Assembly (NCBI RefSeq): GCF_025398335.1
Contig: NZ_JAODOO010000005.1
Location: 186,001-250,000 of the forward strand
Length of the DNA stretch: 64,000 bases
DNA from: Clostridium sp. CX1
GTDB taxonomy: Bacteria; Bacillota; Clostridia; Clostridiales; Clostridiaceae
Reading direction: 5' to 3'
In this document: positions 1-64,000 of the stretch, piece after piece
Numbering within the stretch: position 1 is the first letter of the stretch
How the letters are laid out: every line of letters starts with the position of its first letter
Position numbers and translations under genes: made by a program
Notes under the pieces: generated by a model
Database searches by the model: none
Told to the model about the DNA's origin: nothing
Seen by the model: only the letters and a program-made list of their open reading frames with translations

Positions 1-499
1 TTGCTTCATCTTTACACATTTCATGTACTGTGTCATGAATAGCATCTAAGTTTAATTTCTTAGCTAAAGTAGCTAAATCTTTCTTTCCTTGAGTTGCTCC
101 ATGCTCTGCTTCTACTCTCATTTCAAGATTTTTCTTTGTATCTGCTACAACTACTTCTCCTAATAATTCAGCAAACTTTGCTGCATGCTCTGCTTCTTCA
201 AAAGCTATTCTTTTATAAGCTTCTGCTACTTCTGGGTAACCTTCTCTGTCAGCCTGTCTGCTCATAGCTAAATACATTCCAACTTCTGTACATTCTCCAG
301 TAAAGTTTGCTCTTAAGCCTTCTATTACTTCAGGATCAACATCCTTTGCTATTCCTATTCTATGCTCATCAGCCCAAGTGAATTGACCTTCAACTTTTTC
401 AGCAAATTTATCACTTGAAACTCCGCATTGTGGGCATTTCTCTGGTGCTGCCTCTCCCTCATGAATATATCCACATACTGTACAAACAAATTTTTTCAT
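1..499 (-). CDS. Reverse rubrerythrin (NADH peroxidase type), C-terminus cut by window edge
   Basis: The gene starts with ATG at 499 behind GGGAGG and stays open to the window edge, giving about 166 residues without a stop. An N-terminal rubredoxin knuckle with Cys6, Cys9, Cys22 and Cys25 comes first. A ferritin-like diiron domain follows, with ligand-type motifs GECTE and EEAEH. Rubredoxin before the diiron domain is the reverse of classical rubrerythrin. In clostridia such proteins act as cytoplasmic terminal peroxidases that remove H2O2 and oxygen using electrons from NADH via rubredoxin and its reductase. It has its own promoter and appears monocistronic as far as can be seen. The rubredoxin-first order is read directly; the peroxidase role is family knowledge. 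Confidence 0.9.
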
Positions 500-559
500 A
501 ATAATAATCCTCCCATCAAATTTTAACTCTTTATAATTTTTATTTTCTTTACAATTAAT

Positions 560-588
560 ATTATATAATACTAATTATTGTTTTGCAA
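560..588 (-). promoter_or_regulatory. Sigma-A promoter of the rubrerythrin gene
   Basis: On the minus strand TTGCAA (588-583) is followed by a 17-nt spacer and a perfect TATAAT (565-560). Transcription would begin near 553, leaving a leader of about 55 nt that ends in the GGGAGG ribosome binding site. No palindromic operator is evident in or beside it. Confidence 0.7.
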
Positions 589-706
589 GTACTTTTTCAT
601 ATATTTTGGTAAATTTTTTATGGAGCAAAAATATCGCTGAGATAATATTCAGTAATCTATAATTAATTTCCTTGCATTGTTAACCACTACAATGTTCTTG
701 CAATAT

Positions 707-736
707 AAAAAGCACTAGTAAAAACTAGTACTTTTT
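707..736 (-). terminator. Rho-independent terminator of the YczE-like gene
   Basis: A 13-bp stem (707-719 with 724-736, one G-U pair) with loop AAAA. Its A/T flanks give a U-rich run when read on the minus strand, about 100 bp after the stop codon at 837. Confidence 0.8.
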
Positions 737-836
737 ATATTATTCAAATACATTCTAGAATATCCTATACATTTTTAATTTATTAAATATTAATGAGAAA
801 CTTCTTGAACAAACCCATAAATATCTACATTATTCT

Positions 837-1565
837 TTATACCTCTATTTTATTTCTTTCATCAATTAACTTATCATCTGTGTCATTTATATCAATCTCG
901 TCTTGCCTTAAATCCTTGTATAAAAGAATCAAATTCATATGATCTGTATCCTTGGAACTGTACTTACCAATTTTAAAAGCAAACTGCACCGAAAATCCAA
1001 TACTGCCCGCAGTTATCAAAGTTCCTATTCCAACAGGCCCTCCTAAAATGTATCCAATGATTAAAACCGTTCCCTCTATAGCCCCCCTTATCATCCAAAC
1101 AGGTTTGTTGATCTTCTTTACAAGCCCTTCCATTAACCCATCCCTTGGGCCTGCTCCCAGACCAACTCTTAGATAAAAATAAGTTGCCCATCCTATTACA
1201 AAAATGCCCATAAACAACATAAACATTTGTCCTATTATGTTATCTGGTGTACTAAAAACCTTAAACTTCTCTATCAGGTCAATAAATAACCCTATGAATA
1301 TCATATTTAGCACACTAGCTAGCCCTGGTATAACGCCAAGAAAATATGAAATTAGAAGAATTACAAAACCAGTTAATTCAGATACCTGACCTAGCGTAAG
1401 TGAGCTATGTTGTACTATCCCCATATGAAATACATCCCATGGACTCATTCCTAGTTTCGAGTATAAGGTTAACAATATTCCTATAGAATATAGTAGTAAC
1501 CCAAACATTAGAGAAGGCATCTTCTTTATTAAATCAATAATTAACTTTTTCTTTTTATCATTCAT
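837..1565 (-). CDS. YczE/YyaS/YitT-like integral membrane protein
   Basis: This 242-residue protein has about five to six hydrophobic segments between residues 15 and 200. It carries the repeated glycine-proline motifs typical of the YczE/YitT group: GMSPWDVFHMG near residue 40 and GLGAGPRDGLMEGL near residue 135. The matching motifs suggest an internal duplication. The C-terminal 40 residues are charged and cytoplasmic. The start ATG at 1565 sits behind GAGGGG. Members are inner-membrane proteins of unknown transport function; B. subtilis yczE lies near surfactin genes, but no substrate is established. It is a stand-alone gene with its own terminator. Family membership is fairly sure, function unknown. 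Confidence 0.75.
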   Translation of the reverse strand: MNDKKKKLIIDLIKKMPSLMFGLLLYSIGILLTLYSKLGMSPWDVFHMGIVQHSSLTLGQVSELTGFVILLISYFLGVIPGLASVLNMIFIGLFIDLIEKFKVFSTPDNIIGQMFMLFMGIFVIGWATYFYLRVGLGAGPRDGLMEGLVKKINKPVWMIRGAIEGTVLIIGYILGGPVGIGTLITAGSIGFSVQFAFKIGKYSSKDTDHMNLILLYKDLRQDEIDINDTDDKLIDERNKIEV

Positions 1566-1729
1566 AAACCCCTCACACCCCTAGTTAGTTTATTATATAG
1601 GACCATCTCCCTAAATTTTATCACTATATCAACTAATTTCCAATACAGTTTCTTTACACTCCATTTATAGCTTCAATTTCTTACCTATCTTTATTTCTTA
1701 TTGCCACTATGCTTTTTTATATAAACAAA

Positions 1730-1766
1730 AGAGAGAAAGTCAGCCTTTTCACCTGATTTTCTCTCT
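1730..1766 (-). terminator. Rho-independent terminator of glmS
   Basis: A 14-bp stem (1730-1743 with 1753-1766, one G-U pair) with a 9-nt loop, followed on the minus strand by TTTTGTTT. It lies about 55 bp after the glmS stop codon. Confidence 0.85.
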
Positions 1767-1821
1767 ATTTCTCTATTTAAGTTAGTGTATTCAGTAGATA
1801 ATAGTCGTCTACTAAAATAAG

Positions 1822-3651
1822 TTATTCAACAGTAACTGACTTTGCAAGATTTCTTGGCTTATCTACGTCACAACCCTTTTGTATAGCCATATAATAAGCT
1901 AATAATTGTAACGGTACTACTGAAAGTACTGGTAAAAGTACCTCTTGAACTTCTGGTATATATATTGCTGATTCCACAGCCTTTTCTACATCAGTATTGC
2001 CCTCTACAGCTAGACCTAATACCTTAGCTCCTCTTGTTGTTACTTCCTTAATGTTGCTTACCATTTTTTCATATAGGCTCTTCTGAGTAGCTAATGCAAC
2101 CACTATAGTTCCTGGCTCAATTAATGCTATAGTACCGTGCTTTAATTCTCCGCCAGCGTATGCTTCAGAGTGAATATAGGATATTTCTTTAAGCTTTAAT
2201 GAACCTTCCATTGCTACGGCATAATCAAGTCCTCTACCTAGGAAGAACATATCCTTATGCATATAAGTGTTTGCAGCAAACTTCTGAAGAACTTCCTTAT
2301 GATTTAATGTTTCCTCTACTTTTTCTGGTAAAGTAAGCATATCATTTTTAATGCTTTCTATTTCCTCTGTTGTAAGTGTATTTCTATTTTGAGCAAAGAA
2401 TAAACCTATCATATACATAGTAATAAGCTGAGTAGTATACGCTTTAGTAGATGCAACTGCTATTTCTGGTCCTGCCCAAGTGTATAAAACATCATCAGCT
2501 TCCCTTGAAACTGAGCTTCCAACTACGTTAGTAACAGCTATAACTCTTGCTCCTTGTGCTCTTGCTTCTCTTAAAGCAGCTAAAGTATCAGCAGTTTCAC
2601 CTGATTGACTTACTACAATCATTAAAGTTCTATCATTTATTATTGGATTTCTATATCTAAACTCTGATGCTATATCAACCTCTACTGGTATTCTAGCTAA
2701 TCTCTCAATTACATATTTTCCAACTATACCTGCATGATATGCTGTTCCACATGCAACAATATATACTTTATCAATATTTTCTATCTGTTCTTTTGTGATT
2801 TTAATATCATCTAAAGTTACTGGTTTGCCAGGCATAATTCTTGAAGTCATAGTGTCCTTTATTACCTTTGGCTGCTCGTGGATTTCCTTTATCATAAAGT
2901 GCTCGAATCCACCTTTTTCAGCTGCATCAGCATTCCATGTTACATGGTGAAGCTCTTTATTTATTTTTTCACCCTCTGCTGAGTAGATTTCTACACCTGT
3001 CTCTGTTAACACTACAAATTCTTTATCATTTAAATAATAAACGTCTCTTGTTTGGTTTAAAATAGCAGGAACATCAGAAGCAATAAAATTCTCCTCTGCC
3101 CCAACTCCTACGATAAGAGGACTGTCTTTTCTAACAGCTACAATCTTATCTGGTTCATAAGTTGATACAACCCCTAATGCATAGCTTCCTTCCATTTTTG
3201 AAACAGCTTTCATAACAGCATCTAAAAGATTGCCATCATAAAAATAGTCTACAAGATTTGGTATAACCTCTGTATCTGTTTCTGAGTAAAATTTATATCC
3301 CTTTGATATAAGCCATTCTCTTAAATGCATATAGTTTTCTATGATTCCGTTGTGAACAACACTTATTGTCTCTTTTTCATTTGTATGAGGATGGGAATTT
3401 CTATCTGATGGTTCTCCATGAGTAGCCCATCTTGTATGGCCTATTCCTATTAAGCCTTGTACAGGTTCCTGCTCTAGCTTGCCCTCTAAGTTAGCAAGTC
3501 TACCCTTACACTTACTTACATTCATATTTCCAGCTTCGTCTATTATAGCTACTCCCGCTGAATCATATCCTCTGTATTCAAGCTTGCTTAACCCCTCTAC
3601 TAAGATTGGTGCTGCTTGTCTTTTTCCAACATAACCAACTATTCCACACAT
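1822..3651 (-). CDS. glmS: Glutamine--fructose-6-phosphate aminotransferase (isomerizing)
   Basis: GlmS makes glucosamine-6-phosphate and glutamate from fructose-6-phosphate and glutamine, the entry step to UDP-GlcNAc for peptidoglycan and teichoic acids. The 609 residues match the family length. The N-terminal glutaminase domain begins MCGIVGYVG, where Cys2 becomes the catalytic nucleophile after Met removal. Two SIS sugar-isomerase domains follow (SQSGETADT near residue 350 and SEAYAGGELKHG near residue 495), and the C-terminus ends with KSVTVE as usual. It is cytoplasmic. Its mRNA leader carries a glmS ribozyme, so expression should fall when glucosamine-6-phosphate is plentiful. glmM, the next enzyme in the pathway, lies directly upstream but has a separate promoter and terminator. 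Confidence 0.98.
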   Translation of the reverse strand: MCGIVGYVGKRQAAPILVEGLSKLEYRGYDSAGVAIIDEAGNMNVSKCKGRLANLEGKLEQEPVQGLIGIGHTRWATHGEPSDRNSHPHTNEKETISVVHNGIIENYMHLREWLISKGYKFYSETDTEVIPNLVDYFYDGNLLDAVMKAVSKMEGSYALGVVSTYEPDKIVAVRKDSPLIVGVGAEENFIASDVPAILNQTRDVYYLNDKEFVVLTETGVEIYSAEGEKINKELHHVTWNADAAEKGGFEHFMIKEIHEQPKVIKDTMTSRIMPGKPVTLDDIKITKEQIENIDKVYIVACGTAYHAGIVGKYVIERLARIPVEVDIASEFRYRNPIINDRTLMIVVSQSGETADTLAALREARAQGARVIAVTNVVGSSVSREADDVLYTWAGPEIAVASTKAYTTQLITMYMIGLFFAQNRNTLTTEEIESIKNDMLTLPEKVEETLNHKEVLQKFAANTYMHKDMFFLGRGLDYAVAMEGSLKLKEISYIHSEAYAGGELKHGTIALIEPGTIVVALATQKSLYEKMVSNIKEVTTRGAKVLGLAVEGNTDVEKAVESAIYIPEVQEVLLPVLSVVPLQLLAYYMAIQKGCDVDKPRNLAKSVTVE

Positions 3652-3664
3652 TATTAAATTACCT

Positions 3665-3901
3665 GCCTTTCAACTTTTAAGTTTTAGGCTTTTAGACACC
3701 TCATTAATTTTGTAACAAAAATTACTTTTTGCTTTTATTAATGTTTCTCGGTAGTGTCATACCGCAGGGCATCCGCCGAACACTCGATACTCCCTGTCCT
3801 CGTCAACTCAAGTGAGACTCTAAATCTATGACTTAGCTAGTGGAACCTACACACTGTGCAAGTGACGCTTCAAGTCTATCCTTCACTTAAGTTCTGGCGC
3901 T
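3665..3901 (-). ncRNA. glmS ribozyme (glucosamine-6-phosphate-activated self-cleaving leader)
   Basis: Read leftward from the cleavage site, the minus strand shows AGCGCC (A-1 at 3901, G1 at 3900), then GTTGACGAGG, TATCGAG, TTCGGCGGATGCC and the P3 hairpin TGCGGTA...TACCG, which are the glmS core elements. P1 is AACTTAAGTGA (3893-3883) paired with TCACTTGAGTT (3815-3805). A P4-like stem CATTAAT/ATTAATG and a final GCCT...AGGC hairpin (3689-3665) complete the fold just before the ribosome binding site. Cleavage in the presence of GlcN6P exposes a 5'-hydroxyl and leads to mRNA decay in the known cases. The P1 arm carries an unusual 67-nt extension (3816-3882). Confidence 0.95.
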
Positions 3902-3930
3902 TATACTTCCAATTTTAAAAGCCTCATTAT

Positions 3931-3960
3931 ATTATATAGTATATATAAAAATTTGGTCAA
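3931..3960 (-). promoter_or_regulatory. Sigma-A promoter of the glmS transcript
   Basis: TTGACC (3960-3955), an 18-nt spacer and a perfect TATAAT (3936-3931). Transcription should start near 3924, about 23 nt before the ribozyme cleavage site, which fits the short 5' fragment usual for glmS leaders. Confidence 0.7.
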
Positions 3961-4022
3961 CATAAATATTAATGTTTTCAAAAATTTAACCAAATACCAT
4001 CCCCCAATAACTTAATATAAAA

Positions 4023-4058
4023 TATACCCCTAGAGGAACATATTTCTCTAGAGGTATA
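4023..4058 (-). terminator. Rho-independent terminator of glmM
   Basis: A 13-bp stem (4023-4035 with 4046-4058, one G-U pair) and a 10-nt loop, followed by TTTTATATT on the minus strand. It lies 6 bp beyond the glmM stop codon, so glmM is not normally read through into glmS. Confidence 0.85.
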
Positions 4059-4064
4059 CTTTAT

Positions 4065-5417
4065 TTAAATATTTGCCTTTTTTTCTATAAGCTCTGCTAA
4101 CCCATGAGCCATTTCATCTAACTCACTTTGTACTTCTCCTTCTAGCATAACTCTAACTAACGGCTCTGTACCAGAAGGTCTTATAAGCACTCTTCCACAG
4201 CCATTTAATCTTTCTTCAATTTTTCTTATTTCAGCTGATATTTCTTCATCTTCATTGTGTATATTCTTCTTATCATTAGGCACCTTAGCATTAACTAATA
4301 TTTGTGGAAGTTCCTTCATCATAGATGCTAAATCAGATAACGTTTTGCCGCTCTTTTTAACTATAGCAGATAATTGAAGCCCTGTTATTAAGCCATCTCC
4401 TGTAGTATTATAGTCAAGCATTATTACGTGACCTGATTGCTCTCCACCTAACTTATACCCTTCCTTAACCATTTCTTCAAGGACATATCTGTCTCCAACC
4501 TTTGTCTTTACAGTGCCTATATTTTCTTTATTTAAAGCTATATCTAGTCCTAAGTTACTCATCACAGTTACAACTACAACATCCTTATCTAGTTTACCTT
4601 GCTCTTTAAGATACTTTCCGATAATAGCCATTAAAAAGTCACCATTTATTAGGTTTCCCTTTTCATCTACAGCTAAGCATCTGTCAGCATCTCCATCAAA
4701 GGCTAATCCTAAATCACAGCCTTTTTCTACTACATATTCCATTAATCTTTCTGGATGGGTGGAACCGCAGTTTTTATTTATGTTTATTCCATCTGGCTCA
4801 TTATTTATAACATATACTTCTGCTCCTAGTTCCTTAAATGCCCTTACTGCAGTTATATAGGCTGCTCCATTTGCACAATCTAGTGCAACCTTTAGTCCTT
4901 TTAGGTTAGTATCAATAGTCCCTTTAGCAAACTCTACGTAGTCTCCAACAGCTTCTCCTTCTTCTTCTATCTTTCTACCTATTTGGTCTCCTGTTGGAAG
5001 AGGAACCCCTTCGAAATTACTCTCTATTACACTTTGTATTGTATCTTCCAGTTCGTCAGATAACTTATAACCCTGATTATTAAAAAACTTTATTCCATTA
5101 TACTCCACTGGATTGTGAGATGCTGATATAACAATACCAGCGTCAGCTTCATATTTTCTAGTTAAATAAGATACTGCAGGAGTTGGCACAATACCAACAC
5201 AGATAGCCTCTGCACCAACTGATAATATTCCTGAGACTAATGCAGCTTCAAGCATATCTCCAGATATTCTCGTATCCATTCCTACAAGTATTTTAGGTTT
5301 ATGGGTTCCTTCTGTTAAAACATGTGCTCCCGCTCTTCCTAATCTATAAGCCAATTCTGCTGTTAACTCTTTATTTGCTATACCTCTAACTCCATCAGTA
5401 CCAAACATTCTATGCAT
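4065..5417 (-). CDS. glmM: Phosphoglucosamine mutase
   Basis: GlmM converts glucosamine-6-phosphate to glucosamine-1-phosphate, the step after GlmS. The 450 residues match the family. The phosphoserine loop ISASHNP lies near residue 100, the metal-binding loop DGDADR near residue 243, the sugar loop GEQSGH near residue 325, and the C-terminal phosphate-binding [12 protein letters not shown] near residue 412. The N-terminal [10 protein letters not shown] is diagnostic. It is cytoplasmic. In many Firmicutes glmM is the third gene of a cdaA-cdaR-glmM operon; here those partners lie about 8 kb upstream on the same strand. In B. subtilis and Lactococcus GlmM binds and inhibits CdaA, so a functional link may remain. 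Confidence 0.98.
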
Positions 5418-5490
5418 AAAAAATACCTCTCTTTTTCTTCTAAAATAAATAGGCTAATGTTATTATATGTACATTAATCAAAAATAGTTA

Positions 5491-5520
5491 GTTAGTACAA
5501 TTTTCTTAGCTTGTACCAAC
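5491..5520 (-). promoter_or_regulatory. Inverted repeat in the glmM leader
   Basis: GTTGGTACAA (5520-5511) and TTGTACTAAC (5500-5491) form a 10-bp inverted repeat with one G-U pair and a 10-nt loop. It begins only a few nucleotides after the predicted start of transcription and could be an operator or an mRNA-stabilizing 5' hairpin. Confidence 0.4.
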
Positions 5521-5531
5521 TCCTCTACAAC

Positions 5532-5560
5532 ATTATATTATAACTTACATATAGTTACAA
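5532..5560 (-). promoter_or_regulatory. Sigma-A promoter of glmM
   Basis: TTGTAA (5560-5555), a 17-nt spacer and TATAAT (5537-5532). The start point would be near 5525, giving a leader of about 107 nt to the glmM ATG at 5417. Confidence 0.65.
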
Positions 5561-5623
5561 TATAATCTAAATACCTTCATAATCTATTTAAGTTTTTATG
5601 ACTAAAATAGGTGAAAATAAAAA

Positions 5624-5654
5624 AGGATGCCTCATTTAATCTCTGAGACATCCT
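5624..5654 (-). terminator. Rho-independent terminator of the 2-oxoacid oxidoreductase operon
   Basis: An 11-bp stem (5624-5634 with 5644-5654, one G-U pair) followed on the minus strand by a T-rich run. It lies 12 bp after the gamma-subunit stop codon. Confidence 0.85.
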
Positions 5655-5666
5655 CTAAATTCAATA

Positions 5667-6197
5667 CTATTTTACGTATTCTAAACCTTTTTCAATAGCC
5701 TTCTTATTTGATTCAAAGAACTTTTCTTTTCCGTGAGCCTTTAATGAATCTAATAATGCTTCTATTGTAACTATTTCTGTCTTCTTAACTAATGCTCCTA
5801 GTAAAACCATGTTTGCTATTGTTTTACTTCCGATCTCTTGAGCTATAGTTTGAGCAGGAATTGCTATAACAGTTACATCTGTTCTTTCTGGCATTCTATC
5901 AACTAAATCTGAATCTATTACGATAACTCCACCAGGTGCTACCATATCCTCAAATTTATCTAAAGAAGGTCTGTTCATTACAACTATACTGTCAGCCTTT
6001 GTAACTATAGGTGAACCTATAGCTTCATCAGTTAATATTACTGAACAGTTTGCTGTACCTCCTCTCATTTCAGGACCATAAGATGGTAACCATGAAACGT
6101 TTAAATTAGCATCCATTCCTGCATAAGCAAGGAACTTACCCATTGATAATATACCTTGTCCACCGAAACCAGCAAAAACTATTTGTTGTGATGCCAT
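5667..6197 (-). CDS. 2-oxoacid:ferredoxin oxidoreductase, gamma subunit
   Basis: The gamma subunit (176 residues) of a four-subunit 2-oxoacid:ferredoxin oxidoreductase, which converts a 2-oxoacid plus CoA to an acyl-CoA, CO2 and reduced ferredoxin. The N-terminal GFGGQGILSMGK motif and the MRGG motif near residue 45 are typical of the POR/KOR/VOR gamma fold. It is the last gene of the set and begins directly after the beta-subunit stop. Substrate choice (2-oxoisovalerate, 2-oxoglutarate or another 2-oxoacid) cannot be read from this subunit. The upstream ptb-buk pair makes branched-chain acyl-CoA production plausible. Confidence 0.9.
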   Translation of the reverse strand: MASQQIVFAGFGGQGILSMGKFLAYAGMDANLNVSWLPSYGPEMRGGTANCSVILTDEAIGSPIVTKADSIVVMNRPSLDKFEDMVAPGGVIVIDSDLVDRMPERTDVTVIAIPAQTIAQEIGSKTIANMVLLGALVKKTEIVTIEALLDSLKAHGKEKFFESNKKAIEKGLEYVK

Positions 6198-6947
6198 TTA
6201 TTTCACCTCCTCAGTTTTATCCTTCTTAATTCCAAGAGGATAGTATGGAATCATGTTGTCTTTTAACCATTGCATTGATTCTTTAGGTGATAATCCCCAG
6301 TTAGTTGGGCATATTGATAATACTTCTATCATTGAGAAGCCTTTTCCGTCTAACTGATTTTGGAAAGCTTTCTTTATAGCTTTTTTAGCTTTCATTATAT
6401 TAGGAACTGTATCAACAGATACTCTCTCTACATAGCAAGCGCCATCTAAAGTTGAAATCATCTCAGAAACTCTTATTGGATGACCTTCTCTGCTTGTGTC
6501 TCTTCCATATGGTGATGTTTCAGTTTTTTGACCTGGTAATGTAGTTGGAGCCATTTGTCCACCAGTCATACCATAAATACAGTTGTTTACGAATATAGAA
6601 GTTATGTTTTCTCCTCTTGCAGCTGCGTGAACTATTTCAGCAGTACCGATAGCAGCAAGGTCTCCATCTCCTTGATATGTGAATACAACTTTATCAGGAT
6701 TTGTTCTCTTTATTCCTGTACCAACTGCTGGTGCTCTTCCGTGTGCAGCTTCAAACATATCGCATGCAAAATACTTGTATGCTAAAACTGAACATCCAAC
6801 TGGAGCTACTCCTATAGTTTTATCTAAAATACCAAGCTCATCAATAACCTCTGCAACTAGCTTGTGAATTACTCCGTGAGTACATCCTGGGCAATAATGC
6901 GTAGGAACATCTAATAATGCTTTTGGATTTTCATATACTATTGTCAT
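6198..6947 (-). CDS. 2-oxoacid:ferredoxin oxidoreductase, beta (TPP-binding) subunit
   Basis: This 249-residue subunit holds thiamine pyrophosphate. The TPP motif starts at GDGDLAAIG near residue 94 and ends with the NN pair near residue 122. Cysteines in HYCPGCTHG near residue 20 and in GCSVL and YKYFACD are typical positions for the single [4Fe-4S] cluster of this subunit. The closing segment SMIEVLSICPTNWG is also characteristic. The start overlaps the alpha-subunit stop by one base, indicating translational coupling. The length fits the short beta subunit of VOR/KOR enzymes. It is cytoplasmic. Likely substrates are branched-chain 2-oxoacids, by context only. Confidence 0.92.
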   Translation of the reverse strand: MTIVYENPKALLDVPTHYCPGCTHGVIHKLVAEVIDELGILDKTIGVAPVGCSVLAYKYFACDMFEAAHGRAPAVGTGIKRTNPDKVVFTYQGDGDLAAIGTAEIVHAAARGENITSIFVNNCIYGMTGGQMAPTTLPGQKTETSPYGRDTSREGHPIRVSEMISTLDGACYVERVSVDTVPNIMKAKKAIKKAFQNQLDGKGFSMIEVLSICPTNWGLSPKESMQWLKDNMIPYYPLGIKKDKTEEVK

Positions 6948-8017
6948 TATTTTGTACCTCCTACTATAGTTCTAACTTTATCTAAAATATCTGTTGGTTC
7001 TGGAATCATACCACCAGATCTTCCGTAGAAGTCAACTGGCTTTCTTCCGTTTGCAACTAATCTTACATCTTCAACCATTTGTCCACAGCTCATCTCTACT
7101 GCTAAGTAGCCATGCTTAGTGTTGTCCATAGTTTTTTCAAATGCTTCAACTGGGAAAGGCCATAAAGTTATAGGTCTTACTAGTCCTAATTTTATTCCTT
7201 CTTTCTCAGCCATTTTGATTACGTTCTTACATATTCTTGATGTAGTTCCGTATGCAACTAATATTAAGTCACAGTCTGAATCACAGTTGAATATTTCATA
7301 TTTAGCTTCATTTTTCTTTATAGCAGCATACTTCTCTTGAAGGTGAATGTTATGCTCTTCTAAAGCTTCTGGCTCTAGGTATAATGAGTTTATAACATTA
7401 TGTTCTTTTCTTCCATTTAAGCCATTAGCTGCCCAAACTTTTTCTGGAAGCTCTCTAGCTGCTTTTTCTTTGAATTCAACTGGCTCCATCATTTGGCCAA
7501 GCATTCCATCTCCCATTATCATACAAGGAGTTCTATATATATCAGCAACATCAAAAGCATCTTGTATTAAGTCAACCATTTCTTGGATTGAAGCTGGAGC
7601 AAATACAGGCATATTAAAGTCTCCGTGCGCTCCTCCTTTTGTAGCTTGGAAATAATCTGACTGAGCTGGTTGAATACTTCCAAGACCAGGGCCTCCTCTA
7701 ACTATGTTTATAATAACACATGGTAACTCTGCTCCTGCTATATATGATATACCTTCTGCTTTTAAGCTTATTCCAGGTGAACTTGATGAAGTCATAACTC
7801 TAAGTCCAGTTCCAGCTGCTCCATAAACCATGTTTATAGCAGAAACTTCACTTTCAGCTTGAATAAATGTTCTTCCTATCTTAGGCATCTTCTTTGCCAT
7901 GTAAGCTGCAACTTCTGTTTGTGGGGTAATAGGATAACCAAAGAATGCTTTACAATTAGCTCTAATTGCTGCTTCTCCAATGGCTTCGTTACCCTTCATT
8001 AATACTTTCTCTCCCAT
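6947..8017 (-). CDS. vorB: 2-oxoacid:ferredoxin oxidoreductase, alpha subunit (VorB type)
   Basis: The alpha subunit (356 residues) carries the GNEAIGEAAI start and the pyrimidine-binding region FFGYPITPQTE near residue 25. The TSSSSPGISLKAEG and NIVRGGPGLGSIQPAQSDYF segments are seen in VOR/KOR alpha chains. Its C-terminal domain II ends with GRSGGMIPEP, the usual position of the PFOR-family Arg-Ser-Gly-Gly signature. The ATG at 8017 follows AGGAGG at a good distance. It sits 15 bp after the small ferredoxin subunit. I favour a 3-methyl-2-oxobutanoate (valine-derived) oxidoreductase because of its similarity to VorB-annotated clostridial proteins as I remember them and because of the ptb-buk neighbours; 2-oxoglutarate is the main alternative. 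Confidence 0.88.
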   Translation of the reverse strand: MGEKVLMKGNEAIGEAAIRANCKAFFGYPITPQTEVAAYMAKKMPKIGRTFIQAESEVSAINMVYGAAGTGLRVMTSSSSPGISLKAEGISYIAGAELPCVIINIVRGGPGLGSIQPAQSDYFQATKGGAHGDFNMPVFAPASIQEMVDLIQDAFDVADIYRTPCMIMGDGMLGQMMEPVEFKEKAARELPEKVWAANGLNGRKEHNVINSLYLEPEALEEHNIHLQEKYAAIKKNEAKYEIFNCDSDCDLILVAYGTTSRICKNVIKMAEKEGIKLGLVRPITLWPFPVEAFEKTMDNTKHGYLAVEMSCGQMVEDVRLVANGRKPVDFYGRSGGMIPEPTDILDKVRTIVGGTK

Positions 8018-8032
8018 TAAAGATCCCTCCTT

Positions 8033-8242
8033 TTATTTTTGAACTGTAATTACACAATCTGGACATATTTTTGCACATGATGCACATGATATACATTGAT
8101 CCATCTTATCTTCTGTAACGGTTGCTGGATGATATCCTTTAACATTAAGCTTTTCTGAAAAGCTTATTATCTTCTTTGGACAGACTTCTAAACAGTGTCC
8201 GCAACCTTTACATCTCTCTTCTCTGAAAGTAACCTTTTGCAT
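8033..8242 (-). CDS. 2-oxoacid:ferredoxin oxidoreductase, delta (2[4Fe-4S] ferredoxin) subunit
   Basis: A 69-residue ferredoxin-like subunit with two classical cluster motifs: CKGCGHCLEVCP near residues 11-22 and CISCASCAKICP near residues 50-61. It passes electrons from the TPP/[4Fe-4S] beta subunit to free ferredoxin. It is the first gene of the tight delta-alpha-beta-gamma set, which is the usual VOR/KOR order. The protein is cytoplasmic with no signal sequence. Confidence 0.93.
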   Translation of the reverse strand: MQKVTFREERCKGCGHCLEVCPKKIISFSEKLNVKGYHPATVTEDKMDQCISCASCAKICPDCVITVQK

Positions 8243-8401
8243 TAAAATTCCCTCCCTATGCTTGATAATTTGAAAGATATTTCTGCAATTATCTTAAAGT
8301 CTTTTGATTCTAGACTATAAAATGACCTGAGTTTTTCAACTCCATTTATATAAATTTTATTGCTAGCATGTTTAAAATCAATCTATAACACCTTGTGGCA
8401 A

Positions 8402-9064
8402 TTATCTCCAAGGCGGTTTCATATAGATATCTATCGGTAATAATTCACCTTGTACTTTTCCTCTAACTTCATCCTCAAAGTCTTTTCTACATGCTGTATA
8501 GCTATGTGGTATATTAAGTTTTTCTGCTAACACAGCTACTTCTTTGTCTCCTCTTAATATATCCTCAACTGTAGTTTCATAAGACATATTAGTATTTGAT
8601 ATTAAATGTGTAACCTTTAGTCTTGAAACCCACTCTATAGTTCTTAAATACTCTTCTGTATCTTTTTCATTAGAAGTTAGTGGCCTATTGTTATTTACTA
8701 CAAAGTACATATCATAAGGCTCTTCTCTAAGGTATCTATTATATTGTCCTAGTACTACAGCTCCCTGGTCGTCTCCACCTATATCCATAACTACTTCATA
8801 ACTTTTATCATTGAATACTGCTAATACTTCTGCAGGCACTACTGCTAATTCTGCATTAGACAGATTTGGGTCTGATGATATTACTCTTACACCATTCTCT
8901 TCAAGATGTTTTCTTACATCTCTTGAGCAGAAGTAAGGATTAACTATATCAATATCAACGATTGCTACTTTTTTGCCTTCTTTTGCAAGTTTTAATGCAT
9001 AATTTATAGATATTTCAGTCTTACCACTTCCAAAATGTCCTGTGAAAATTCTAATTCTACTCAT
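8402..9064 (-). CDS. P-loop ATPase of the SIMIBI/CobQ-ParA class, function unknown
   Basis: This 220-residue cytoplasmic protein has a Walker A motif GHFGSGKTE at residues 9-17 and an IVDIDIVNP segment near residue 38 with the aspartates of the deviant SIMIBI Walker arrangement. MDIGGDDQGA near residue 93 looks like the Walker B region, and NNNRPLT and SNTNMS lie in the base-recognition area. Family members resemble maturation ATPases such as CooC or ParA-like proteins. In clostridia a protein like this is often placed next to a VOR operon, which suggests, but does not prove, a role in cofactor or cluster loading of that enzyme. Its stop lies 160 bp before the ferredoxin subunit with no terminator between, so it is probably co-transcribed. 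Confidence 0.7.
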   Translation of the reverse strand: MSRIRIFTGHFGSGKTEISINYALKLAKEGKKVAIVDIDIVNPYFCSRDVRKHLEENGVRVISSDPNLSNAELAVVPAEVLAVFNDKSYEVVMDIGGDDQGAVVLGQYNRYLREEPYDMYFVVNNNRPLTSNEKDTEEYLRTIEWVSRLKVTHLISNTNMSYETTVEDILRGDKEVAVLAEKLNIPHSYTACRKDFEDEVRGKVQGELLPIDIYMKPPWR

Positions 9065-9496
9065 AATATCACCTCTTTATATAAAAGGACAACAAACTTT
9101 AGATCAAAGCATCAGTAAACGTATTCACAGCGGTTATAGACAACCCTCATGAAATAAAGTTACTTTGACTTCAAAGTCTATTTTCTCATATTGTGCTAAT
9201 TAACAAGCCTTAATTCATTTATTAAACTATATATGAATTTTTTATGTTAAAACCTTTTCTTTATGACTTGTTCTTCATCACAAAAACATTATATCATAAA
9301 GTAATAAACTTTACTAATTCATTTTTTGCCAAATTTCTTTTTAAAATTCACTATATTGGCTGAATACCTGTAATTTTTCTGCTTCTTTTATATATTTAAC
9401 TTAAAAAATAAGATAAATCTAATAAATCCACTTAACTTTAGAGATATAAGATAGCATATACCTCTAAAGTTAAGTATATAATCTATTTATTTATAC
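9065..9496. other. Long intergenic stretch between buk and the P-loop ATPase gene
   Basis: These 432 bp hold the perfect buk hairpin (9430-9475) and a candidate -10 TATAAT preceded by ATGA near 9290-9297 on the minus strand with only a weak -35. That would leave a leader of roughly 220 nt before the ATPase gene. Small stem-loops are visible in this leader: ACTTTG-AAGT-CAAAGT near 9165-9180 and GGTT-N6-AACC near 9140. I do not recognise a known riboswitch consensus in it. Confidence 0.4.
9430..9475 (-). terminator. Probable terminator hairpin after buk
   Basis: A perfect 14-bp stem (9430-9443 with 9462-9475) and an 18-nt loop stand 21 bp after the buk stop codon. The run after the stem on the minus strand (GTGGATTTATT) is only moderately U-rich, so this may be a weak terminator or an mRNA-protecting hairpin. 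Confidence 0.55.
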
Positions 9497-10567
9497 TTAT
9501 TTGTATTCTCCTGCCTTTTCTTCTCCTTTTAACACTCTAAGTGCTCCCTCAGCTAAAGCTAAAAGTTCATCTTCTCCTGGATAAATTACAACAGGTGCTA
9601 TAAATGAAGTCATTTCTTTTAATGCTTCTGTAACAGCCTTACTATATGCAATACCTCCAGTTAAAACTATAGCATCTACCTTTCCACTTAACACTGCAGC
9701 ACACTTACCTATTTCTTTAGCTATTTGGAATATAAAAGCATCAAAAATTAATTTGTACTTCTCATCTCCGCTTAAAGCTTTGTCTTCAACTACTCTAAAG
9801 TCGTTTGTATCAAGGTAAGCTACAGTACCACCTTTACCATTAATTTTTTTCTTTATTTCATCAATTGTATATTTGCCACTATAGCAAAGCTTAACTAAAT
9901 CTCCTACTGGTAATCCCCCTGATCTTTCAGGTGAGAATGGTCCTTCTCCATCTAATGCGTTGTTTACATCTACAACTTTTCCATTTTTATGAGCTCCAAC
10001 AGATACTCCTCCACCCATATGTGTAACTATTAGGTTTAAACCATCATATGCCTTTCCACTTTCTTTAGCATATCTCTTAGCTACAGCCTTTTGGTTTAAC
10101 GCATGGAATATACTCTTTCTCTCTATTTCAGGTATACCAGATATTCTTGCAACATCATCTAATTCATCAACAACAACAGGATCTACAATGAAAGCAGGAA
10201 TATTTAAAGAAGTTGCTATTTCATTAGCTATTATACCGCCTAAATTTGATGCGTGTTGTCCTTGAACTCCAACTTTTAAATCTTCAAGCATAGCATCATT
10301 AACAGCATAAGTACCACTTACTATTGGCTTTAATAATCCGCCTCTTCCTACTACTGCACTTAATGTATTTATATCAAAATTTTTCTCTTGTAAAACCTTT
10401 AATATAACATCTTTTCTAAACTGGAATTGATCAAAAATAGTAGCGTATTTTCCTATTTCTTCTGAAGAGTGTCTTAATGTCTCCTCTAGAATTTGTTTCT
10501 CATCCTCGTATACACCAATTTTTGTTGAAGTTGATCCTGGGTTTATTATCAATAATTTATATGACAT
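9497..10567 (-). CDS. buk: Butyrate kinase
   Basis: Buk transfers phosphate from butyryl-phosphate (also isobutyryl- and valeryl-phosphate in known cases) to ADP, giving the free acid and ATP. The 356 residues match the family. The ASKHA-fold phosphate motif INPGSTSTK lies at residues 8-16, with [13 protein letters not shown] near residue 185 and the second nucleotide-binding motif [10 protein letters not shown] near residue 300. It follows ptb by 66 bp, the normal clostridial ptb-buk order. The next genes downstream encode a 2-oxoacid oxidoreductase, so the pair may also finish branched-chain acid oxidation. Confidence 0.96.
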
Positions 10568-10633
10568 TACTTTTTCCTCCTTAGGTTTTAATATATTATT
10601 AAAATCTCTTTATACAATAAACTCAATAATCTA

Positions 10634-11551
10634 TTATTTATTCTTGCTTAATTGGTTAGCAACTAACGCAGCTAAAGCTATAGCATTCATTTTTGTTTCA
10701 TGACTGTCACTTCTTGAAGTAAGTACAACAGGAGCTGATGTTCCAACTAATAAAGCACCACTCTTGCAAGCAGTTGTATAAGTTAGTGTTTTATACATTA
10801 TGTTTCCTGATTCAATATTTGGCATTAATAATATATCAGCTTTACCTGCCACTGGTCCTGTAACTCCTTTATGTGCTGCAGCCTCTTCTGATAAAGCATT
10901 ATCTAATGCTAGTGGTCCATCAATAATACATCCTTTTATCTGTCCTCTATCATTCATTTTTGAAAGAATTGAAGCGTCCATTGTAGCTGGCATATTAGGA
11001 TTTACAACTTCTACAGCACATACTGGAGCTACTCTTGGCTTTTCAAGTCCAAGTGAATGTGCAACTGTTACTGAGTTTTTAACTATATCTATTTTATCTT
11101 TAAGTTCAGGATACATATTAAAAGCAGCATCTGTTATTAATATTAACCTATCGTAACCTGGTATTTCAAAAACACCTACGTGGGACATAAGCACACCTGT
11201 TCTCAATCCTATTTCTTTATTTAAAACAGCTCTTAGGAAATTTGCAGTATCTATAAGTCCTTTCATTAACATATCTGCCTTGCCTGTTGAAACTAATTCA
11301 ACAGCTTTCATTGCTGCTTTTCTCATGTCTGTTTCTTCAACTATTTCAAACTTGCTTAAATCCATTCCTATTTCTGCTGCCACTTGCTCAATTTTTGTCT
11401 TGTCTCCAACTAGTATAGCATCTGCTATTCCTTGTTCTTTTGCATCCATTACTGCTTCAAGAACTGGTTTATCTTGAGCTACTGCTACTGCTATCTTCTT
11501 TGTTTTTAAACTTTTTACTTTTTCTAAAACCTCTTGAAAATTTTTAATCAT
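10634..11551 (-). CDS. ptb: Phosphate butyryltransferase
   Basis: Ptb exchanges CoA for phosphate on butyryl-CoA, giving butyryl-phosphate for Buk. The 305 residues and the motifs LVGDKTKIE near residue 45, MKGLIDTANFLRAVLN near residue 95 and GPLALDNALS near residue 210 fit the phosphate acetyl/butyryltransferase fold. The ATG at 11551 lies behind AGAGGTG. It is the first gene of the ptb-buk unit and starts 117 bp after the FAD oxidoreductase gene; a promoter there is likely but I see only weak matches. Some Ptb enzymes prefer branched acyl-CoA, and the sequence does not settle this. Confidence 0.95.
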   Translation of the reverse strand: MIKNFQEVLEKVKSLKTKKIAVAVAQDKPVLEAVMDAKEQGIADAILVGDKTKIEQVAAEIGMDLSKFEIVEETDMRKAAMKAVELVSTGKADMLMKGLIDTANFLRAVLNKEIGLRTGVLMSHVGVFEIPGYDRLILITDAAFNMYPELKDKIDIVKNSVTVAHSLGLEKPRVAPVCAVEVVNPNMPATMDASILSKMNDRGQIKGCIIDGPLALDNALSEEAAAHKGVTGPVAGKADILLMPNIESGNIMYKTLTYTTACKSGALLVGTSAPVVLTSRSDSHETKMNAIALAALVANQLSKNK

Positions 11552-11668
11552 TTATTAACACCTCTTCTTTATATAAATAATGCTTGTCTATCTAAATATT
11601 CTCATGAAATCGATTTATCTAATATATATTTTAACAGATTTATTTCAAAAAAGTTCTTTTCAGAAAAT

Positions 11669-13264
11669 TTAATATAATGGTTTGTAATCTTGCATTATAT
11701 TCTCTGCAACTTTTAATCCATCTACTGCTGCAGATACTATTCCACCGGCAAATCCAGCACCTTCTCCAGCAGGATACAATCCTTCAATAGAAATGCTCTT
11801 TAATTTTTCATTCCTTAATATTCTAACTGGAGCTGAAGTTCTTGTTTCAATTCCTGTAACTATTGCATCATTATTTGCAAATCCTCTGATTTTTCTATCA
11901 AAATTTACAAAACCTTCCTTTAATGATTCAGTTACATAGGATGGAAGACAATCTTTTAATTCTTTAAACTCATACCCTGGCTTATAGCTAGGCTTTATAT
12001 TACCTAACTTAGTGGATATTCTATCTTGTAGAAAATCTCCTACTAACTGAACAGGTGCTTTATACTCTCCTCCTCCTACTAAGTAAGCTAGTCTTTCATA
12101 ATGTCTTTGAAACTCCATACCTTTAAGTGGGCTAGTTCCCTCAAAATCTTTATCTCCAACAGTAACTACAATAGCAGAGTTAGCATTTTCCTTGTCTCTT
12201 TTATAGTGACTCATGCCGTTAGTTACTAACATTTTCTCCTCTGAAGCTGCAGCTACTACCTCTCCGCCTGGACACATACAAAAACTATAAACTCCTCTTT
12301 TTTCTTTGGTGTTATAGGTCAATCTATAATCTGCAGCTTTAAGTCTTGGATGCTCCGCGTATTTTCCATACTGACTCTCGTTTATCATTGATTGGGAGTG
12401 TTCTACCCTTACCCCTATGGAAAAAGCTTTTGCCTCCATAAAAACTCCGCTTTTATATAGCATTTCATAAGTATCTCTCGAACTGTGGCCTATTGCTAAT
12501 ATCAAGTTGTCACAAGGAATCTCCTCTCCATTTACTATAATTGCTGAAATTGCCTTATCCTTAACTATTAAGCTTTCTAACTTACTATTAAACCTTATCT
12601 CTCCACCAAGTTCAATAATCTTATTTCTTATATTTTTTACAACTTTCTTTAAAATATCCGTTCCTACATGCGGTTTTCCACTATATAAAATTTCCTTTGG
12701 TGCTCCAGCGTTAACAAGCTCCCTTAATACAAAATCACATCTTATATCTTTTATTCTAGTAGTTAGTTTTCCATCTGAAAAAGTACCTGCACCACCTTCT
12801 CCAAATTGCACATTAGACTCTAAATTTAATTCTCCTGTACTCCAAAACTTCTCTATTGATTTTGTCCTATCCTCAACCCTTTCCCCTCTTTCTATTATCA
12901 GAGGTCTATATCCCTTTTGAGCCATGAAAAGACCTGCAAACATTCCTGCAGGCCCCATTCCAATAATAACAGGTCTATGATTCATCTTTTTTGTTCCAAG
13001 CTTTAGTTCTTCATTATACTCTTCTTCTATACTTACATCCTTATCATTGGCTCTAGCTACAAGCTTATCTTCATTTTCACAAAACATTTCAACAGTATAG
13101 TTAAATTTTATATTATCTTTTTTTCTGGCATCTATGGATTCCTTAAGTATCTTAAAATCCTTTATCTCATTTATCGATATTCTTGCCTTTTTAGCTGCTC
13201 TTTTTTTTAATCCTTCTATGTCTTCATCTATGCTCATTGTTATGTTACTTACTCTGACTGACAT
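11669..13264 (-). CDS. FAD-dependent NAD(P)-type oxidoreductase, large two-domain form
   Basis: The protein is a flavoprotein of 531 residues from the chosen start. A small N-terminal domain (about residues 1-90) leads to the FAD dinucleotide fold: VIIGMGPAGMFAGLFMA near residue 105 is the GxGxxG motif, and LIIERG gives the acidic end of the second strand. QFGEGGAGTFSDGKL near residue 160 and GIETRTSAPVRI plus YPAGEGAGFAGGI at the C-terminus are conserved in this uncharacterised family. Electron donor and acceptor are unknown. The ATG at 13264 lies 7 nt after GGAGG; a longer frame from 13282 runs through that Shine-Dalgarno sequence. It overlaps cdaR by 20 bp, so the two are translationally coupled, a conserved but unexplained pairing. 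Confidence 0.8.
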   Translation of the reverse strand: MSVRVSNITMSIDEDIEGLKKRAAKKARISINEIKDFKILKESIDARKKDNIKFNYTVEMFCENEDKLVARANDKDVSIEEEYNEELKLGTKKMNHRPVIIGMGPAGMFAGLFMAQKGYRPLIIERGERVEDRTKSIEKFWSTGELNLESNVQFGEGGAGTFSDGKLTTRIKDIRCDFVLRELVNAGAPKEILYSGKPHVGTDILKKVVKNIRNKIIELGGEIRFNSKLESLIVKDKAISAIIVNGEEIPCDNLILAIGHSSRDTYEMLYKSGVFMEAKAFSIGVRVEHSQSMINESQYGKYAEHPRLKAADYRLTYNTKEKRGVYSFCMCPGGEVVAAASEEKMLVTNGMSHYKRDKENANSAIVVTVGDKDFEGTSPLKGMEFQRHYERLAYLVGGGEYKAPVQLVGDFLQDRISTKLGNIKPSYKPGYEFKELKDCLPSYVTESLKEGFVNFDRKIRGFANNDAIVTGIETRTSAPVRILRNEKLKSISIEGLYPAGEGAGFAGGIVSAAVDGLKVAENIMQDYKPLY

Positions 13265-14483
13265 TTTTATCCTCCAATACATTTGATTTTATTATTACCT
13301 TAACCTCTGTGGGGTTTTGTGAAACCCTAGTCATTCCTTCTGGAAGAGTTACAGTAACAGGTAATTTGTACTCTCCTTCAGTTAGGTTGCTGCAATCTGC
13401 AAAACAGCCTATAGACTCAGGCTTTAAGGTATTTAAAATATTTTCTTCTCCTGAAATTGTTATAGTTGCCTTATTAGCACCTAAATTTACATTATAGTTA
13501 TTCCCAACATTTTTCGTTTGTATATCTAAATTAAACTCTTTTTGTGCAATTTTATTGTACTGAACCTTAAGTTTAATTGAACCATTACTATTTACAAGTA
13601 TCACATCCTTAGGAATTTTTATTTTAGCTTCTATAGTATCTTTACCATTTAATTTGTTTAAATCAACGTCTTCTATGTCTAAACTAGCTATACCTGATAG
13701 CACTTTCTCATCTCCAGCTATATCGACTTTATCCGGCATCGCTGCTATAGATTTTATCCCCTGAATATTTTGTAAGTTAGGCTGTGTTTTAATATTAACT
13801 GGAACACTTTTTATCTTTTTTACAGGAACTATAACTTGAACTGAACTTGGCTCTATCTGTACATTTTTAATCGCTCCAGATTCTCCTTCTGCTTCTAGTG
13901 ATACTAGTGCATTTACATCTTTTGCTACATCTTTTACATTGCACCTAGCCACTACACTAGTTATAGAACTTAACTCTTTGGATGCTCCGCTGATTTCAGC
14001 CTCCTTTATACTTAAAGTAGGCTGAAGAGCATAAAATCCATCTTTAACTTTTCCTTCTAGCAGTACTTTTATTTGAACTATCTTTTCCTTTAAATCATCC
14101 AAATCGATACTAATCCATAGATTTTCACCATTAAGTATTCTTATATTTTCAGGACTCTTCTTAACCTGAACTGGAACTTTATTTTCTCCTTTTTTCAATA
14201 CATAGGACCTTAGATCTGACTCTAATCTAAAATCTTCAGCCTTAACGGAATACAGTTCTGACGCATTTCCTTTTATACTTAAAGATATATTTAGGTCATT
14301 TTCTCCCACAGCTACTAACTTTGATTCTGCCAATACATCCCTATTAGTTATTTTCACAGGAACTAGAATTTTTCGTTCCCTAATAGGATTTTCAACATTA
14401 AATATATATAACCATAAAACAAAAGATGCTATAACACAACATACTTTGATAATTACTTGCTGCTGTTTATTTTTTTCTTCCAT
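13245..14483 (-). CDS. cdaR: CdaA regulator, YbbR-domain protein
   Basis: The protein has 412 residues: a short cytoplasmic start, one transmembrane segment (about residues 10-28, CCVIASFVLWLYIF) and then four extracytoplasmic YbbR-like beta domains of about 85 residues each, starting near 35, 120, 205 and 295. CdaR binds and modulates the membrane diadenylate cyclase CdaA in B. subtilis and Listeria. Its start lies within the end of cdaA (31-bp overlap). The order cdaA-cdaR matches the usual operon, but the next gene here is an FAD oxidoreductase and not glmM. Confidence 0.93.
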   Translation of the reverse strand: MEEKNKQQQVIIKVCCVIASFVLWLYIFNVENPIRERKILVPVKITNRDVLAESKLVAVGENDLNISLSIKGNASELYSVKAEDFRLESDLRSYVLKKGENKVPVQVKKSPENIRILNGENLWISIDLDDLKEKIVQIKVLLEGKVKDGFYALQPTLSIKEAEISGASKELSSITSVVARCNVKDVAKDVNALVSLEAEGESGAIKNVQIEPSSVQVIVPVKKIKSVPVNIKTQPNLQNIQGIKSIAAMPDKVDIAGDEKVLSGIASLDIEDVDLNKLNGKDTIEAKIKIPKDVILVNSNGSIKLKVQYNKIAQKEFNLDIQTKNVGNNYNVNLGANKATITISGEENILNTLKPESIGCFADCSNLTEGEYKLPVTVTLPEGMTRVSQNPTEVKVIIKSNVLEDKNVSQSK

Positions 14484-15313
14484 GCTCTCACCTGCTCCCT
14501 AAAGGTCAACTTTGTACTCTGCCTTTTTCTAATTATTCTTATAAGAATATCTTTAAGCTTTTCCTTCGTATAGTTTCTTGTAAGAACACCATTTACCGCA
14601 AGGGAGATAGTTCCAGTTTCTTCAGATACAACTATAATTAGTGCATCTGAGTTCTCTGAAATACCAATAGCCGCTCTGTGTCTAGTACCAAGTTTTTTGC
14701 TGATTCCTTGATTGCTAGTTAAGGGTAAAAAACAACCTGCAGATACAATTCTATCATTTCTTATGATAGTAGCCCCATCATGCAATGGTGTGTTAACCAC
14801 AAAAATATTCTCTAGCAATGCAGCTGAAACTTCAGCGTCTAGCATTGTGCCTGTATTTACTATATCCCCCAAGCCTGTAAGTTGTTCAATAATTATTAGG
14901 GAGCCTGTTTTCTCATTAGATAAATTTTCTACAGCATTGACAATTTCAGTTACTACTCTTTCCATAGTTTCTTCATCTTCTAATAGATGTTTATCATTAA
15001 AAGCAGTTCTTCCTAAATGCTCAAGTGCTCTACGAATTTCTGGCTGAAATATAATAATAAAAGAAAGCACTCCGATTGTTATTGTTTTGGTTAAGATCCA
15101 ATTAAGCATAGTTAAGTTAAAAAAACTACTTACCGGAATAAGGAAAATTATAAGTATAATTCCTTTCAAAAGTTGCTCTGCTCTTGTTTCCTTTATGAGA
15201 ACATATCCCTTATAAAAAATATATGAAACCACTAATATATCCATTATCGATGATATGCTAATATTTTTAATAGAACTAACTACTATATCTAAAATCTCCA
15301 CCCACTTCACCAT
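14453..15313 (-). CDS. cdaA: Diadenylate cyclase (c-di-AMP synthase) CdaA
   Basis: CdaA joins two ATP to form cyclic di-AMP, the signal that controls potassium, osmolyte and cell-wall balance. The N-terminal part has three transmembrane helices (about residues 10-90 in total). The DisA_N catalytic domain follows, with the active-site motifs PLHDGA near residue 185 and GTRHRAA near residue 215. A longer frame opens with TTG at 15337; I chose the ATG at 15313 (286 residues), which starts MVKWVEIL and is preceded by a weak GGAT/AGG. The gene is divergent from a c-di-AMP riboswitch, so this spot both makes and reads the signal. Confidence 0.95.
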   Translation of the reverse strand: MVKWVEILDIVVSSIKNISISSIMDILVVSYIFYKGYVLIKETRAEQLLKGIILIIFLIPVSSFFNLTMLNWILTKTITIGVLSFIIIFQPEIRRALEHLGRTAFNDKHLLEDEETMERVVTEIVNAVENLSNEKTGSLIIIEQLTGLGDIVNTGTMLDAEVSAALLENIFVVNTPLHDGATIIRNDRIVSAGCFLPLTSNQGISKKLGTRHRAAIGISENSDALIIVVSEETGTISLAVNGVLTRNYTKEKLKDILIRIIRKRQSTKLTFREQVRAWKKKINSSK

Positions 15314-15442
15314 CCTAATAAATAATCCTATTATCAATTATACACTATTTACTAATCTTTATATCAATTCCTATTCTATTTTTATAAAATATTAAAAATT
15401 ATTATACTATGTATTTTTTTAAAATTCATGGGTATAATACCA

Positions 15443-15550
15443 TTAGCCTAAGTTTTTTTATAAAACGCGGGGAAACCAAATTTTTGGGGTGAATCGTATT
15501 TTACGTAGGTTATGCCTTTACCGAACCCGTCAGCTAACCCCGTTGGTAAT
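15443..15550 (+). ncRNA. Cyclic di-AMP riboswitch (ydaO/yuaA motif)
   Basis: The plus strand shows the conserved blocks in order: CGCGGGGAAACCAA (15465-15478), TTGGGGTGAATC (near 15484-15495), ACGTAGG (15523-15529 region start), ACCGAACCCGTCAGCTAACC (15520-15539) and CGTTGG. A closing P1 can be drawn between ATTAGCC (near 15443) and GGTAAT (15545-15550). A TATAAT at 15433-15438 suits a start of transcription just before P1. The 3' side of P1 ends directly before the AAGGAG ribosome binding site. I see no intrinsic terminator, so control may be at translation. Known members switch genes off when c-di-AMP is high. Confidence 0.93.
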
Positions 15551-15565
15551 AAGGAGAGGATTTAT

Positions 15566-16093
15566 TTGAAAAGAATGACCTATTGTATAACTTTCTTGTT
15601 CTTGTTGCTAGCTTTATATTGTACTAAGGCTAGTGCCTATGACTCTAACAATATTGACACAACTTTATTTAATCAAGAAGATGAAGTGGTTCAAGTTTTC
15701 AGCTATTTGGATAAAAAAATATACATTACCCAAAATGATATTCACTTGATGGCTAAAGTAGTATACGCTGAAAGCAATTGTGAACCCTTTGAAGGTAAGG
15801 TGGCAGTGGCATCTGTGATTCTAAACCGACTAAAGTATCCAGAGTTTCCAAAAACCGTAGAGGACGTAGTTAAACAGAAGGGTGCCTTTTCCTGTGTAAG
15901 AAACGGAAAAATCGAGGTAACTCCTGATGAAAGTAGTTATAAGGCAGTATTTCAAGCATTAAAAGGTGAAGACCCAACAGAAAGGGCAGTTTTCTTCTAT
16001 AATCCTAAAATAGCAACCTCTAAATGGATGAAGAATATTAACAAAAAAAATGTAAAAACTATTGGAAATCATGTTTTCTTTGTGGTCAATTAG
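15566..16093 (+). CDS. SleB/CwlJ-type cell-wall hydrolase, secreted
   Basis: This 175-residue precursor starts with TTG at 15566, 9 nt after AAGGAG. A longer frame from 15512 would begin inside the riboswitch and is rejected. Residues 1-24 are a signal peptide (KR start, hydrophobic core FLFLLLALYC, then KASA-YD as a likely cleavage site). The mature part holds a Hydrolase_2 (SleB) domain: LMAKVVYAESNCEPFEGK near residue 65 has the catalytic glutamate of this lysozyme-like fold, and VILNR, GAFSC and the FFYNP motif follow. It should cleave peptidoglycan outside the membrane or in the spore cortex. The c-di-AMP riboswitch upstream fits the known regulon of wall hydrolases. Confidence 0.93.
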   Translation: MKRMTYCITFLFLLLALYCTKASAYDSNNIDTTLFNQEDEVVQVFSYLDKKIYITQNDIHLMAKVVYAESNCEPFEGKVAVASVILNRLKYPEFPKTVEDVVKQKGAFSCVRNGKIEVTPDESSYKAVFQALKGEDPTERAVFFYNPKIATSKWMKNINKKNVKTIGNHVFFVVN

Positions 16094-16131
16094 ACATATA
16101 AGCCTTTAGCTAATATTAGCTAAGCACATAT

Positions 16132-16168
16132 AAAAAACCATACGATGGTGACCTCTGTATGGTTTTTT
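16132..16168. terminator. Bidirectional rho-independent terminator
   Basis: A12-bp arm AAAAAACCATAC (16132-16143) pairs with GTATGGTTTTTT (16157-16168). A-runs and T-runs on the two sides let it end both the plus-strand hydrolase gene and the minus-strand thioredoxin reductase gene, which converge here. Confidence 0.9.
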
Positions 16169-16175
16169 CATTTAT

Positions 16176-17039
16176 TTATTTTAACGAGTCTAAGTAGGAA
16201 ACAGCATTTAGCGCAGCAACTTGACCTTGCCCCGCAGCTCTCATATACTGATAAGGTTTCCCTGTACAATCTCCTGCAGCAAAACACCCACTAAGATTTG
16301 TTTGCATATTCAGATCTACTTTAATATGATCATTCTCCACTAATAATCCTGGTACAAGTTGATTTGGTGCTACGCTATCCTTTAGTACAAAAACTCCGTC
16401 TGTGATTATTTCTCTTTCTTTTAAGACAACCTTTGTAACTCTATCTTTTCCTTGTATTTCTATCGGTCTGTCACTAACTACTTCAATGTTTCCCCTTTTT
16501 AAATCGTATGCACCTCTATACATAGGTACGTAATAGACCTTTTCAGCTAATTCACTTACATAGTTAGTTTCTTCTTCAGCTTCTTTATTATATCCTATTA
16601 TAGTCACTATTTTTCCCTTATAAAGAGGGGCATCACAGGTAGCACAATAGCCAACTCCCTTACCTAAAAACTCCTCTTCTCCCCTTAGTGGTTTCGTATA
16701 TTCTATTCCTGTAGCTAAAATTACAGTTCTTGCTTCATAGATTTTTTCATTAACTGCTAACCCGTAATAGTCTCCCATAGCATATATTGCATTTATTCTT
16801 TCATAAGTTATTTTTATTCCCATAGCATCAATATGTTTCTTAAACTGTTTTTTCATTTCCGCACCTGTTATTCCGTAAAATCCCAAATAATTATCTACCT
16901 TTGGTGCTTTTATTACCTTGTTGCTTAGCTCTTTGCTTCCAAATACAATTATTCTCTTATTTCTTATCTTTCCGTTTATGGCAGCTGATAAACCTGCTGG
17001 TCCACTACCAACTACTGCTATATCATATTTGTTATCCAC
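16176..17039 (-). CDS. Thioredoxin reductase-like flavoenzyme without NADPH motifs (likely ferredoxin-dependent)
   Basis: The protein has 287 residues from GTG at 17039, which lies 8 nt after GGGAG; a GTG at 17048 is the alternative. The FAD motif VVGSGPAGLSAAI is near residue 10, the redox pair is CATC (Cys132 and Cys135), and the C-terminal FAD motif is CFAAGDC. In NADPH-dependent TrxB the second nucleotide motif reads GGGDSA and is followed by HRRxxxR. Here these positions read IIGYNKEAEEE (near 147-156) and VPMYRGAYD (near 171-179), so the glycine-rich loop and the basic 2'-phosphate site are both missing. This matches the ferredoxin-dependent flavin thioredoxin reductases described from clostridia. 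Its substrate is presumably the thioredoxin encoded just upstream. The fold is certain; the electron donor is inferred. Confidence 0.85.
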   Translation of the reverse strand: MDNKYDIAVVGSGPAGLSAAINGKIRNKRIIVFGSKELSNKVIKAPKVDNYLGFYGITGAEMKKQFKKHIDAMGIKITYERINAIYAMGDYYGLAVNEKIYEARTVILATGIEYTKPLRGEEEFLGKGVGYCATCDAPLYKGKIVTIIGYNKEAEEETNYVSELAEKVYYVPMYRGAYDLKRGNIEVVSDRPIEIQGKDRVTKVVLKEREIITDGVFVLKDSVAPNQLVPGLLVENDHIKVDLNMQTNLSGCFAAGDCTGKPYQYMRAAGQGQVAALNAVSYLDSLK

Positions 17040-17110
17040 TGTGTTCACTCCCTATAATATAAATACTTATTAATATTTTACTTTCGATTTGTTTATTTAA
17101 TACATATATA

Positions 17111-17145
17111 AAATGACAAATTAACCCAAGGTTAATTTGTCATTT
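17111..17145 (-). terminator. Terminator or hairpin after trxA
   Basis: A perfect 15-bp stem (17111-17125 with 17131-17145) with a 5-nt loop starts 10 bp after the trxA stop codon. The minus-strand tail is TATATATG after a T-rich stem end, so termination is likely but may be incomplete, which would let the reductase gene be co-transcribed. Confidence 0.7.
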
Positions 17146-17154
17146 CAAATTCAA

Positions 17155-17472
17155 TTAAATATGATTTTCTATTACTCCTTTTATAGCATCCTTCGGTCTA
17201 AATCCTACTAGTGTGTCAGCTATAGAACCATTTTTAAATACCATAATTGTAGGTATACTAGCGATCTTATACCTTGAGGATGTTTCAGGATTTTCATCTA
17301 CATTTAACTTAAAGAACTTAGCCTTTTCTCCTAACTCTCCAGCAATTTCATCAATTACAGGTCCGAGCATCTTACAAGGACCACACCATGGTGCCCAAAA
17401 ATCTACAACTACAGGCACATTTGAACTTTCAATTATCTCTGAAAAATTTATATCTTTTATTTCTCCTATCAT
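17155..17472 (-). CDS. trxA: Thioredoxin
   Basis: A 106-residue thioredoxin starting MIGEIKDINF at 17472, 7 nt after GGAGG. The longer frame to 17511 reads through this binding site, and an ATG at 17478 is too close to it. The redox motif WCGPC follows FWAPW near residue 28, and the cis-proline loop SIPTIMVFKNG is near residue 72. The length is exactly the usual 105 or so. It reduces protein disulfides in the cytoplasm and would be kept reduced by the flavoenzyme encoded next on the same strand. Confidence 0.96.
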   Translation of the reverse strand: MIGEIKDINFSEIIESSNVPVVVDFWAPWCGPCKMLGPVIDEIAGELGEKAKFFKLNVDENPETSSRYKIASIPTIMVFKNGSIADTLVGFRPKDAIKGVIENHI

Positions 17473-17632
17473 TTCCATACCTCCAATATACCCTTGAGGG
17501 GTACCTTTCATATGATAATTTTATAATACTTTTTTTATACAGTCAATAGTTTATAATATTTGAGTCTATAAAATATTTTAAAGTTACTATTTATTTTTTC
17601 TATTGATACCTTTATTTATGTGTTCAATTCTA

Positions 17633-18922
17633 TCAATAAATTAAACTGTTTATTACAGAATTATTATAGATTGACTGTGGATAATTCTGTAATAACTTTT
17701 CTGCATAAACTTTTGCTGTAGCTGCATCTTTATCTTTGTATATAAGAGCTAAAGTATATAATACAGTTTCCTCATATTCTCCACCAGAAAATGCTTTGTC
17801 ATATTCAGAGTAGTATTTTATAGTATTTTCAGCATCTCCAGACAAATGAAAAGTAGTGCCAAGCATATAAACTATATGAGGGTATAAATAGTGCTGTCCA
17901 CCTAGTTCATAACATCTTGTAAAATATACCTTTGCATTGACATAATCCTCGCTATTCATGTAGCTATATGCTTTGTCATAAAAGTATTCTACACCTTCTG
18001 TTTTTAGCAATTCATTAGCACTAGATAAAAGTGTTTTTTCTGTATCGCTAATATTCTTGTCTCTCCATTTTATGTTTTCATCATATACAGCATCAAAGTT
18101 CTTACTTTCAATATCACCTTTAATCTTGTCATAAGGGAAAACCTCATTTTGTACATTACTTTTCTTATCTTCCTTGACTTCTGGCTTAGCAGCACCTATC
18201 TTTTTTTCCTTTCCAGTTTCTTTATTAGTAGTGCCAGTTTCTTTTTTATGGGACTCACTAGAACTATTTACTTTAAAATTTAATAAACTTCTAAGTCCAG
18301 GTTTATAGCTGGCTTTAATAAAATTAATAAATACTATTGTTCCCAAAAGTAACGCAACTAGACATATTACACCTATCAATATCAATACCAGTTTTTTTGG
18401 TACATGTTCTTCCTTTAATACACCATAACTCTTTAGTTTCTTTCTCGTATCTTTAGCTATTACATTAGTCCTATCTAAGGTTAAAACCTTCTCAACATGT
18501 TCTAATGCTTTGTTATATAACCCTTTTTTCATATAGCATAATGCTAGGTGATTGTTAACATTAATAAGGTTATAATCGCTCTCTAAACATTTCTCTAAAA
18601 GAACTAATGCTTCTTGAATTTTCAACTCCCTTATAAGTTCTAATGCAACGCCATAAAATTTCAGTCTTTCTTTATCCTTTTTTGTATCCTCTAAATATTT
18701 TTCAGATATTCCATCTTTATTAATTTGTTTATTCATTTTCCAAAGCTTTTGTGCCTCTTCTAAATCCCCTTTTAGATAGCACAATAGACCTTTTAGATTT
18801 ATAGCTGCTGCATTTTTAATATCTATGGATATACTTTCTTCACATAACTCTATAGCCTTATCTATATAACCGTTATTATATTTTTCTAGCGCCTTAATGT
18901 ATATTTTTCTAGATTTGTTCAT
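17633..18922 (-). CDS. Membrane-anchored tetratricopeptide-repeat protein
   Basis: The protein has 429 residues: an N-terminal TPR array (about residues 1-165), one transmembrane helix at about 178-200, a charged low-complexity linker (about 215-260, many Lys, Glu and Thr), then a second helical-repeat part (about 265-429). It has no signal peptide, so it probably spans the membrane once with TPRs on both sides. The start lies behind AAGGGGAAT. It follows the lipoprotein gene by 22 bp and is surely co-transcribed. The role is unknown; such proteins usually assemble complexes at the envelope. Confidence 0.75.
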   Translation of the reverse strand: MNKSRKIYIKALEKYNNGYIDKAIELCEESISIDIKNAAAINLKGLLCYLKGDLEEAQKLWKMNKQINKDGISEKYLEDTKKDKERLKFYGVALELIRELKIQEALVLLEKCLESDYNLINVNNHLALCYMKKGLYNKALEHVEKVLTLDRTNVIAKDTRKKLKSYGVLKEEHVPKKLVLILIGVICLVALLLGTIVFINFIKASYKPGLRSLLNFKVNSSSESHKKETGTTNKETGKEKKIGAAKPEVKEDKKSNVQNEVFPYDKIKGDIESKNFDAVYDENIKWRDKNISDTEKTLLSSANELLKTEGVEYFYDKAYSYMNSEDYVNAKVYFTRCYELGGQHYLYPHIVYMLGTTFHLSGDAENTIKYYSEYDKAFSGGEYEETVLYTLALIYKDKDAATAKVYAEKLLQNYPQSIYNNSVINSLIY

Positions 18923-18944
18923 ACATTATTCCCCTTAGAGCTTA

Positions 18945-19727
18945 CTAATTTGTTTTATTAATTATATAAATTGTCTTTCCTGTTGAATCTTTTACCTCCA
19001 TCTGCTTATTTAAACTTATGTCAAAGGAACTTATTGACCAATTTTCAATATGTGACTTATTATAACTGTCATCATCATATACATTGACCTTTAAGCTTAG
19101 GTTTGATTCTAATTTCTTTATTTCCATTACCTGTTGTTTATCACTAGATGTTTCTAATACTAAAGATGTCTTACCTGTAACTACATTAATTAGATATAAA
19201 TTCCCACCCTTTGATACGGTTCCGTGAGCATCTCCAATTACTACAAATAGATTCTCATCATCTGCCCATTCTATATATCTAGGTGAAATCTTATCATTGT
19301 TTAAAATTTCAAAACTATATGTGTTGCCTTCCTTATCCTTTACAAACAACTTACCTACGCCTTCTTCAATAGCTTCAGGTCCTTTTCCTTCTATGCATGC
19401 ACTATAACTTTTATTGTTAGACTTCTTCCAAGGTGTACCAAACCTTGGTTCTTCACTTTTAGATAACAACCCCTTGCTAAACTTTGGAATATTAACACTT
19501 TGAGTGCTAACAAATTTCGCCTCTTTTTTATCTTCTTTTTTATCTTCTTTTGCGGATGTATTATTCTGATTGTCGTTATCCTTTGGACTCTGATTTTGTG
19601 TAGTTGTTTGATTATTGTCTGAAGTATTTTTATTTTGTGAGTTTGAACAAGCTGTTAAAGCTAATAGCAAAACAATTGACATTGAACAAAGTGTATATAT
19701 TCTTTTCTTATTTTTTAATATTGACAT
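18945..19727 (-). CDS. Putative lipoprotein, possibly of the DUF4652 group
   Basis: A 260-residue protein with a lipoprotein signal: basic start, hydrophobic core LLLALTAC with Cys27 as the lipidated residue. A disordered Asn/Gln/Lys-rich linker follows (about 28-72). The globular part (about 85-255) has beta-rich segments such as GKLFVKDKEGNTYSFEI, YIEWADDENLFVVIGD and GGNLYLINVVTGKTSLVL, which suggest a small beta-propeller-like or blade-like fold. I recall similar text in DUF4652 proteins but cannot check it. It would sit on the outer face of the membrane. It pairs with the downstream TPR membrane protein. Confidence 0.65.
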   Translation of the reverse strand: MSILKNKKRIYTLCSMSIVLLLALTACSNSQNKNTSDNNQTTTQNQSPKDNDNQNNTSAKEDKKEDKKEAKFVSTQSVNIPKFSKGLLSKSEEPRFGTPWKKSNNKSYSACIEGKGPEAIEEGVGKLFVKDKEGNTYSFEILNNDKISPRYIEWADDENLFVVIGDAHGTVSKGGNLYLINVVTGKTSLVLETSSDKQQVMEIKKLESNLSLKVNVYDDDSYNKSHIENWSISSFDISLNKQMEVKDSTGKTIYIINKTN

Positions 19728-19837
19728 TGTAATTCCTCCTTAAAAATCAACTTAAATATACTTTGGTTAAAATTTTGTTTTTATATCTACTATTATATAC
19801 TAAAATTTCTTTTTACGGTTTAAATTTTGATATAAAT

Positions 19838-19873
19838 AAAACCTGAACTGAAAATTAATTCCGTTCAGGTTTT
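19838..19873 (-). terminator. Rho-independent terminator of ptsI
   Basis: A perfect 11-bp stem (19838-19848 with 19863-19873) with a 14-nt loop, followed on the minus strand by TTTTATTTATAT. It lies 25 bp beyond the ptsI stop codon. Confidence 0.88.
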
Positions 19874-19897
19874 ATACTTATCACTTTTTCTTATATT

Positions 19898-21511
19898 TTA
19901 ATTTTCCATAATTAACTTTTTCGCATTTAGTATAGATGATGCACTCATAGAGAATTCATCTAAACCATATTCTACTAATGTAGGGATAGCCTTTTCATCA
20001 CCAGCCATCTCGCCACACATTCCACACCATTTCCCTTCCTTATGAGCTGCTTCTATAGTCATTTTTATTAGTTTCAACACTGCTGGATGCATTGGATTAT
20101 ACAAGTAGGATATCTTTTCATTCATTCTATCTGCCGCCAATGTGTACTGTATTAAGTCGTTTGTTCCTATACTAAAGAAATCTACATATTTAGCAAGTTC
20201 ATCAGCATTAACAGCTGCTGCTGGTATCTCTACCATTATACCTGTTTCTAGATTCTCATTAAATTCTTTTCCTTCTGTTCTTAGCTCATCCATACATTCT
20301 TCAAGAATTTCTTTTGATTTAAGGAATTCTTCTAAAGAAGATATCATTGGAAACATTATTTTTAAATTACCAAAAGCTGAAGCCCTAAGTAATGCTCTTA
20401 ACTGAATTTTAAATATATCTGTTCTATCAAGACAAAGTCTTATAGCTCTATAACCTAAAAATGGGTTCATTTCCTCTGGCAATGGCAAATATGGAAGCTT
20501 CTTATCTCCACCAATATCAAGCGTTCTGATAACTACAGGTCTTCCTTCCATTTTTTCAACAGCATATTTATAGGACTCAAACTGTTCTTCTTCTCCTGGC
20601 ATATCATCTCTATCCATGTATAAAAATTCAGTTCTAAATAATCCTATTCCGTCTCCACCATTTGCTAATACCTGATGAACGTCTTCTGGCTTACCTATGT
20701 TCCCTGCAACTTCTACACGTTTTCCTGCCTTAGTAACAGTTTTAACATCTATTAGCTTTTTAAGTTCTTCTCTTTCTTTTTTATAAGCTTCCTTTTTAGC
20801 CTCATAGGCCTTTACTGTTTCAGCATCTGGGTTAACTATAGCAATTCCCTCTACTCCGTCTACTATAACAGTATCACCATCTTTAACTGCTGAAGTTATG
20901 TCTTGTAGTCCTACAACTGCAGGTATCTCTAAAGTTCTAGCCATAATAGCACTGTGGGAAGTCCTTCCACCAATGTTAGTTAGGAAAGCTATAACTTTAC
21001 TTCTATCTAATTGTGCTGTATCTGAAGGTGTTAAGTCATGAGCAACTACCACTGTGTTATCTTTATACTCTGATATTCCAACAGCTTTTCCTGCTAGATT
21101 GGCAAGTATTCTACTGCCAACATCTTTTATATCAGCGCCTCTCTCTCTCATGTATTCATCTTCCATAGCTGCAAATATTCCAGCATACATATTTAAAACA
21201 TCCTCAAGAGCCTTTTCTGCATTTACTTTGCTGCTTTCTATACCCATTAGTACTGCTCCTGCAAATTCTGGATCTTCTAAAAGCATCATATGACTTTCAA
21301 AAACCGCAGCTTTAGCTGCTCCAAGCTCTTTTTCTGCCTTTTCTTTTATTTGTTGCAACTGTTCTTTTGAGGCTTTTAAAGCTCTCTCAAACCTATCCTT
21401 TTCTCCTTGTATATCTTCTATTCTTCGTTCTTCTACTTTTACCTCAGTATCTTCCTTTATTAGTACTGTACCGATTGCATATCCTTTTGAAGCTGCTATA
21501 CCTTTTATCAT
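19898..21511 (-). CDS. ptsI: PTS Enzyme I (phosphoenolpyruvate--protein phosphotransferase)
   Basis: Enzyme I takes phosphate from phosphoenolpyruvate and passes it to the histidine of HPr, the first step of PTS sugar uptake. The 537 residues are slightly short of the common 570. The phosphohistidine motif GGRTSHSAIMAR has its active His at 186. The PEP-binding domain includes GIGLFRTEFLYM near residue 285, RTLDIGGDK near 340, and the conserved catalytic cysteine in GMCGEMAGDE near 475. ATG at 21511 follows GAGGAGG. No ptsH gene accompanies it. Upstream is a near-perfect sigma-54 promoter, and the divergent neighbour encodes a sigma-54 activator with its own HPr domain, which is unusual for a general PTS enzyme. 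Confidence 0.96.
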   Translation of the reverse strand: MIKGIAASKGYAIGTVLIKEDTEVKVEERRIEDIQGEKDRFERALKASKEQLQQIKEKAEKELGAAKAAVFESHMMLLEDPEFAGAVLMGIESSKVNAEKALEDVLNMYAGIFAAMEDEYMRERGADIKDVGSRILANLAGKAVGISEYKDNTVVVAHDLTPSDTAQLDRSKVIAFLTNIGGRTSHSAIMARTLEIPAVVGLQDITSAVKDGDTVIVDGVEGIAIVNPDAETVKAYEAKKEAYKKEREELKKLIDVKTVTKAGKRVEVAGNIGKPEDVHQVLANGGDGIGLFRTEFLYMDRDDMPGEEEQFESYKYAVEKMEGRPVVIRTLDIGGDKKLPYLPLPEEMNPFLGYRAIRLCLDRTDIFKIQLRALLRASAFGNLKIMFPMISSLEEFLKSKEILEECMDELRTEGKEFNENLETGIMVEIPAAAVNADELAKYVDFFSIGTNDLIQYTLAADRMNEKISYLYNPMHPAVLKLIKMTIEAAHKEGKWCGMCGEMAGDEKAIPTLVEYGLDEFSMSASSILNAKKLIMEN

Positions 21512-21595
21512 TACTTATCCTCCTCAAATATAAATCGTTCATAAAATATATCTCAAACCTATAGTCCATTTTTATTCTGACAAAGATATATTTAA

Positions 21596-21612
21596 AGCAA
21601 ATTTTATGCCAA
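21596..21612 (-). promoter_or_regulatory. Sigma-54 (-24/-12) promoter of ptsI
   Basis: The minus strand reads TTGGCATAAAATTTGCT (21612-21596). The GG and GC dinucleotides are exactly 10 nt apart and fit TGGCAC-N5-TTGC with a single mismatch. Transcription would begin near 21585, leaving a leader of about 74 nt before ptsI. No comparably good sigma-A promoter is seen between it and the gene. Confidence 0.82.
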
Positions 21613-21750
21613 TAAACTGTTAATCTAATTAATTTATATTTTCTGTCTATAATTATATTGTGTAACCTTGTATTTTTCTAATCAAAAAAATATATAACCT
21701 GTTTTTAAAGTGATTATTACGACAAAATGTTTGAAAATACGACTAAATTC

Positions 21751-21767
21751 TTGATAAAAATTATCAA
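21751..21767. promoter_or_regulatory. Inverted repeat A, candidate activator site
   Basis: TTGATAAAAATTATCAA is a perfect palindrome of 7-bp arms around 3 nt. Its centre lies about 175 bp upstream of the predicted ptsI start, the normal range for a sigma-54 enhancer site. Confidence 0.6.
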
Positions 21768-21851
21768 AGAACCTTTGTTTATAATTCCAATGAGATTTAG
21801 CACCCAGCATTAAATACTAGACTTATAGCAGATTTTAAGATATTATAATAA

Positions 21852-21868
21852 TTGATAATTTTTATCAA
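21852..21868. promoter_or_regulatory. Inverted repeat B, candidate activator site
   Basis: TTGATAATTTTTATCAA is the exact reverse complement of repeat A, 101 bp away. It overlaps the region just after a TATAAT at 21844-21849 that could be the -10 of the divergent regulator gene, so it could also serve autoregulation. Confidence 0.6.
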
Positions 21869-21882
21869 CATTTTAAGCATAT

Positions 21883-21899
21883 TTGATATTTTTTATCAG
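21883..21899. promoter_or_regulatory. Inverted repeat C, imperfect copy
   Basis: TTGATATTTTTTATCAG differs from repeat B at two positions and stands exactly 31 bp (three helical turns) from it, 14 bp before the regulator ATG. Confidence 0.5.
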
Positions 21900-21912
21900 A
21901 ACGAGGTGAATT

Positions 21913-23916
21913 ATGTATAAAAGTAGTGTAACAGTCCCTATTCCTAATGGAATACATACAAGAATTGCTGCAGTAATAGTTCATAAAGCTACTGAATTAA
22001 AAAATAAATATGGAATAAGTCTCTATATAAGAAACTTATCTGCAAAAGAGCCTTTAGCTATAAGTATGTTAGCTTTAATCTCGCTAAAGATAAGAGAAGG
22101 TGAAATAATTGAAGTTTCCTCAAGAGAAGATTCTTCAAATGCACAAAAAGCTGTGTTGGAACTCTGTGATTTTATAACTAATAGATTGAATACTAACAAT
22201 TCAGTTTTATCTAAAATTGATGATATAATCGAAGAGAATACAATAGCCTACGAACAAATTGTTAAAAATATTCCTGTGGGAATACTAGTTATTGATAACA
22301 ATGGCTACATTACGGCAATGAATGATTATTCCTTAAGGATTATAGACAGAGAATCAAAGGAAGTCATAGGTCATCATGTAAAAGAAATCATCCCAACTTC
22401 AGATCTTCCTAATATAGTGTTATCAATGGAACGAAAAGTTGGAGAAACTCAATATATCAATAACCGTCTTGTAATTACTAATAGATCACCTATATTTTCT
22501 AATAATAAAGTTATTGGTGCTTTAGGCGTGTTTCAAGACATATCGGAGCTTAGTGGCATAAAAGAACTTAACGAGAAATTTAAAAAAATACTAGAAATAT
22601 CCCATGATTTAATATGTTTTGTTGACGAAAGAAGAATTATAAGTTATGTAAATCCATCCTATGAAAAGCACTTTCATATTAAAAGTTCTGATATTGTTGG
22701 AAAGGACTTACTAGAAATTTCTCCAACAGGTCTTAGAATGAAGGTTTTTAATACAAAAAAATCTATAGATAACTCAGTTCATCGTAAGGATAACATAAAC
22801 ATAATATCTTCAGTTGCTCCTATATTCATTGATAAAACCTTTAAAGGAGTTATTTCTATCTCTAAAACTGTAAACGAGCTAAAGGATCTAGTGAAAAAAC
22901 TTGAAACCTCAGAAGAAGAATTAAATTATTATAAAGAAGAATTAAATAGACATACAAAATTAAGTAATTCCTTTTCTTCCATTATAGGTTACAGTAGTTC
23001 TCTTAAAGATTGCACTATTACAGCCCAAAAAGCTTCTCAATCAACATCTACTGTATTAATTAGAGGAGAAAGTGGTACTGGGAAAGAGCTTATAGCTAAG
23101 GCTATTCATAATAATAGTGATAGAAAGGATAAAGCTTTTGTTAGGGTAAACTGTGCTGCAATCCCTGAAAACCTGCTTGAAAGTGAATTATTCGGCTATG
23201 AAAAAGGTGCCTTCACTGGTGCTGTAAAGAATAAACCTGGAAAGTTCAATATAGCAAATGGTGGTACTATCTTTCTTGACGAAATAGGCGATATGCCTGT
23301 TTCTATGCAAGTAAAACTCCTAAGGGTTCTACAAGAAAAAGAATTCGAAAGTATCGGTGGACTTGTTACTCAGACTGTTGATGTCAGAGTGATAGCTGCA
23401 ACAAATAGAAATTTAGAGGAAATGATAAAGGAAAATACATTTAGGGAAGACCTTTATTATAGATTAAATGTTATAAACATCATGCTCCCACCATTAAGAA
23501 ACAGAAAAGAAGATATAAACCTTCTCGTAGAACACTTTATAGAAAAAATGAACAATAAATTAGGTAAAAACATTATAGGTATAGATAATAAATCTCTTCT
23601 ATACCTTCAAGATTACCACTGGCCAGGTAATATCCGAGAACTTGAAAATATTATTGAAAGAGCCATTAATATGTGTGAAGGTGTTAAAATTACTGAAATA
23701 GATTTGCCTTTCTACATTAAAAATGAAGCTTCATCTAGTGAAAGCCTTATAAATCTTAACAATGGTGAGCTTCAACCTTTAGAACAATATGAAAAAGAAA
23801 TAATAGCTTTAGCTATGAAAAAATATAAAAGCTATAATAAGGCCGGCAAAGCGCTAGGTATTACTCATAGAACTGTATCACTAAAGTGCAAAAAGTATGG
23901 TATTGATATAAATTAA
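21913..23916 (+). CDS. Sigma-54-dependent activator with HPr, two PAS, AAA+ and Fis-type HTH domains
   Basis: The protein has 667 residues. Residues 1-93 are an HPr domain: [10 protein letters not shown] places the phosphorylatable histidine at position 15, exactly as in HPr. Ser51 in [14 protein letters not shown] aligns with the regulatory Ser46 region. PAS domains lie at about 118-225 and 226-330, then a short coiled coil (325-355). The AAA+ domain (about 366-590) has Walker A GESGTGKE at 385-392, the sigma-54-contacting GAFTGA at 432-437 and Walker B TIFLDE at 452-457. A Fis-type helix-turn-helix ends the protein (about 625-667). It should activate sigma-54 promoters, with activity set by phosphorylation of the HPr domain by Enzyme I and by a PAS ligand. 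It is divergent from ptsI. The architecture is seen; the phosphorylation is inferred. Confidence 0.93.
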
Positions 23917-23942
23917 TCTTAAACTTATCCACATTTCTTATT

Positions 23943-23985
23943 AAAAATAATCCCCATCAGTTAAAAACTAATGGGGATTATTTTT
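23943..23985. terminator. Bidirectional rho-independent terminator
   Basis: AAAAATAATCCCCAT (23943-23957) pairs perfectly with ATGGGGATTATTTTT (23971-23985). It separates the plus-strand activator from the convergent minus-strand TPR gene and can end both. Confidence 0.9.
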
Positions 23986-24027
23986 ATAAATATTTAATCA
24001 TATATCTATTTAAACAGTATCCATATA

Positions 24028-24780
24028 CTACTTTATCAATTCTTGAAATTCCTTTGAATTTTTAACTGGATTAAAGTCTGTTTCCTCACTAGCTAGTTTC
24101 TTTATTTCTGGAGCCATATCAATGGCAGTTTTTAAGTACTTTACAGTGTTTTCTATATCTCCTCGTCTTCCATATATGCTAGCCTTACCATAGTAGCTCC
24201 ATATATAATCTTCAACCTCTAAAGCTTTATCATACCACTTTAGCGAATCATCATAGTAACCATAAAGTTCATAAGCTAATGCCTTATTAAATCTTGCATA
24301 TCCAAAGTCAGGTTTAATCTCTAATGACTTATCTATGTTTTTCATTCCGTCATTAAAATTGTTGTTATAGCACTGCGCTATACCTTTAATATTATAAGCT
24401 TTATAAAAACTGCTGTCTTCACCTATCATTTGATCAGCCAATTTTATAGTTTCTTGATATTTTTTTTCACCAAAAGCTTTGTAGCTTTGCTGATATGTTT
24501 CTTCTAATTTCTTACTTTTTTCTTCTTGAAGTTTTCTTACCTCATCTGTCTCAGTACTATCTTTCTTAGGGTCTTCTATAAATGATTCTAAATTATTGTT
24601 ATTGCTTGATCCGTTATCTACTTTCTCTATTATACTTTTATTATTACTCCTGTTATCCACTGCAGCTTTGTATGCTATCCCCGCTACAATTAAGCTTAAG
24701 ACAAGAAACATTATCATTTTTGTTCTTAATGAAATTCCATCAAATAATTTATTATTCGGCTTATCTCCTTTAAACCTCAT
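24028..24780 (-). CDS. Single-pass membrane TPR protein
   Basis: The protein has 250 residues: a short basic start, a transmembrane helix at about 21-38 (IMFLVLSLIVAGIAY), an Asn/Ser-rich linker, a charged coiled stretch (75-100), then about four TPR units (about 90-245; for example FGYARFNKALAYELYGYYDDSLKWYDKAL). The TPR part is most likely outside the cell if the helix acts as a signal anchor. Function unknown. It starts 115 bp after citG ends and may be read from that operon, since no clear terminator lies between. Confidence 0.72.
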   Translation of the reverse strand: MRFKGDKPNNKLFDGISLRTKMIMFLVLSLIVAGIAYKAAVDNRSNNKSIIEKVDNGSSNNNNLESFIEDPKKDSTETDEVRKLQEEKSKKLEETYQQSYKAFGEKKYQETIKLADQMIGEDSSFYKAYNIKGIAQCYNNNFNDGMKNIDKSLEIKPDFGYARFNKALAYELYGYYDDSLKWYDKALEVEDYIWSYYGKASIYGRRGDIENTVKYLKTAIDMAPEIKKLASEETDFNPVKNSKEFQELIK

Positions 24781-24895
24781 ATCTTTTTCTCTCCTATATT
24801 CTATTTATTTAGTATATAGATAATTTTATATGAGATTCTATAGAAAGTAAAACTTAAAAAATATAACTTTATTTTTTCTATAACAATTCTAAAAG

Positions 24896-25777
24896 TTAAA
24901 TAGTTCTTATATAGTCTTCCACCATATGTAGGAATACAGTAATTGCTAATAAGTCTGCACTTCCTCCCGGACTTATGTTTCTCTCTATGAACTCAGCATC
25001 TAAAAGTTGTATAGCCTTTTTCCCTTCTATAGTTTTCATTCCACCTAAGCTTATGATGTCCCTTGCCTTTTTGTGTATATCTTGAAGCACATCTAGCGAA
25101 TGTCTATGAAGTATGTTTGTATCTTCACTATATTGCATTATTCCAATTAGAGTATGTACTAACCTATCATTTTTATTCAAGTCACTATTTAATTTATAAA
25201 ATTCTAAAGAAAAGTCAAATATTACAGGAAGCCCTTTTTCTATCTCGCCTCTAATTCCTTTAATACCATGTTCTAAAAACAGCTTTTCTCCATGTGATAA
25301 AGAGTCTTTTAATAAATGTTTCTCTCTTAATATAGGTTCTAGCTCTCTCTCTACAATTCCCTCTGTCATATCTTTTATAATCTGTCTAATATCTAGAAAT
25401 CTTTTTTTGTCTCTAATGGCTATACCTACTGCAGCACAGCATATTCCCATAAGAAATAACATTCCCTTATGAGTATTTACTCCCTTGGTTTTTTTGTACA
25501 TGTCTCTTTCCGCCATTATACCGATTTTTCTCAGCTGAAAAAATACATCATTAGGGTGATTTTTCTTAAGTCCTTCTTCTACACATAAAATTAAGTACTT
25601 TATCAATGCAGAAGTGCTATCAATAAAGGTGTAATAATCCATATCCTTATGGGCACCGTTAGATATACATGAAACAAGCCCTGGTGACGGGTAACAAGCT
25701 ACCTCATACATCATGGCCTTAACTGCTAAGCTACCAATATCAAAGGATATATCGTTTATAGTATGTCTATTATCCAT
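24896..25777 (-). CDS. citG: Triphosphoribosyl-dephospho-CoA synthase
   Basis: CitG joins dephospho-CoA to ATP-derived ribose triphosphate, making the precursor of the prosthetic group of citrate-lyase-type acyl carrier proteins. The length is 293 residues from ATG at 25777, which lies 6 nt after GGAG; a TTG at 25789 reads through that site. Typical motifs are MYEVACYPSPGLVS near residue 24, GVNTHKGMLFLMG near 100 (nucleotide-binding histidine) and SPGGSADLLAITVFLH at the C-terminus. It closes the lyase gene set after citX. It modifies the CitD-type protein at 30159-30425. Confidence 0.93.
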   Translation of the reverse strand: MDNRHTINDISFDIGSLAVKAMMYEVACYPSPGLVSCISNGAHKDMDYYTFIDSTSALIKYLILCVEEGLKKNHPNDVFFQLRKIGIMAERDMYKKTKGVNTHKGMLFLMGICCAAVGIAIRDKKRFLDIRQIIKDMTEGIVERELEPILREKHLLKDSLSHGEKLFLEHGIKGIRGEIEKGLPVIFDFSLEFYKLNSDLNKNDRLVHTLIGIMQYSEDTNILHRHSLDVLQDIHKKARDIISLGGMKTIEGKKAIQLLDAEFIERNISPGGSADLLAITVFLHMVEDYIRTI

Positions 25778-25852
25778 ATGTTTCTCCAAAATTATATTTT
25801 AATATTTATATCTATCATACCTTAAAATCCATCATACACATTATCTATATTT

Positions 25853-26479
25853 TTATAGAATAGATAAATGACAAAATTGTTGATATTTTAACCTCATAAA
25901 GTTTTCAATTTCATCAATACTGTGTTTTCTTGACCTGACACAGTTCTGCGCTAGGCTGCAACAAAGATAGCACTTTCTTTCGGATAATCCTAATTCTCTT
26001 CTGCTCAAGCTATTCCCATTTTCATCATATACATCTATATCAACACATCTTCCTAAAGGATGATTTTCTTCTATTTCTACAGTCTTGTTTTTTGCATTAT
26101 TACAGCTTTCATTAAGGACCATAGTTACTATTGGTCCCTCTGCAGTTATTTCAAAATTCTTATACAAAATAACATTTTTAAACACAGCAATAATTAAAGC
26201 ACTAATTTCTTTTAATATACCAAAAGATATATAATTGTTTTTATTCGTTCCTGGATAATTAACCCTAATCACAATCAAAGTACCCTTATATTTCCCAATT
26301 AGCGATTGCTGCCTATATACTCTTTCTTCTCTTTCTGATAATATATCTTCCGGACTATATTTTCTTATATAGCGAATATCTATTCTTTTATCCCATTCAT
26401 CTTCTTCTGTACAAAGCTTACATATAGCTTCTGTTAACCCTAGTTCTTCTTCATTAAAAATTACTACATCTTCTTTCAT
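25853..26479 (-). CDS. citX: Citrate-lyase-type apo-ACP phosphoribosyl-dephospho-CoA transferase
   Basis: CitX attaches the 2'-(5''-triphosphoribosyl)-3'-dephospho-CoA group made by CitG to the serine of the gamma subunit. The 208 residues carry the family signatures ENHPLGRCVDIDVYD near residue 140 and ERKCYLCCSLAQNCVRSRKHS near 165-185. The start is 4 bp after the citC stop, so the pair is coupled. In some bacteria citX and citG are fused; here they are separate. Confidence 0.93.
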   Translation of the reverse strand: MKEDVVIFNEEELGLTEAICKLCTEEDEWDKRIDIRYIRKYSPEDILSEREERVYRQQSLIGKYKGTLIVIRVNYPGTNKNNYISFGILKEISALIIAVFKNVILYKNFEITAEGPIVTMVLNESCNNAKNKTVEIEENHPLGRCVDIDVYDENGNSLSRRELGLSERKCYLCCSLAQNCVRSRKHSIDEIENFMRLKYQQFCHLSIL

Positions 26480-26483
26480 AAAC

Positions 26484-27530
26484 TTAATGAGGAGAATTAC
26501 TAATCTTTATTCTCTCACTTATCTCCTTTCCTAATTGGGAGTTTAAGAAATTCCAAGTTACCTCAGGAACTAATTCTCTAACCTTATCCATTTTATTGTT
26601 TCTTATAAGCTCCCTTACCTTTGAGGCACTTATAAATTCTTCATTGTTCTTTTTTCTTTTTAATTCTATAACTTCTACACCATACTTAGGCATTATATCC
26701 TTTAAGGTCTGGTTATAGGTATTAGTTACATTGCAATATGGCTCTTCACCTACAAACCTCTTATCTATATTAAATCTACTACAGAAATACTTTCCAAAAA
26801 TGTTGCAATCCACATTTTGATAGGCTCTCATTCTATCATCTTCTTTTCTTATGAAATAATTAGGGAAAGTGGCAGAGGATATAATATACTCTCCTCCTGG
26901 TACTACAGTAACATTTGTCAAATCCTTTAACCCTTCTTTCACAATAGAATACCTATGCTTAAATGGAAATATTGATCTGTCTTCCTCCACAATGAATACT
27001 AATACTTCTTCACATCTCTTGGCAGCCTCTTCTATTATATATCTATGTCCCTTGGTAAAAGGATTGCAATTCATAACTAAAGCTCCTTTTAAGCTCTGTA
27101 GATTTATGCTATATCTATCTATCATTTTATTTAAGGACTTATTTATATCGTAAATGCCATATTCTAGAAGGGCAGCTTCCTCTACTTCATATATCAATTT
27201 AAAATTTAAAGCTGTAAATATTTTTATTTTATCAGGTTTTGTAAAGACAAAGTTATGATATATTCCTTCTTCAAAGGCTTTATCAATAAGATGGGAAATA
27301 AGAGAAGAAGTCACATTTTCTCCTCTTAAGTCTTCCGATATAGCAAAACATTTGAAAATATTCTTTTCCTTAGAACAGGTAGCCTTAATAGTTTCATTCC
27401 CATCTCTTAAAACCACAGTATAATCCACATCTTTGTCTAAAGTTAACTGGAACTGTTCTAGGAATCTGTACACCTCATTTTTTTCTTTTTCATTTTTTAA
27501 ATTTATACTTTGAAGTTTAAAATCGTACAT
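26484..27530 (-). CDS. citC: [Citrate/citramalate (pro-3S)-lyase] ligase (acetate:SH-ACP ligase)
   Basis: CitC acetylates the lyase ACP thiol with acetate and ATP, converting inactive HS-lyase to active acetyl-lyase. The 348 residues begin with a GNAT-like N-terminal domain (about 1-130). A nucleotidyltransferase domain follows, with the HxGH-type motif NCNPFTKGHRYIIEEA near 155 and the ISASKVREL segment near 305. ATG at 27530 follows AAGGAG. In this setting the target enzyme is probably citramalate lyase and not citrate lyase. Confidence 0.92.
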   Translation of the reverse strand: MYDFKLQSINLKNEKEKNEVYRFLEQFQLTLDKDVDYTVVLRDGNETIKATCSKEKNIFKCFAISEDLRGENVTSSLISHLIDKAFEEGIYHNFVFTKPDKIKIFTALNFKLIYEVEEAALLEYGIYDINKSLNKMIDRYSINLQSLKGALVMNCNPFTKGHRYIIEEAAKRCEEVLVFIVEEDRSIFPFKHRYSIVKEGLKDLTNVTVVPGGEYIISSATFPNYFIRKEDDRMRAYQNVDCNIFGKYFCSRFNIDKRFVGEEPYCNVTNTYNQTLKDIMPKYGVEVIELKRKKNNEEFISASKVRELIRNNKMDKVRELVPEVTWNFLNSQLGKEISERIKISNSPH

Positions 27531-27620
27531 TATAATAGCTCCTTTTGATTAGATTATATGTTGTTTACAGCTAACCTGTATGCGAAAGTTAATATAAGGC
27601 TAAACTATATCTCAAATCTT

Positions 27621-29162
27621 TTATTCTAATGGCTTTTTCACCACATCAATTACAGTTCCATCTCTATATTCAACTACAGCCACAATTTCCTCTGAAGTTT
27701 GTATCTCCTCTGGTTTCCCTGTCATGGTTTCTGCTAATTGTTTTAAATCTTCTATAGTCATAACTGGCAGATTGGTTTTCTTTAGCTCTTCTATTAGATC
27801 CTCTCTTGCAGGATTTACAGCTATGCCTCTTTCAGTAACAACTACATCTATACTTTCTCCCGGTGTTGTTACCGTGGTTACTCTATCTTTTATAATTGGA
27901 AGTCTTCCCTTTATTAAATTTGTAACAACTATTGAAAGCTTTGATCCTGCTGCTGTATCACTATGTCCTCCTGAACCGCCCATTATTACTCCACTAGAGC
28001 CTGTAGTTACATTTACATTAAAGTCTGTATCTATTTCTGTAGCTCCTAGTATCATAACATCTAGATTGTTTACTACTGCTCCCTTGTTATGAGGATTTCC
28101 ATACATAGATCCAGACATACCTTGATGTTTAGGATTATTTCTATAGGATTCAACTGCTTTTAAATCAAAGCATTGAACATCGAACAGGCTTCTAAATAAT
28201 CCTTCCTCTAACATATCTACTATGTATCCAGTTATTCCACCTGCTGCAAAACTTCCTACAACATCTTTCTTCTTCATTATTTCTTTCAATTCTACAGCTA
28301 CTGCAAGGGAGGTTCCTCCCGCTCCTGTTTGAAAAGACATTCCATCCTTTACTAAGCCAGAAGCTTCTATAACCTTAGCTGCCATCTTAGCAATTTTAAG
28401 TCCTACAGGGTCCTTTGTTACCTTTGTAGTACCAGATACAATTCCAGCTGGATTTCCTATGGAATCTACTTTTACTACGTAATCTACATAAATCTGGCTT
28501 ATTTCTATCGGTGACGCAGGATATGGTACTAAGTTATCTGTAATCGCTACTACCTTATCTGCATACTCTGCGTCTGATACTGCATAACCTAGTGATCCAC
28601 AAGCAGCATCTCCATAAACTCCATTTATGTTTCCATATGTATCTGCTGTTGGTGCCCCTATAAATGCAACATCTATATGTAAGTCTCCACTCTCTATGGC
28701 TCTTGGTCTTCCTCCATGAGTCATCATAACTGCTGGATTTTTAAGTTCTCCTCTTGATACAGCTTCTGCCACAGGTCCAGAAATGTAGTTTGCTATTATT
28801 CCAGTAACTACGCCATTTTTAATATGCTCTACTAAAGGCTCATGTACTGGAAAGATGGAGCTTGCAGCTATTTTTATATCTTTAATTCCTCTTTTTGAAA
28901 TTGCATACACTACATTGTTAAGTACGAAATCACCGTTTCTTAGGTGATGATGAAAAGATATAGTCATTCCATCCTTTAATTCTAATCTATCTAAAGCTTC
29001 ATCAATACTGTTAAGAACTTTTTCTTCTCCAGGCTTCACAGTACTTACTTTAACTCCAACCTTTTCTTTCACTCCATAATTTGAAAAGGCTCCTTCAAAA
29101 TGTTTAACACTTCCATAACCCTCTATATAATCAGGAATATCTCTTCCTAGTATATTTTTCAT
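27621..29162 (-). CDS. citF: Citrate/citramalate lyase alpha subunit (acyl-ACP transferase)
   Basis: The alpha subunit (513 residues) swaps the acetyl group on the ACP for the substrate, forming citramalyl-ACP (or citryl-ACP). The CoA-transferase-like fold is shown by DGMTISFHHHLRNGD near residue 60, GAPTADTYGNINGVYG near 180 and VTERGIAVNPAREDL near 460. It follows citE by 28 bp. Homology alone would call it citrate lyase; glutamate mutase, methylaspartase and the hydro-lyase genes just upstream argue for citramalate as the true substrate. Confidence 0.92.
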   Translation of the reverse strand: MKNILGRDIPDYIEGYGSVKHFEGAFSNYGVKEKVGVKVSTVKPGEEKVLNSIDEALDRLELKDGMTISFHHHLRNGDFVLNNVVYAISKRGIKDIKIAASSIFPVHEPLVEHIKNGVVTGIIANYISGPVAEAVSRGELKNPAVMMTHGGRPRAIESGDLHIDVAFIGAPTADTYGNINGVYGDAACGSLGYAVSDAEYADKVVAITDNLVPYPASPIEISQIYVDYVVKVDSIGNPAGIVSGTTKVTKDPVGLKIAKMAAKVIEASGLVKDGMSFQTGAGGTSLAVAVELKEIMKKKDVVGSFAAGGITGYIVDMLEEGLFRSLFDVQCFDLKAVESYRNNPKHQGMSGSMYGNPHNKGAVVNNLDVMILGATEIDTDFNVNVTTGSSGVIMGGSGGHSDTAAGSKLSIVVTNLIKGRLPIIKDRVTTVTTPGESIDVVVTERGIAVNPAREDLIEELKKTNLPVMTIEDLKQLAETMTGKPEEIQTSEEIVAVVEYRDGTVIDVVKKPLE

Positions 29163-29190
29163 TTTAATCCCTCACTTTTTAATCGTATGC

Positions 29191-30063
29191 TTATATAAGG
29201 CCTAATACCTTAGCTAGTTCTACCGTTGTTAGTGCTCTATTTATAATAGGTGCGTCTACCATTTTTCCGTCTAATGAAAATACGCCTAAGCCCTTTTCCT
29301 TTGCCTCATCCCTAGCCTGTAGTATCCTAAGTGCATGATTAATTTCCTGTTCTGTTGGTGCAAGCACAGAATGTATAGTATCAATCTGTCTAGGATTAAT
29401 GGCTGCCTTACCTGTAAATCCTAAACTTTTAGCCTTTAACGTATCTTTTGAAAGACCTTCATAATCATTTGTATCGGTGAAAGGTGTATCTATTGCATGA
29501 ACTCTAGCAGCCCTACACGCTGTGGATACTCTATTTCTAGCATAGAAAATTTCTTCTCCTTCTTTAGTTCTCTTAATTCCAAAGTCAGAGGTCAAATCTT
29601 CCCCTCCTAGAAGTACTGCAACTACTCTTTTTGAAGAATTTATTATACTATAAACATTTTCTAATCCGTAAGCAGTTTCAACAATTGGTATGAGCTTAAT
29701 GCTGCTCTTTTCAAATCCTTCTTCACTCTCTATCCTGTCTAGCATCTTATCTATTTGCTGTAGTTGTTCTTCTGTAGCTTTTGGAATCATTAAACTATCT
29801 GGTTTAACTCTAGCTATAACATCTATATCCTTAATACCATATTCTGTGTCAAGAGGGTTAACTCTTACAACCAATTCTACTTGAGAATAGTCTATAAATT
29901 TTATAGCCTCTCTAACCAATATTCTTGCACTATCTTTTTCAGTTAAACTTACTGCATCTTCTAAGTCAAGTATTACTGAATCTGCTCCAAGTATTGGTGC
30001 ATTCTGAAGCATTCCTGGATTATTTCCAGGCATAAAAAGCATTGTTCTTCTTAATGTTTTCAT
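29191..30063 (-). CDS. citE: Citrate/citramalate lyase beta subunit (acyl-ACP lyase)
   Basis: The beta subunit cleaves citramalyl-ACP to acetyl-ACP and pyruvate (or citryl-ACP to oxaloacetate). It has 290 residues from ATG at 30063, 8 nt after AAGGGG; an ATG at 30069 is too near that site. The HpcH/HpaI aldolase TIM-barrel signatures are present: LFMPGNNPGML near residue 10, SVILDLEDAVSLTEKD near 30, VVAVLLGGEDLTSDFG near 145 and GKAAINPRQID near 215. The acidic residues of LDLED and GGED should bind Mg2+. Confidence 0.93.
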   Translation of the reverse strand: MKTLRRTMLFMPGNNPGMLQNAPILGADSVILDLEDAVSLTEKDSARILVREAIKFIDYSQVELVVRVNPLDTEYGIKDIDVIARVKPDSLMIPKATEEQLQQIDKMLDRIESEEGFEKSSIKLIPIVETAYGLENVYSIINSSKRVVAVLLGGEDLTSDFGIKRTKEGEEIFYARNRVSTACRAARVHAIDTPFTDTNDYEGLSKDTLKAKSLGFTGKAAINPRQIDTIHSVLAPTEQEINHALRILQARDEAKEKGLGVFSLDGKMVDAPIINRALTTVELAKVLGLI

Positions 30064-30158
30064 ATTCATTTCCCCTTCTTAGTGAAAATTAAATGTAGTT
30101 TTACGGAGATATTTATAAATATATACCTTTACCTTAATATAGTAAGTTTATTTTAAAA

Positions 30159-30425
30159 TTACTCCACTGCTCTCTCTACAGCAGTTTGTACTCTAGCTCT
30201 TATTGTGTAGTCTAAAGCTCCCTTATCCTGAGCTTTTATAACTACATCTTCTAGACCTAATTCATCTATTTTATTTAATATTACTGACTTTATTTGATTG
30301 CCAAATTGCTTCATAACTATGCTTTCTAGCTCCAATTCTATTCCACTGTTCTCATTTGGCATAATCATTATTAATATATCATTTGATTCAAGGGTTCCAG
30401 CCTTTGCTACCTTATTTATTTTCAT
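30159..30425 (-). CDS. citD: Citrate/citramalate lyase acyl carrier protein (gamma subunit)
   Basis: An 88-residue carrier subunit starting MKINKVAKAG at 30425 behind GGAGG; a longer open frame to 30515 has no binding site and overlaps the upstream gene. Ser14 in AGTLESND is at the position that carries the phosphoribosyl-dephospho-CoA group in known CitD proteins. RARVQTAVERA closes the protein as usual. CitX, CitG and CitC, which load and acetylate it, are encoded downstream in the same operon. Confidence 0.95.
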   Translation of the reverse strand: MKINKVAKAGTLESNDILIMIMPNENSGIELELESIVMKQFGNQIKSVILNKIDELGLEDVVIKAQDKGALDYTIRARVQTAVERAVE

Positions 30426-30459
30426 CTTAATCCTCCTGACATTAAAAGCAAAATAGTGA

Positions 30460-31017
30460 CTATTTAGTTGATTTAAGATATTCCCTCTGTCCTTGTTCAT
30501 ACAGATTGTTTCCATCGGAATCTATTACCACAACCACCGGTAGGTCTTCTACCTCAAGTTTTCTTATTGCCTCAGAACCTAAATCCTCATAGGCAATAAT
30601 TTCAGCTTTTTTAATAGACTTACCCATTAGCGCTGCAGCTCCACCTATGGCTGCAAAATAAACTGCTTTATTCTTTACCATTGAATCTACTACTTCTTTT
30701 GATCTTAATCCTTTTCCAATCATACCTCTTAATCCAATATCTAGAAGTCGTGGTGTATATGAATCCATTCTATAACTTGTCGTTGGACCTGCTGAACCTA
30801 TTGGTTGACCTGGTTTTGCCGGAGATGGTCCTACATAGTATATAATTTCATCTTTAATGTTTAAGGGTAAATTTTCTCCCTTATCTAAAAGTTCTACGAG
30901 CCTCTTATGAGCTGCATCTCTAGCAGTATATATGGTTCCTGAAATTAAAACACTATCCCCAGCTTTTAAATCTTTAACTTTATCCTCAGTTAAAGGAGTA
31001 GTTATTCTTTTTTCCAT
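30460..31017 (-). CDS. Class I fumarase-type hydro-lyase, beta subunit (probable mesaconase)
   Basis: The small subunit of a two-subunit [4Fe-4S] hydro-lyase has 185 residues from ATG at 31017, 8 nt after GGAGG; a GTG at 31032 reads through that site. The motifs GTIYTARDAAHKR near residue 30, YYVGPSPAKPGQPIGSAGPTTS near 60 and KGLRSKEV are standard for the C-terminal swivelling domain of fumarase and tartrate dehydratase. By homology it hydrates fumarate. Its place directly after methylaspartase suggests mesaconate to (S)-citramalate as the main reaction; class I fumarases are known to accept mesaconate. Confidence 0.88.
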   Translation of the reverse strand: MEKRITTPLTEDKVKDLKAGDSVLISGTIYTARDAAHKRLVELLDKGENLPLNIKDEIIYYVGPSPAKPGQPIGSAGPTTSYRMDSYTPRLLDIGLRGMIGKGLRSKEVVDSMVKNKAVYFAAIGGAAALMGKSIKKAEIIAYEDLGSEAIRKLEVEDLPVVVVIDSDGNNLYEQGQREYLKSTK

Positions 31018-31088
31018 ACTATCTTCCTCCACAATTCTTAGTTAAGAGTTATAACTATATTATAGTTTTTTCTTCTAACTTCTAACTG

Positions 31089-31931
31089 TTATAGTTCTAT
31101 TTCTGCATGTCTTGTAACATGGCAATTAATATTTACCGCTACAGGTAATCCTGCTATATGAGTTGGATATGTTTCTATATTTACTGCAAGTGCAGTAGTC
31201 TTCCCACCAAAACCTTGTGGTCCTATACCTAAAGCATTTATTTCCTCTAAAAGTTCTTTTTCTAAATCAGAATAAAAGCTATTATTGTTTCTCTGTGCTA
31301 AAGGTCTTATTAATGCTTTTTTAGCTAAATTAGCAGCTTTGTCAAAGGTACCTCCTAATCCTACTCCAACAACAATTGGTGGACATGGATTTGGACCTGC
31401 TTCTTTTACTACTTTTAACACAAATTCCTTAACGCCTTTCAAACCATCTGCTGGTTTTAACATCTTAAGCTGACTCATGTTTTCAGAACCAAAGCCTTTA
31501 GGTGCCACAGTTATTTTTAGTTTATCTCCCGGAACTATATCGTAGTATATAACTGCCGGAGTGTTATCCTTAGTGTTAATTCTATCTAACGGATCCTTTA
31601 CCACTGACTTTCTTAGGTAACCCTCTCCATAGCCTAGTCTTACACCTTCATTTATTGCTTCTTCTAAGCTTCCTCCTACTACATGGACATTCTGACCAAT
31701 TTCTATAAAGACACAGGCCATACCCGTATCTTGACACATAGGCATCTGTTCATTTTTAGCTATATCTACATTTGTAATTATCTTATCCAAGATTCCCTTT
31801 GCCATAGACCAACTTTCATTTTCGTATGCTTCTTTAAGTTTAGCTTTAACGTCCTCTGAAAGATAATAATTAGAGTCTATACATAATCCTTTTACAGCCT
31901 TTGTTATTTCAGATACATTTATCTCTCTCAT
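31089..31931 (-). CDS. Class I fumarase-type hydro-lyase, alpha subunit (probable mesaconase)
   Basis: The large, cluster-bearing subunit has 280 residues and starts MREINVSEI at 31931 behind AAGGAGAGG; the frame continues to 31997 without a binding site. Cluster cysteines are expected in MPMCQDTGMACVF near residue 60, GPNPCPPIVVG near 185 and in the C-terminal NINCHVTRHAEIEL. GVGLGGTFDKAA near 200 is also conserved. Class I enzymes are oxygen-sensitive, in line with an anaerobe. With the beta subunit it would form citramalate for the downstream lyase. Confidence 0.9.
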   Translation of the reverse strand: MREINVSEITKAVKGLCIDSNYYLSEDVKAKLKEAYENESWSMAKGILDKIITNVDIAKNEQMPMCQDTGMACVFIEIGQNVHVVGGSLEEAINEGVRLGYGEGYLRKSVVKDPLDRINTKDNTPAVIYYDIVPGDKLKITVAPKGFGSENMSQLKMLKPADGLKGVKEFVLKVVKEAGPNPCPPIVVGVGLGGTFDKAANLAKKALIRPLAQRNNNSFYSDLEKELLEEINALGIGPQGFGGKTTALAVNIETYPTHIAGLPVAVNINCHVTRHAEIEL

Positions 31932-32010
31932 TAACTTCCTCTCCTTTATTAAATAGATGAAAAGGCAGTTTAATAAAACCGCCTTCTCAATAACCAATTT
32001 AAGTTAACTA

Positions 32011-33252
32011 CTATTTTCTTCTATTTATTAATGCAAGTACTCTATTCATTTCATTATTGACTATCATATAACCTTCGTCAACACCCATTCCTGGTTTAGC
32101 AAGTACTTGTTTTGCTCCACAAGCCATTCCAATGTTTGTAGTTACTTCGGCAGATCTATTTGTTTCATTGCAAGTTCCACCACAATAAGCTCCTATTCCA
32201 TGCTCTTTGCAATATATAATAGCCTCAGCAATATTGTTGACACCACCTAGGTCAGGAGTTTTAATCTGTACCATATGTCCAGCTTTATTATCTGTAAAGA
32301 ACTTAACATCTTCAACAGTGTTGCACCACTCGTCTGCAACTAATTCTACTTGAATTCCTCTTCCGTCAATTTCTGCTCTTAAGTCTCTCATAGCTTCCAT
32401 TTGCTTTTGTCTGTGTTCTACGTCCATAGGTCCTTCAATTCTCAAATGGAATGGTTTTGCAGCTTCCTCTAATGTTGCTATATAATCTGCCATAGCCTTT
32501 GTATCATAATTAAATGCAATACCAATTGTTCCATATACATCTATATGAAATACTGGGTTATACTCTTCAGTTGTTCTAAGTTTTAACACTCTGTCTCTTA
32601 GCCATTTAACATATTCTAATAACTTCTCTCCACCAAGTCCTAATTTTTCTTCAACGTTATTTATAAGAGCATGAGGCATTACATCTGCGCCTTTAATAAT
32701 CATCTTATCAGAACTATCGTATCTGTCATCTCCTGATTGAGTAAATATTGGAACTCTATTTATTTCTGCTTCTGGGTTATATTCATTTCTTATAACCTCA
32801 GCCATAGTAATTTTTTGTGATTTTGCTACAGCATCTAAAATAGCTTGAGTTATTCCATATCTTATAGCAGTATGTAATCTTTCTCCATTAACTTGCATTG
32901 TATCGAATTCTTCTGCTAGAGCCTTAAATTCTGTTAATTCTCTGCCAATAAGTTTTGGAGCTATTTCTTTCTCTATCACTGGTATAAAATCTTTAGCTAA
33001 GAATAATGGATCTCTTCCGCCAGCTCCTGAATATTGAACAGCAGCACAGTCTCCGTATGCCACCTGACCATCTTCAAGTATTAACATTACAGATATAGCT
33101 TCTCCCGCTTGTCTAACCTTTGTAAAACCATCTGTTACAGCCTCTCCTACATACGTAAATCCATCATGTTTTGCGCCTTTTTTTATGGCTCTCTGGTCAT
33201 CAAAGTAAAATCCTGTTTTTCCTTCTGAGCATATAACGTCAACAATTTTCAT
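32011..33252 (-). CDS. mal: Methylaspartate ammonia-lyase (beta-methylaspartase)
   Basis: This enolase-superfamily enzyme removes ammonia from (2S,3S)-3-methylaspartate to give mesaconate. The 413 residues equal the C. tetanomorphum enzyme in length. The start MKIVDVICSEGKTGFYFDD and the segment SGAGGRDPLFLAKDFIP are near-identical to it as I remember. The catalytic lysine lies in HMVQIKTPDLGG (Lys331 in family numbering), the general-acid histidine region is MPHALINN, and the metal ligands lie in FHIDVYGT, RIEGP and VADEW. GGTCNETNRSAE near the end is diagnostic. The product feeds the mesaconase subunits encoded next. Confidence 0.98.
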   Translation of the reverse strand: MKIVDVICSEGKTGFYFDDQRAIKKGAKHDGFTYVGEAVTDGFTKVRQAGEAISVMLILEDGQVAYGDCAAVQYSGAGGRDPLFLAKDFIPVIEKEIAPKLIGRELTEFKALAEEFDTMQVNGERLHTAIRYGITQAILDAVAKSQKITMAEVIRNEYNPEAEINRVPIFTQSGDDRYDSSDKMIIKGADVMPHALINNVEEKLGLGGEKLLEYVKWLRDRVLKLRTTEEYNPVFHIDVYGTIGIAFNYDTKAMADYIATLEEAAKPFHLRIEGPMDVEHRQKQMEAMRDLRAEIDGRGIQVELVADEWCNTVEDVKFFTDNKAGHMVQIKTPDLGGVNNIAEAIIYCKEHGIGAYCGGTCNETNRSAEVTTNIGMACGAKQVLAKPGMGVDEGYMIVNNEMNRVLALINRRK

Positions 33253-33315
33253 ATTTTACACCTGTCTTTCTTTAATTGTTTCCTAATTACAAATTATTTA
33301 TTAAATATTATATAT

Positions 33316-33342
33316 TGACTACCGCATTTGATACGGTAGTCA
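33316..33342 (-). other. Intercistronic hairpin between mutE and mal
   Basis: A perfect 9-bp stem TGACTACCG (33316-33324) with CGGTAGTCA (33334-33342) stands in the only long gap (121 bp) inside the glutamate mutase part of the operon. No U-run follows on the minus strand, so it is more likely an mRNA-processing or 3'-protection element than a full terminator. Confidence 0.55.
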
Positions 33343-33373
33343 TATTTTCTTTTAATAATTGTATATTCTTTTA

Positions 33374-34822
33374 TTAAGGTCTTCCGATAAGTTTTCCTTT
33401 ACCAACAGCAAATATATCATCAATAGTCATTTGGAAACTAACTTCTCTTCCTTCAAACCTACCTCTTTCTTCTAGCTTCTTCATATTAAATTCCTTTAAT
33501 TCATCAGTTAAAGGTACGTTACCGAATTTAAGGTATCTAACTGCACCATTGTTATCTCTTGCTGGCATCATTTTTCCTGCGTTATACTTACTTGGAGCAA
33601 ATGGAATATCTACTACTCCAGCCTCAAATCCTTTTACTGTTCCTATTGCTAAATCACCATTACCAAGCTCAAACAATTTATCCATCATGCATTTAGTTTC
33701 AGCTTTTATTATAGCAATCTCAGTTTCTAATTCCTTTGACATAGGAAGTCTTTGACCTTGTAACATATTTAAAGCCATCTTTGTTGCCTTTATTCCTGAT
33801 GCATTTGCTTCTTTTGTTGGTATACCCATAGCCTCATGAGGTGTTTTTACTATAACCTTTGTAGCTCCAGCTAAAGCTGCTGTTGCTGCTCCAGAAGATA
33901 TTACCCCAAATGCTTTTGATTCGTCTTGAGGAAATCCTCCCATCCATTGGTGGAAAACTGTAGTTATATATACATCCTTATATCCATACTGCTCTAAATA
34001 TTCATTTACCTGCTCTTCTAAAGCTCTTATAGCTGCTACGTCCTGAACAAGATTTCCACATTGTCCGTATCCAACAGTTATATTTTTAACTCCTTGTTCT
34101 GCCGCAAGTAATGCTTCTATTATAGCTACCGTATTTGATATACTTGGTGGGACTAATGTACCTGTCAAAGGACCGAAAGGTTCTCTATTTATTGATATAC
34201 CTTGTTCTTCATAGAAACCTACAAGTCTATCACAGTACTGCCAATCTAATAGAGTCTTTTCTATGGATACACTCTTAGCATATGGAATGTTATAAGATAT
34301 TCCACCACCCTCATTTGAAGTCCAGCCTGCTGCATGAATTATTTCTGAAAGTAGTCTAGCATCTGGTGTACCGTGTCTTGCTTGAAGTGGCAGATTAACA
34401 GACTCAAATACCTTTCTACATCCTTTTACTCCGTGGTTAACTCCTGGAAAACCATTTAATAGTGATCTTCCGGCAGCAATACTCTCTTTTATTCCTATTT
34501 CACATTCATCATACTTATTCTGTCTTGTATAGCTATCTATAGTTGATGGAAGTAAATCTGCTTCACCTTCATCTTGAAGATGATTTAAAAGTTCTATATG
34601 CTCATCTATTAAAGCAACTCCTGCTCTCGGCTGAGCTAATGTTACTCCAGATTCTTTAGCTTTTCTTAACTTTGCTGGGAAACTCTTTTCTTCAGGTATA
34701 CTTTTTAAATAATCTATAGCTTCTTGAAGGTCTACTTCACTGCCAGTAGGCCATTGAGCTAATACCTCTTTTCTCATGTTAAAAAATTCTTCATCTGTCC
34801 ATTTTTTATTTTTAAGTTCCAA
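33374..34822 (-). CDS. mutE: Glutamate mutase epsilon subunit (methylaspartate mutase E)
   Basis: The epsilon subunit forms the TIM barrel where coenzyme B12 generates the radical that turns L-glutamate into (2S,3S)-3-methylaspartate. The 482 residues hold the substrate-clamping arginines at exactly the C. cochlearium positions: Arg66 in QPRAG, Arg100 in SYTRQ and Arg149 in QARHG. The ARHGTPDAR and [13 protein letters not shown] segments are also characteristic. It works with the small cobalamin-binding subunit encoded two genes upstream. The gene is often called glmE, a name easily confused with the glucosamine genes in this window. Confidence 0.98.
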
Positions 34823-34834
34823 TCGAATTACCTC

Positions 34835-36232
34835 CTAAACAACCTTCAATAAATATTTTTTCATGATTCTAACTGCCATATCTGAATTCTCTTCTGCTAA
34901 CAATCCCATAGCTGACATTATATACGTTTTGTCCATTAAATATTCAGGATTTTGTGGCTTTAAATGTGTAGGATCAGCTTTATCAAAGTTTCCTGCTTTT
35001 AATATCTCAGCAGGATGTTCACTATGAACCAGCACCCCACCTGTTCCTATTAGATACTTAACCTCTAATAAGTCCTTGCCTTCCTGAGAGTATACTACTC
35101 CACATGGAGTATATAAGGTTTCAAGAACCCCAACATGTCTTTCTAATGCTAACTCAGTTGCAACTTTAGCCATCGCTTCGTCGAACTTTATTTCCTCTTC
35201 TGTGGTTGGAACCATTCTTATATTCTCTGATCTATATTTACAGTTTTCCTCAACATCTACTGTTTTATCATCAAGATATTTCTGGATTTTTCTTGTTGTG
35301 GCCGCTTCCCATAATGCAACAGCAGAGTACCTCATTCCTAAATCACCTTCAACTGTTCTCTTTGCAAAAGGTTCCTGAAGTCCTCTTAATGTTACCCCTG
35401 CCTTTGAAGGCTCACCATCTGCTAGCGAATGCACATCGGTAGTTGCTCCTCCAATGTCAACCACAATTAAATCGCCTAACCCTTCTTCCTTATCAGTTCC
35501 CTCACTTAAAACTCTAGCAGCTTTAAGTACTGCAGCTGGAGTTGGCATTAAAATTCCGCTTATATAGTTTTCAGCATTTTTCATGCCCTTAGCTTCTATT
35601 ATTTTTTCCATAAATATTTTTCTTATTTCTTCTCTAGCAGGCTCAACATCTAAAACATTAAGCTTAGGCATTACATTACTAGTTATTTTATAAAACATAC
35701 CTGCATCTTTTAGTATTTTTTCTACATCATCTACTGCAACTTTATTTCCAGCTACAACTATTGGTACTTTCATTCCACTTTCCGCTAGCATCTTCGCATT
35801 ATGGATTATACAATCTTTGTTTCCTCCATCCGTTCCTCCAGCTAAAAGGATAATATCTAGTTTTGAATTTCTAATTTCCTCTATTTCCTTTGATGTCAGA
35901 TCATAACTATAAACATTTAATACTCTAGCTCCAGCTCCTAATGCAGCTCTTTTTGCTGCTTCAGCTGTAAGCTCTGGTACAAGTCCTATAGCAATCATTT
36001 TCAAACCACCTGCTGCAGAAGAACATGCTAACTTTTTAGTAAAATTGATTTCTTTACCCTTTAATTGACCCTCCAGTTTTTGAAAGGCGTTATCAAAGCC
36101 TACCATTATATCGTTTTCAATAGTAGTAATATCTTTAGCTGTAGCAATTATTTCTTCATTCTCTATATCTACGGCAGTAAGCTTAGTATAGGTGCTACCA
36201 AAATCTATGAGCAAGTAACTATCCAAATCCAT
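34835..36232 (-). CDS. mutL: MutL/GlmL reactivating ATPase-like protein of glutamate mutase
   Basis: An ASKHA-fold protein of about 465 residues, always found between the two glutamate mutase genes. The phosphate motif LIDFGSTYTKLTAVD is near residue 8, and GGTDGGN near 130 and VVDIGGATTDVHS near 255 complete the actin-like ATP site. It is thought to release damaged cobalamin from the mutase, though direct proof is limited. A GTG at 36250 opens a longer frame without a binding site. ATG at 36232 is close (2 nt) to AGGAG, and a TTG two codons later (36226) has the best spacing (8 nt), so the exact start is uncertain. Confidence 0.9.
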   Translation of the reverse strand: MDLDSYLLIDFGSTYTKLTAVDIENEEIIATAKDITTIENDIMVGFDNAFQKLEGQLKGKEINFTKKLACSSAAGGLKMIAIGLVPELTAEAAKRAALGAGARVLNVYSYDLTSKEIEEIRNSKLDIILLAGGTDGGNKDCIIHNAKMLAESGMKVPIVVAGNKVAVDDVEKILKDAGMFYKITSNVMPKLNVLDVEPAREEIRKIFMEKIIEAKGMKNAENYISGILMPTPAAVLKAARVLSEGTDKEEGLGDLIVVDIGGATTDVHSLADGEPSKAGVTLRGLQEPFAKRTVEGDLGMRYSAVALWEAATTRKIQKYLDDKTVDVEENCKYRSENIRMVPTTEEEIKFDEAMAKVATELALERHVGVLETLYTPCGVVYSQEGKDLLEVKYLIGTGGVLVHSEHPAEILKAGNFDKADPTHLKPQNPEYLMDKTYIMSAMGLLAEENSDMAVRIMKKYLLKVV

Positions 36233-36265
36233 CACTCCTGTTTTCCCCACAGAGGTTTATTTTTA

Positions 36266-36676
36266 TTAACCTTCTATTTTCAAATCAACCTTTAAATCCT
36301 CTATTGTAATTTCTGGTGATGTTCCAGGTGCGTATACTCTGTTAAATCCCATCTCCTTGAACTTTTGGTGAACATCTTCCCATTTTTGTTTTCCTACAAC
36401 TAAGTTTCCTCCTACATACATGAGAATTCCCTTAAGTCCAGCCTCATCGCACTTTTCTCTTAATCCTCTACAATCTATTTCTCCATGTCCATATAATGAA
36501 GATACTAATATTGCATCTGCATTAGTTTCTATTGCTGCATTTATAAAATCTTCTTGTGGAGAAAGAACTCCTATATTAACAACATTAAATCCTGCCTGCG
36601 TAAAAGAATGTTCCAATATCTTATTCCCAACAGCGTGGCAGTCTGAACCGATTACACCTATAACTAAAGTTTTCAT
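36266..36676 (-). CDS. mutS: Glutamate mutase sigma subunit (cobalamin-binding, methylaspartate mutase S)
   Basis: A 136-residue flavodoxin-like B12-binding protein. The base-off/His-on motif DxHxxG appears as SDCHAVGNK with His14 as the cobalt ligand, followed by [10 protein letters not shown] and the [11 protein letters not shown] and [10 protein letters not shown] loops that hold the nucleotide tail. It joins with MutE and adenosylcobalamin to make active glutamate mutase. It begins 18 bp after the GntR-type regulator gene and so lies in its transcript. It is not the DNA-repair MutS. Confidence 0.97.
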
Positions 36677-36694
36677 TATGAAACCCCCTGAAAA

Positions 36695-37672
36695 TTACTT
36701 TTGATATTTTAATTCTATGATTTTTGACTTTAGAGCTTTTACTGAGCTGTCATCAAGGCTATATAAAAATCTCATTATTTCCTTATCACCTTTAATATTT
36801 TCCTTTACATCGTTGTATCTACCAGGTGACACTATTATTACATCAGAGTTATTTATAACTTTTACCAACTCACTTTTTTCACTAGTATTTGTATATTGAA
36901 TATTTATATTGCCAAGTCCAGCTTTTTCTAGAGCACCTCTAGCTTTAAACATAAATTCTTGTGACATACACACAAATGCAAATCTAGTACTCTCTGGATA
37001 CCTAGCAATTTTAACTATAGTTTCTAAATCTACATTGATAGCTACACCAATTACCTCCTTCTTAAAAGGCTTGGTTAACTCTACAACTTCGTTAACATGA
37101 TTAAATGTAGCTATTATAACTTGAGATTTTTCTACAAGTTCTTTTGTTTCTTTATCTATGATTCTTATATCATCTAAGGTCAACGGAATTACACTCATAT
37201 TTGTGCTATCCGTTAACTGCTTACTAAACATTCTTGATTGTTCAATATTACATTCAACATATAGTGCCGTTATTTTACTCATTAATTCTTTCTTTTCTTT
37301 TACTCTTTGAGTGACTATTTCTAAAAATTCATCTACATCCATTCCTATTTCAAGAGCTTCTTCTAATCCAAGATCAACAAACTTAATTATCTTCTCTTTT
37401 ATATTTTGAGCTTTCCATGGGTTTGCCTCTTCTGCTACAAAAGTTCCTCTTCCCTGGTAAGATTTTAAAACTCCCTCTTGCTCTAGTTCATTATAAGCTG
37501 TACTAATTGTATTTCTGCTTACTTTTAACTTTTCAGATAACTCTCTCTCAGTTGGCATTTTATTTCCAACCTTTAAGAACCCATTCTTTATTAAGTCCAT
37601 GATTTGTTTTTTTACTTGCAAGTAAAGCGGAACGCCGCTCTCTTTATTTATTCTAATCTCTATAATAATCAC
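36695..37672 (-). CDS. GntR-family regulator of the glutamate fermentation operon
   Basis: The N-terminal winged helix is typical GntR (GVPLYLQVKKQIMDLI, KMPTERELSEKLKVSRNTISTAYNELEQEGVL, GRGTFVAEE). The remaining 230 residues form an unfamiliar alpha/beta domain and not the UTRA, FCD or aminotransferase type; segments such as SQVIIATFNHVNEV and NSDVIIVSPGRY look like a Rossmann-like effector domain. It is the first gene of the operon and probably controls it. An ATG at 37705 lies only about 5 nt after the predicted transcription start and inside a palindrome, so I prefer GTG at 37672 (326 residues), although its Shine-Dalgarno sequence is poor. Effector unknown. Confidence 0.75.
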   Translation of the reverse strand: MIIIEIRINKESGVPLYLQVKKQIMDLIKNGFLKVGNKMPTERELSEKLKVSRNTISTAYNELEQEGVLKSYQGRGTFVAEEANPWKAQNIKEKIIKFVDLGLEEALEIGMDVDEFLEIVTQRVKEKKELMSKITALYVECNIEQSRMFSKQLTDSTNMSVIPLTLDDIRIIDKETKELVEKSQVIIATFNHVNEVVELTKPFKKEVIGVAINVDLETIVKIARYPESTRFAFVCMSQEFMFKARGALEKAGLGNINIQYTNTSEKSELVKVINNSDVIIVSPGRYNDVKENIKGDKEIMRFLYSLDDSSVKALKSKIIELKYQK

Positions 37673-37691
37673 CCCAAAGTTTATTGGATTA

Positions 37692-37705
37692 ATGGACCAA
37701 TCCAT
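37692..37705. promoter_or_regulatory. Candidate GntR operator
   Basis: ATGGACCAATCCAT is an inverted repeat of 5-bp arms around 4 nt, placed about 5-18 nt after the predicted start of the operon mRNA. A matching half-site, ATGGAC, lies in the promoter spacer at 37735-37740. The pair could be bound by the encoded regulator. Confidence 0.5.
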
Positions 37706-37716
37706 TTTATAATTTT

Positions 37717-37745
37717 ATGATAGCACAGTATAGAATGGACATCAA
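37717..37745 (-). promoter_or_regulatory. Sigma-A promoter of the glutamate mutase operon
   Basis: TTGATG (37745-37740), a 17-nt spacer and TATCAT (37722-37717). The start point would be near 37710. It is the only good promoter seen before this 13-kb gene run. Confidence 0.65.
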
Positions 37746-37948
37746 TAATTTTCTAACAAAATTCAAATTTAAGAAAATTTTGTTATGAATTCACATATGG
37801 TTATTACTTATTCTGTATATATTAATAATTATTCATAGTTTATATTTCAGCTATTGGCACTGAAAACATTTAACTATTGGACTTTTATAAATCCATTCCT
37901 TAATATGGTACTAATAAATATTCAATTTTTAAAAATTTAGTCATGAAT

Positions 37949-38005
37949 AAAAAAGCAATAAAAGCTGCATTTTTTTACTGTAATATGCAGCTTTTATTGC
38001 TTTTT
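37949..38005 (-). terminator. Rho-independent terminator of cwlD
   Basis: AAAAAAGCAATAAAAGCTGCAT (37949-37970) pairs with the arm at 37985-38005, a 20-bp stem that overlaps the cwlD stop codon. A T-run follows on the minus strand. The symmetric A/T ends make it potentially bidirectional. Confidence 0.92.
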
Positions 38006-38726
38006 ATCCACCATAGTATGTATTTAAAGATTTTACTATAGATTCAGCTATTATATTTTGATACTCATCAGTGGTAAGCTTCTGCTCCTCACCAGGATTA
38101 GATAAAAATCCACATTCAATTAATATACTAGGCATATCATCATTAACCCTCAAGACTTTATAGGAGTCTAATGCCGGCTTCTCTTGTCTATTGTTATTTA
38201 TATCTAAGTCTTTTTTAAAGTTTTCTTGGACTATTCTAGCAAGTCTTTGGCTATCCTTATTTCTGGAGTACCACACCTGTGCTCCGTAATATCTAGTCTC
38301 AGGAAATGCGTTTAAATGTATACTAATAAACATATCACAGTTAGAATCCTTTTTAATTTTAACTCTGTTATTCAAGTCTTCTAACTTCTTTTTTCTTATT
38401 CTACCTTCGTCTTCGTATAATCCTCTATCGTCCTCTCTAGTCATTACTACTTTATAACCCTGTTTTTCTAGCTTATCCCTAAGCCTAGTGCTAATTTTTA
38501 GATTAATATCTTTTTCCAAAATGCCACTTTTTATTCCAGAGGCTCCTCCATCTACACCACCGTGTCCCGGATCTATAAGTATAATCCTATCTTCTTCACT
38601 ATTTATAAAATGGAACTTGTTTTTAGTTGTAGGCGTAGAATATTTTATGTTTGCATATAATACAGAAGTCATACCCAAGAAAATTACAAGTGTTATTAAT
38701 ATCAATTTTCTATTTCTATAGTTCAA
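38004..38726 (-). CDS. cwlD: N-acetylmuramoyl-L-alanine amidase CwlD
   Basis: A 240-residue protein with a signal-anchor helix (about residues 6-26) and an Amidase_3 domain. The zinc ligands are seen in ILIDPGHGGVDGG near residue 50 (His), the SGILEKDINL glutamate near 68 and ISIHLNAF near 135 (His); ILIECGFLSN near 200 supplies the catalytic Glu. In spore formers CwlD strips peptide side chains so that muramic-delta-lactam can form in the cortex. The start is TTG at 38726, 5 nt after GGGGGAGG. Its position after rpsI is common in clostridia. Confidence 0.92.
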   Translation of the reverse strand: MNYRNRKLILITLVIFLGMTSVLYANIKYSTPTTKNKFHFINSEEDRIILIDPGHGGVDGGASGIKSGILEKDINLKISTRLRDKLEKQGYKVVMTREDDRGLYEDEGRIRKKKLEDLNNRVKIKKDSNCDMFISIHLNAFPETRYYGAQVWYSRNKDSQRLARIVQENFKKDLDINNNRQEKPALDSYKVLRVNDDMPSILIECGFLSNPGEEQKLTTDEYQNIIAESIVKSLNTYYGG

Positions 38727-38813
38727 CCCATCCTCCCCCTTAATGATAACTTCCTATATATTTTATGCTTAATATGTGCTATTTAATTAATAATAATTTA
38801 ATATAAAATAAAA

Positions 38814-38839
38814 AAAAGAGAGGTTATTACCTCTCTTTT
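38814..38839 (-). terminator. Rho-independent terminator of rplM-rpsI
   Basis: AAAAGAGAGGT (38814-38824) pairs with ACCTCTCTTTT (38829-38839) and is followed by a run of eight T on the minus strand, directly after the rpsI stop codon. Confidence 0.93.
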
Positions 38840-38841
38840 CA

Positions 38842-39234
38842 TTATCTCTTTGAGAATTGTGGAGCTCTTCTAGCTTTCTTAAGACCGTATTTCTTTCTTT
38901 CCTTCATTCTTGGATCTCTTGTTAAGAAACCAGCTTTCTTAAGTTCTGGCTTTAAGCTTTCATCTGCTTTTAAAAGAGCTCTTGATATACCGTGTCTTAT
39001 AGCTCCTGCCTGACCAGTATATCCACCACCATGAACATTTACTAAAACGTCGAATTTCTCTTTAGTTTCAGTTAAAACTAATGGTTGGTTAACTATTACT
39101 CTTAAAGTTTCCAATCCAAAAAAGTTTTCTATATCTCTCTTATTTATTATTACTCTACCTTCTCCAGGTACAAGTCTTACTCTCGCAACAGATTTCTTTC
39201 TTCTTCCTGTTCCAAAATATTGCACTTTAGCCAT
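38842..39234 (-). CDS. rpsI: 30S ribosomal protein S9
   Basis: The 130 residues match bacterial S9. The protein starts with [13 protein letters not shown], has [22 protein letters not shown] in the middle, and ends in the basic tail [12 protein letters not shown] whose last Lys-Arg reaches the P-site tRNA. It follows rplM by 25 bp in the usual rplM-rpsI pair. Confidence 0.98.
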
Positions 39235-39259
39235 TTTTTCTCCTCCTTCCAGCTTCCAA

Positions 39260-39694
39260 TTAATATCTTAATTCTAATACTTCTGGTTTTTGAGCTTCAT
39301 TATTGTGCTCAGCACCTCTGTATACTTTTAGCTTCTTAAGCATTTGTCTTCCTAATACTCCCTTTGGAAGCATTCTTCTAACAGCTTCACTGAATACAAA
39401 CTCAGGCTTCTTTGCTATAGCTTCTCTATATGGAGTCTCTTTTAATCCACCTGGATATAATGAGTGGTGTCTTAACATTTTTTGATCTAATTTTTTACCA
39501 GTTAAAACAACCTTTTCTGCATTAATTATTATAACAAAATCTCCAGTATCTACGTGTGGTGTAAATGTAGGTTTGTTCTTTCCTCTTAAAATTGAAGCAA
39601 CTTGACTTGCTACTCTTCCTAATGGCTTTCCAGCAGCATCAACAACATACCATTTTCTTTCAACTTCTTGTGTTTTTGCTATGTATGATTTCAT
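39260..39694 (-). CDS. rplM: 50S ribosomal protein L13
   Basis: This early assembly protein of the large subunit has 144 residues from ATG at 39694, 7 nt after GGAGG; a longer frame to 39724 reads through that site. The segments [30 protein letters not shown] and [13 protein letters not shown] are standard L13. It has its own strong promoter and a structured leader, the place where Firmicutes L13 leaders are found. Confidence 0.98.
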
Positions 39695-39741
39695 CATTTT
39701 CCCTCCCTGAATTCTTCTATACAAAATACGTTTCTATATAT

Positions 39742-39766
39742 AAAGATCCGGGGCTAGTGGATCTTT
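39742..39766 (-). ncRNA. Hairpin in the rplM leader, possible L13 leader
   Basis: AAAGATCC (39766-39759) pairs with GGATCTTT (39749-39742) around 9 nt, inside the leader of about 90 nt before rplM. Position fits the L13 autoregulatory leaders of Firmicutes, but I cannot confirm the consensus. It is upstream of the gene and downstream of its promoter, so it is not simply the truA terminator, although it could act as an attenuator. Confidence 0.45.
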
Positions 39767-39791
39767 TATACTTTAGATACAAACACATAAT

Positions 39792-39820
39792 ATTATAATA
39801 CAATCTGCCTGGCGTGTCAA
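39792..39820 (-). promoter_or_regulatory. Strong sigma-A promoter of rplM-rpsI
   Basis: TTGACA (39820-39815), a 17-nt spacer and TATAAT (39797-39792): both hexamers are perfect consensus, as expected for a ribosomal protein operon. Start near 39785. Confidence 0.88.
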
Positions 39821-39844
39821 TATAATTCATTATATAAATAACTT

Positions 39845-40579
39845 CTAATAAAATACTTCTTCTAGACACAGTCCGCTAGCAGGGACAGATTTTCCGGCTT
39901 TAGTTCTATCCTTAGATTTAAGTATTTCTACTAAATACTTTGGCTCAAATCTACCTACTCCTACCTCTAGCAAGGTACCGACCATTATTCTTACCATGTT
40001 ATATAAAAACCCATCACCTACAATAGTAAATTTAATAACATTCTCATCTTCTACTATGTTAACTTGACTTATTGTTCTAACAGAAGTTTTTACACTACTT
40101 CCACTTTTTTTAAAAGCAGAAAAATCATGTGTTCCTATAAAGTTCTTCGCTGCTTCTTTCATTTTATCTATATCTAAATCTCGGTGAAAATAATAGACAT
40201 AGTTTCTCCCGATAGCAGGCCTTTGTTTTGCCAACATGACAGTATAAACATATCTCTTGCCTGTACTATCATACCTTGCATGAAAATCTAAATCAACTTC
40301 TTCAGATTTTATTATAACAATATCATCTGGTAAAAAACTATTTAAGGCTTTCTTAAATCTTTCAGAAGGAACTTTACTCTCAGTAAGAAAGTTACATACA
40401 AATCCTTTTGCATGAACTCCAGCATCAGTTCTACTAGAACCTATTACTTCAGAAAATACCCCTGTCACTCTTTCTACTGCCTCTTCAATTTTTTGCTGAA
40501 TTGTAATTTCCTTGCTCTGTTTTTGCCATCCAGCATAATTAGATCCATCATACTCTATTACTAATTTTATATTTCTCAT
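39845..40579 (-). CDS. truA: tRNA pseudouridine(38-40) synthase
   Basis: TruA makes pseudouridine at positions 38-40 in the anticodon arm of tRNAs. It has 244 residues from the ATG at 40579, which overlaps the ecfT stop codon by one base (TAATG); the open frame to 40621 is overlap inside ecfT. The catalytic aspartate is in SSRTDAGVHAKG near residue 53. YDGSNYAGWQKQ at the start and GDGFLYNMVRIMVGTL near 195 are typical. Placement after the ECF genes and before rplM is conserved in Firmicutes. Confidence 0.96.
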   Translation of the reverse strand: MRNIKLVIEYDGSNYAGWQKQSKEITIQQKIEEAVERVTGVFSEVIGSSRTDAGVHAKGFVCNFLTESKVPSERFKKALNSFLPDDIVIIKSEEVDLDFHARYDSTGKRYVYTVMLAKQRPAIGRNYVYYFHRDLDIDKMKEAAKNFIGTHDFSAFKKSGSSVKTSVRTISQVNIVEDENVIKFTIVGDGFLYNMVRIMVGTLLEVGVGRFEPKYLVEILKSKDRTKAGKSVPASGLCLEEVFY

Positions 40580-41385
40580 TATACCCACATCCTGCTCAAT
40601 ATAGATATAAACACTAAGCATAGCATAGCAGTAGATGCTATAACATCCCTGCTAGTTAACTTTAATTGCTTCATTCTAGTTCTTCCTTCTCCCCCTCTAT
40701 AACATCTTGCTTCCATAGCCATGGCTAATTCATCAGCTCTTCTAAAGGAACTAATAAAAAGTGGAACTAGTATAGGAATTAAGTTTTTAGCTCTTTGAAT
40801 AAGGTTTCCAGATTCAAAATCTGCTCCTCTTGCCATTTGAGCTTTCATAATTTTATCAGTTTCATCCATTAAAGTTGGTATAAATCTAAGGGCAATAGTC
40901 ATCATCATTGCTAATTCGTGAGCAGGTACTCCTACCTTTTTTAACGGATTTAAAAGCTTTTCAATTCCGTCGGTTAATTCAATTGGTGATGTGGTTAAAG
41001 TAAGCAAGGAGGTTCCTATTATTAAAAATACTAGTCTTAGAATCATGAATGCAGCTAAAATTAATCCCTCTTTATATATAGTTATAAACCTCCAGTGAAA
41101 TAACGGAGGATTTGCTCCTTCTGTCATAAGTAGATTTAATATTGCAGTGATAAGTACTAGTATTAATATGGGCTTAAGTCCTTTATAAATATACCTAAAT
41201 TGCACCTTGGAAATAACTATTGCAACAAAGGTAAATAAAGTTATAAATATATAACCTTTAAAACTATTTACAATAAATAAATCAATTATATATATTAAAG
41301 ATATTAAAATTTTAACTCTTGGATCTAATTTATGTACAAACGAATCACCTGGAACATATTGACCTATGGTAATATCTTTAATCAT
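40579..41385 (-). CDS. ecfT: ECF transporter transmembrane subunit T
   Basis: EcfT couples the two ATPases to exchangeable vitamin-binding S components. The 268 residues hold about five to six membrane helices (roughly 25-60, 65-90, 105-130 and 240-265). Two cytoplasmic coupling helices carry the Ala-Arg-Gly and Ala-Arg-Cys type motifs, seen as AQMARGADFE near residue 185 and AMEARCYRGG near 225. No S component is encoded here, as expected for the shared group II module. It follows ecfA2 by 12 bp. Confidence 0.95.
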   Translation of the reverse strand: MIKDITIGQYVPGDSFVHKLDPRVKILISLIYIIDLFIVNSFKGYIFITLFTFVAIVISKVQFRYIYKGLKPILILVLITAILNLLMTEGANPPLFHWRFITIYKEGLILAAFMILRLVFLIIGTSLLTLTTSPIELTDGIEKLLNPLKKVGVPAHELAMMMTIALRFIPTLMDETDKIMKAQMARGADFESGNLIQRAKNLIPILVPLFISSFRRADELAMAMEARCYRGGEGRTRMKQLKLTSRDVIASTAMLCLVFISILSRMWV

Positions 41386-41397
41386 TTGCTAGCTCTC

Positions 41398-42252
41398 CTA
41401 ACCTTTATTTAGTATTTTGAGTATTTCCAGTTTAGCCTGTTCCACAGTAAATATATCTTCAGGTATACTCATTCCTAAATTTTTAAGTCTTCTTACAAGA
41501 TAGGTTACCTGTGGCACTGCAAGACCTACACTTTCTAATGTATCTATTTCCCTAAATACCTTAGCTGGTGGCCCATCTAGTATACACTGTCCTTTATGCA
41601 TAACTAATATTCTATCAGCTAGTTTTGCTACGTCTTCCATACTATGTGAAACAAGAATTATAGTCATTTTATACTCATTATGCAGCCTCTTTATCTGTCC
41701 TAAAATATCATCTCTTCCTTTAGGATCCAGTCCTGCAGTAGGCTCATCTAATATTAAAACCTTTGGCTCCATAGCCACAACTCCAGCAATTGCTACTCTT
41801 CTCTTCTGACCACCACTTAATTCAAAAGGGGACTTGTCTTTATAACTCTCATAGTCTAAACCAACCATATTCATGGCTCTTTTTACTCTTTTATTTATCT
41901 CATCATCACTTAGCCCCAAATTTTTAGGACCGAAAGCAATGTCTTTTTCTATAGTTTCTTCAAATAATTGATATTCGGGATACTGAAAAACTAGACCTAC
42001 CTTCTTTCTAATGGAACTTAGGTTAATCTTTTTTTCAGTAATATCTACATCTTCTATTATTATCTTGCCTGAATTAGGTTTTAAAAGACCATTTATGTGT
42101 TGGATAAGCGTAGACTTTCCTGAACCAGTATGACCGATTAAGGCAATAAATTCACCTGTATTAATATTGATAGTTACATTATCAAGTGCCTTTTTTTCAA
42201 AGGGAGAGCCTTTCATATATATATGAGTTAAATTCTCTATTTTAATCGACAT
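41398..42252 (-). CDS. ecfA2: ECF transporter ATP-binding subunit A2
   Basis: An ABC ATPase of 284 residues with Walker [10 protein letters not shown] near residue 39, Q-loop [12 protein letters not shown], signature [16 protein letters not shown] near 143, Walker [14 protein letters not shown] and the switch histidine in ILVSHSMED. The LFEET sequence after the Q-loop is the EcfA2 mark. It overlaps the end of ecfA1 by 16 bp, and the two form the A1-A2 heterodimer of a vitamin transporter. Confidence 0.95.
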
Positions 42253-43082
42253 AATTCATCCACCATCTCATCTATTGTTAATATATCTTTTCTTATATCA
42301 ATTCCACTATTTTTAAGCTCATAAGCTAATTCTGTCATTTGAGGGACATCTAGTCCTATATTTTGCATTTTACTTACATTTGGGAAAACAGACTTAGGAT
42401 TGCCTTCCATTATAATTTTTCCTTCATCCATAACAATTATTCTATCTGCTTCAACAGCCTCTTCCATATAATGAGTAATTAATACTATAGTTATGCCATG
42501 TTTGCCATTAAGCTCTTTTATAGAACTTATAACTTCTTTTCTACCTGACGGATCAAGCATAGCAGTAGATTCATCAAATATTATGCACTCTGGTCTCATT
42601 GCTAATACTCCAGCTATAGCTACCCTTTGTTTCTGGCCTCCAGACAACAAATGAGGTGCATGCCTCCTGTAGTCCTGCATATTTACGCTTTTTAATGACT
42701 CATCAACTCTTTGTTTAATCTCAGTAGGCTCAACTCCTAAGTTTTCTGGACCAAAAGCTACATCTTCTTCAACTATAGTAGCAACAATTTGGTTATCTGG
42801 ATTCTGAAATACCATACCAGCTTTGTTTCTTATATCCCAGATATTTCTTTCATCTGATGTATCAAGTTTATCTACGTATACTTTTCCATCGTATGGAACC
42901 AGCAGTGCGTTCATATGCTTAGCTATAGTAGATTTACCCGATCCATTTCTGCCTAATATCACAAGAAATTCCCCTTTATTTACCTGTAGATTAACGCCAT
43001 TTAAAGCTAATTTCCCATCATCTTTATCACTAGAAGCATATCTATAAATAACACCATTACACTCTATCATCTTATCCTCCAT
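42237..43082 (-). CDS. ecfA1: ECF transporter ATP-binding subunit A1
   Basis: An ABC ATPase of about 281 residues: Walker [11 protein letters not shown]-loop [16 protein letters not shown] (typical EcfA1), signature [17 protein letters not shown], Walker [14 protein letters not shown] and switch histidine in VLITHYMEE. Walker B ends in Asp-Glu-Ser where most have Asp-Glu-Pro or Ala; the catalytic glutamate is kept. ATG at 43082 follows AGAGG by 7 nt; ATG at 43070 follows GGAGG by 5 nt and is an equal candidate. It starts the ecfA1-ecfA2-ecfT-truA unit after the rplQ terminator. Confidence 0.94.
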
Positions 43083-43141
43083 GGGAACACCTCTCAAACT
43101 TAATGAAGCATTAAAGAAACTTTTATAAATTATAGCAAAAC

Positions 43142-43169
43142 GGGGATTAAGTTAGTTTACTTAATCCCC
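43142..43169 (-). terminator. Terminator after rplQ
   Basis: A perfect 11-bp stem GGGGATTAAGT (43142-43152) with ACTTAATCCCC (43159-43169), followed by GTTTTGC on the minus strand. The short T-run suggests partial readthrough into the ECF genes. Confidence 0.8.
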
Positions 43170-43175
43170 TGTATA

Positions 43176-43517
43176 TTATACTAACTCTAGTATAACTAAT
43201 TCAGCTCCGTCGCCTCTTCTTGGACCTACTTTATACATTCTAGTATATCCACCATTTCTTTCAGCATACTTAGGAGCTACATTATCAAATAAGTTTCTTA
43301 CAACTTCCTCTTCTGTTACGAAAGAAAGCACCTGTCTTCTAGCATGAAGATCTCCTCTTTTTGCAAGAGTGATCATTTTCTCAGCTAAATTTTTAGTTTC
43401 CTTTGCTCTAGTCTCTGTTGTTTCGATTTTTCCATGCTTTAAGAAACTAGTAACAAGGTTTCTAAGCATTGCTCTTCTTTGGTCAGTTGGACGACCTAAT
43501 TTACGATATCCTGCCAT
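43176..43517 (-). CDS. rplQ: 50S ribosomal protein L17
   Basis: The 113 residues match the compact bacterial L17: [24 protein letters not shown] at the start, [21 protein letters not shown], and [20 protein letters not shown] at the end. It lies near the peptide exit tunnel. It closes the alpha operon after rpoA, as is usual. Confidence 0.98.
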
Positions 43518-43570
43518 CTCTATACCTCCTTACCTTGACTTTTCTCTGAGTATATAAATATAATCCGATT

Positions 43571-44518
43571 TTACTCTTCGCTCTGCTTTAGAGACAATCC
43601 TAATGCCTCAAGCTTTTGCTCAACTTCTTCTAAGGACTTCTTACCAAGGTTTCTAACCTTCATCATATCATCCATTGTTCTTTCAGTTAATTCCTGCACT
43701 GTATTTATACCAGCTCTTTTTAAGCAGTTATAGCTTCTAACAGATAAGTCAAGTTCCTCAATTGTCATTTCTAGAACTTTTTCTTTCTTATCTTCTTCTT
43801 TTTCTACCATTATTTCTACATTGTTTGCATGATCTGTTAAAGTCATGAACAATTTGAAATGCTCAATTAGAATCTTTGCTGATAAACTTATAGCCTCATC
43901 TGGCATTATTGTACCATTAGTCCATACTTCAAGAGATAGCTTATCGTAGTCAGTAATCTGACCTACTCTTGTATTCTCTACAATAAAGTTAACTCTCTTA
44001 ATAGGAGTATATATTGAGTCTACAGGAATAGTACCTATAGGCATATCTTCAGATTTGTTTTTAGTTTGGGAAACGTAACCTCTACCTCTATTAACTAAAA
44101 TCTCCATATATAACTTCCCATCATCATCAAGAGTCGCAATATGTAAGTCTTTGTTAATTATCTCTACATCTCCATCAGCTTTTATGTCTCCAGCAGTAAC
44201 TTCACCTGGTCCTTGGGCATCTATAACGATAGTCTTAGAACCGTCTCCACTCATTTTTAAAGCTAGGCCTTTAATATTTAGAATTAACTCAGCAACATCT
44301 TCTTTTACTCCACGAACAGTTGAAAACTCATGAAGTACTCCATCAATTCTGATGTGGTTAGCGGCAACTCCTGGCAATGAGGAAAGAAGAATTCTTCTTA
44401 AAGCATTGCCTAGAGTAATACCATAACCTCTTTCTAATGGCTCTACAACAAATTTACCATAGGTGCCATCTTCACTTACTTCAACACATTCTATTTTTGG
44501 CTTTTCTATCTCTAACAT
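43571..44518 (-). CDS. rpoA: DNA-directed RNA polymerase subunit alpha
   Basis: The alpha subunit (315 residues) starts polymerase assembly. The N-terminal dimerization domain carries [20 protein letters not shown] near residue 30 and GRGYVSQ. An acidic linker (KEEDKKEKV near 240) leads to the C-terminal domain with [23 protein letters not shown] and [16 protein letters not shown], the two helix-hairpin motifs that bind UP elements and activators. It lies in the normal rpsD-rpoA-rplQ order. Confidence 0.98.
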
Positions 44519-44580
44519 GAATATAACCCTCCTTCTATTTATCTAATAATGTATTTTGAGGGCAACTGATTCTATATTAA

Positions 44581-45201
44581 TTACTTACTATATAACTCAA
44601 CTATTAATGTTTCGTTAACAGGAATATCTATATCTTCTCTTGAAGGCTCTCTTGTAACCTTTCCTTCAAACTCCGCAGTGCTTCCCTCTAACCAAGCTGG
44701 TACAGTCTTTGGATTCTCAGCGAAAACCTTGAACTTCTCTGATGCTCTACTCTTTTCACGAACAGTTATAACATCATTAGCTGATACTTGATATGAAGGA
44801 ATATCTACTTTCTTTCCGTTAACTAAGAAATGTCCATGTGTTACTAGCTGTCTTGATTCACTTCTAGATCCACCAAAACCTAATCTGTAAACTACATTAT
44901 CAAGTCTTAATTCAAGAAGCTTTAGTAGGTTTTCACCTGCTATTCCTCTCATTCTTTCAGCTCTTTCATAAGTTTTTCTAAATTGTCCTTCTAACAATCC
45001 GTACATCTTCTTAGCCTTTTGCTTTTCTCTTAATTGTAATCCATAGTTGGATAACTTCTTTCTACCCTGTCCGTGCTGTCCTGGCGCATAACCTCTTCTT
45101 GAGAATGAGCACTTATCTGTATAACATCTATCTCCCTTAAGGAATAGTTTTAAACCTTCTCTTCTGCAAATTCTACATGCAGGTCCAGTATATCTTGCCA
45201 T
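44581..45201 (-). CDS. rpsD: 30S ribosomal protein S4
   Basis: The 206 residues match S4. The N-terminal zinc-type cysteines are kept (CRICRREG near residue 9, then [19 protein letters not shown]). The S4 RNA-binding fold includes [39 protein letters not shown] near residue 95. It nucleates small-subunit assembly and in several bacteria represses its own operon. Confidence 0.98.
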
Positions 45202-45221
45202 ATAAATTACACCTCCTACTA

Positions 45222-45623
45222 CTAAACTCTTCTTCTTTTTGGTGGTCTACATCCATTGTGTGGTATTGGAGTAACGTCCTTTATTAAAGTAACCTCTAAA
45301 CCAGCAGCTTGTAATGATCTTATTGCTGCTTCTCTACCAGCTCCTGGTCCTTTTACGTAAACTTCAACACTCTTTAATCCATGTTCCATTGCTGCTTTTG
45401 ATGCAGTTTCAGCTGCCATCTGTGCTGCAAATGGAGTGCTCTTTCTTGAACCTCTAAATCCTAAACCGCCTGCGCTAGCCCATGATAAAGCATTTCCAAC
45501 AGCATCAGTAATTGTAACTATTGAGTTGTTGAAAGTTGATTTTATATGTGCACAACCGTGCTCAATATTTTTTCTCTCTTTTTTTCTTCTTGTCTTTTTA
45601 CCTCTTGCTCCAGCTGCCATCAT
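45222..45623 (-). CDS. rpsK: 30S ribosomal protein S11
   Basis: The 133 residues match S11: [22 protein letters not shown] near residue 20, [25 protein letters not shown], and the end [17 protein letters not shown]. Either of two adjacent ATG codons at 45623 and 45620 can be used after GGAGG. It sits in the platform of the small subunit. Confidence 0.98.
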
Positions 45624-45640
45624 TTTCCCTCCTTATACTA

Positions 45641-46012
45641 TTATTTCTTCTTCTTACCTGCTATTGTCTTCTTAGGACCTTTTCTCGTTCTAGCATTAGT
45701 TTTAGTCTTTTGTCCTCTTACTGGTAGACCTCTTCTGTGTCTAATTCCTCTATAACAACCAATTTCTATTAATCTCTTTATGTTAAGAGCGATTTCTCTT
45801 CTTAAGTCACCCTCAACCTTTATATTCTTGTTAACATAATCTCTTAATGTATTTACTTCATCTTCAGTTAAATCTCTAACTCTTGTTTCAGGATTAACTC
45901 CAGTCTCTTTAAGAATCTTTTGAGAAGTTGGTAATCCTATTCCATATATATAAGTTAGACCTATTTCAACTCTTTTTTCTTTTGGTAGGTCAATACCTGC
46001 TATTCTTGCCAT
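45641..46012 (-). CDS. rpsM: 30S ribosomal protein S13
   Basis: The 123 residues match S13: [26 protein letters not shown] at the start with the helix-two-turn-helix part, [16 protein letters not shown] near 85 and the basic tail [13 protein letters not shown] that reaches the P-site. A structured leader precedes it (46086-46131). Confidence 0.98.
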
Positions 46013-46085
46013 TAAAATTTACACCTCCTGAGTATCTAATTGGTATGGAATAAATTACATGTATTAATTTTAAATTTATATAAAG

Positions 46086-46131
46086 TTTTAGGTTAATAGA
46101 CATTATTTATCTATTACAGCCGCACCTAAAA
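46086..46131 (-). ncRNA. Two-tier stem in the rpmJ-rpsM gap, candidate regulatory leader
   Basis: TTTTAGGT (46131-46124, minus) pairs with ACCTAAAA (46093-46086), and an inner AATAGA/TCTATT stem (46115-46110 with 46100-46095) is reached through a GCGGCTGT bulge on the 5' side. It occupies the 166-bp gap before rpsM, the longest within the alpha operon. It ends 74 bp before the rpsM start codon. Confidence 0.5.
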
Positions 46132-46178
46132 CGTTACTAACTTAAACTAAACAATAATCATTTTATTTAACTAGTTAA

Positions 46179-46304
<126 letters not shown>

Positions 46305-46307
46305 TTA

Positions 46308-46526
46308 TTACTTTGCTCTCCAGGTTATTCTTCCACGAGTTAAATCGTATGGAGAAAGTTCTACTGTAACTTTATCACCTGGTAGAATTTTTATGAAATT
46401 CATTCTTAATTTACCTGATATATGTGCTAGTATTTTATGTCCGCTTTCCAACTCTACTTCAAACATTGCGTTAGGTAATGCTTCAAGAACAGTACCCTGC
46501 ATTTCAATAACGTCATCTTTTGACAT
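46308..46526 (-). CDS. infA: Translation initiation factor IF-1
   Basis: The 72 residues match IF-1, an OB-fold protein that fills the A site during initiation: [27 protein letters not shown] at the start, [28 protein letters not shown], and the end [12 protein letters not shown]. It lies in the usual adk-map-infA-rpmJ-rpsM run. Confidence 0.98.
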
Positions 46527-46533
46527 AAGGTAA

Positions 46534-46818
46534 TCAAACCTCCTTATTATTGTCGTAAGACTGCAAAATTTCCCTTATCATTGCATCAGTAACTTGTTCG
46601 CCTGATAATAATAAGTTTTTTATTTCATCAGCCATTACGCTAGTGAAACCTAGATGCTTTACTTTTTTCTTCTTCTGTCTATTTACAGTCCTGAGTACTC
46701 CATCAGCAACATGGACATACTCCTTATCTAATACACCTAGTATTATAAAAAACTTATCTTTATCTCTTCCTGCTTTTGAGTAAACTATTCTTCCTAAATA
46801 GTTATTACTGTCTAACAA
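46534..46818 (-). CDS. KOW-domain RNA-binding protein (L14e-like), uncharacterised
   Basis: A 94-residue protein between map and infA, a conserved clostridial position. The KOW-like part [21 protein letters not shown] is near residue 8, and a lysine-rich [11 protein letters not shown] follows near 47, as in ribosome-associated L14e-type proteins. The C-terminal 30 residues are acidic-helical. I choose TTG at 46818, 7-8 nt after AGAGG; a GTG at 46827 overlaps that site. Its role is unknown; an RNA or ribosome link is inferred from the motif and neighbours. Confidence 0.75.
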
Positions 46819-46832
46819 TATATTCACCTCTG

Positions 46833-47582
46833 CTAAACTAAGGTAAGTATTTCGGGACCATCATCCAAGATAGCGACAGTATTTTCATAATGAGCTGACA
46901 AACTTCCGTCTTCAGTTACAACTGTCCAATCATTAGATTCCACTCTTACATGATAATTTCCTATGTTAACCATAGGCTCTATTGCTAAAACCATGCCCCT
47001 ACATAATTTCGGACCTCTTCCGGGTCTTCCAAAATTAGGTACTTCAGGATCTTCGTGCATATCCTTTCCTATACCATGGCCTACATAATCTCTGACAAGA
47101 GAGTATCCAAAACTCTCAGCGTATTTTTGAATCTCGGCAGAAATATCAGTTAGCTTATTACCAATAACTGCTTTTTTCACACCTCTAAAGAAACTTTCTT
47201 TAGTTACATCAATTAATTGCTGAGCCTTGTCAGAAATCTTTCCAACTGCAAAAGTTCGTGCTGCATCTCCGTGATAACCATTGAGTACGGCTCCACAATC
47301 AATACTAATTATATCGCCTTCTTGTAAAATTACTTTATTAGATGGAATTCCATGAACTACTTCTTTGTTAACAGAAGCACATATCGAAGCGGGAAAACCG
47401 TAATATCCCTTGAAGGACGGTTTTGCTCCTTGCTTTGTAATATACTCCTCTGCAATTATATCCAATTCTGCAGTCGTTATTCCAGGTCTTATTACCTCTT
47501 CAAGTCTTAACAGGGTATTAGCAACAATTTTTCCAGCTTCCCTCATATACTCAATTTCTTTATCATTCTTAATTATAATCAT
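46833..47582 (-). CDS. map: Methionine aminopeptidase, type I
   Basis: Map removes the initiator methionine from new proteins. It has 249 residues starting [17 protein letters not shown] at 47582 behind GGGAG; the longer frame to 47645 is overlap inside adk. Metal ligands lie in [19 protein letters not shown] near residue 95 (two Asp), [15 protein letters not shown] near 168 (His), MVLAIEPM near 203 (Glu) and the final [12 protein letters not shown] (Glu). It starts one base after the adk stop. Confidence 0.97.
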
Positions 47583-47583
47583 T

Positions 47584-48231
47584 TTAAACCGCTCCCAAAA
47601 CATTAGAAATATCTTGGAAAACTTCCTTAATATCTCCTGTTCCATCTACACGAGAGAGTTTATTCTGATTATCAAAATACTGAATTAGCGGTTGAGTTTG
47701 ATTATCGTAAACATCTAATCTTTCCTTAACTGTTTCTTCAGTATCATCCTTTCTCTGTATCAAGCTGCTACCACAAGCATCACACTTGCCTTCATTTTTT
47801 GAAGGATTAAACTTAATATGATAACTAGCTCCACAAGTAGGACAAACTCTTCTTCCTGTCATTCTTTCTAATATAAATTCTCTAGGAACGTCTATTAGAA
47901 GAGCAGTGTCAATTTTTTGTCCATTGGAATTTAAGAATGAGTCTAGGGCTTCAGCCTGTTTTGTTGTTCTTGGAAAGCCATCTAATAAGAATCCAATCTT
48001 ACAATCATCCATACTCAATCTATCTTCAACTATACGTATAGTAACATCATCAGGCACCAATTGTCCGTTATCCATATAACCTTTAGCCTCAATTCCAAGA
48101 GGAGTTTTTTCTGAAATGTTTTTTCTGAAAATATCTCCTGTTGATATGTGAGGTATTGAGTATTGATCACTAATCAATTTAGCCTGTGTTCCTTTTCCAG
48201 CTCCTGGAGGACCTAGTAAAATTATTTTCAC
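47584..48231 (-). CDS. adk: Adenylate kinase
   Basis: Adk balances AMP, ADP and ATP. The 215 residues include the P-loop [11 protein letters not shown] at 7-17, the AMP site STGDIFRKN near 31, [12 protein letters not shown] near 85, and a zinc-type LID domain with CPTC near 130 and CDAC near 150, the four-cysteine form of Gram-positive bacteria. It follows secY by 24 bp. Confidence 0.98.
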
Positions 48232-48255
48232 CTACATCATCTCCAAATATCTTTA

Positions 48256-49536
48256 TTACTTCAAGAATCCTTGATAATGACGCATTACTAATTGCGACTC
48301 AATTTGTCTTAAAGTATCTAGGGCAGCGCCCACTATGATTAATAGACCCGTACCACCAAAGTATATTCCTTTAAAGTTTGTATAAGATTCAGCTACTATT
48401 GGAGTTATAGCTATTATTCCTGCAAAAGCTCCTCCAAGTATTGCTATCCTGGTAAGAACTTTTCCGATATAATTAGCTGTTGGTTCTCCCGGCCTGATTC
48501 CTGGTATAAATCCAGAAGACTTATGCATGTTTTCAGCCATTTCTTCTGGTTTAAATGTAACCTCAGTGTAAAACCAAGTAAAGAAAATAGTTAAAATAAA
48601 GTAAGTTAAGGCATATTGCCAGCTGCTTTCTTTAAATAAACTAAACTTACTCATTGTTATAAACTTATAAAAGGCAGAATCTGGCCAAAACTGTCCTATA
48701 GTCATCGGAAACTGCATTACAGATATTGCAAATATTATTCCAATAACTGAAGCTCCGTTTACATTAATAGGAATATGAGTTGATTGACCCTTGTAGAGTC
48801 TACCACCAGCAGTTTTTCCGGCATACTGTACGGGAATTCTTCGTTCTGCTAAACTCATAATTACAACTGCTATAAATAATAGAGCTACTGCTATAACAAA
48901 TATTATAACTTCAATAAAGTTAACAGTTTCTGCTTTCTGAAGTCCAACAACTTGATATATAGTAGTAGGAAATCTTGAAATAATATTTACAAATATTAAA
49001 AGAGAAATACCATTTCCGATTCCTTTTTCTGTAATTTTGTCACCAAACCACATTAGAAAAGTAGAAGCCGTGGTTAACGTAAGTATTATTAAAAATACAT
49101 TAAACTTATTTGAAGGATCTTGAAGTGCATTAGCCCTAGTTATGATAGCATACGTACTAAATGCCTGAACTATTCCCAACGGTACTGCAGCATATCTAGT
49201 ATACTGTTGTATCTTCTTTCTTCCATCTTCGCCTTCCTTAGAAAGTTGTTCTAAGCGAGGGACTGCAATTGTCAACAACTGCATTATGATGGAAGAGTTG
49301 ATAAATGGAACTACTCCCATGGCAAATATGCTAAATCTACTAAATGCACCACCGGATATCAAATCGTAAAAACCAAACAGCGATCCACTCTTAGTTAAAT
49401 CTGCAAGCTTTGCAGTGTCAATTCCAGGAACAGGAATGAAGTTTCCCATCCTGAAAATTGCTACCATAAATAATGTGAATAATAGTCTCTTTCGAAGTTC
49501 AGGAACTTTCCAGGCGTTACGTAAGGTTGATAGCAC
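48256..49536 (-). CDS. secY: Protein translocase channel subunit SecY
   Basis: SecY is the pore of the Sec translocon. The 426 residues have ten membrane helices. GNFIPVPGID near residue 32 leads to the plug region, and LLIFVNIISRFP and RRIPVQYAGK mark the central cytoplasmic loop. FIPGIRPGEPT near 340 and the arginine-rich C-terminal cytoplasmic loop IESQLVMRHYQGFL end the protein. It begins directly after the rplO stop, the usual spc-operon order. Confidence 0.98.
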   Translation of the reverse strand: MLSTLRNAWKVPELRKRLLFTLFMVAIFRMGNFIPVPGIDTAKLADLTKSGSLFGFYDLISGGAFSRFSIFAMGVVPFINSSIIMQLLTIAVPRLEQLSKEGEDGRKKIQQYTRYAAVPLGIVQAFSTYAIITRANALQDPSNKFNVFLIILTLTTASTFLMWFGDKITEKGIGNGISLLIFVNIISRFPTTIYQVVGLQKAETVNFIEVIIFVIAVALLFIAVVIMSLAERRIPVQYAGKTAGGRLYKGQSTHIPINVNGASVIGIIFAISVMQFPMTIGQFWPDSAFYKFITMSKFSLFKESSWQYALTYFILTIFFTWFYTEVTFKPEEMAENMHKSSGFIPGIRPGEPTANYIGKVLTRIAILGGAFAGIIAITPIVAESYTNFKGIYFGGTGLLIIVGAALDTLRQIESQLVMRHYQGFLK

Positions 49537-49977
49537 CTATATCACCTCAACTTTTCCTCCTGCTGCTTCTATTTTCTCAGCAGCAGCTTTTGTGAATTTT
49601 GCTGCTCTAACTGTTAGCTTCTTCTGTAATTCACCGTTTCCTAATACTTTTACTCCATTTTTAGCTTTTTTAACTATTCCTTTTTCTAGTAATAGTTCAG
49701 GTGTAATTTCTGTGCCATCTTCAAATATATTTAATCTATCGATATTGATTTCAGAATATTCTTTTGCAAATATATTAGTGAAACCTCTCTTTGGAAGTCT
49801 TCTGTATAGTGGCATCTGACCTCCTTCAAATCCTGGTCTTACTCCACCACCACTTCTAGCCTTCTGTCCTTTTTCACCTTTACCAGCGTTTCTTCCTAAT
49901 CCTGATCCAGTACCTCTACCTACTCTCTTAGGAGCTTTTCTTGAACCAGCAGCTGGTTTTAATTCATGAAGTTTCAT
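49537..49977 (-). CDS. rplO: 50S ribosomal protein L15
   Basis: The 146 residues match L15: [22 protein letters not shown] at the start, the glycine- and arginine-rich extension [31 protein letters not shown] that threads into 23S rRNA, and a globular C-terminal half. Confidence 0.98.
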
Positions 49978-49998
49978 TCTATCTACACCTCCTCTGTA

Positions 49999-50184
49999 TT
50001 ATACCTCTTCTACGCATAAAAGATAGCTAACTTTATTTATCATACCTCTAATTTGAGGAGTCTCCTCATGTTCTACAGTCTTGCCGATTTTCTTTAATCC
50101 AAGAGCATTGACAGTAGCAATATGATCATCTCTTCTACCTATTAAACTCTTTTTTAAAGTTATTTTAAGTTTAGCCAAGGCCAT
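49999..50184 (-). CDS. rpmD: 50S ribosomal protein L30
   Basis: The 61 residues match the short bacterial L30: [46 protein letters not shown]. It stands in its usual place between rpsE and rplO. Confidence 0.97.
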
Positions 50185-50193
50185 TCCCCCCCC

Positions 50194-50691
50194 TTAACCT
50201 AAAATCTCTTCAACAGTTTTACCTCTAAGTTTAGCTATATGTTCAGCTGTTCTTAGTCTTGATAAACCGTTTAGTGTTGCGTTAACCATGTTTCTTGGGT
50301 TGTTAGATCCTAATGACTTAGCTCTAACATCCTTTAAGCCAGCAAGTTCAAGTACCGCTCTAGCAGGACCACCCGCTATAACTCCTGTACCTTCTGAAGC
50401 TGTCATTATAAGTACTTTACCAGTTCCGAATTCACCTGATATGTTGTGAGGTACTGTTGTACCAACTATTGGAACTTCAATTAAATTCTTTTTAGCATCT
50501 TCAATTGCTTTTCTGATTGCTTCTGGTATTTCTATAGACTTACCAGTACCTACGCCTACGTGTCCGTTCTCATCACCAACAACAACAAGCGCGCTGAATC
50601 TAAAGTTTCTACCACCTTTAACAACCTTAGCAACTCTGTTTATGAATACAACTTTTTCTTTAAGATTTAAAGTGCTAGGATCGATTCTCAT
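50194..50691 (-). CDS. rpsE: 30S ribosomal protein S5
   Basis: The 165 residues match S5. The double-stranded RNA-binding N-terminal part contains [27 protein letters not shown] and [12 protein letters not shown]; the C-terminal part has [18 protein letters not shown] and [16 protein letters not shown]. The VKGGRNF loop, where spectinomycin resistance mutations occur, looks wild type. Confidence 0.98.
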
Positions 50692-50707
50692 TTATTTCCC
50701 TCCTTCT

Positions 50708-51067
50708 CTAGAACTGTAAGCCAGCTTCTCTTGCTCCTTCTGCAAGGTTCTGTACTCTACCGTGATATACGTATCCACCTCTATCAAAAACTACCTCTGT
50801 AATTCCTTTTTCAAGAGCTCTTTTAGCTACTATTTCACCAACAACTTTAGCTGCCTCTTTATTGCTTCCAACACCGTTGAAATCTTTATCTAGAGTAGAA
50901 GCAGATACTAAAGTGATTCCGTTTATATCATCTATAATTTGTGCATATATGTTCTTTTCACTTCTATAAACCGCAAGTCTTGGTCTTTCAGTTGTTCCAA
51001 AAATCTTTTTACGAACTCTTAAATGACGTCTTACTCTTGATTTTTTTCTGTCGTCCTTATTAAACAT
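50708..51067 (-). CDS. rplR: 50S ribosomal protein L18
   Basis: L18 binds 5S rRNA. It has 119 residues from ATG at 51067, 8 nt after AGGAG; a GTG at 51076 touches that site and is rejected. The basic start ([17 protein letters not shown]), [18 protein letters not shown], and the end [27 protein letters not shown] are characteristic. Confidence 0.97.
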
Positions 51068-51085
51068 AAAGCTCACTCCTTTCTA

Positions 51086-51628
51086 TTACTTCTTACCAGT
51101 CTTACCTTCCTTACGTCTTATAACTTCGTTATCATACTTAATTCCTTTTCCTTTGTAAGGCTCAGGCTTTCTCCAAGTTCTTATATCTGCTGCAACTGCA
51201 CCAACTAGTTCCTTGTCAATACCTCTAACAACAACCTTAGTAGCAGCAGGTGTTTCAAATGTTATTCCTTCAACTTGATCTATTTCAACTGGATGTGAAT
51301 ATCCAAGGTTCATAACTAATTTCTTTCCTTGTAACTGAGCTCTGTAACCAACACCAACTAAATCTAATGTTTTTACAAATCCTTCAGTTACTCCGATAAC
51401 CATGTTATTTATTAATGCTCTTGTTAATCCATGAAGAGCTCTTTTTTCCTTTTGATCATTGTCTCTTGTAACTACTACAGAGTTATCTTCAATAGCTATA
51501 TTAATCTTCTCACTCATAGCTTTAACAAGCTGGCCTTTTGGTCCTTTTACTGTAACAACGTTGTCTGGTGTTACAGTAACAGTTACGCCACCTGGTATAG
51601 CTATAGGAAGTTTTCCTATTCTTGACAT
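51086..51628 (-). CDS. rplF: 50S ribosomal protein L6
   Basis: The 180 residues start [15 protein letters not shown] at 51628 behind GGAGG; the frame upstream to 51676 has no binding site. Two repeated L6 domains are visible, with GPKGQL near residue 30 and the C-terminal [30 protein letters not shown] that binds 23S rRNA near the factor site. Confidence 0.98.
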
Positions 51629-51697
51629 GATTACACCTCCTGTATTCCTCGTAAGTCTGCAATAAATATCTCTCATTGCACCTTCCGTATTATTCGA

Positions 51698-52096
51698 TTA
51701 CCAAATGTAGCAAAGAACTTCTCCGCCTACACCAAGTTTTCTTGCTTCTCTATCTGTAACAATTCCTTTTGAAGTTGAAACAACTGCAACTCCAAGTCCG
51801 TTAAGAACCTTAGGAATTTCTTCTTTTCTACAATAAACTCTTAATCCTGGCTTTGATATTCTCTTAAGTCCAGTTATAACTCTTTCTTTGTTTTGACCAT
51901 ACTTCATTTGAAGTCTTAACATGTTTACAGAACCATCAGTATATTCCTCTACATTTTTTATATATCCTTCTTGAAGCATTATATCTAAAACAGCCTTCTT
52001 TATAGTTGAAGAAGGTACTTCCACTATTTCATGTCTAACTATGTTTGCGTTTCTTATACGAGTAAGTAAATCTGCGATAGGATCAGTCATTACCAT
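51698..52096 (-). CDS. rpsH: 30S ribosomal protein S8
   Basis: The 132 residues match S8: [26 protein letters not shown] at the start, [54 protein letters not shown] at the end. It binds the central domain of 16S rRNA. The first of two close ATG codons has the better spacing to AGGAGG. Confidence 0.98.
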
Positions 52097-52126
52097 TTAT
52101 TGTGCCTCCTTTCATCAATAACTAAG

Positions 52127-52312
52127 TTACCAACTTGCTTTTCTGCATCCAGGTATTTCACCTTTATAAGCAAGTTCTCTAAAACAAATACGGCATATAC
52201 CAAACTTTCTTAATACAGAATGTGGTCTTCCACATATTCTGCATCTTGTGTAAGCTCTAGTTGAATATTTAGGCTCTTTCTTCCACTTTTCTATTAAAGC
52301 TTTACGTGCCAC
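52127..52312 (-). CDS. rpsN: 30S ribosomal protein S14, type Z
   Basis: The 61 residues are the short zinc-binding form of S14: [10 protein letters not shown] and [10 protein letters not shown] give the two CxxC knuckles, and the end is [11 protein letters not shown]. This is the usual form in Firmicutes. Confidence 0.98.
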
Positions 52313-52324
52313 GTTTTTCCCTCC

Positions 52325-52870
52325 TTATTTTTGAGCAAATGGCATTCCAAGGAATCTTAGTAATTCTCTTGCTTCTTCGTCAGTCTTAGCAGTTGTAACG
52401 AAGATTATATCCATACCTCTTACTTTGTCTATTTTATCATATTCTATTTCAGGGAACATTAACTGTTCTTTAACTCCTAATGAATAGTTTCCTCTTCCAT
52501 CGAAAGCCTTATCTGAAACTCCAGAGAAATCTCTTACTCTTGGAAGTGCAACGTTCATTAATTTATCAGCAAACTCATACATCTTTTGCTTTCTTAATGT
52601 AACTTTACATCCTATTGGCATGTTTTCTCTTATTTTAAAGTTAGCTATAGATTTTTTAGCTCTAGTAAGTATTGGCTTTTGGCCTGTAATGATTGTTAAA
52701 TCACTTACTGCTGCTTCTAGAACCTTTGGATTATCTTTAGCTTCTCCAACACCCATGTTTACAACAACTTTCTCAAGTTTTGGTACTTCCATAATGTTCT
52801 TATATTCAAATTTATTCATTAAAGCTGGAATTACTTCTTTTTCGTACTTTTCCTGTAATCTTACGCTCAT
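52325..52870 (-). CDS. rplE: 50S ribosomal protein L5
   Basis: L5 binds 5S rRNA and the P-site tRNA. It has 181 residues from ATG at 52870; an upstream TTG at 52888 merely reads the AAAGGAGGG binding site as codons. The segments [54 protein letters not shown] and [21 protein letters not shown] are characteristic. Confidence 0.98.
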
Positions 52871-52891
52871 TTTTAGCCCTCCTTTCAAAGA

Positions 52892-53215
52892 TTAGAATGT
52901 TTCTCCGCACTTTTTGCAAACTCTAACTTTAGTTCCGTCTTCTAGTAACTTATGACTTATTCTTGTAACTGATTTGCACTTGTCACAATATAACATAACT
53001 TTTGAACTATAAACTGCAGCTTCTTTTTGTATTATACCGCCCTGCATATTTGCTCTATTAGGTTTTTGGTGTTTTGTTACTAGGTTTACACCTTTAACAA
53101 GTACTTTTCCAGTCTTAGGCATTACAGCTAAAACCTCACCAATTTTACCTTTATCTTTTCCAGATATAACCATAACTGTGTCTTTTTTTCTAACATGTAT
53201 CTTGCTTGTTGCCAT
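52892..53215 (-). CDS. rplX: 50S ribosomal protein L24
   Basis: An assembly initiator of 107 residues from ATG at 53215, 8 nt after GGAGG; a GTG at 53224 overlaps the site. The KOW motif is KDTVMVISGKDKGKIGEVLAV. The C-terminal part carries CDKC and CKKCGE, the two-knuckle zinc-type extension of Firmicutes L24. Confidence 0.97.
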   Translation of the reverse strand: MATSKIHVRKKDTVMVISGKDKGKIGEVLAVMPKTGKVLVKGVNLVTKHQKPNRANMQGGIIQKEAAVYSSKVMLYCDKCKSVTRISHKLLEDGTKVRVCKKCGETF

Positions 53216-53233
53216 TATAGCCACCTCCTTATT

Positions 53234-53602
53234 CTATAGAACTTCAGGTGCTAATGATAATATTTTTGTGAAATCCTTATCTCTTAGCTCTCTTGCAACT
53301 GGTCCAAAGATACGAGTTCCTTTTGGCTGTTTATCATCTTTTATTATAACAGCAGCATTCTCATCAAATCTTATATATGATCCATCTGCTCTTCTTAATC
53401 CTTTAACAGATCTTACGATAACTGCCTTAACAACGTCTCCTTTTTTAACAACACCGCCTGGTGTTGCACTTTTAACGCTAGCAACTATTATATCTCCAAT
53501 ATTTCCCCATTTTCTTCTGGAACCACCTAATACTCTTATACACATAATTTCCTTAGCACCGGAATTATCTGCAACTTTCAACAATGTTTGTTGCTGAATC
53601 AT
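53234..53602 (-). CDS. rplN: 50S ribosomal protein L14
   Basis: The 122 residues match L14: [28 protein letters not shown] at the start, [32 protein letters not shown], and the end [23 protein letters not shown]. It sits at the subunit interface. Confidence 0.98.
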
Positions 53603-53631
53603 TGAAAATACCCTCCTTTCAGCATCATAAA

Positions 53632-53886
53632 CTATTTAGCTTTTTCTACTATTTCTACAAGTCTCCATCTCTTGTCTTTTGACAATGGTCTTGTTTCCAT
53701 TATTAAAACTCTATCATTAATCTTTGCATTGTTATTTTCATCATGAGCTTTGAATTTAGTAGTTCTGTTAACTGTTTTACCATATAAAGGATGACGAACT
53801 TTAGTTTCTACAGCAACCACTATAGTCTTTTCCATCTTATCAGAAACTACTCTTCCGATTCTTGTCTTTCTATTTCCTCTTTCCAC
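53632..53886 (-). CDS. rpsQ: 30S ribosomal protein S17
   Basis: The 84 residues match the OB-fold protein S17: [32 protein letters not shown], then FKAHDENN and [25 protein letters not shown]. It binds the 5' domain of 16S rRNA. Confidence 0.98.
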
Positions 53887-53906
53887 AGGACAAACCTCCT
53901 TTCAGC

Positions 53907-54119
53907 CTACTGTTCAAACGCCCTTAGTTCTTCTTCTCTAAGGATGGTTTTAATTTGGGCTATAGATTTTTTTACTTCTCTTATTCTCATTGGGTTTTCT
54001 AACTGACCTGTAGCTAACTGAAATCTTAAGTTAAATAACTCAGCCTTAAGATCATCAAGTTTTGCATGCAAATCTTGAGGGCCATTTTGTCTAAGTTCTC
54101 TTAATTCTTTAGCCTTCAT
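53907..54119 (-). CDS. rpmC: 50S ribosomal protein L29
   Basis: A 70-residue helical hairpin protein at the tunnel exit: [10 protein letters not shown] at the start, [37 protein letters not shown] in the middle. Its start overlaps the end of rplP by 11 bp, which suggests coupled translation. Confidence 0.97.
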
Positions 54120-54552
54120 TTATTTCACCACCCACTTCTTCAAAATCTCTTCTAGTTACAAATTTAGTCTTAACTGGTAACTTATGTGAAGCAAGTCTCA
54201 TAGCTTCTCTTGCAACTGTTTCATTAACTCCTGATAATTCAAATAATACTCTACCAGGCTTAATAACTGCTACCCAGTACTCTGGTGAACCTTTACCGGA
54301 ACCCATACGAGTTTCAGCTGGCTTTTCTGTAACTGGTTTATCCGGGAAAATCTTTATCCAAAGCTTTCCTCCTCTTTTGATATATCTATTAATAGCTATT
54401 CTGGCAGATTCTATTTGATTACTTGTAATCCATCCACATTCAGTAGCCTGTATAGCGTAATCTCCATATGCTATAAAGTTACCTCTTGTAGCTTTGCCTT
54501 TCATTCTACCACGCTGTACCTTACGATGTTTTACTCTTTTAGGCATTAACAT
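54109..54552 (-). CDS. rplP: 50S ribosomal protein L16
   Basis: The 147 residues match L16: [23 protein letters not shown] near the start, then [49 protein letters not shown], which reaches the A-site tRNA. Two close ATG codons (54552 and 54546) follow GGAGG; the first has the better spacing. Confidence 0.98.
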
Positions 54553-54569
54553 GTCATATTCCTCCTTCC

Positions 54570-55241
54570 TTATGCGTTAGCTTCTTCCTTACTTTCAGCA
54601 ACCTTTTTAGTAGGAAGTACTTCTCCTTTATATACCCAAACCTTTACGCCTATTTTTCCGTATGTTGTATCTGCTTCTGCAAATCCATAGTCTATATCAG
54701 CTCTAAGTGTTTGTAGTGGAATTGTGCCTTCATGATATGACTCAGTTCTTGCAATTTCTGCTCCGCCAAGTCTTCCTGAACATGCAGTCTTAACTCCCTT
54801 TACACCTGTTTTCATTGCTCTTTGTATTGTTTGTTTCATAGCTCTTCTGAATGAAATTCTCTTTTCAAGTTGTTGAGCTATGTTCTCAGCCATAAGTTGA
54901 GCGTCTCCCTCAGCAGACTTTATTTCAACTATATTTATTAGAACATTTTTATCGCCAACCATTTTCTTAATTTCAGCTTTTAAAGCATCAATTCCTTGGC
55001 CGCCTTTTCCTATAATCATACCTGGCTTAGCAGTATGTATGTTTAATTTAATTCTTTTTGCTGCTCTTTCGATTTGAATTCTTGAAACACCAGCTGAAGC
55101 AGTTCTTTGTTTAACAAATTCTCTAACTTTATTGTCTTCTACTAAATTATTAGCAAAATCCTTACTACCTGCATACCACTTAGCATCCCAATCTTTGATT
55201 ACGCCAACTCTTAAGCCGTGTGGATGTACTTTCTGTCCCAT
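54570..55241 (-). CDS. rpsC: 30S ribosomal protein S3
   Basis: The 223 residues match S3. The KH domain has the GIDALKAEI part next to [12 protein letters not shown] near residue 75; [46 protein letters not shown] is the C-terminal domain. It lines the mRNA entry site. Confidence 0.98.
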
Positions 55242-55256
55242 CTGTTTCCCTCCTTT

Positions 55257-55592
55257 TTAAGCTCTTTCTCTAACTACTAGAGTTATGTGGCTAGTTCTTT
55301 TCTTTATTCTAAACGCTCTACCTTGAGCATGTGGTCTAAATCTCTTTAATGTTGGACCTTGACCTACATATGCTTCCGCAACATATAAGTTGTTTATATC
55401 TAAATTTAAATTATTTTCCGCATTTGCAACAGCTGATTTTAAAACCTTATTAATAACCTCTGCTGCATCCTTTGGAGTATATTGTAGTATGGCAAAAGCC
55501 TCGTTTACATTCTTACCTCTTATTAAATCAAGAACAATACCTATTTTCATTGAGGACATTCTTATATATTTAGCTATAGCTTTAGCTTCCAT
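55257..55592 (-). CDS. rplV: 50S ribosomal protein L22
   Basis: The 111 residues match L22: [26 protein letters not shown] near the start, SAVANAENN in the middle, and the extended loop [32 protein letters not shown] that lines the exit tunnel. Confidence 0.98.
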
Positions 55593-55614
55593 CGTATGTT
55601 ACCTCCTTTCCGCA

Positions 55615-55899
55615 TTATCTTACACGAGATGATTTTTCGTTTTTATCAACGTGTCCTTTATATGTTCTAGTTAGTGCGAACTCACCTAACTTATGTCCCA
55701 CCATATCCTCTGATATATATACAGGAACATGTTTTCTTCCGTCATGTACCGCAATAGTGTGACCTATCATTTGAGGGAATATAGTTGAACTTCTTGACCA
55801 AGTCTTTATAACTTTCTTTTCCCCTGCTTTATTCATTTCATTGATTTTATTTAATAGTCCTTCATGGACAAAAGGTCCTTTTTTAACTGATCTGCTCAC
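55615..55899 (-). CDS. rpsS: 30S ribosomal protein S19
   Basis: The 94 residues match S19: [19 protein letters not shown] at the start, [31 protein letters not shown], and [18 protein letters not shown]. It lies in the head of the small subunit. Confidence 0.98.
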
Positions 55900-55966
55900 T
55901 TAATTGGCCTCCCTTCATACAATGTGATTAATAGTTAGTGAAGAGAATATAAAATTCTCTTCTAAA

Positions 55967-56797
55967 CTACTTATTTCTTCTCTTAATAATGAATCTATCT
56001 GAATATTTTTTATGTTTTCTTGTTTTGTATCCAAGTGCTGGTTTACCCCATGGAGTAAGTGGACCTGGGTGTCCTATAGGAGATTTACCTTCTCCACCAC
56101 CGTGTGGGTGATCGTTAGGGTTCATTACAGATCCTCTAACTGTTGGTCTTACGCCCATATGTCTCTTTCTTCCAGCTTTACCTATGTTTATGATTTCGTG
56201 TGTTAAATTTGATACTGTTCCTATAGTTGCTCTGCACTCTATTCTAACGTATCTCATTTCTCCACTTGGAAGTCTTAATGTTGCATAGTTGCCATCTTTA
56301 GCCATAAGTTGAGCTGAACTTCCAGCTGCTCTTACAAGCTGACCTCCCTTTCCTGCTGATAATTCAACGTTATGAATTATTGTACCAACAGGTATATTCT
56401 TTATAGGAAGACAGTTACCAACTTTTATATCAGCATCTGCACCTGATACTATAACATCTCCTACTTTTAATCCAACTGGAGCTATTATGTATCTCTTTTC
56501 ACCATCAGCATAAACTACAAGAGCGATATAAGCTGATCTGTTTGGATCATACTCTATTGTAGACACCTTTGCAGGTATGCTATCTTTGTTTCTCTTGAAG
56601 TCTATTATTCTATATTTTTGCTTTGCACCGCCACCGATGTGACGAACTGTTATCTTACCGTTTGCGTTTCTACCACCTGTTCTTTTCTTTGAAACAAGAA
56701 GAGATTTCTCAGGTACATTTGTAGTTATTTCTTCAAAAGTACTCATTGTCATTTGTCTTCTTGAAGGTGTGGTAGGGTTAAAACCTTTAACTGCCAT
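55967..56797 (-). CDS. rplB: 50S ribosomal protein L2
   Basis: L2 is needed for peptidyl transferase function. The 276 residues carry [31 protein letters not shown] near 40, the [23 protein letters not shown] core near 165, and [28 protein letters not shown] near 220 with the conserved histidine. Confidence 0.98.
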
Positions 56798-56858
56798 TTC
56801 GGTATTCCCTCCTTTTTATAGCTTATCTGGTACTCAACCAATAAATGCTTTATTTAAA

Positions 56859-57152
56859 TTACATGCCTTCAAAGAACTCAATAGCTTTACTTTCATCTGA
56901 AAGTTTAATTATTGCTTTTTTGTAATCTGGTCTTTTTCCAACATGTACTCCAACTCTCTTAGTCTTACCTAAGTATCTTGCAGTTTTTACATCTTCAACT
57001 TTTACTCCGAAAACTTCTTCTACTGCTCTTTTTATCATAGACTTATTAGCATGTATATCAACTATAAAGGTGTATTTCTTATCACTCATAGAAGCCATAC
57101 TTTTTTCTGTTATAATAGGTCTTCTTATGATATCATAATTAGTTAGCTTCAT
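56859..57152 (-). CDS. rplW: 50S ribosomal protein L23
   Basis: L23 is the docking site for trigger factor and SRP at the tunnel exit. The 97 residues hold [16 protein letters not shown] at the start, [30 protein letters not shown], and [19 protein letters not shown]. Its start overlaps the rplD stop by one base. Confidence 0.98.
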
Positions 57153-57772
57153 TATACATACACCTCCTCAATTTTTGATACAGCATCCTTAGTTATTACA
57201 AGATTTTCGTATTTTAATAAATCATATACATTTAAGTTGTTTACAGGTAAAACTGCAACTCCCTCAATGTTTCTTGCTGATTTATATACATTTTCATTTG
57301 ACTCAGCAGTTACTATTAATGTCTTTTTAGTGTTAAGAGCGCTTAACATTTTAACTATTTCTTTTGTCTTAGGAGCATCTAATTCAAGATTTTCTAATAC
57401 AAAAATTTCGTTATCATTAACCTTGCTAGTTAAAGCAGATTTCATAGCTACTCTTCTCATTGATTTTGGAACTGACATTCTATAGCTTCTTGGTTTTACT
57501 GCGAAAACCATACCACCATGTATCCATTGTGGTGCTCTTATTGAACCCTGTCTTGCTCTACCAGTTCCTTTTTGTCTCCAAGGCTTAATTCCGCCTCCAG
57601 AAACTTCAGCTCTAGTTTTAGCTGATTGAGTTCCTTGTCTTTTATTTGCAAGTAAAGCAACAACTACTTGATGTAAAGCATATTGATTTACTTCAGCTCC
57701 GAACACGTTATCTGATAGTTGAACATCTCCAACTTTTTGACCTTCTTTGTTAAATAATCCTACTGTAGGCAT
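57152..57772 (-). CDS. rplD: 50S ribosomal protein L4
   Basis: The 206 residues match L4. The long loop into the exit tunnel is [41 protein letters not shown] near residue 45. In E. coli L4 represses the S10 operon; the structured leader before rpsJ here could serve a comparable purpose, though that is only inference. Confidence 0.98.
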
Positions 57773-57797
57773 TCTGCATCCTCCTTTCTACCAAAAC

Positions 57798-58427
57798 TTA
57801 AGCCTTAACTGTATTTCTTATCACTACAAATCCTTTGTTAGGTCCTGGTACTCCACCTTTTATTAATATGATGTTTTTCTCAGGCATTACCTTAGCAACT
57901 TGTAGGTTTAATACTGTTGTATTCACATTACCCATATGTCCTGGTAACTTTTTGTTTTTAAATGTTCTTGATGGACTTGATGACGCTCCCATAGAACCAA
58001 CTGCTCTATGGAATTTAGATCCGTGGGACATAGGTCCTCTGTGACCATTCCATCTCTTGATTGTACCTTGGAATCCCTTACCTTTAGATATTCCAGAAAC
58101 ATCAATTTTTTCTCCAGCTGCAAATACATCTGCTTTTATTTCTTGACCAACTTCATATGAAGTTATGTCTTCAAGTCTAAATTCTCTTACAAATCTCTTT
58201 AGTGAAACACCTGCTTTAGCAAAATGTCCCTTTCTTGGCTTGTTAACAAGCTTTTCTCTTATATCATCAAATCCTACCTGTATAGCATCATAACCATCTT
58301 TTTCAACAGTTTTCTTTTGAACAACTACACATGGGCCTGCTTCGATTACTGTAACAGGAATTATTTTTCCATTTTCATCGAATATTTGAGTCATACCAAG
58401 TTTTCTACCTAGTATAGCTTTTTTCAT
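57798..58427 (-). CDS. rplC: 50S ribosomal protein L3
   Basis: The 209 residues start [20 protein letters not shown] at 58427 behind GAGGAGG; the frame to 58448 has no start signal. [54 protein letters not shown] is the loop near the peptidyl transferase centre. Confidence 0.98.
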
Positions 58428-58501
58428 TATCTTGCACCTCCTCAACATATTAGCGGATCGACTTAACGATCATAATAGTTAGTAATAGTTATCTATTACA
58501 A

Positions 58502-58810
58502 TTATAGTTTTATTTCAATATCAACACCTGCTGGTAAATCTAATCTCATTAGCGCATCAACAGTCTTTGGTGATGGGCTTATTATATCTATAAGTCTCTT
58601 GTGAGTTCTTATTTCGAACTGCTCTCTTGAATCTTTGTACTTGTGTACAGCTCTTAAGACTGTTATAACATCTTTCTCTGTTGGTAGAGGTACTGGACCT
58701 GCCACCTTTGCTCCAGTTGATTTTGCAGTCTCAACAATTTTCTCAGCTGATTGATCTAATATATTGTGATCAAAAGCTTTTAATCTAATTCTGATTTTTT
58801 GTTTTGCCAT
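58502..58810 (-). CDS. rpsJ: 30S ribosomal protein S10
   Basis: The 102 residues start [30 protein letters not shown] at 58810 behind AAGGAGG; a longer frame to 58915 runs through the structured leader and is rejected. [32 protein letters not shown] is conserved; S10 is also the NusE elongation factor. It opens the S10-spc-alpha supercluster. Confidence 0.98.
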
Positions 58811-59019
58811 TACTATTTCCCTCCTTTTCATGCACGCTTTACTTCCTACGTACAACAGCGGATGTATTCTGTAAACTGTTCCGGGTGTTGCGTAATTTTT
58901 TTTAAAGCACCCCAATAAACAAAACCACCGTCGCCTGGTTCAAGACCCTAGCATACTCAGCTAAGAATTACCCGGAAGCCCGGCAACCTCTTGCCTCATC
59001 GCTGTTACCATTTTACAAC
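58811..59019 (-). ncRNA. Structured 5' leader of the S10 operon
   Basis: About 205 nt lie between the predicted transcription start (near 59019) and rpsJ. They are richer in G+C than the flanks and fold into several stems on the minus strand. GGCAA-GAGG-TTGCC (near 58994-58981) and CCGG-GCTT-CCGG come first. A larger hairpin GGGTG...CACCC follows around 58910-58880, and AACAG...CTGTT lies nearer the gene. No protein frame here has a start signal. It is probably an autoregulatory ribosomal protein leader; I do not recognise it as the proteobacterial L4-binding leader. Confidence 0.7.
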
Positions 59020-59025
59020 TTCTTA

Positions 59026-59054
59026 ATTATACAATATATTTTTATTTTTGACAA
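59026..59054 (-). promoter_or_regulatory. Sigma-A promoter of the S10 supercluster
   Basis: TTGTCA (59054-59049), a 17-nt A+T-rich spacer and a perfect TATAAT (59031-59026). It lies 61 bp beyond the tuf terminator, so the S10 cluster is transcribed separately from tuf. A run of A/T before -35 could act as an UP element. Confidence 0.85.
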
Positions 59055-59115
59055 GCATAAATTTTAATTAATAAATAATTAATTAATTGCCAATTATTTA
59101 TTAATTAATTTTATA

Positions 59116-59143
59116 AAAAGGAAAGAGCGTCCTCTTTCCTTTT
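59116..59143 (-). terminator. Rho-independent terminator of tuf
   Basis: A perfect 12-bp stem AAAAGGAAAGAG (59116-59127) with CTCTTTCCTTTT (59132-59143), tetraloop CGTC read on plus, then TTATAAAATT on the minus strand. Confidence 0.92.
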
Positions 59144-59182
59144 ATATTTTAAAGGCCTTTAAAAATTAAAAACAACTTATAA

Positions 59183-60376
59183 TTACTCTTCTATTTTAGA
59201 AACAACTCCTGAACCTACAGTTCTTCCGCCTTCTCTTATAGCAAATCTTAATCCTTCATCCATTGCTACTGGAGTGATTAATTCAACTTTCATGTCTATG
59301 TGGTCTCCAGGCATAACCATTTCCATTCCTTCTGGTAATTTGATTGATCCTGTAACGTCTGTTGTTCTGAAGTAGAACTGTGGTCTATATCCATCGAAGA
59401 ATGGAGTGTGTCTTCCACCTTCTTCTTTTTTTAGTACGTATACTTGACCTACGAACTTCTTATGTGGATGTACTGAACCTGGTTTTGCTAATACTTGACC
59501 TCTTTCGATATCATCTCTTTGAACACCTCTTAATAATGCTCCGATGTTATCTCCTGCCATCGCTTGATCAAGAAGCTTTCTGAACATTTCTACTCCTGTA
59601 CATACAGTTTTGCCCTTTTCTTCTTTTATTCCTACGATTTCTACTTCGTCTCCAACTTTTAATATTCCACTTTCAACTCTTCCAGTTGCAACTGTTCCTC
59701 TTCCTGTTATTGTGAATACATCTTCTACAGGCATTAAGAATGCTTTGTCAGTTGCTCTTTCTGGAGTTGGAATGTAGCTGTCTACTGCAGCCATTAAGTC
59801 CATTATTGGTTTTATTGCTTCTTCATCTGTTGGGTTTTCTAATGCTTTTAATGCTGATCCAGCTACGATTGGAGTATCATCTCCTGGGAAGTTGTACTCG
59901 CTTAATAATTCTCTAACTTCCATTTCTACTAATTCTAATAATTCTGCATCGTCTACCATGTCAGCTTTATTTAAGAATACTACTATGTAGTCAACACCAA
60001 CTCTTGATGCTAGTAGTATGTGCTCTCTTGTTTGTGGCATTGGACCATCTGCTGCACTTACAACTAAGATAGCTCCATCCATCTGTGCTGCTCCTGTTAT
60101 CATGTTCTTAACATAGTCAGCGTGTCCTGGACAATCAACGTGTGCATAGTGTCTGTTTTCTGTTTCATATTCAACGTGTGCTGTGTTGATTGTGATTCCT
60201 CTTTCTCTTTCTTCTGGTGCTTTATCTATTGCTGCATAATCAAATGCTTCTGCAAATCCCTTTTTTGATAATACTGTTGTTATTGCTGCTGTTAATGTTG
60301 TTTTACCGTGGTCTACGTGTCCTATTGTTCCTATGTTTACGTGTGGTTTGTTTCTTTCAAATTTTGCTTTTGACAT
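59183..60376 (-). CDS. tuf: Elongation factor Tu
   Basis: EF-Tu carries aminoacyl-tRNA to the ribosome. The 397 residues include the G1 loop [14 protein letters not shown] at 18-31, the switch I segment [27 protein letters not shown] near 80 and NKADMVDD near 135. Domains II and III follow ([38 protein letters not shown]). It follows fusA by 40 bp and ends the str operon. Confidence 0.99.
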
Positions 60377-60416
60377 TTTATTATTCCTCCTTAAATGTAG
60401 TAATCTATTTTATTAA

Positions 60417-62486
60417 TTAAGCATTTCTGCTTCCTGCTACTTGCTCTTGTATACTCTTTGGCACTTCTTCATAGTGATCAAATACCATTGAGTAAACACC
60501 TCTACCTTGAGTTCTTGATCTTAATGTTGTAGCATAACCAAACATCTCTGAAAGTGGTACGAATGATCTAATAACTTGAGCACCAGCTCTAGCTTCCATT
60601 CCTTCAATTCTACCTCTTCTTGAGTTAATGTCACCCATTACATCACCCATATACTCTTCAGGCACTATAACCTCAACCTTCATCATAGGCTCTAGTAATA
60701 CTGGCTCTGCTTTTGCCATTGCATTCTTAAATGCCATAGATCCAGCAATTTTAAATGCCATTTCTGATGAGTCAACATCGTGGTATGATCCATCAACTAA
60801 TTTAATCTTAAAGTTGATAACAGGATATCCTGCGATTATACCGCTGTCCGCAGCCTCTTGTATTCCATTATCAATTGGTGAAATGTATTCCTTAGGAATA
60901 GCTCCTCCAACGATAGCATTTTCAAATGAATATTCTCCTTCTGTTGGAATCATTTCTATCCAACAGTGACCGTATTGACCACGTCCACCAGACTGTCTAA
61001 CAAACTTACCTTCAGCTTTAATAGCTTTTCTGATTGTTTCTTTGTAAGCAACCTGTGGCTTACCAACGTTACACTCAACTTTAAATTCTCTTTGAAGTCT
61101 GTCAACAATTATTTCAAGGTGAAGCTCACCCATACCAGATATAATTGTTTGACCAGTTTCTTGGTTAGTAAATGTTTTAAATGTTGGATCCTCTTCAGCA
61201 AGTTTTGCTAAAGCAATACCCATCTTTTCTTGACCAGCTTTAGTTTTTGGCTCTATAGCAACATCTATAACTGGATCTGGGAATTCCATGCTCTCAAGTA
61301 TAATCGGAGCTGATTCATCACAAAGTGTATTACCAGTAGTTGTTTCCTTTAATCCGATTATAGCTCCTAAATCACCTGCACGAAGTTCTTCAACCTCTTG
61401 TCTGTGATTAGCGTGCATTTTAACAATTCTTCCTATTCTCTCTTTTTTACCTTTTGTTGAGTTAAGTACATAAGTACCGCTCTTAACTACACCTGAGTAT
61501 ATTCTCGCGAATGCTAACTTACCAACGAATGGGTCAGTTGCAATCTTAAATGCTAATGCTGACATTGGAGCATTATCATCTGCTGGTCTTTCGTCTTCTG
61601 CACCAGTATCTGGGTTAGTTCCTTGTATAGCTGGGATATCTAATGGTGATGGCATGTATGCAACTACAGCATCGATCATTGGTTGAACACCCTTGTTCTT
61701 ATATGATGATCCACATACTACTGGTACTATAGCATTAGCTATAACACCTTTTCTAAGTCCTAATACTATTTCTTCTTCTGTGAACTCTTCGCCTTCAAGA
61801 TATTTCATCATTAACTCTTCATCTTGTTCAGCTACTGCTTCAAGTAAAGCTGTTCTGTATTCTGCAGCCTTATCTTTTAATTCAGCTGGTATTTCAACTG
61901 AGTCCATAACTGTTCCTAAATCATCTTCGTATATTATGGCTTCATTTTTAACAAGATCTATAATTCCTTTAAATTGGTCTTCAGCTCCTACTGGAATCTG
62001 AATTGGAATTGCATTACAGTGTAATCTATCTCTTAATGTGTTAACACACATGTAGAAGTCAGCACCTGTAGAGTCCATTTTATTTACATATACCATTCTT
62101 GGTACTTTGTAATTGTCTGCCTGTCTCCATACAGTTTCAGTTTGCGGTTCAACTCCGCTCTTTGCGTCTAATACAGTAACTGATCCGTCAAGAACTCTTA
62201 ATGATCTTTCAACCTCTACTGTAAAATCCACGTGTCCTGGTGTATCTATTATGTTTATCGCATAACCTTTCCATTGACAGAAAGTTGCTGCTGAAGTTAT
62301 AGTTATTCCTCTTTCTTGCTCTTGAACCATCCAGTCCATTGTTGCAGCACCTTCGTGAACCTCACCTATTTTGTGAGTCTTTCCTGTGTAGAAAAGTATA
62401 CGTTCAGTTGTCGTAGTTTTTCCAGCATCGATGTGAGCCATAATACCGATGTTACGGAATTTCTCTAATGGATATTCTCTTCCCAC
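60417..62486 (-). CDS. fusA: Elongation factor G
   Basis: EF-G drives translocation with GTP. The 689 residues include [13 protein letters not shown] near 17, [21 protein letters not shown] near 83, and [10 protein letters not shown] near 137. Domain IV carries [15 protein letters not shown] near 510, and domain V ends in the [17 protein letters not shown] tail. It stands in the rpsL-rpsG-fusA-tuf str operon. Confidence 0.99.
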
Positions 62487-62523
62487 TTAAATTTCCTCCT
62501 TTTACGTATGAATTTTAAATTTG

Positions 62524-62558
62524 ACAAAACTGTTTTGGTAACTCCAAAACAGTTTTGT
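62524..62558 (-). other. Perfect 15-bp hairpin between rpsG and fusA
   Basis: ACAAAACTGTTTTGG (62524-62538) and CCAAAACAGTTTTGT (62544-62558) pair without mismatch around TAACT. It begins 4 bp after the rpsG stop codon. The following minus-strand bases (CAAATTTAAAATTC) are not a U-run, so it is probably a processing or attenuation element and not a full terminator. Confidence 0.65.
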
Positions 62559-62562
62559 GATA

Positions 62563-63099
<537 letters not shown>

Positions 63100-63208
63100 T
63101 TATAGTACATTTAACCGCAAAGTGCTTTGTACTTCTGCAAATTATCTATAAATCTATATATAAATGCTGAAGACGCAGCACTACTTTTCAACTTAATTTG
63201 ACCAAATC

Positions 63209-63586
63209 TTATTTTTGTTTTGGTCTCTTAGCACCATATTTTGATCTTGATTGTAATCTGTTAGCTACTCCAGCTGAGTCTAATGCTCCTCTAACTATGT
63301 GGTATCTAACACCTGGAAGGTCTTTAACTCTTCCTCCTCTTATAAGAACAACGCTGTGCTCTTGTAAGTTGTGACCTACACCTGGAATGTACGCAGTTAC
63401 TTCAAATCCATTTGTTAGTCTAACTCTAGCGATTTTTCTTAACGCTGAGTTTGGCTTCTTAGGCGTTGTAGTTTTTACTACTGTACAAACTCCTCTCTTT
63501 TGAGGACATTCCTTTAATGCTGGTGCTGTTGATTTTGTACCTATTGTCTTTCTGCCTTTTCTTACTAATTGGCTTATAGTTGGCAT
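63209..63586 (-). CDS. rpsL: 30S ribosomal protein S12
   Basis: The 125 residues match S12: [24 protein letters not shown] at the start, [62 protein letters not shown], and the end [12 protein letters not shown]. The two lysines at the streptomycin resistance positions (in PKKPNS and GRVKDLPG) are wild type. A 175-bp gap without a clear terminator separates it from rpsG. Confidence 0.98.
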
Positions 63587-63699
63587 ATCTACACCTCCTT
63601 TAAAGATATGAATTAAATTAGTATTAAACTAATTTAATAACTAAATTGTAACACTTTATTTATGTTAAATAATATCTGTAAGCTTCTTTATTAAGAAAA

Positions 63700-63942
63700 C
63701 TAGTCGTTTAGCACTGCGGCTGTAGCCGCACCAACATCTATCCCGCAAAGTTTTCCTAATTCTTTCATCGTGTCTATATATAGTACACTTTGGGAATTCT
63801 CATCAACTAATACTTTTACCGACTGTATCAACTTATCATCAGCATCCTTAGCTATATAAACAGTTTTAGCAGCATTATTTTTAATAGCTTTTACTGTTTG
63901 TTTAACACCAACAACTTTGTTTCCCTCAAGTCTGCAAATCAT
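63700..63942 (-). CDS. L7Ae/YbxF-like K-turn-binding ribosomal protein
   Basis: The 80 residues are in the short L7Ae/L30e/YbxF form: a central VGVKQTVKAIKNNAAKTVYIAKDADDKL segment that binds kink-turn RNA, then LYIDTMKELGKLCGIDVGAATAAVL. B. subtilis YbxF (RplGB) in the same place before rpsL binds K-turns. The start at 63942 follows GGGGGAGCGG. It normally follows rpoC, which should lie just beyond the window. Confidence 0.9.
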   Translation of the reverse strand: MICRLEGNKVVGVKQTVKAIKNNAAKTVYIAKDADDKLIQSVKVLVDENSQSVLYIDTMKELGKLCGIDVGAATAAVLND

Positions 63943-63970
63943 AATCTCCGCTCCCCCTTACAGTGTTATA

Positions 63971-63994
63971 GAGACAAAGCTGAAACTTTGCCTC
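63971..63994. other. Short hairpin near the right edge
   Basis: GAGACAAAG pairs with CTTTGCCTC (one wobble or mismatch) around six bases, directly before the L7Ae-like gene. There is no U-run; it may be a leader element of that gene, or the window edge may hide its partner. Confidence 0.35.
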
Positions 63995-64000
63995 CATCAA

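Follow-up and report, generated by a model that had tools for sequence, protein, structure and literature searches.

An HPr-bearing predicted sigma-54 activator paired with ptsI in clostridia

In many clostridia, ptsI, which encodes Enzyme I, the starting enzyme of the phosphate relay that drives sugar uptake (the PTS), appears from its sequence context to be switched on by the product of a neighbouring gene, a regulator that bears an HPr domain. We describe this pair in a 64,000-nucleotide stretch of DNA from Clostridium sp. CX1 (contig NZ_JAODOO010000005.1, positions 186,001 to 250,000), here called the window. On balance we favour the reading that the regulator activates ptsI with sigma-54 and responds to how far the PTS is phosphorylated, which it would sense through its own HPr domain.

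The regulator and its neighbour

The two genes and the domains of the regulator are as follows:
19898..21511, minus strand: ptsI, Enzyme I of the PTS, 537 aa (TIGR01417, E 6.1e-213; Pfam PEP-utilisers_N, mobile and C domains)
21913..23916, plus strand: HPr-PAS-PAS-AAA-HTH predicted sigma-54 activator, 667 aa, ATG start (ORF list, Pfam, structure model)
21922..22179, plus strand: HPr domain, residues 4-89, with His15, Arg17 and Ser51, the equivalent of HPr Ser46 (Pfam PF00381, E 1.5e-10; fold; conservation)
22264..22551, plus strand: first PAS domain, about residues 118-213 (Pfam, structure model)
22576..22869, plus strand: second PAS domain, about residues 222-319 (Pfam, structure model)
22981..23481, plus strand: sigma-54 AAA+ domain with GAFTGA, residues 357-523 (Pfam PF00158 Sigma54_activat, E 3.3e-74)
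23779..23904, plus strand: helix-turn-helix, residues 623-664 (Pfam HTH_50, E 5.8e-11)

The regulator is a predicted sigma-54 activator (bEBP): its translation contains both the Walker A motif GESGTGKE and GAFTGA of an AAA+ protein, the AAA lid is also matched, the genome encodes sigma-54, and there is a -24/-12 promoter near the gene. Its PTS-HPr match scores 41.4 bits (cut-off 23), and at the position of HTH_50 the Fis model HTH_8 stays below its cut-off (17 vs 22 bits). No PRD and no EIIA- or EIIB-like domain is found among the matches listed (25 of 27 Pfam families, E <= 1), and on this ground we rejected a regulator of the PRD/LevR type. The PrdR model (NCBIfam NF041552) matches at 515.7 bits, below its curated cut-off of 795.

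The original prediction, made from the letters alone, had proposed this HPr-PAS-PAS-AAA(GAFTGA)-HTH layout with His15 in the HPr domain, and both are borne out by Pfam, by the motifs in the translation and by the fold and invariant His15 described below. Its identification of the divergent neighbour as ptsI agrees with the TIGR01417 match, and its remark that no ptsH lies beside ptsI is also correct, as the canonical HPr (92 aa) is encoded on another contig. A genome search with PF02896 found the window ptsI as the sole Enzyme I gene; two further matches are dikinase-sized ORFs of 898 and 887 aa. A separate HPr and HPr kinase are encoded in the genome along with sigma-54.

The intergenic gap

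The 401-bp gap between the two genes contains a promoter and three palindromes, none of which figured in the original prediction:
21596..21612, minus strand: sigma-54 -24/-12 promoter TTGGCAT-N5-TTGCT directed towards ptsI (pattern search, consensus match)
21752..21766, no strand: palindrome TGATA-N5-TATCA, site 1, candidate upstream activator site (pattern search; orthologous gaps)
21853..21867, no strand: palindrome TGATA-N5-TATCA, site 2, candidate activator site (pattern search; orthologous gaps)
21884..21898, no strand: palindrome TGATA-N5-TATCA, site 3, candidate activator site (pattern search; orthologous gaps)

Sites of the TTGGCAT-N5-TTGCT type occur 12 times in the 4.24-Mb genome, including the one at ptsI, and the reversed control pattern is absent. 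A sigma-70 promoter scan returned 24 sites vs 22.2 expected. Site 3 is separated from site 2 by 31 bp and ends 14 bp ahead of the regulator's start codon, a position at which it could possibly serve autoregulation of the regulator gene; as two of the three palindromes adjoin this start, part of the palindrome signal may be autoregulation.

Genome-wide, TGATA-N5-TATCA is found at 14 places vs 25 for its reversed control pattern, so the motif is not enriched and we rejected it as the mark of a wide regulon. Three of the 14 places fall in one 147-bp stretch of the gap, and none of the other 11 is near any of the genome's 12 sigma-54 sites. The regulon predicted by the strict motif is therefore ptsI and perhaps the regulator itself. 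For this genome we also considered whether ptsH is a further target and rejected the idea, since ptsH stands alone with no palindrome nearby.

In C. acetobutylicum the neighbour pair is presumably CAC3087 and CAC3088; neither CAC3088 nor CA-C3088 occurs in the literature texts searched for the name. Little was found in the literature on the control of clostridial ptsI. Two papers touch on it in C. acetobutylicum: a -10/-35-type promoter has been described (PMC4700727), so ptsI need not rely on sigma-54 alone, and ptsI is down in a ccpA mutant (PMC3507653).

Conservation of the pair across clostridia

We collected 68 distinct orthologues of the regulator, 66 of them with enough upstream sequence for gap analysis. 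The gene is divergent from ptsI in 65 of these 66, at a distance of 271-735 bp in 64. Every one of the 65 divergent gaps contains two or three TGATA-N5-TATCA palindromes; among 13,000 shuffled gaps, none contained at least two and 27 at least one. A sigma-54 site pointing towards ptsI is present in 52 of the 65 gaps under a strict pattern and in 57 under a relaxed one, rising to 63 once the eight gaps left over are searched with one or two mismatches, and no orthologous gap of the 65 has such a site towards the regulator. Control ptsI genes from genomes lacking the regulator (n=29) have no palindrome, no strict sigma-54 site and one relaxed site.

Individual genomes vary around this pattern. 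In C. oryzae, rpoN lies in between, and the promoter and two palindromes remain immediately ahead of ptsH-ptsI instead of accompanying the regulator. Two divergent orthologues (L192 and L193) have the palindromes and no recognisable sigma-54 site, while a second regulator copy, found in C. caldaquaticum (L053), lacks both ptsI and palindromes. The pairing noted in the original prediction occurs in many clostridia. Its claim that ptsI is under the control of the regulator has strong support at the level of sequence from the palindromes, the relaxed sigma-54 sites and the negative controls. The pair is also carried by industrial species such as C. tyrobutyricum and C. carboxidivorans, and could bear on their sugar uptake.

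A paralogue, 41–47% identical to the regulator, precedes genes for a PEP-dependent dihydroxyacetone kinase (dhaKLM) in all 15 loci found. Fourteen of the 15 contain the HPr domain; L153 does not, indicating that the domain can be lost in this branch. The predicted targets of both branches, Enzyme I on the one hand and DhaM of the kinase on the other, are direct partners of HPr.

The HPr domain

The isolated HPr domain of the regulator is modelled with a mean pLDDT of 95.4, and a Foldseek search with this model returned 32 matches at E <= 0.001, each of them an HPr or Crh chain and some taken from complexes. Pfam, model and Foldseek thus agree on an HPr fold for the N-terminal domain, and fold and conservation together rule out a chance domain match. 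His15 is invariant in 68/68 orthologues and in 14/14 HPr-bearing paralogues (82/82), and Arg17 is retained in all 68 orthologues and 13 of the 14 paralogues (81/82). Within the domain, variation is lowest in the phosphorylation motif, and the columns presumed to contact Enzyme I have a mean entropy of 0.76 vs 1.71 elsewhere. Direct phosphorylation of the regulator by Enzyme I is plausible because His15 is invariant, the model is HPr-like and these presumed contact columns are conserved.

Counting against the favoured reading, the domain has diverged: it scores 41 bits (Pfam), whereas the canonical HPr reached 99 when the genome was searched, and it is 18–27% identical to solved HPr proteins. 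Pro18, which would follow Arg17, is replaced in all orthologues (Ile in 42, Val in 13, Phe in 9, Tyr in 3, Leu in 1; n=68); the window regulator has Ile at this position, where the canonical HPr of the same genome has Pro. One alternative, which we consider unlikely, is that the domain is a docking module and not a phosphoacceptor, so that the regulator would still activate ptsI but would bind free Enzyme I, or a different HPr partner such as HprK or DhaM, and measure protein level instead of phosphate flux. The conservation of the presumed contact surface beyond His15 is consistent with this, as is the presence among the Foldseek matches of HPr chains from complexes whose partners are Rsd, a fructose regulator and glycogen phosphorylase, which indicates that HPr can signal by binding. 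However, the retention of both His15 and Arg17 exceeds what docking alone needs.

The input might instead be Ser51, phosphorylated by HPr kinase, in which case the regulator would read the glycolytic energy state and not Enzyme I. This serine is present in 68/68 orthologues and 13/14 paralogues, and the kinase is available in the genome. However, the same serine occurs in E. coli HPr, and E. coli is not known to have HprK, so Ser51 can be kept for structure; since invariant His15 and the ptsI and dhaKLM targets would also go unexplained, we regard this input as slightly less likely than docking. The same low likelihood applies to the PAS domains being the true sensors, of a ligand or of redox state, with the HPr domain a remnant of a dhaKLM-type ancestor. 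The lack of the domain in L153 fits such a history, and PAS domains are described as the usual sensors of clostridial sigma-54 activators in PMC6615313, but six fetched ptsI-linked forms with one PAS domain have lost about 100 PAS residues and yet keep the HPr domain, whose least variable part is the phosphorylation motif. Finally, a retained His15 would also suit an additional phosphocarrier to EII proteins with no regulatory role. This is very improbable, as a separate, stronger HPr match is found in 67/67 tested genomes carrying the regulator and fusion to an activator makes bulk carriage unlikely.

Proposed circuit

In the favoured reading, in which PTS phosphorylation is the input, the regulator would act on ptsI through the two or three operator-like palindromes and the sigma-54 promoter between the genes. 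Phosphorylated Enzyme I would pass its phosphate to His15 of the HPr domain, and this would alter the activity of the AAA+ ring. The phosphorylated form may be the inactive one, a sign we prefer by a narrow margin; plentiful phosphorylated Enzyme I would then lower ptsI expression, and sugar uptake, by draining phosphate from Enzyme I, would raise it. Through the palindromes near its start, the regulator would also be able to restrain its own production. Because the regulator carries a copy of Enzyme I's phosphate acceptor, the relay may control its own first enzyme directly, and ahead of dhaKLM a like domain in the paralogue could match the PEP-dependent kinase to phosphate supply.

More broadly, we see an even chance that these proteins form a family of sigma-54 activators with HPr as a phosphohistidine receiver, in which Enzyme I phosphorylates the factor setting ptsI expression and the regulator carries a mimic of the protein with which its target enzyme naturally interacts (the enzyme being Enzyme I in one branch, DhaM/Enzyme I in the other). 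If so, sigma-54 activators would have a way of taking in phosphate signals that differs from both Asp receivers and PRDs. If the regulator is a substrate of Enzyme I, a single protein would link phosphate flux back to how much Enzyme I is made, and sigma-54 promoters would have a small, naturally occurring phosphohistidine switch. Specific tests are feasible, as they involve one residue, one operator and one promoter.

Relation to known systems

LevR and CelR are PRD-containing sigma-54 activators under PTS histidine phosphorylation, in which the PRD and EII-like domains are phosphorylated by HPr or EII and sugar-specific operons are controlled. The regulator described here would share sigma-54 activation and PTS histidine phosphorylation with them, but has no PRD or EII-like domain among the Pfam matches listed and adjoins the gene of a general enzyme. 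E. coli DhaR, a sigma-54-type activator of a PTS-fed dihydroxyacetone kinase, senses the DhaKLM subunits by direct contact and is not known to have an HPr domain. Our paralogue adjoins the same type of operon; the regulator, in contrast to DhaR, has an HPr domain and scores 242.2 bits against the DhaR model (NCBIfam NF008485), below the curated cut-off of 551. CelR is named in the title of PMC10864463 and also appears among the references of PMC6510779.

This type of regulator is new only in part. Nie et al. 2019 (PMC6615313) include PTS-HPr among the input domains of Clostridiales sigma-54 activators (EBPs; their Fig. 2a) and list a predicted activator "DhaQ" with the predicted sigma-54 regulon "dhaKLM, ptsI" (their Table 1). 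The HPr regulators described here sit at these same two targets, with a sigma-54 site at 57/65 ptsI gaps and at dhaK-dhaL in 11/15 paralogue loci, and the "DhaQ" group may be made of HPr-bearing proteins. The original prediction named no characterised example of such an arrangement; this needs amending insofar as PTS-HPr activators and their dhaKLM/ptsI regulon had been predicted, and stands insofar as that was a prediction only, the loop itself being uncharacterised there. Phosphorylation of the activator by Enzyme I is not proposed in the sections of PMC6615313 concerned, and we found no such proposal for an HPr-bearing activator in the literature searched, largely outside subscription papers.

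Comas et al. 2008 (PMC2405797) show a tree of HPr sequences whose figure legend includes the labels cacetrocr and cperfrocr, although "rocr" as a word start has no occurrence in the text of that paper that was searched. Judging by the labels, these sequences are probably the HPr domains of two RocR-like regulators, one from C. acetobutylicum and one from C. perfringens, belonging to the regulator family or its paralogue.

Phylogeny of the two branches

For a tree, every second orthologue was taken (34/68), of which one short fragment was dropped and 33 used, together with 14 paralogues, five distant ones and four of six intended outgroup rows (two gave no ORF). The ptsI-linked regulators group together with support of 93/95 and the family's dhaKLM-linked ones with 98/92. 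In the unrooted tree, the ptsI-linked side also takes in four of the five distant dha-linked regulators. Because the outgroup rows have long branches and one of them is placed within the ingroup, the tree does not settle the root or the direction of change. At locus L241 of one distant genome, where the sole relaxed sigma-54 site precedes glpF and no TGATA palindrome is present, dhaKLM, ptsI and the regulator occur in one row.

Regulator, ptsI and the Intervening Gap

The window lies on contig C45 of a 4.24 Mb clostridial genome, and its ORFs confirm the predicted arrangement of a sigma-54 activator with HPr, two PAS, AAA+, and HTH domains divergent from the Enzyme I gene (ptsI). The regulator and ptsI are separated by 401 bp, and the features are:

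19898–21511, minus strand: ptsI, Enzyme I gene, divergent from the regulator
21596–21612: sigma-54 site TTGGCATAAAATTTGCT, directed to ptsI, the only one in the 401-bp gap
21752, 21853, and 21884: three palindromes, TGATA-N5-TATCA, within the 401-bp gap
21913–23916, plus strand: regulator ORF, 667 aa, in which an HPr domain and a pair of PAS domains precede a complete sigma-54 AAA+ module and an HTH at the C-terminal end

This ptsI is the sole Enzyme I gene found in a PF02896 search of the genome; the remaining two matches are ORFs of 898 and 887 aa. Genome searches also located sigma-54 and HPr kinase. As predicted, no ptsH adjoins ptsI: one canonical HPr, separate from the regulator, is encoded on a different contig. 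The structural model of the HPr domain (mean pLDDT 95.4, built from 27 sequences) has 32 PDB matches with E ≤ 0.001, all of them HPr or Crh chains, while the full-length regulator model is poorer (mean pLDDT 76.6, pTM 0.41).

The sigma-54 consensus applied, TTGGCATNNNNNTTGCT, was taken from Nie et al. 2019 (PMC6615313); the pattern occurs 12 times genome-wide, versus 0 for its reversed control. The palindrome occurs 14 times, versus 25 for its reversed control, and three of these 14 are packed into 147 bp of the ptsI–regulator gap.

Conservation of the Regulator–ptsI Pair

Among 146 genomes of the family Clostridiaceae searched for relatives of the regulator, 63 (including its own) encode full-length relatives at 53–100% identity, five more encode a form without one PAS, and two contain a broken copy (G033) or one truncated by a contig end (G045). 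We compared 84 loci, the window among them; 83 of them yielded an ORF that includes the HPr region, and removal of repeats left 68 distinct orthologues, among them one piece of a disrupted gene (L195). With two loci at contig ends (L048 and L058) set aside, the pairing expected in other clostridial genomes was borne out, as 65 of 66 orthologues are divergent from ptsI. The exception, L053, is a second regulator copy in C. caldaquaticum, whose other copy adjoins ptsI.

Palindromes occur in all 65 divergent gaps, 51 of which have three and 14 two, and a sigma-54 site directed to ptsI is found in 52 under the strict pattern and 57 under the relaxed one. Six of the eight remaining gaps have such a site at 1–2 mismatches; L192 and L193 have none towards ptsI even with one or two mismatches. 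No gap (0/65) has a sigma-54 site directed to the regulator. Among 13,000 block-shuffled gaps, in which dinucleotide content is only approximately preserved, 27 contain at least one palindrome, none contains two, and four contain a relaxed sigma-54 site. As a negative control, we chose 30 genomes from 23 genera among those without the regulator, three of which (G009, G118, and G125) carry the dhaKLM-linked paralogue discussed below; 26 have ptsI, giving 29 loci. The 700 bp upstream of these ptsI genes contain neither a palindrome nor a strict sigma-54 site (0/29 each), and a relaxed site occurs once (L222). The palindromes in every gap, the site towards ptsI in 57 of 65, and the negative controls give strong sequence-level support to the prediction that the regulator controls ptsI.

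The gene order in Clostridium oryzae is regulator> <rpoN <ptsH <ptsI, with a sigma-54 site and two palindromes immediately upstream of ptsH-ptsI and distant from the regulator, which argues that ptsI is a target, and not the regulator alone. This locus (L049, 906–6930) unites sigma factor, activator, and target in a single cluster.

In L195 (G033), the regulator is split into three open pieces, yet three palindromes before ptsI persist. In Clostridium sp. OS1-26 (L061, L194), ptsI occurs as two overlapping pieces of 255 and 304 aa, reflecting a frameshift or sequencing error. The second C. caldaquaticum copy is full-length, in a neighborhood without ptsI or palindromes; its neighbors encode a TPR protein and a thioredoxin reductase-like protein, and by eye they resemble the genes beside the window's ptsI.

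Residues and Surface of the HPr Domain

Only Gly13, His15, Arg17, Ala20, and Ser51 (equivalent to HPr Ser46) are invariant in the 68 orthologues; Gly13, His15, and Ala20 remain so when 14 paralogues are added. Pro18 is substituted in 68/68 orthologues. Using residues at which E. coli HPr presumably contacts Enzyme I, mapped by alignment with that protein, we found a mean entropy of 0.76 in interface columns versus 1.71 elsewhere in the domain, a difference that may be partly due to fold rather than binding. No permutation (0/20,000) was as low, and p = 0.0009 without His15 and Arg17. Six forms lacking one PAS retain the HPr domain. In all 67 genomes tested, out of 70 with a regulator or remnant, the matches listed include at least one short ORF with a further, stronger HPr match, so the regulator domain is not the sole HPr of the cell.

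A dhaKLM-Linked Paralogue

Fifteen further loci (class B) encode family members 41–47% identical to the regulator and located away from ptsI. In 15/15 the paralogue is upstream of and co-directional with dhaK and dhaL (dihydroxyacetone kinase), separated from them at most by a short ORF or by a gene for a glycerol facilitator; dhaM is present in 14/15 and a glycerol facilitator in 6/15. Gene identities were checked with Pfam in L139 and L148. The HPr part is present in 14/15 paralogues, each with His15 (14/14). It has been lost in L153 (genome G118), which speaks against its indispensability in the dhaKLM branch; input to that paralogue must come from elsewhere.

A relaxed sigma-54 site lies 3' of the paralogue stop codon in 11/15 loci. 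An asymmetric repeat related to the palindrome, GG(T/G)A-N5-TATCA, is found there in 10/15 (among L139–L152), compared with 0/15 in equal-length intragenic controls; it is doubled, with copies 30–31 bp apart, in L145, L147, and L149, and L146 contains the ptsI-type palindrome twice. Both paralogue types may therefore bind related operators.

Across 391 genomes of the class Clostridia, ten contain strong relatives of the regulator, five of them outside the family; in four of these five, the regulator adjoins dhaM-dhaK-dhaL. The fifth, a locus from another family (L241, 2056–10001), has the contiguous order glpF-dhaK-dhaL-dhaM-ptsI-regulator and connects the ptsI and dhaKLM branches; a sigma-54 site lies upstream of glpF, and the TGATA palindrome is absent. 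DhaM receives its phosphate from HPr; direct HPr partners, Enzyme I and DhaM, are a theme shared by both target sets.

Proposed Mechanism and Published Work

Sequence establishes the architecture of the regulator and its pairing with ptsI, as well as the promoter, the palindromes, and the conservation of the active site. In the predicted mechanism, the regulator would bind the palindromes, Enzyme I would transfer phosphate to its His15, and the phosphate would alter the AAA+ ring; Ser51 may contribute an HPr-kinase input. The position of palindromes at the regulator start codon suggests autoregulation through them. We favor a homeostatic sign in which the phosphorylated regulator would be inactive, so that excess Enzyme I~P would reduce ptsI expression and sugar flux would increase it; the reverse sign is nearly as likely.

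The regulator has an HPr domain where PTS-controlled sigma-54 activators with PRDs have PRDs. Nie et al. 2019 (PMC6615313) name PTS-HPr as one of the input domains found in clostridial sigma-54 activators (EBPs; text, Fig. 2a legend), and their Table 1 gives a predicted regulon "DhaQ: dhaKLM, ptsI"; we infer that DhaQ comprises both the ptsI-linked and dhaKLM-linked HPr regulators. In Comas et al. 2008 (PMC2405797), the tree labels cacetrocr and cperfrocr suggest that regulators of C. acetobutylicum and C. perfringens carry HPr domains. A sigma-54-dependent dhaKLM is predicted in C. beijerinckii (PMC6510779), and nothing about ptsI was found in passages of PMC7017808 and PMC12316311. The original prediction gave no characterized example of this arrangement. 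The domain architecture and predicted ptsI link were already in print (PMC6615313); the direct loop from Enzyme I to the activator was not found in the literature searched.

Other Genes in the Window

On the minus strand, 24896–36676 contains a gene run that, read by eye, resembles the 3-methylaspartate pathway of glutamate fermentation, with genes for glutamate mutase, methylaspartate ammonia-lyase, mesaconase, and citramalate lyase with citC/citX/citG-like genes. It is preceded by:

36695–37705: GntR-type regulator (Pfam)
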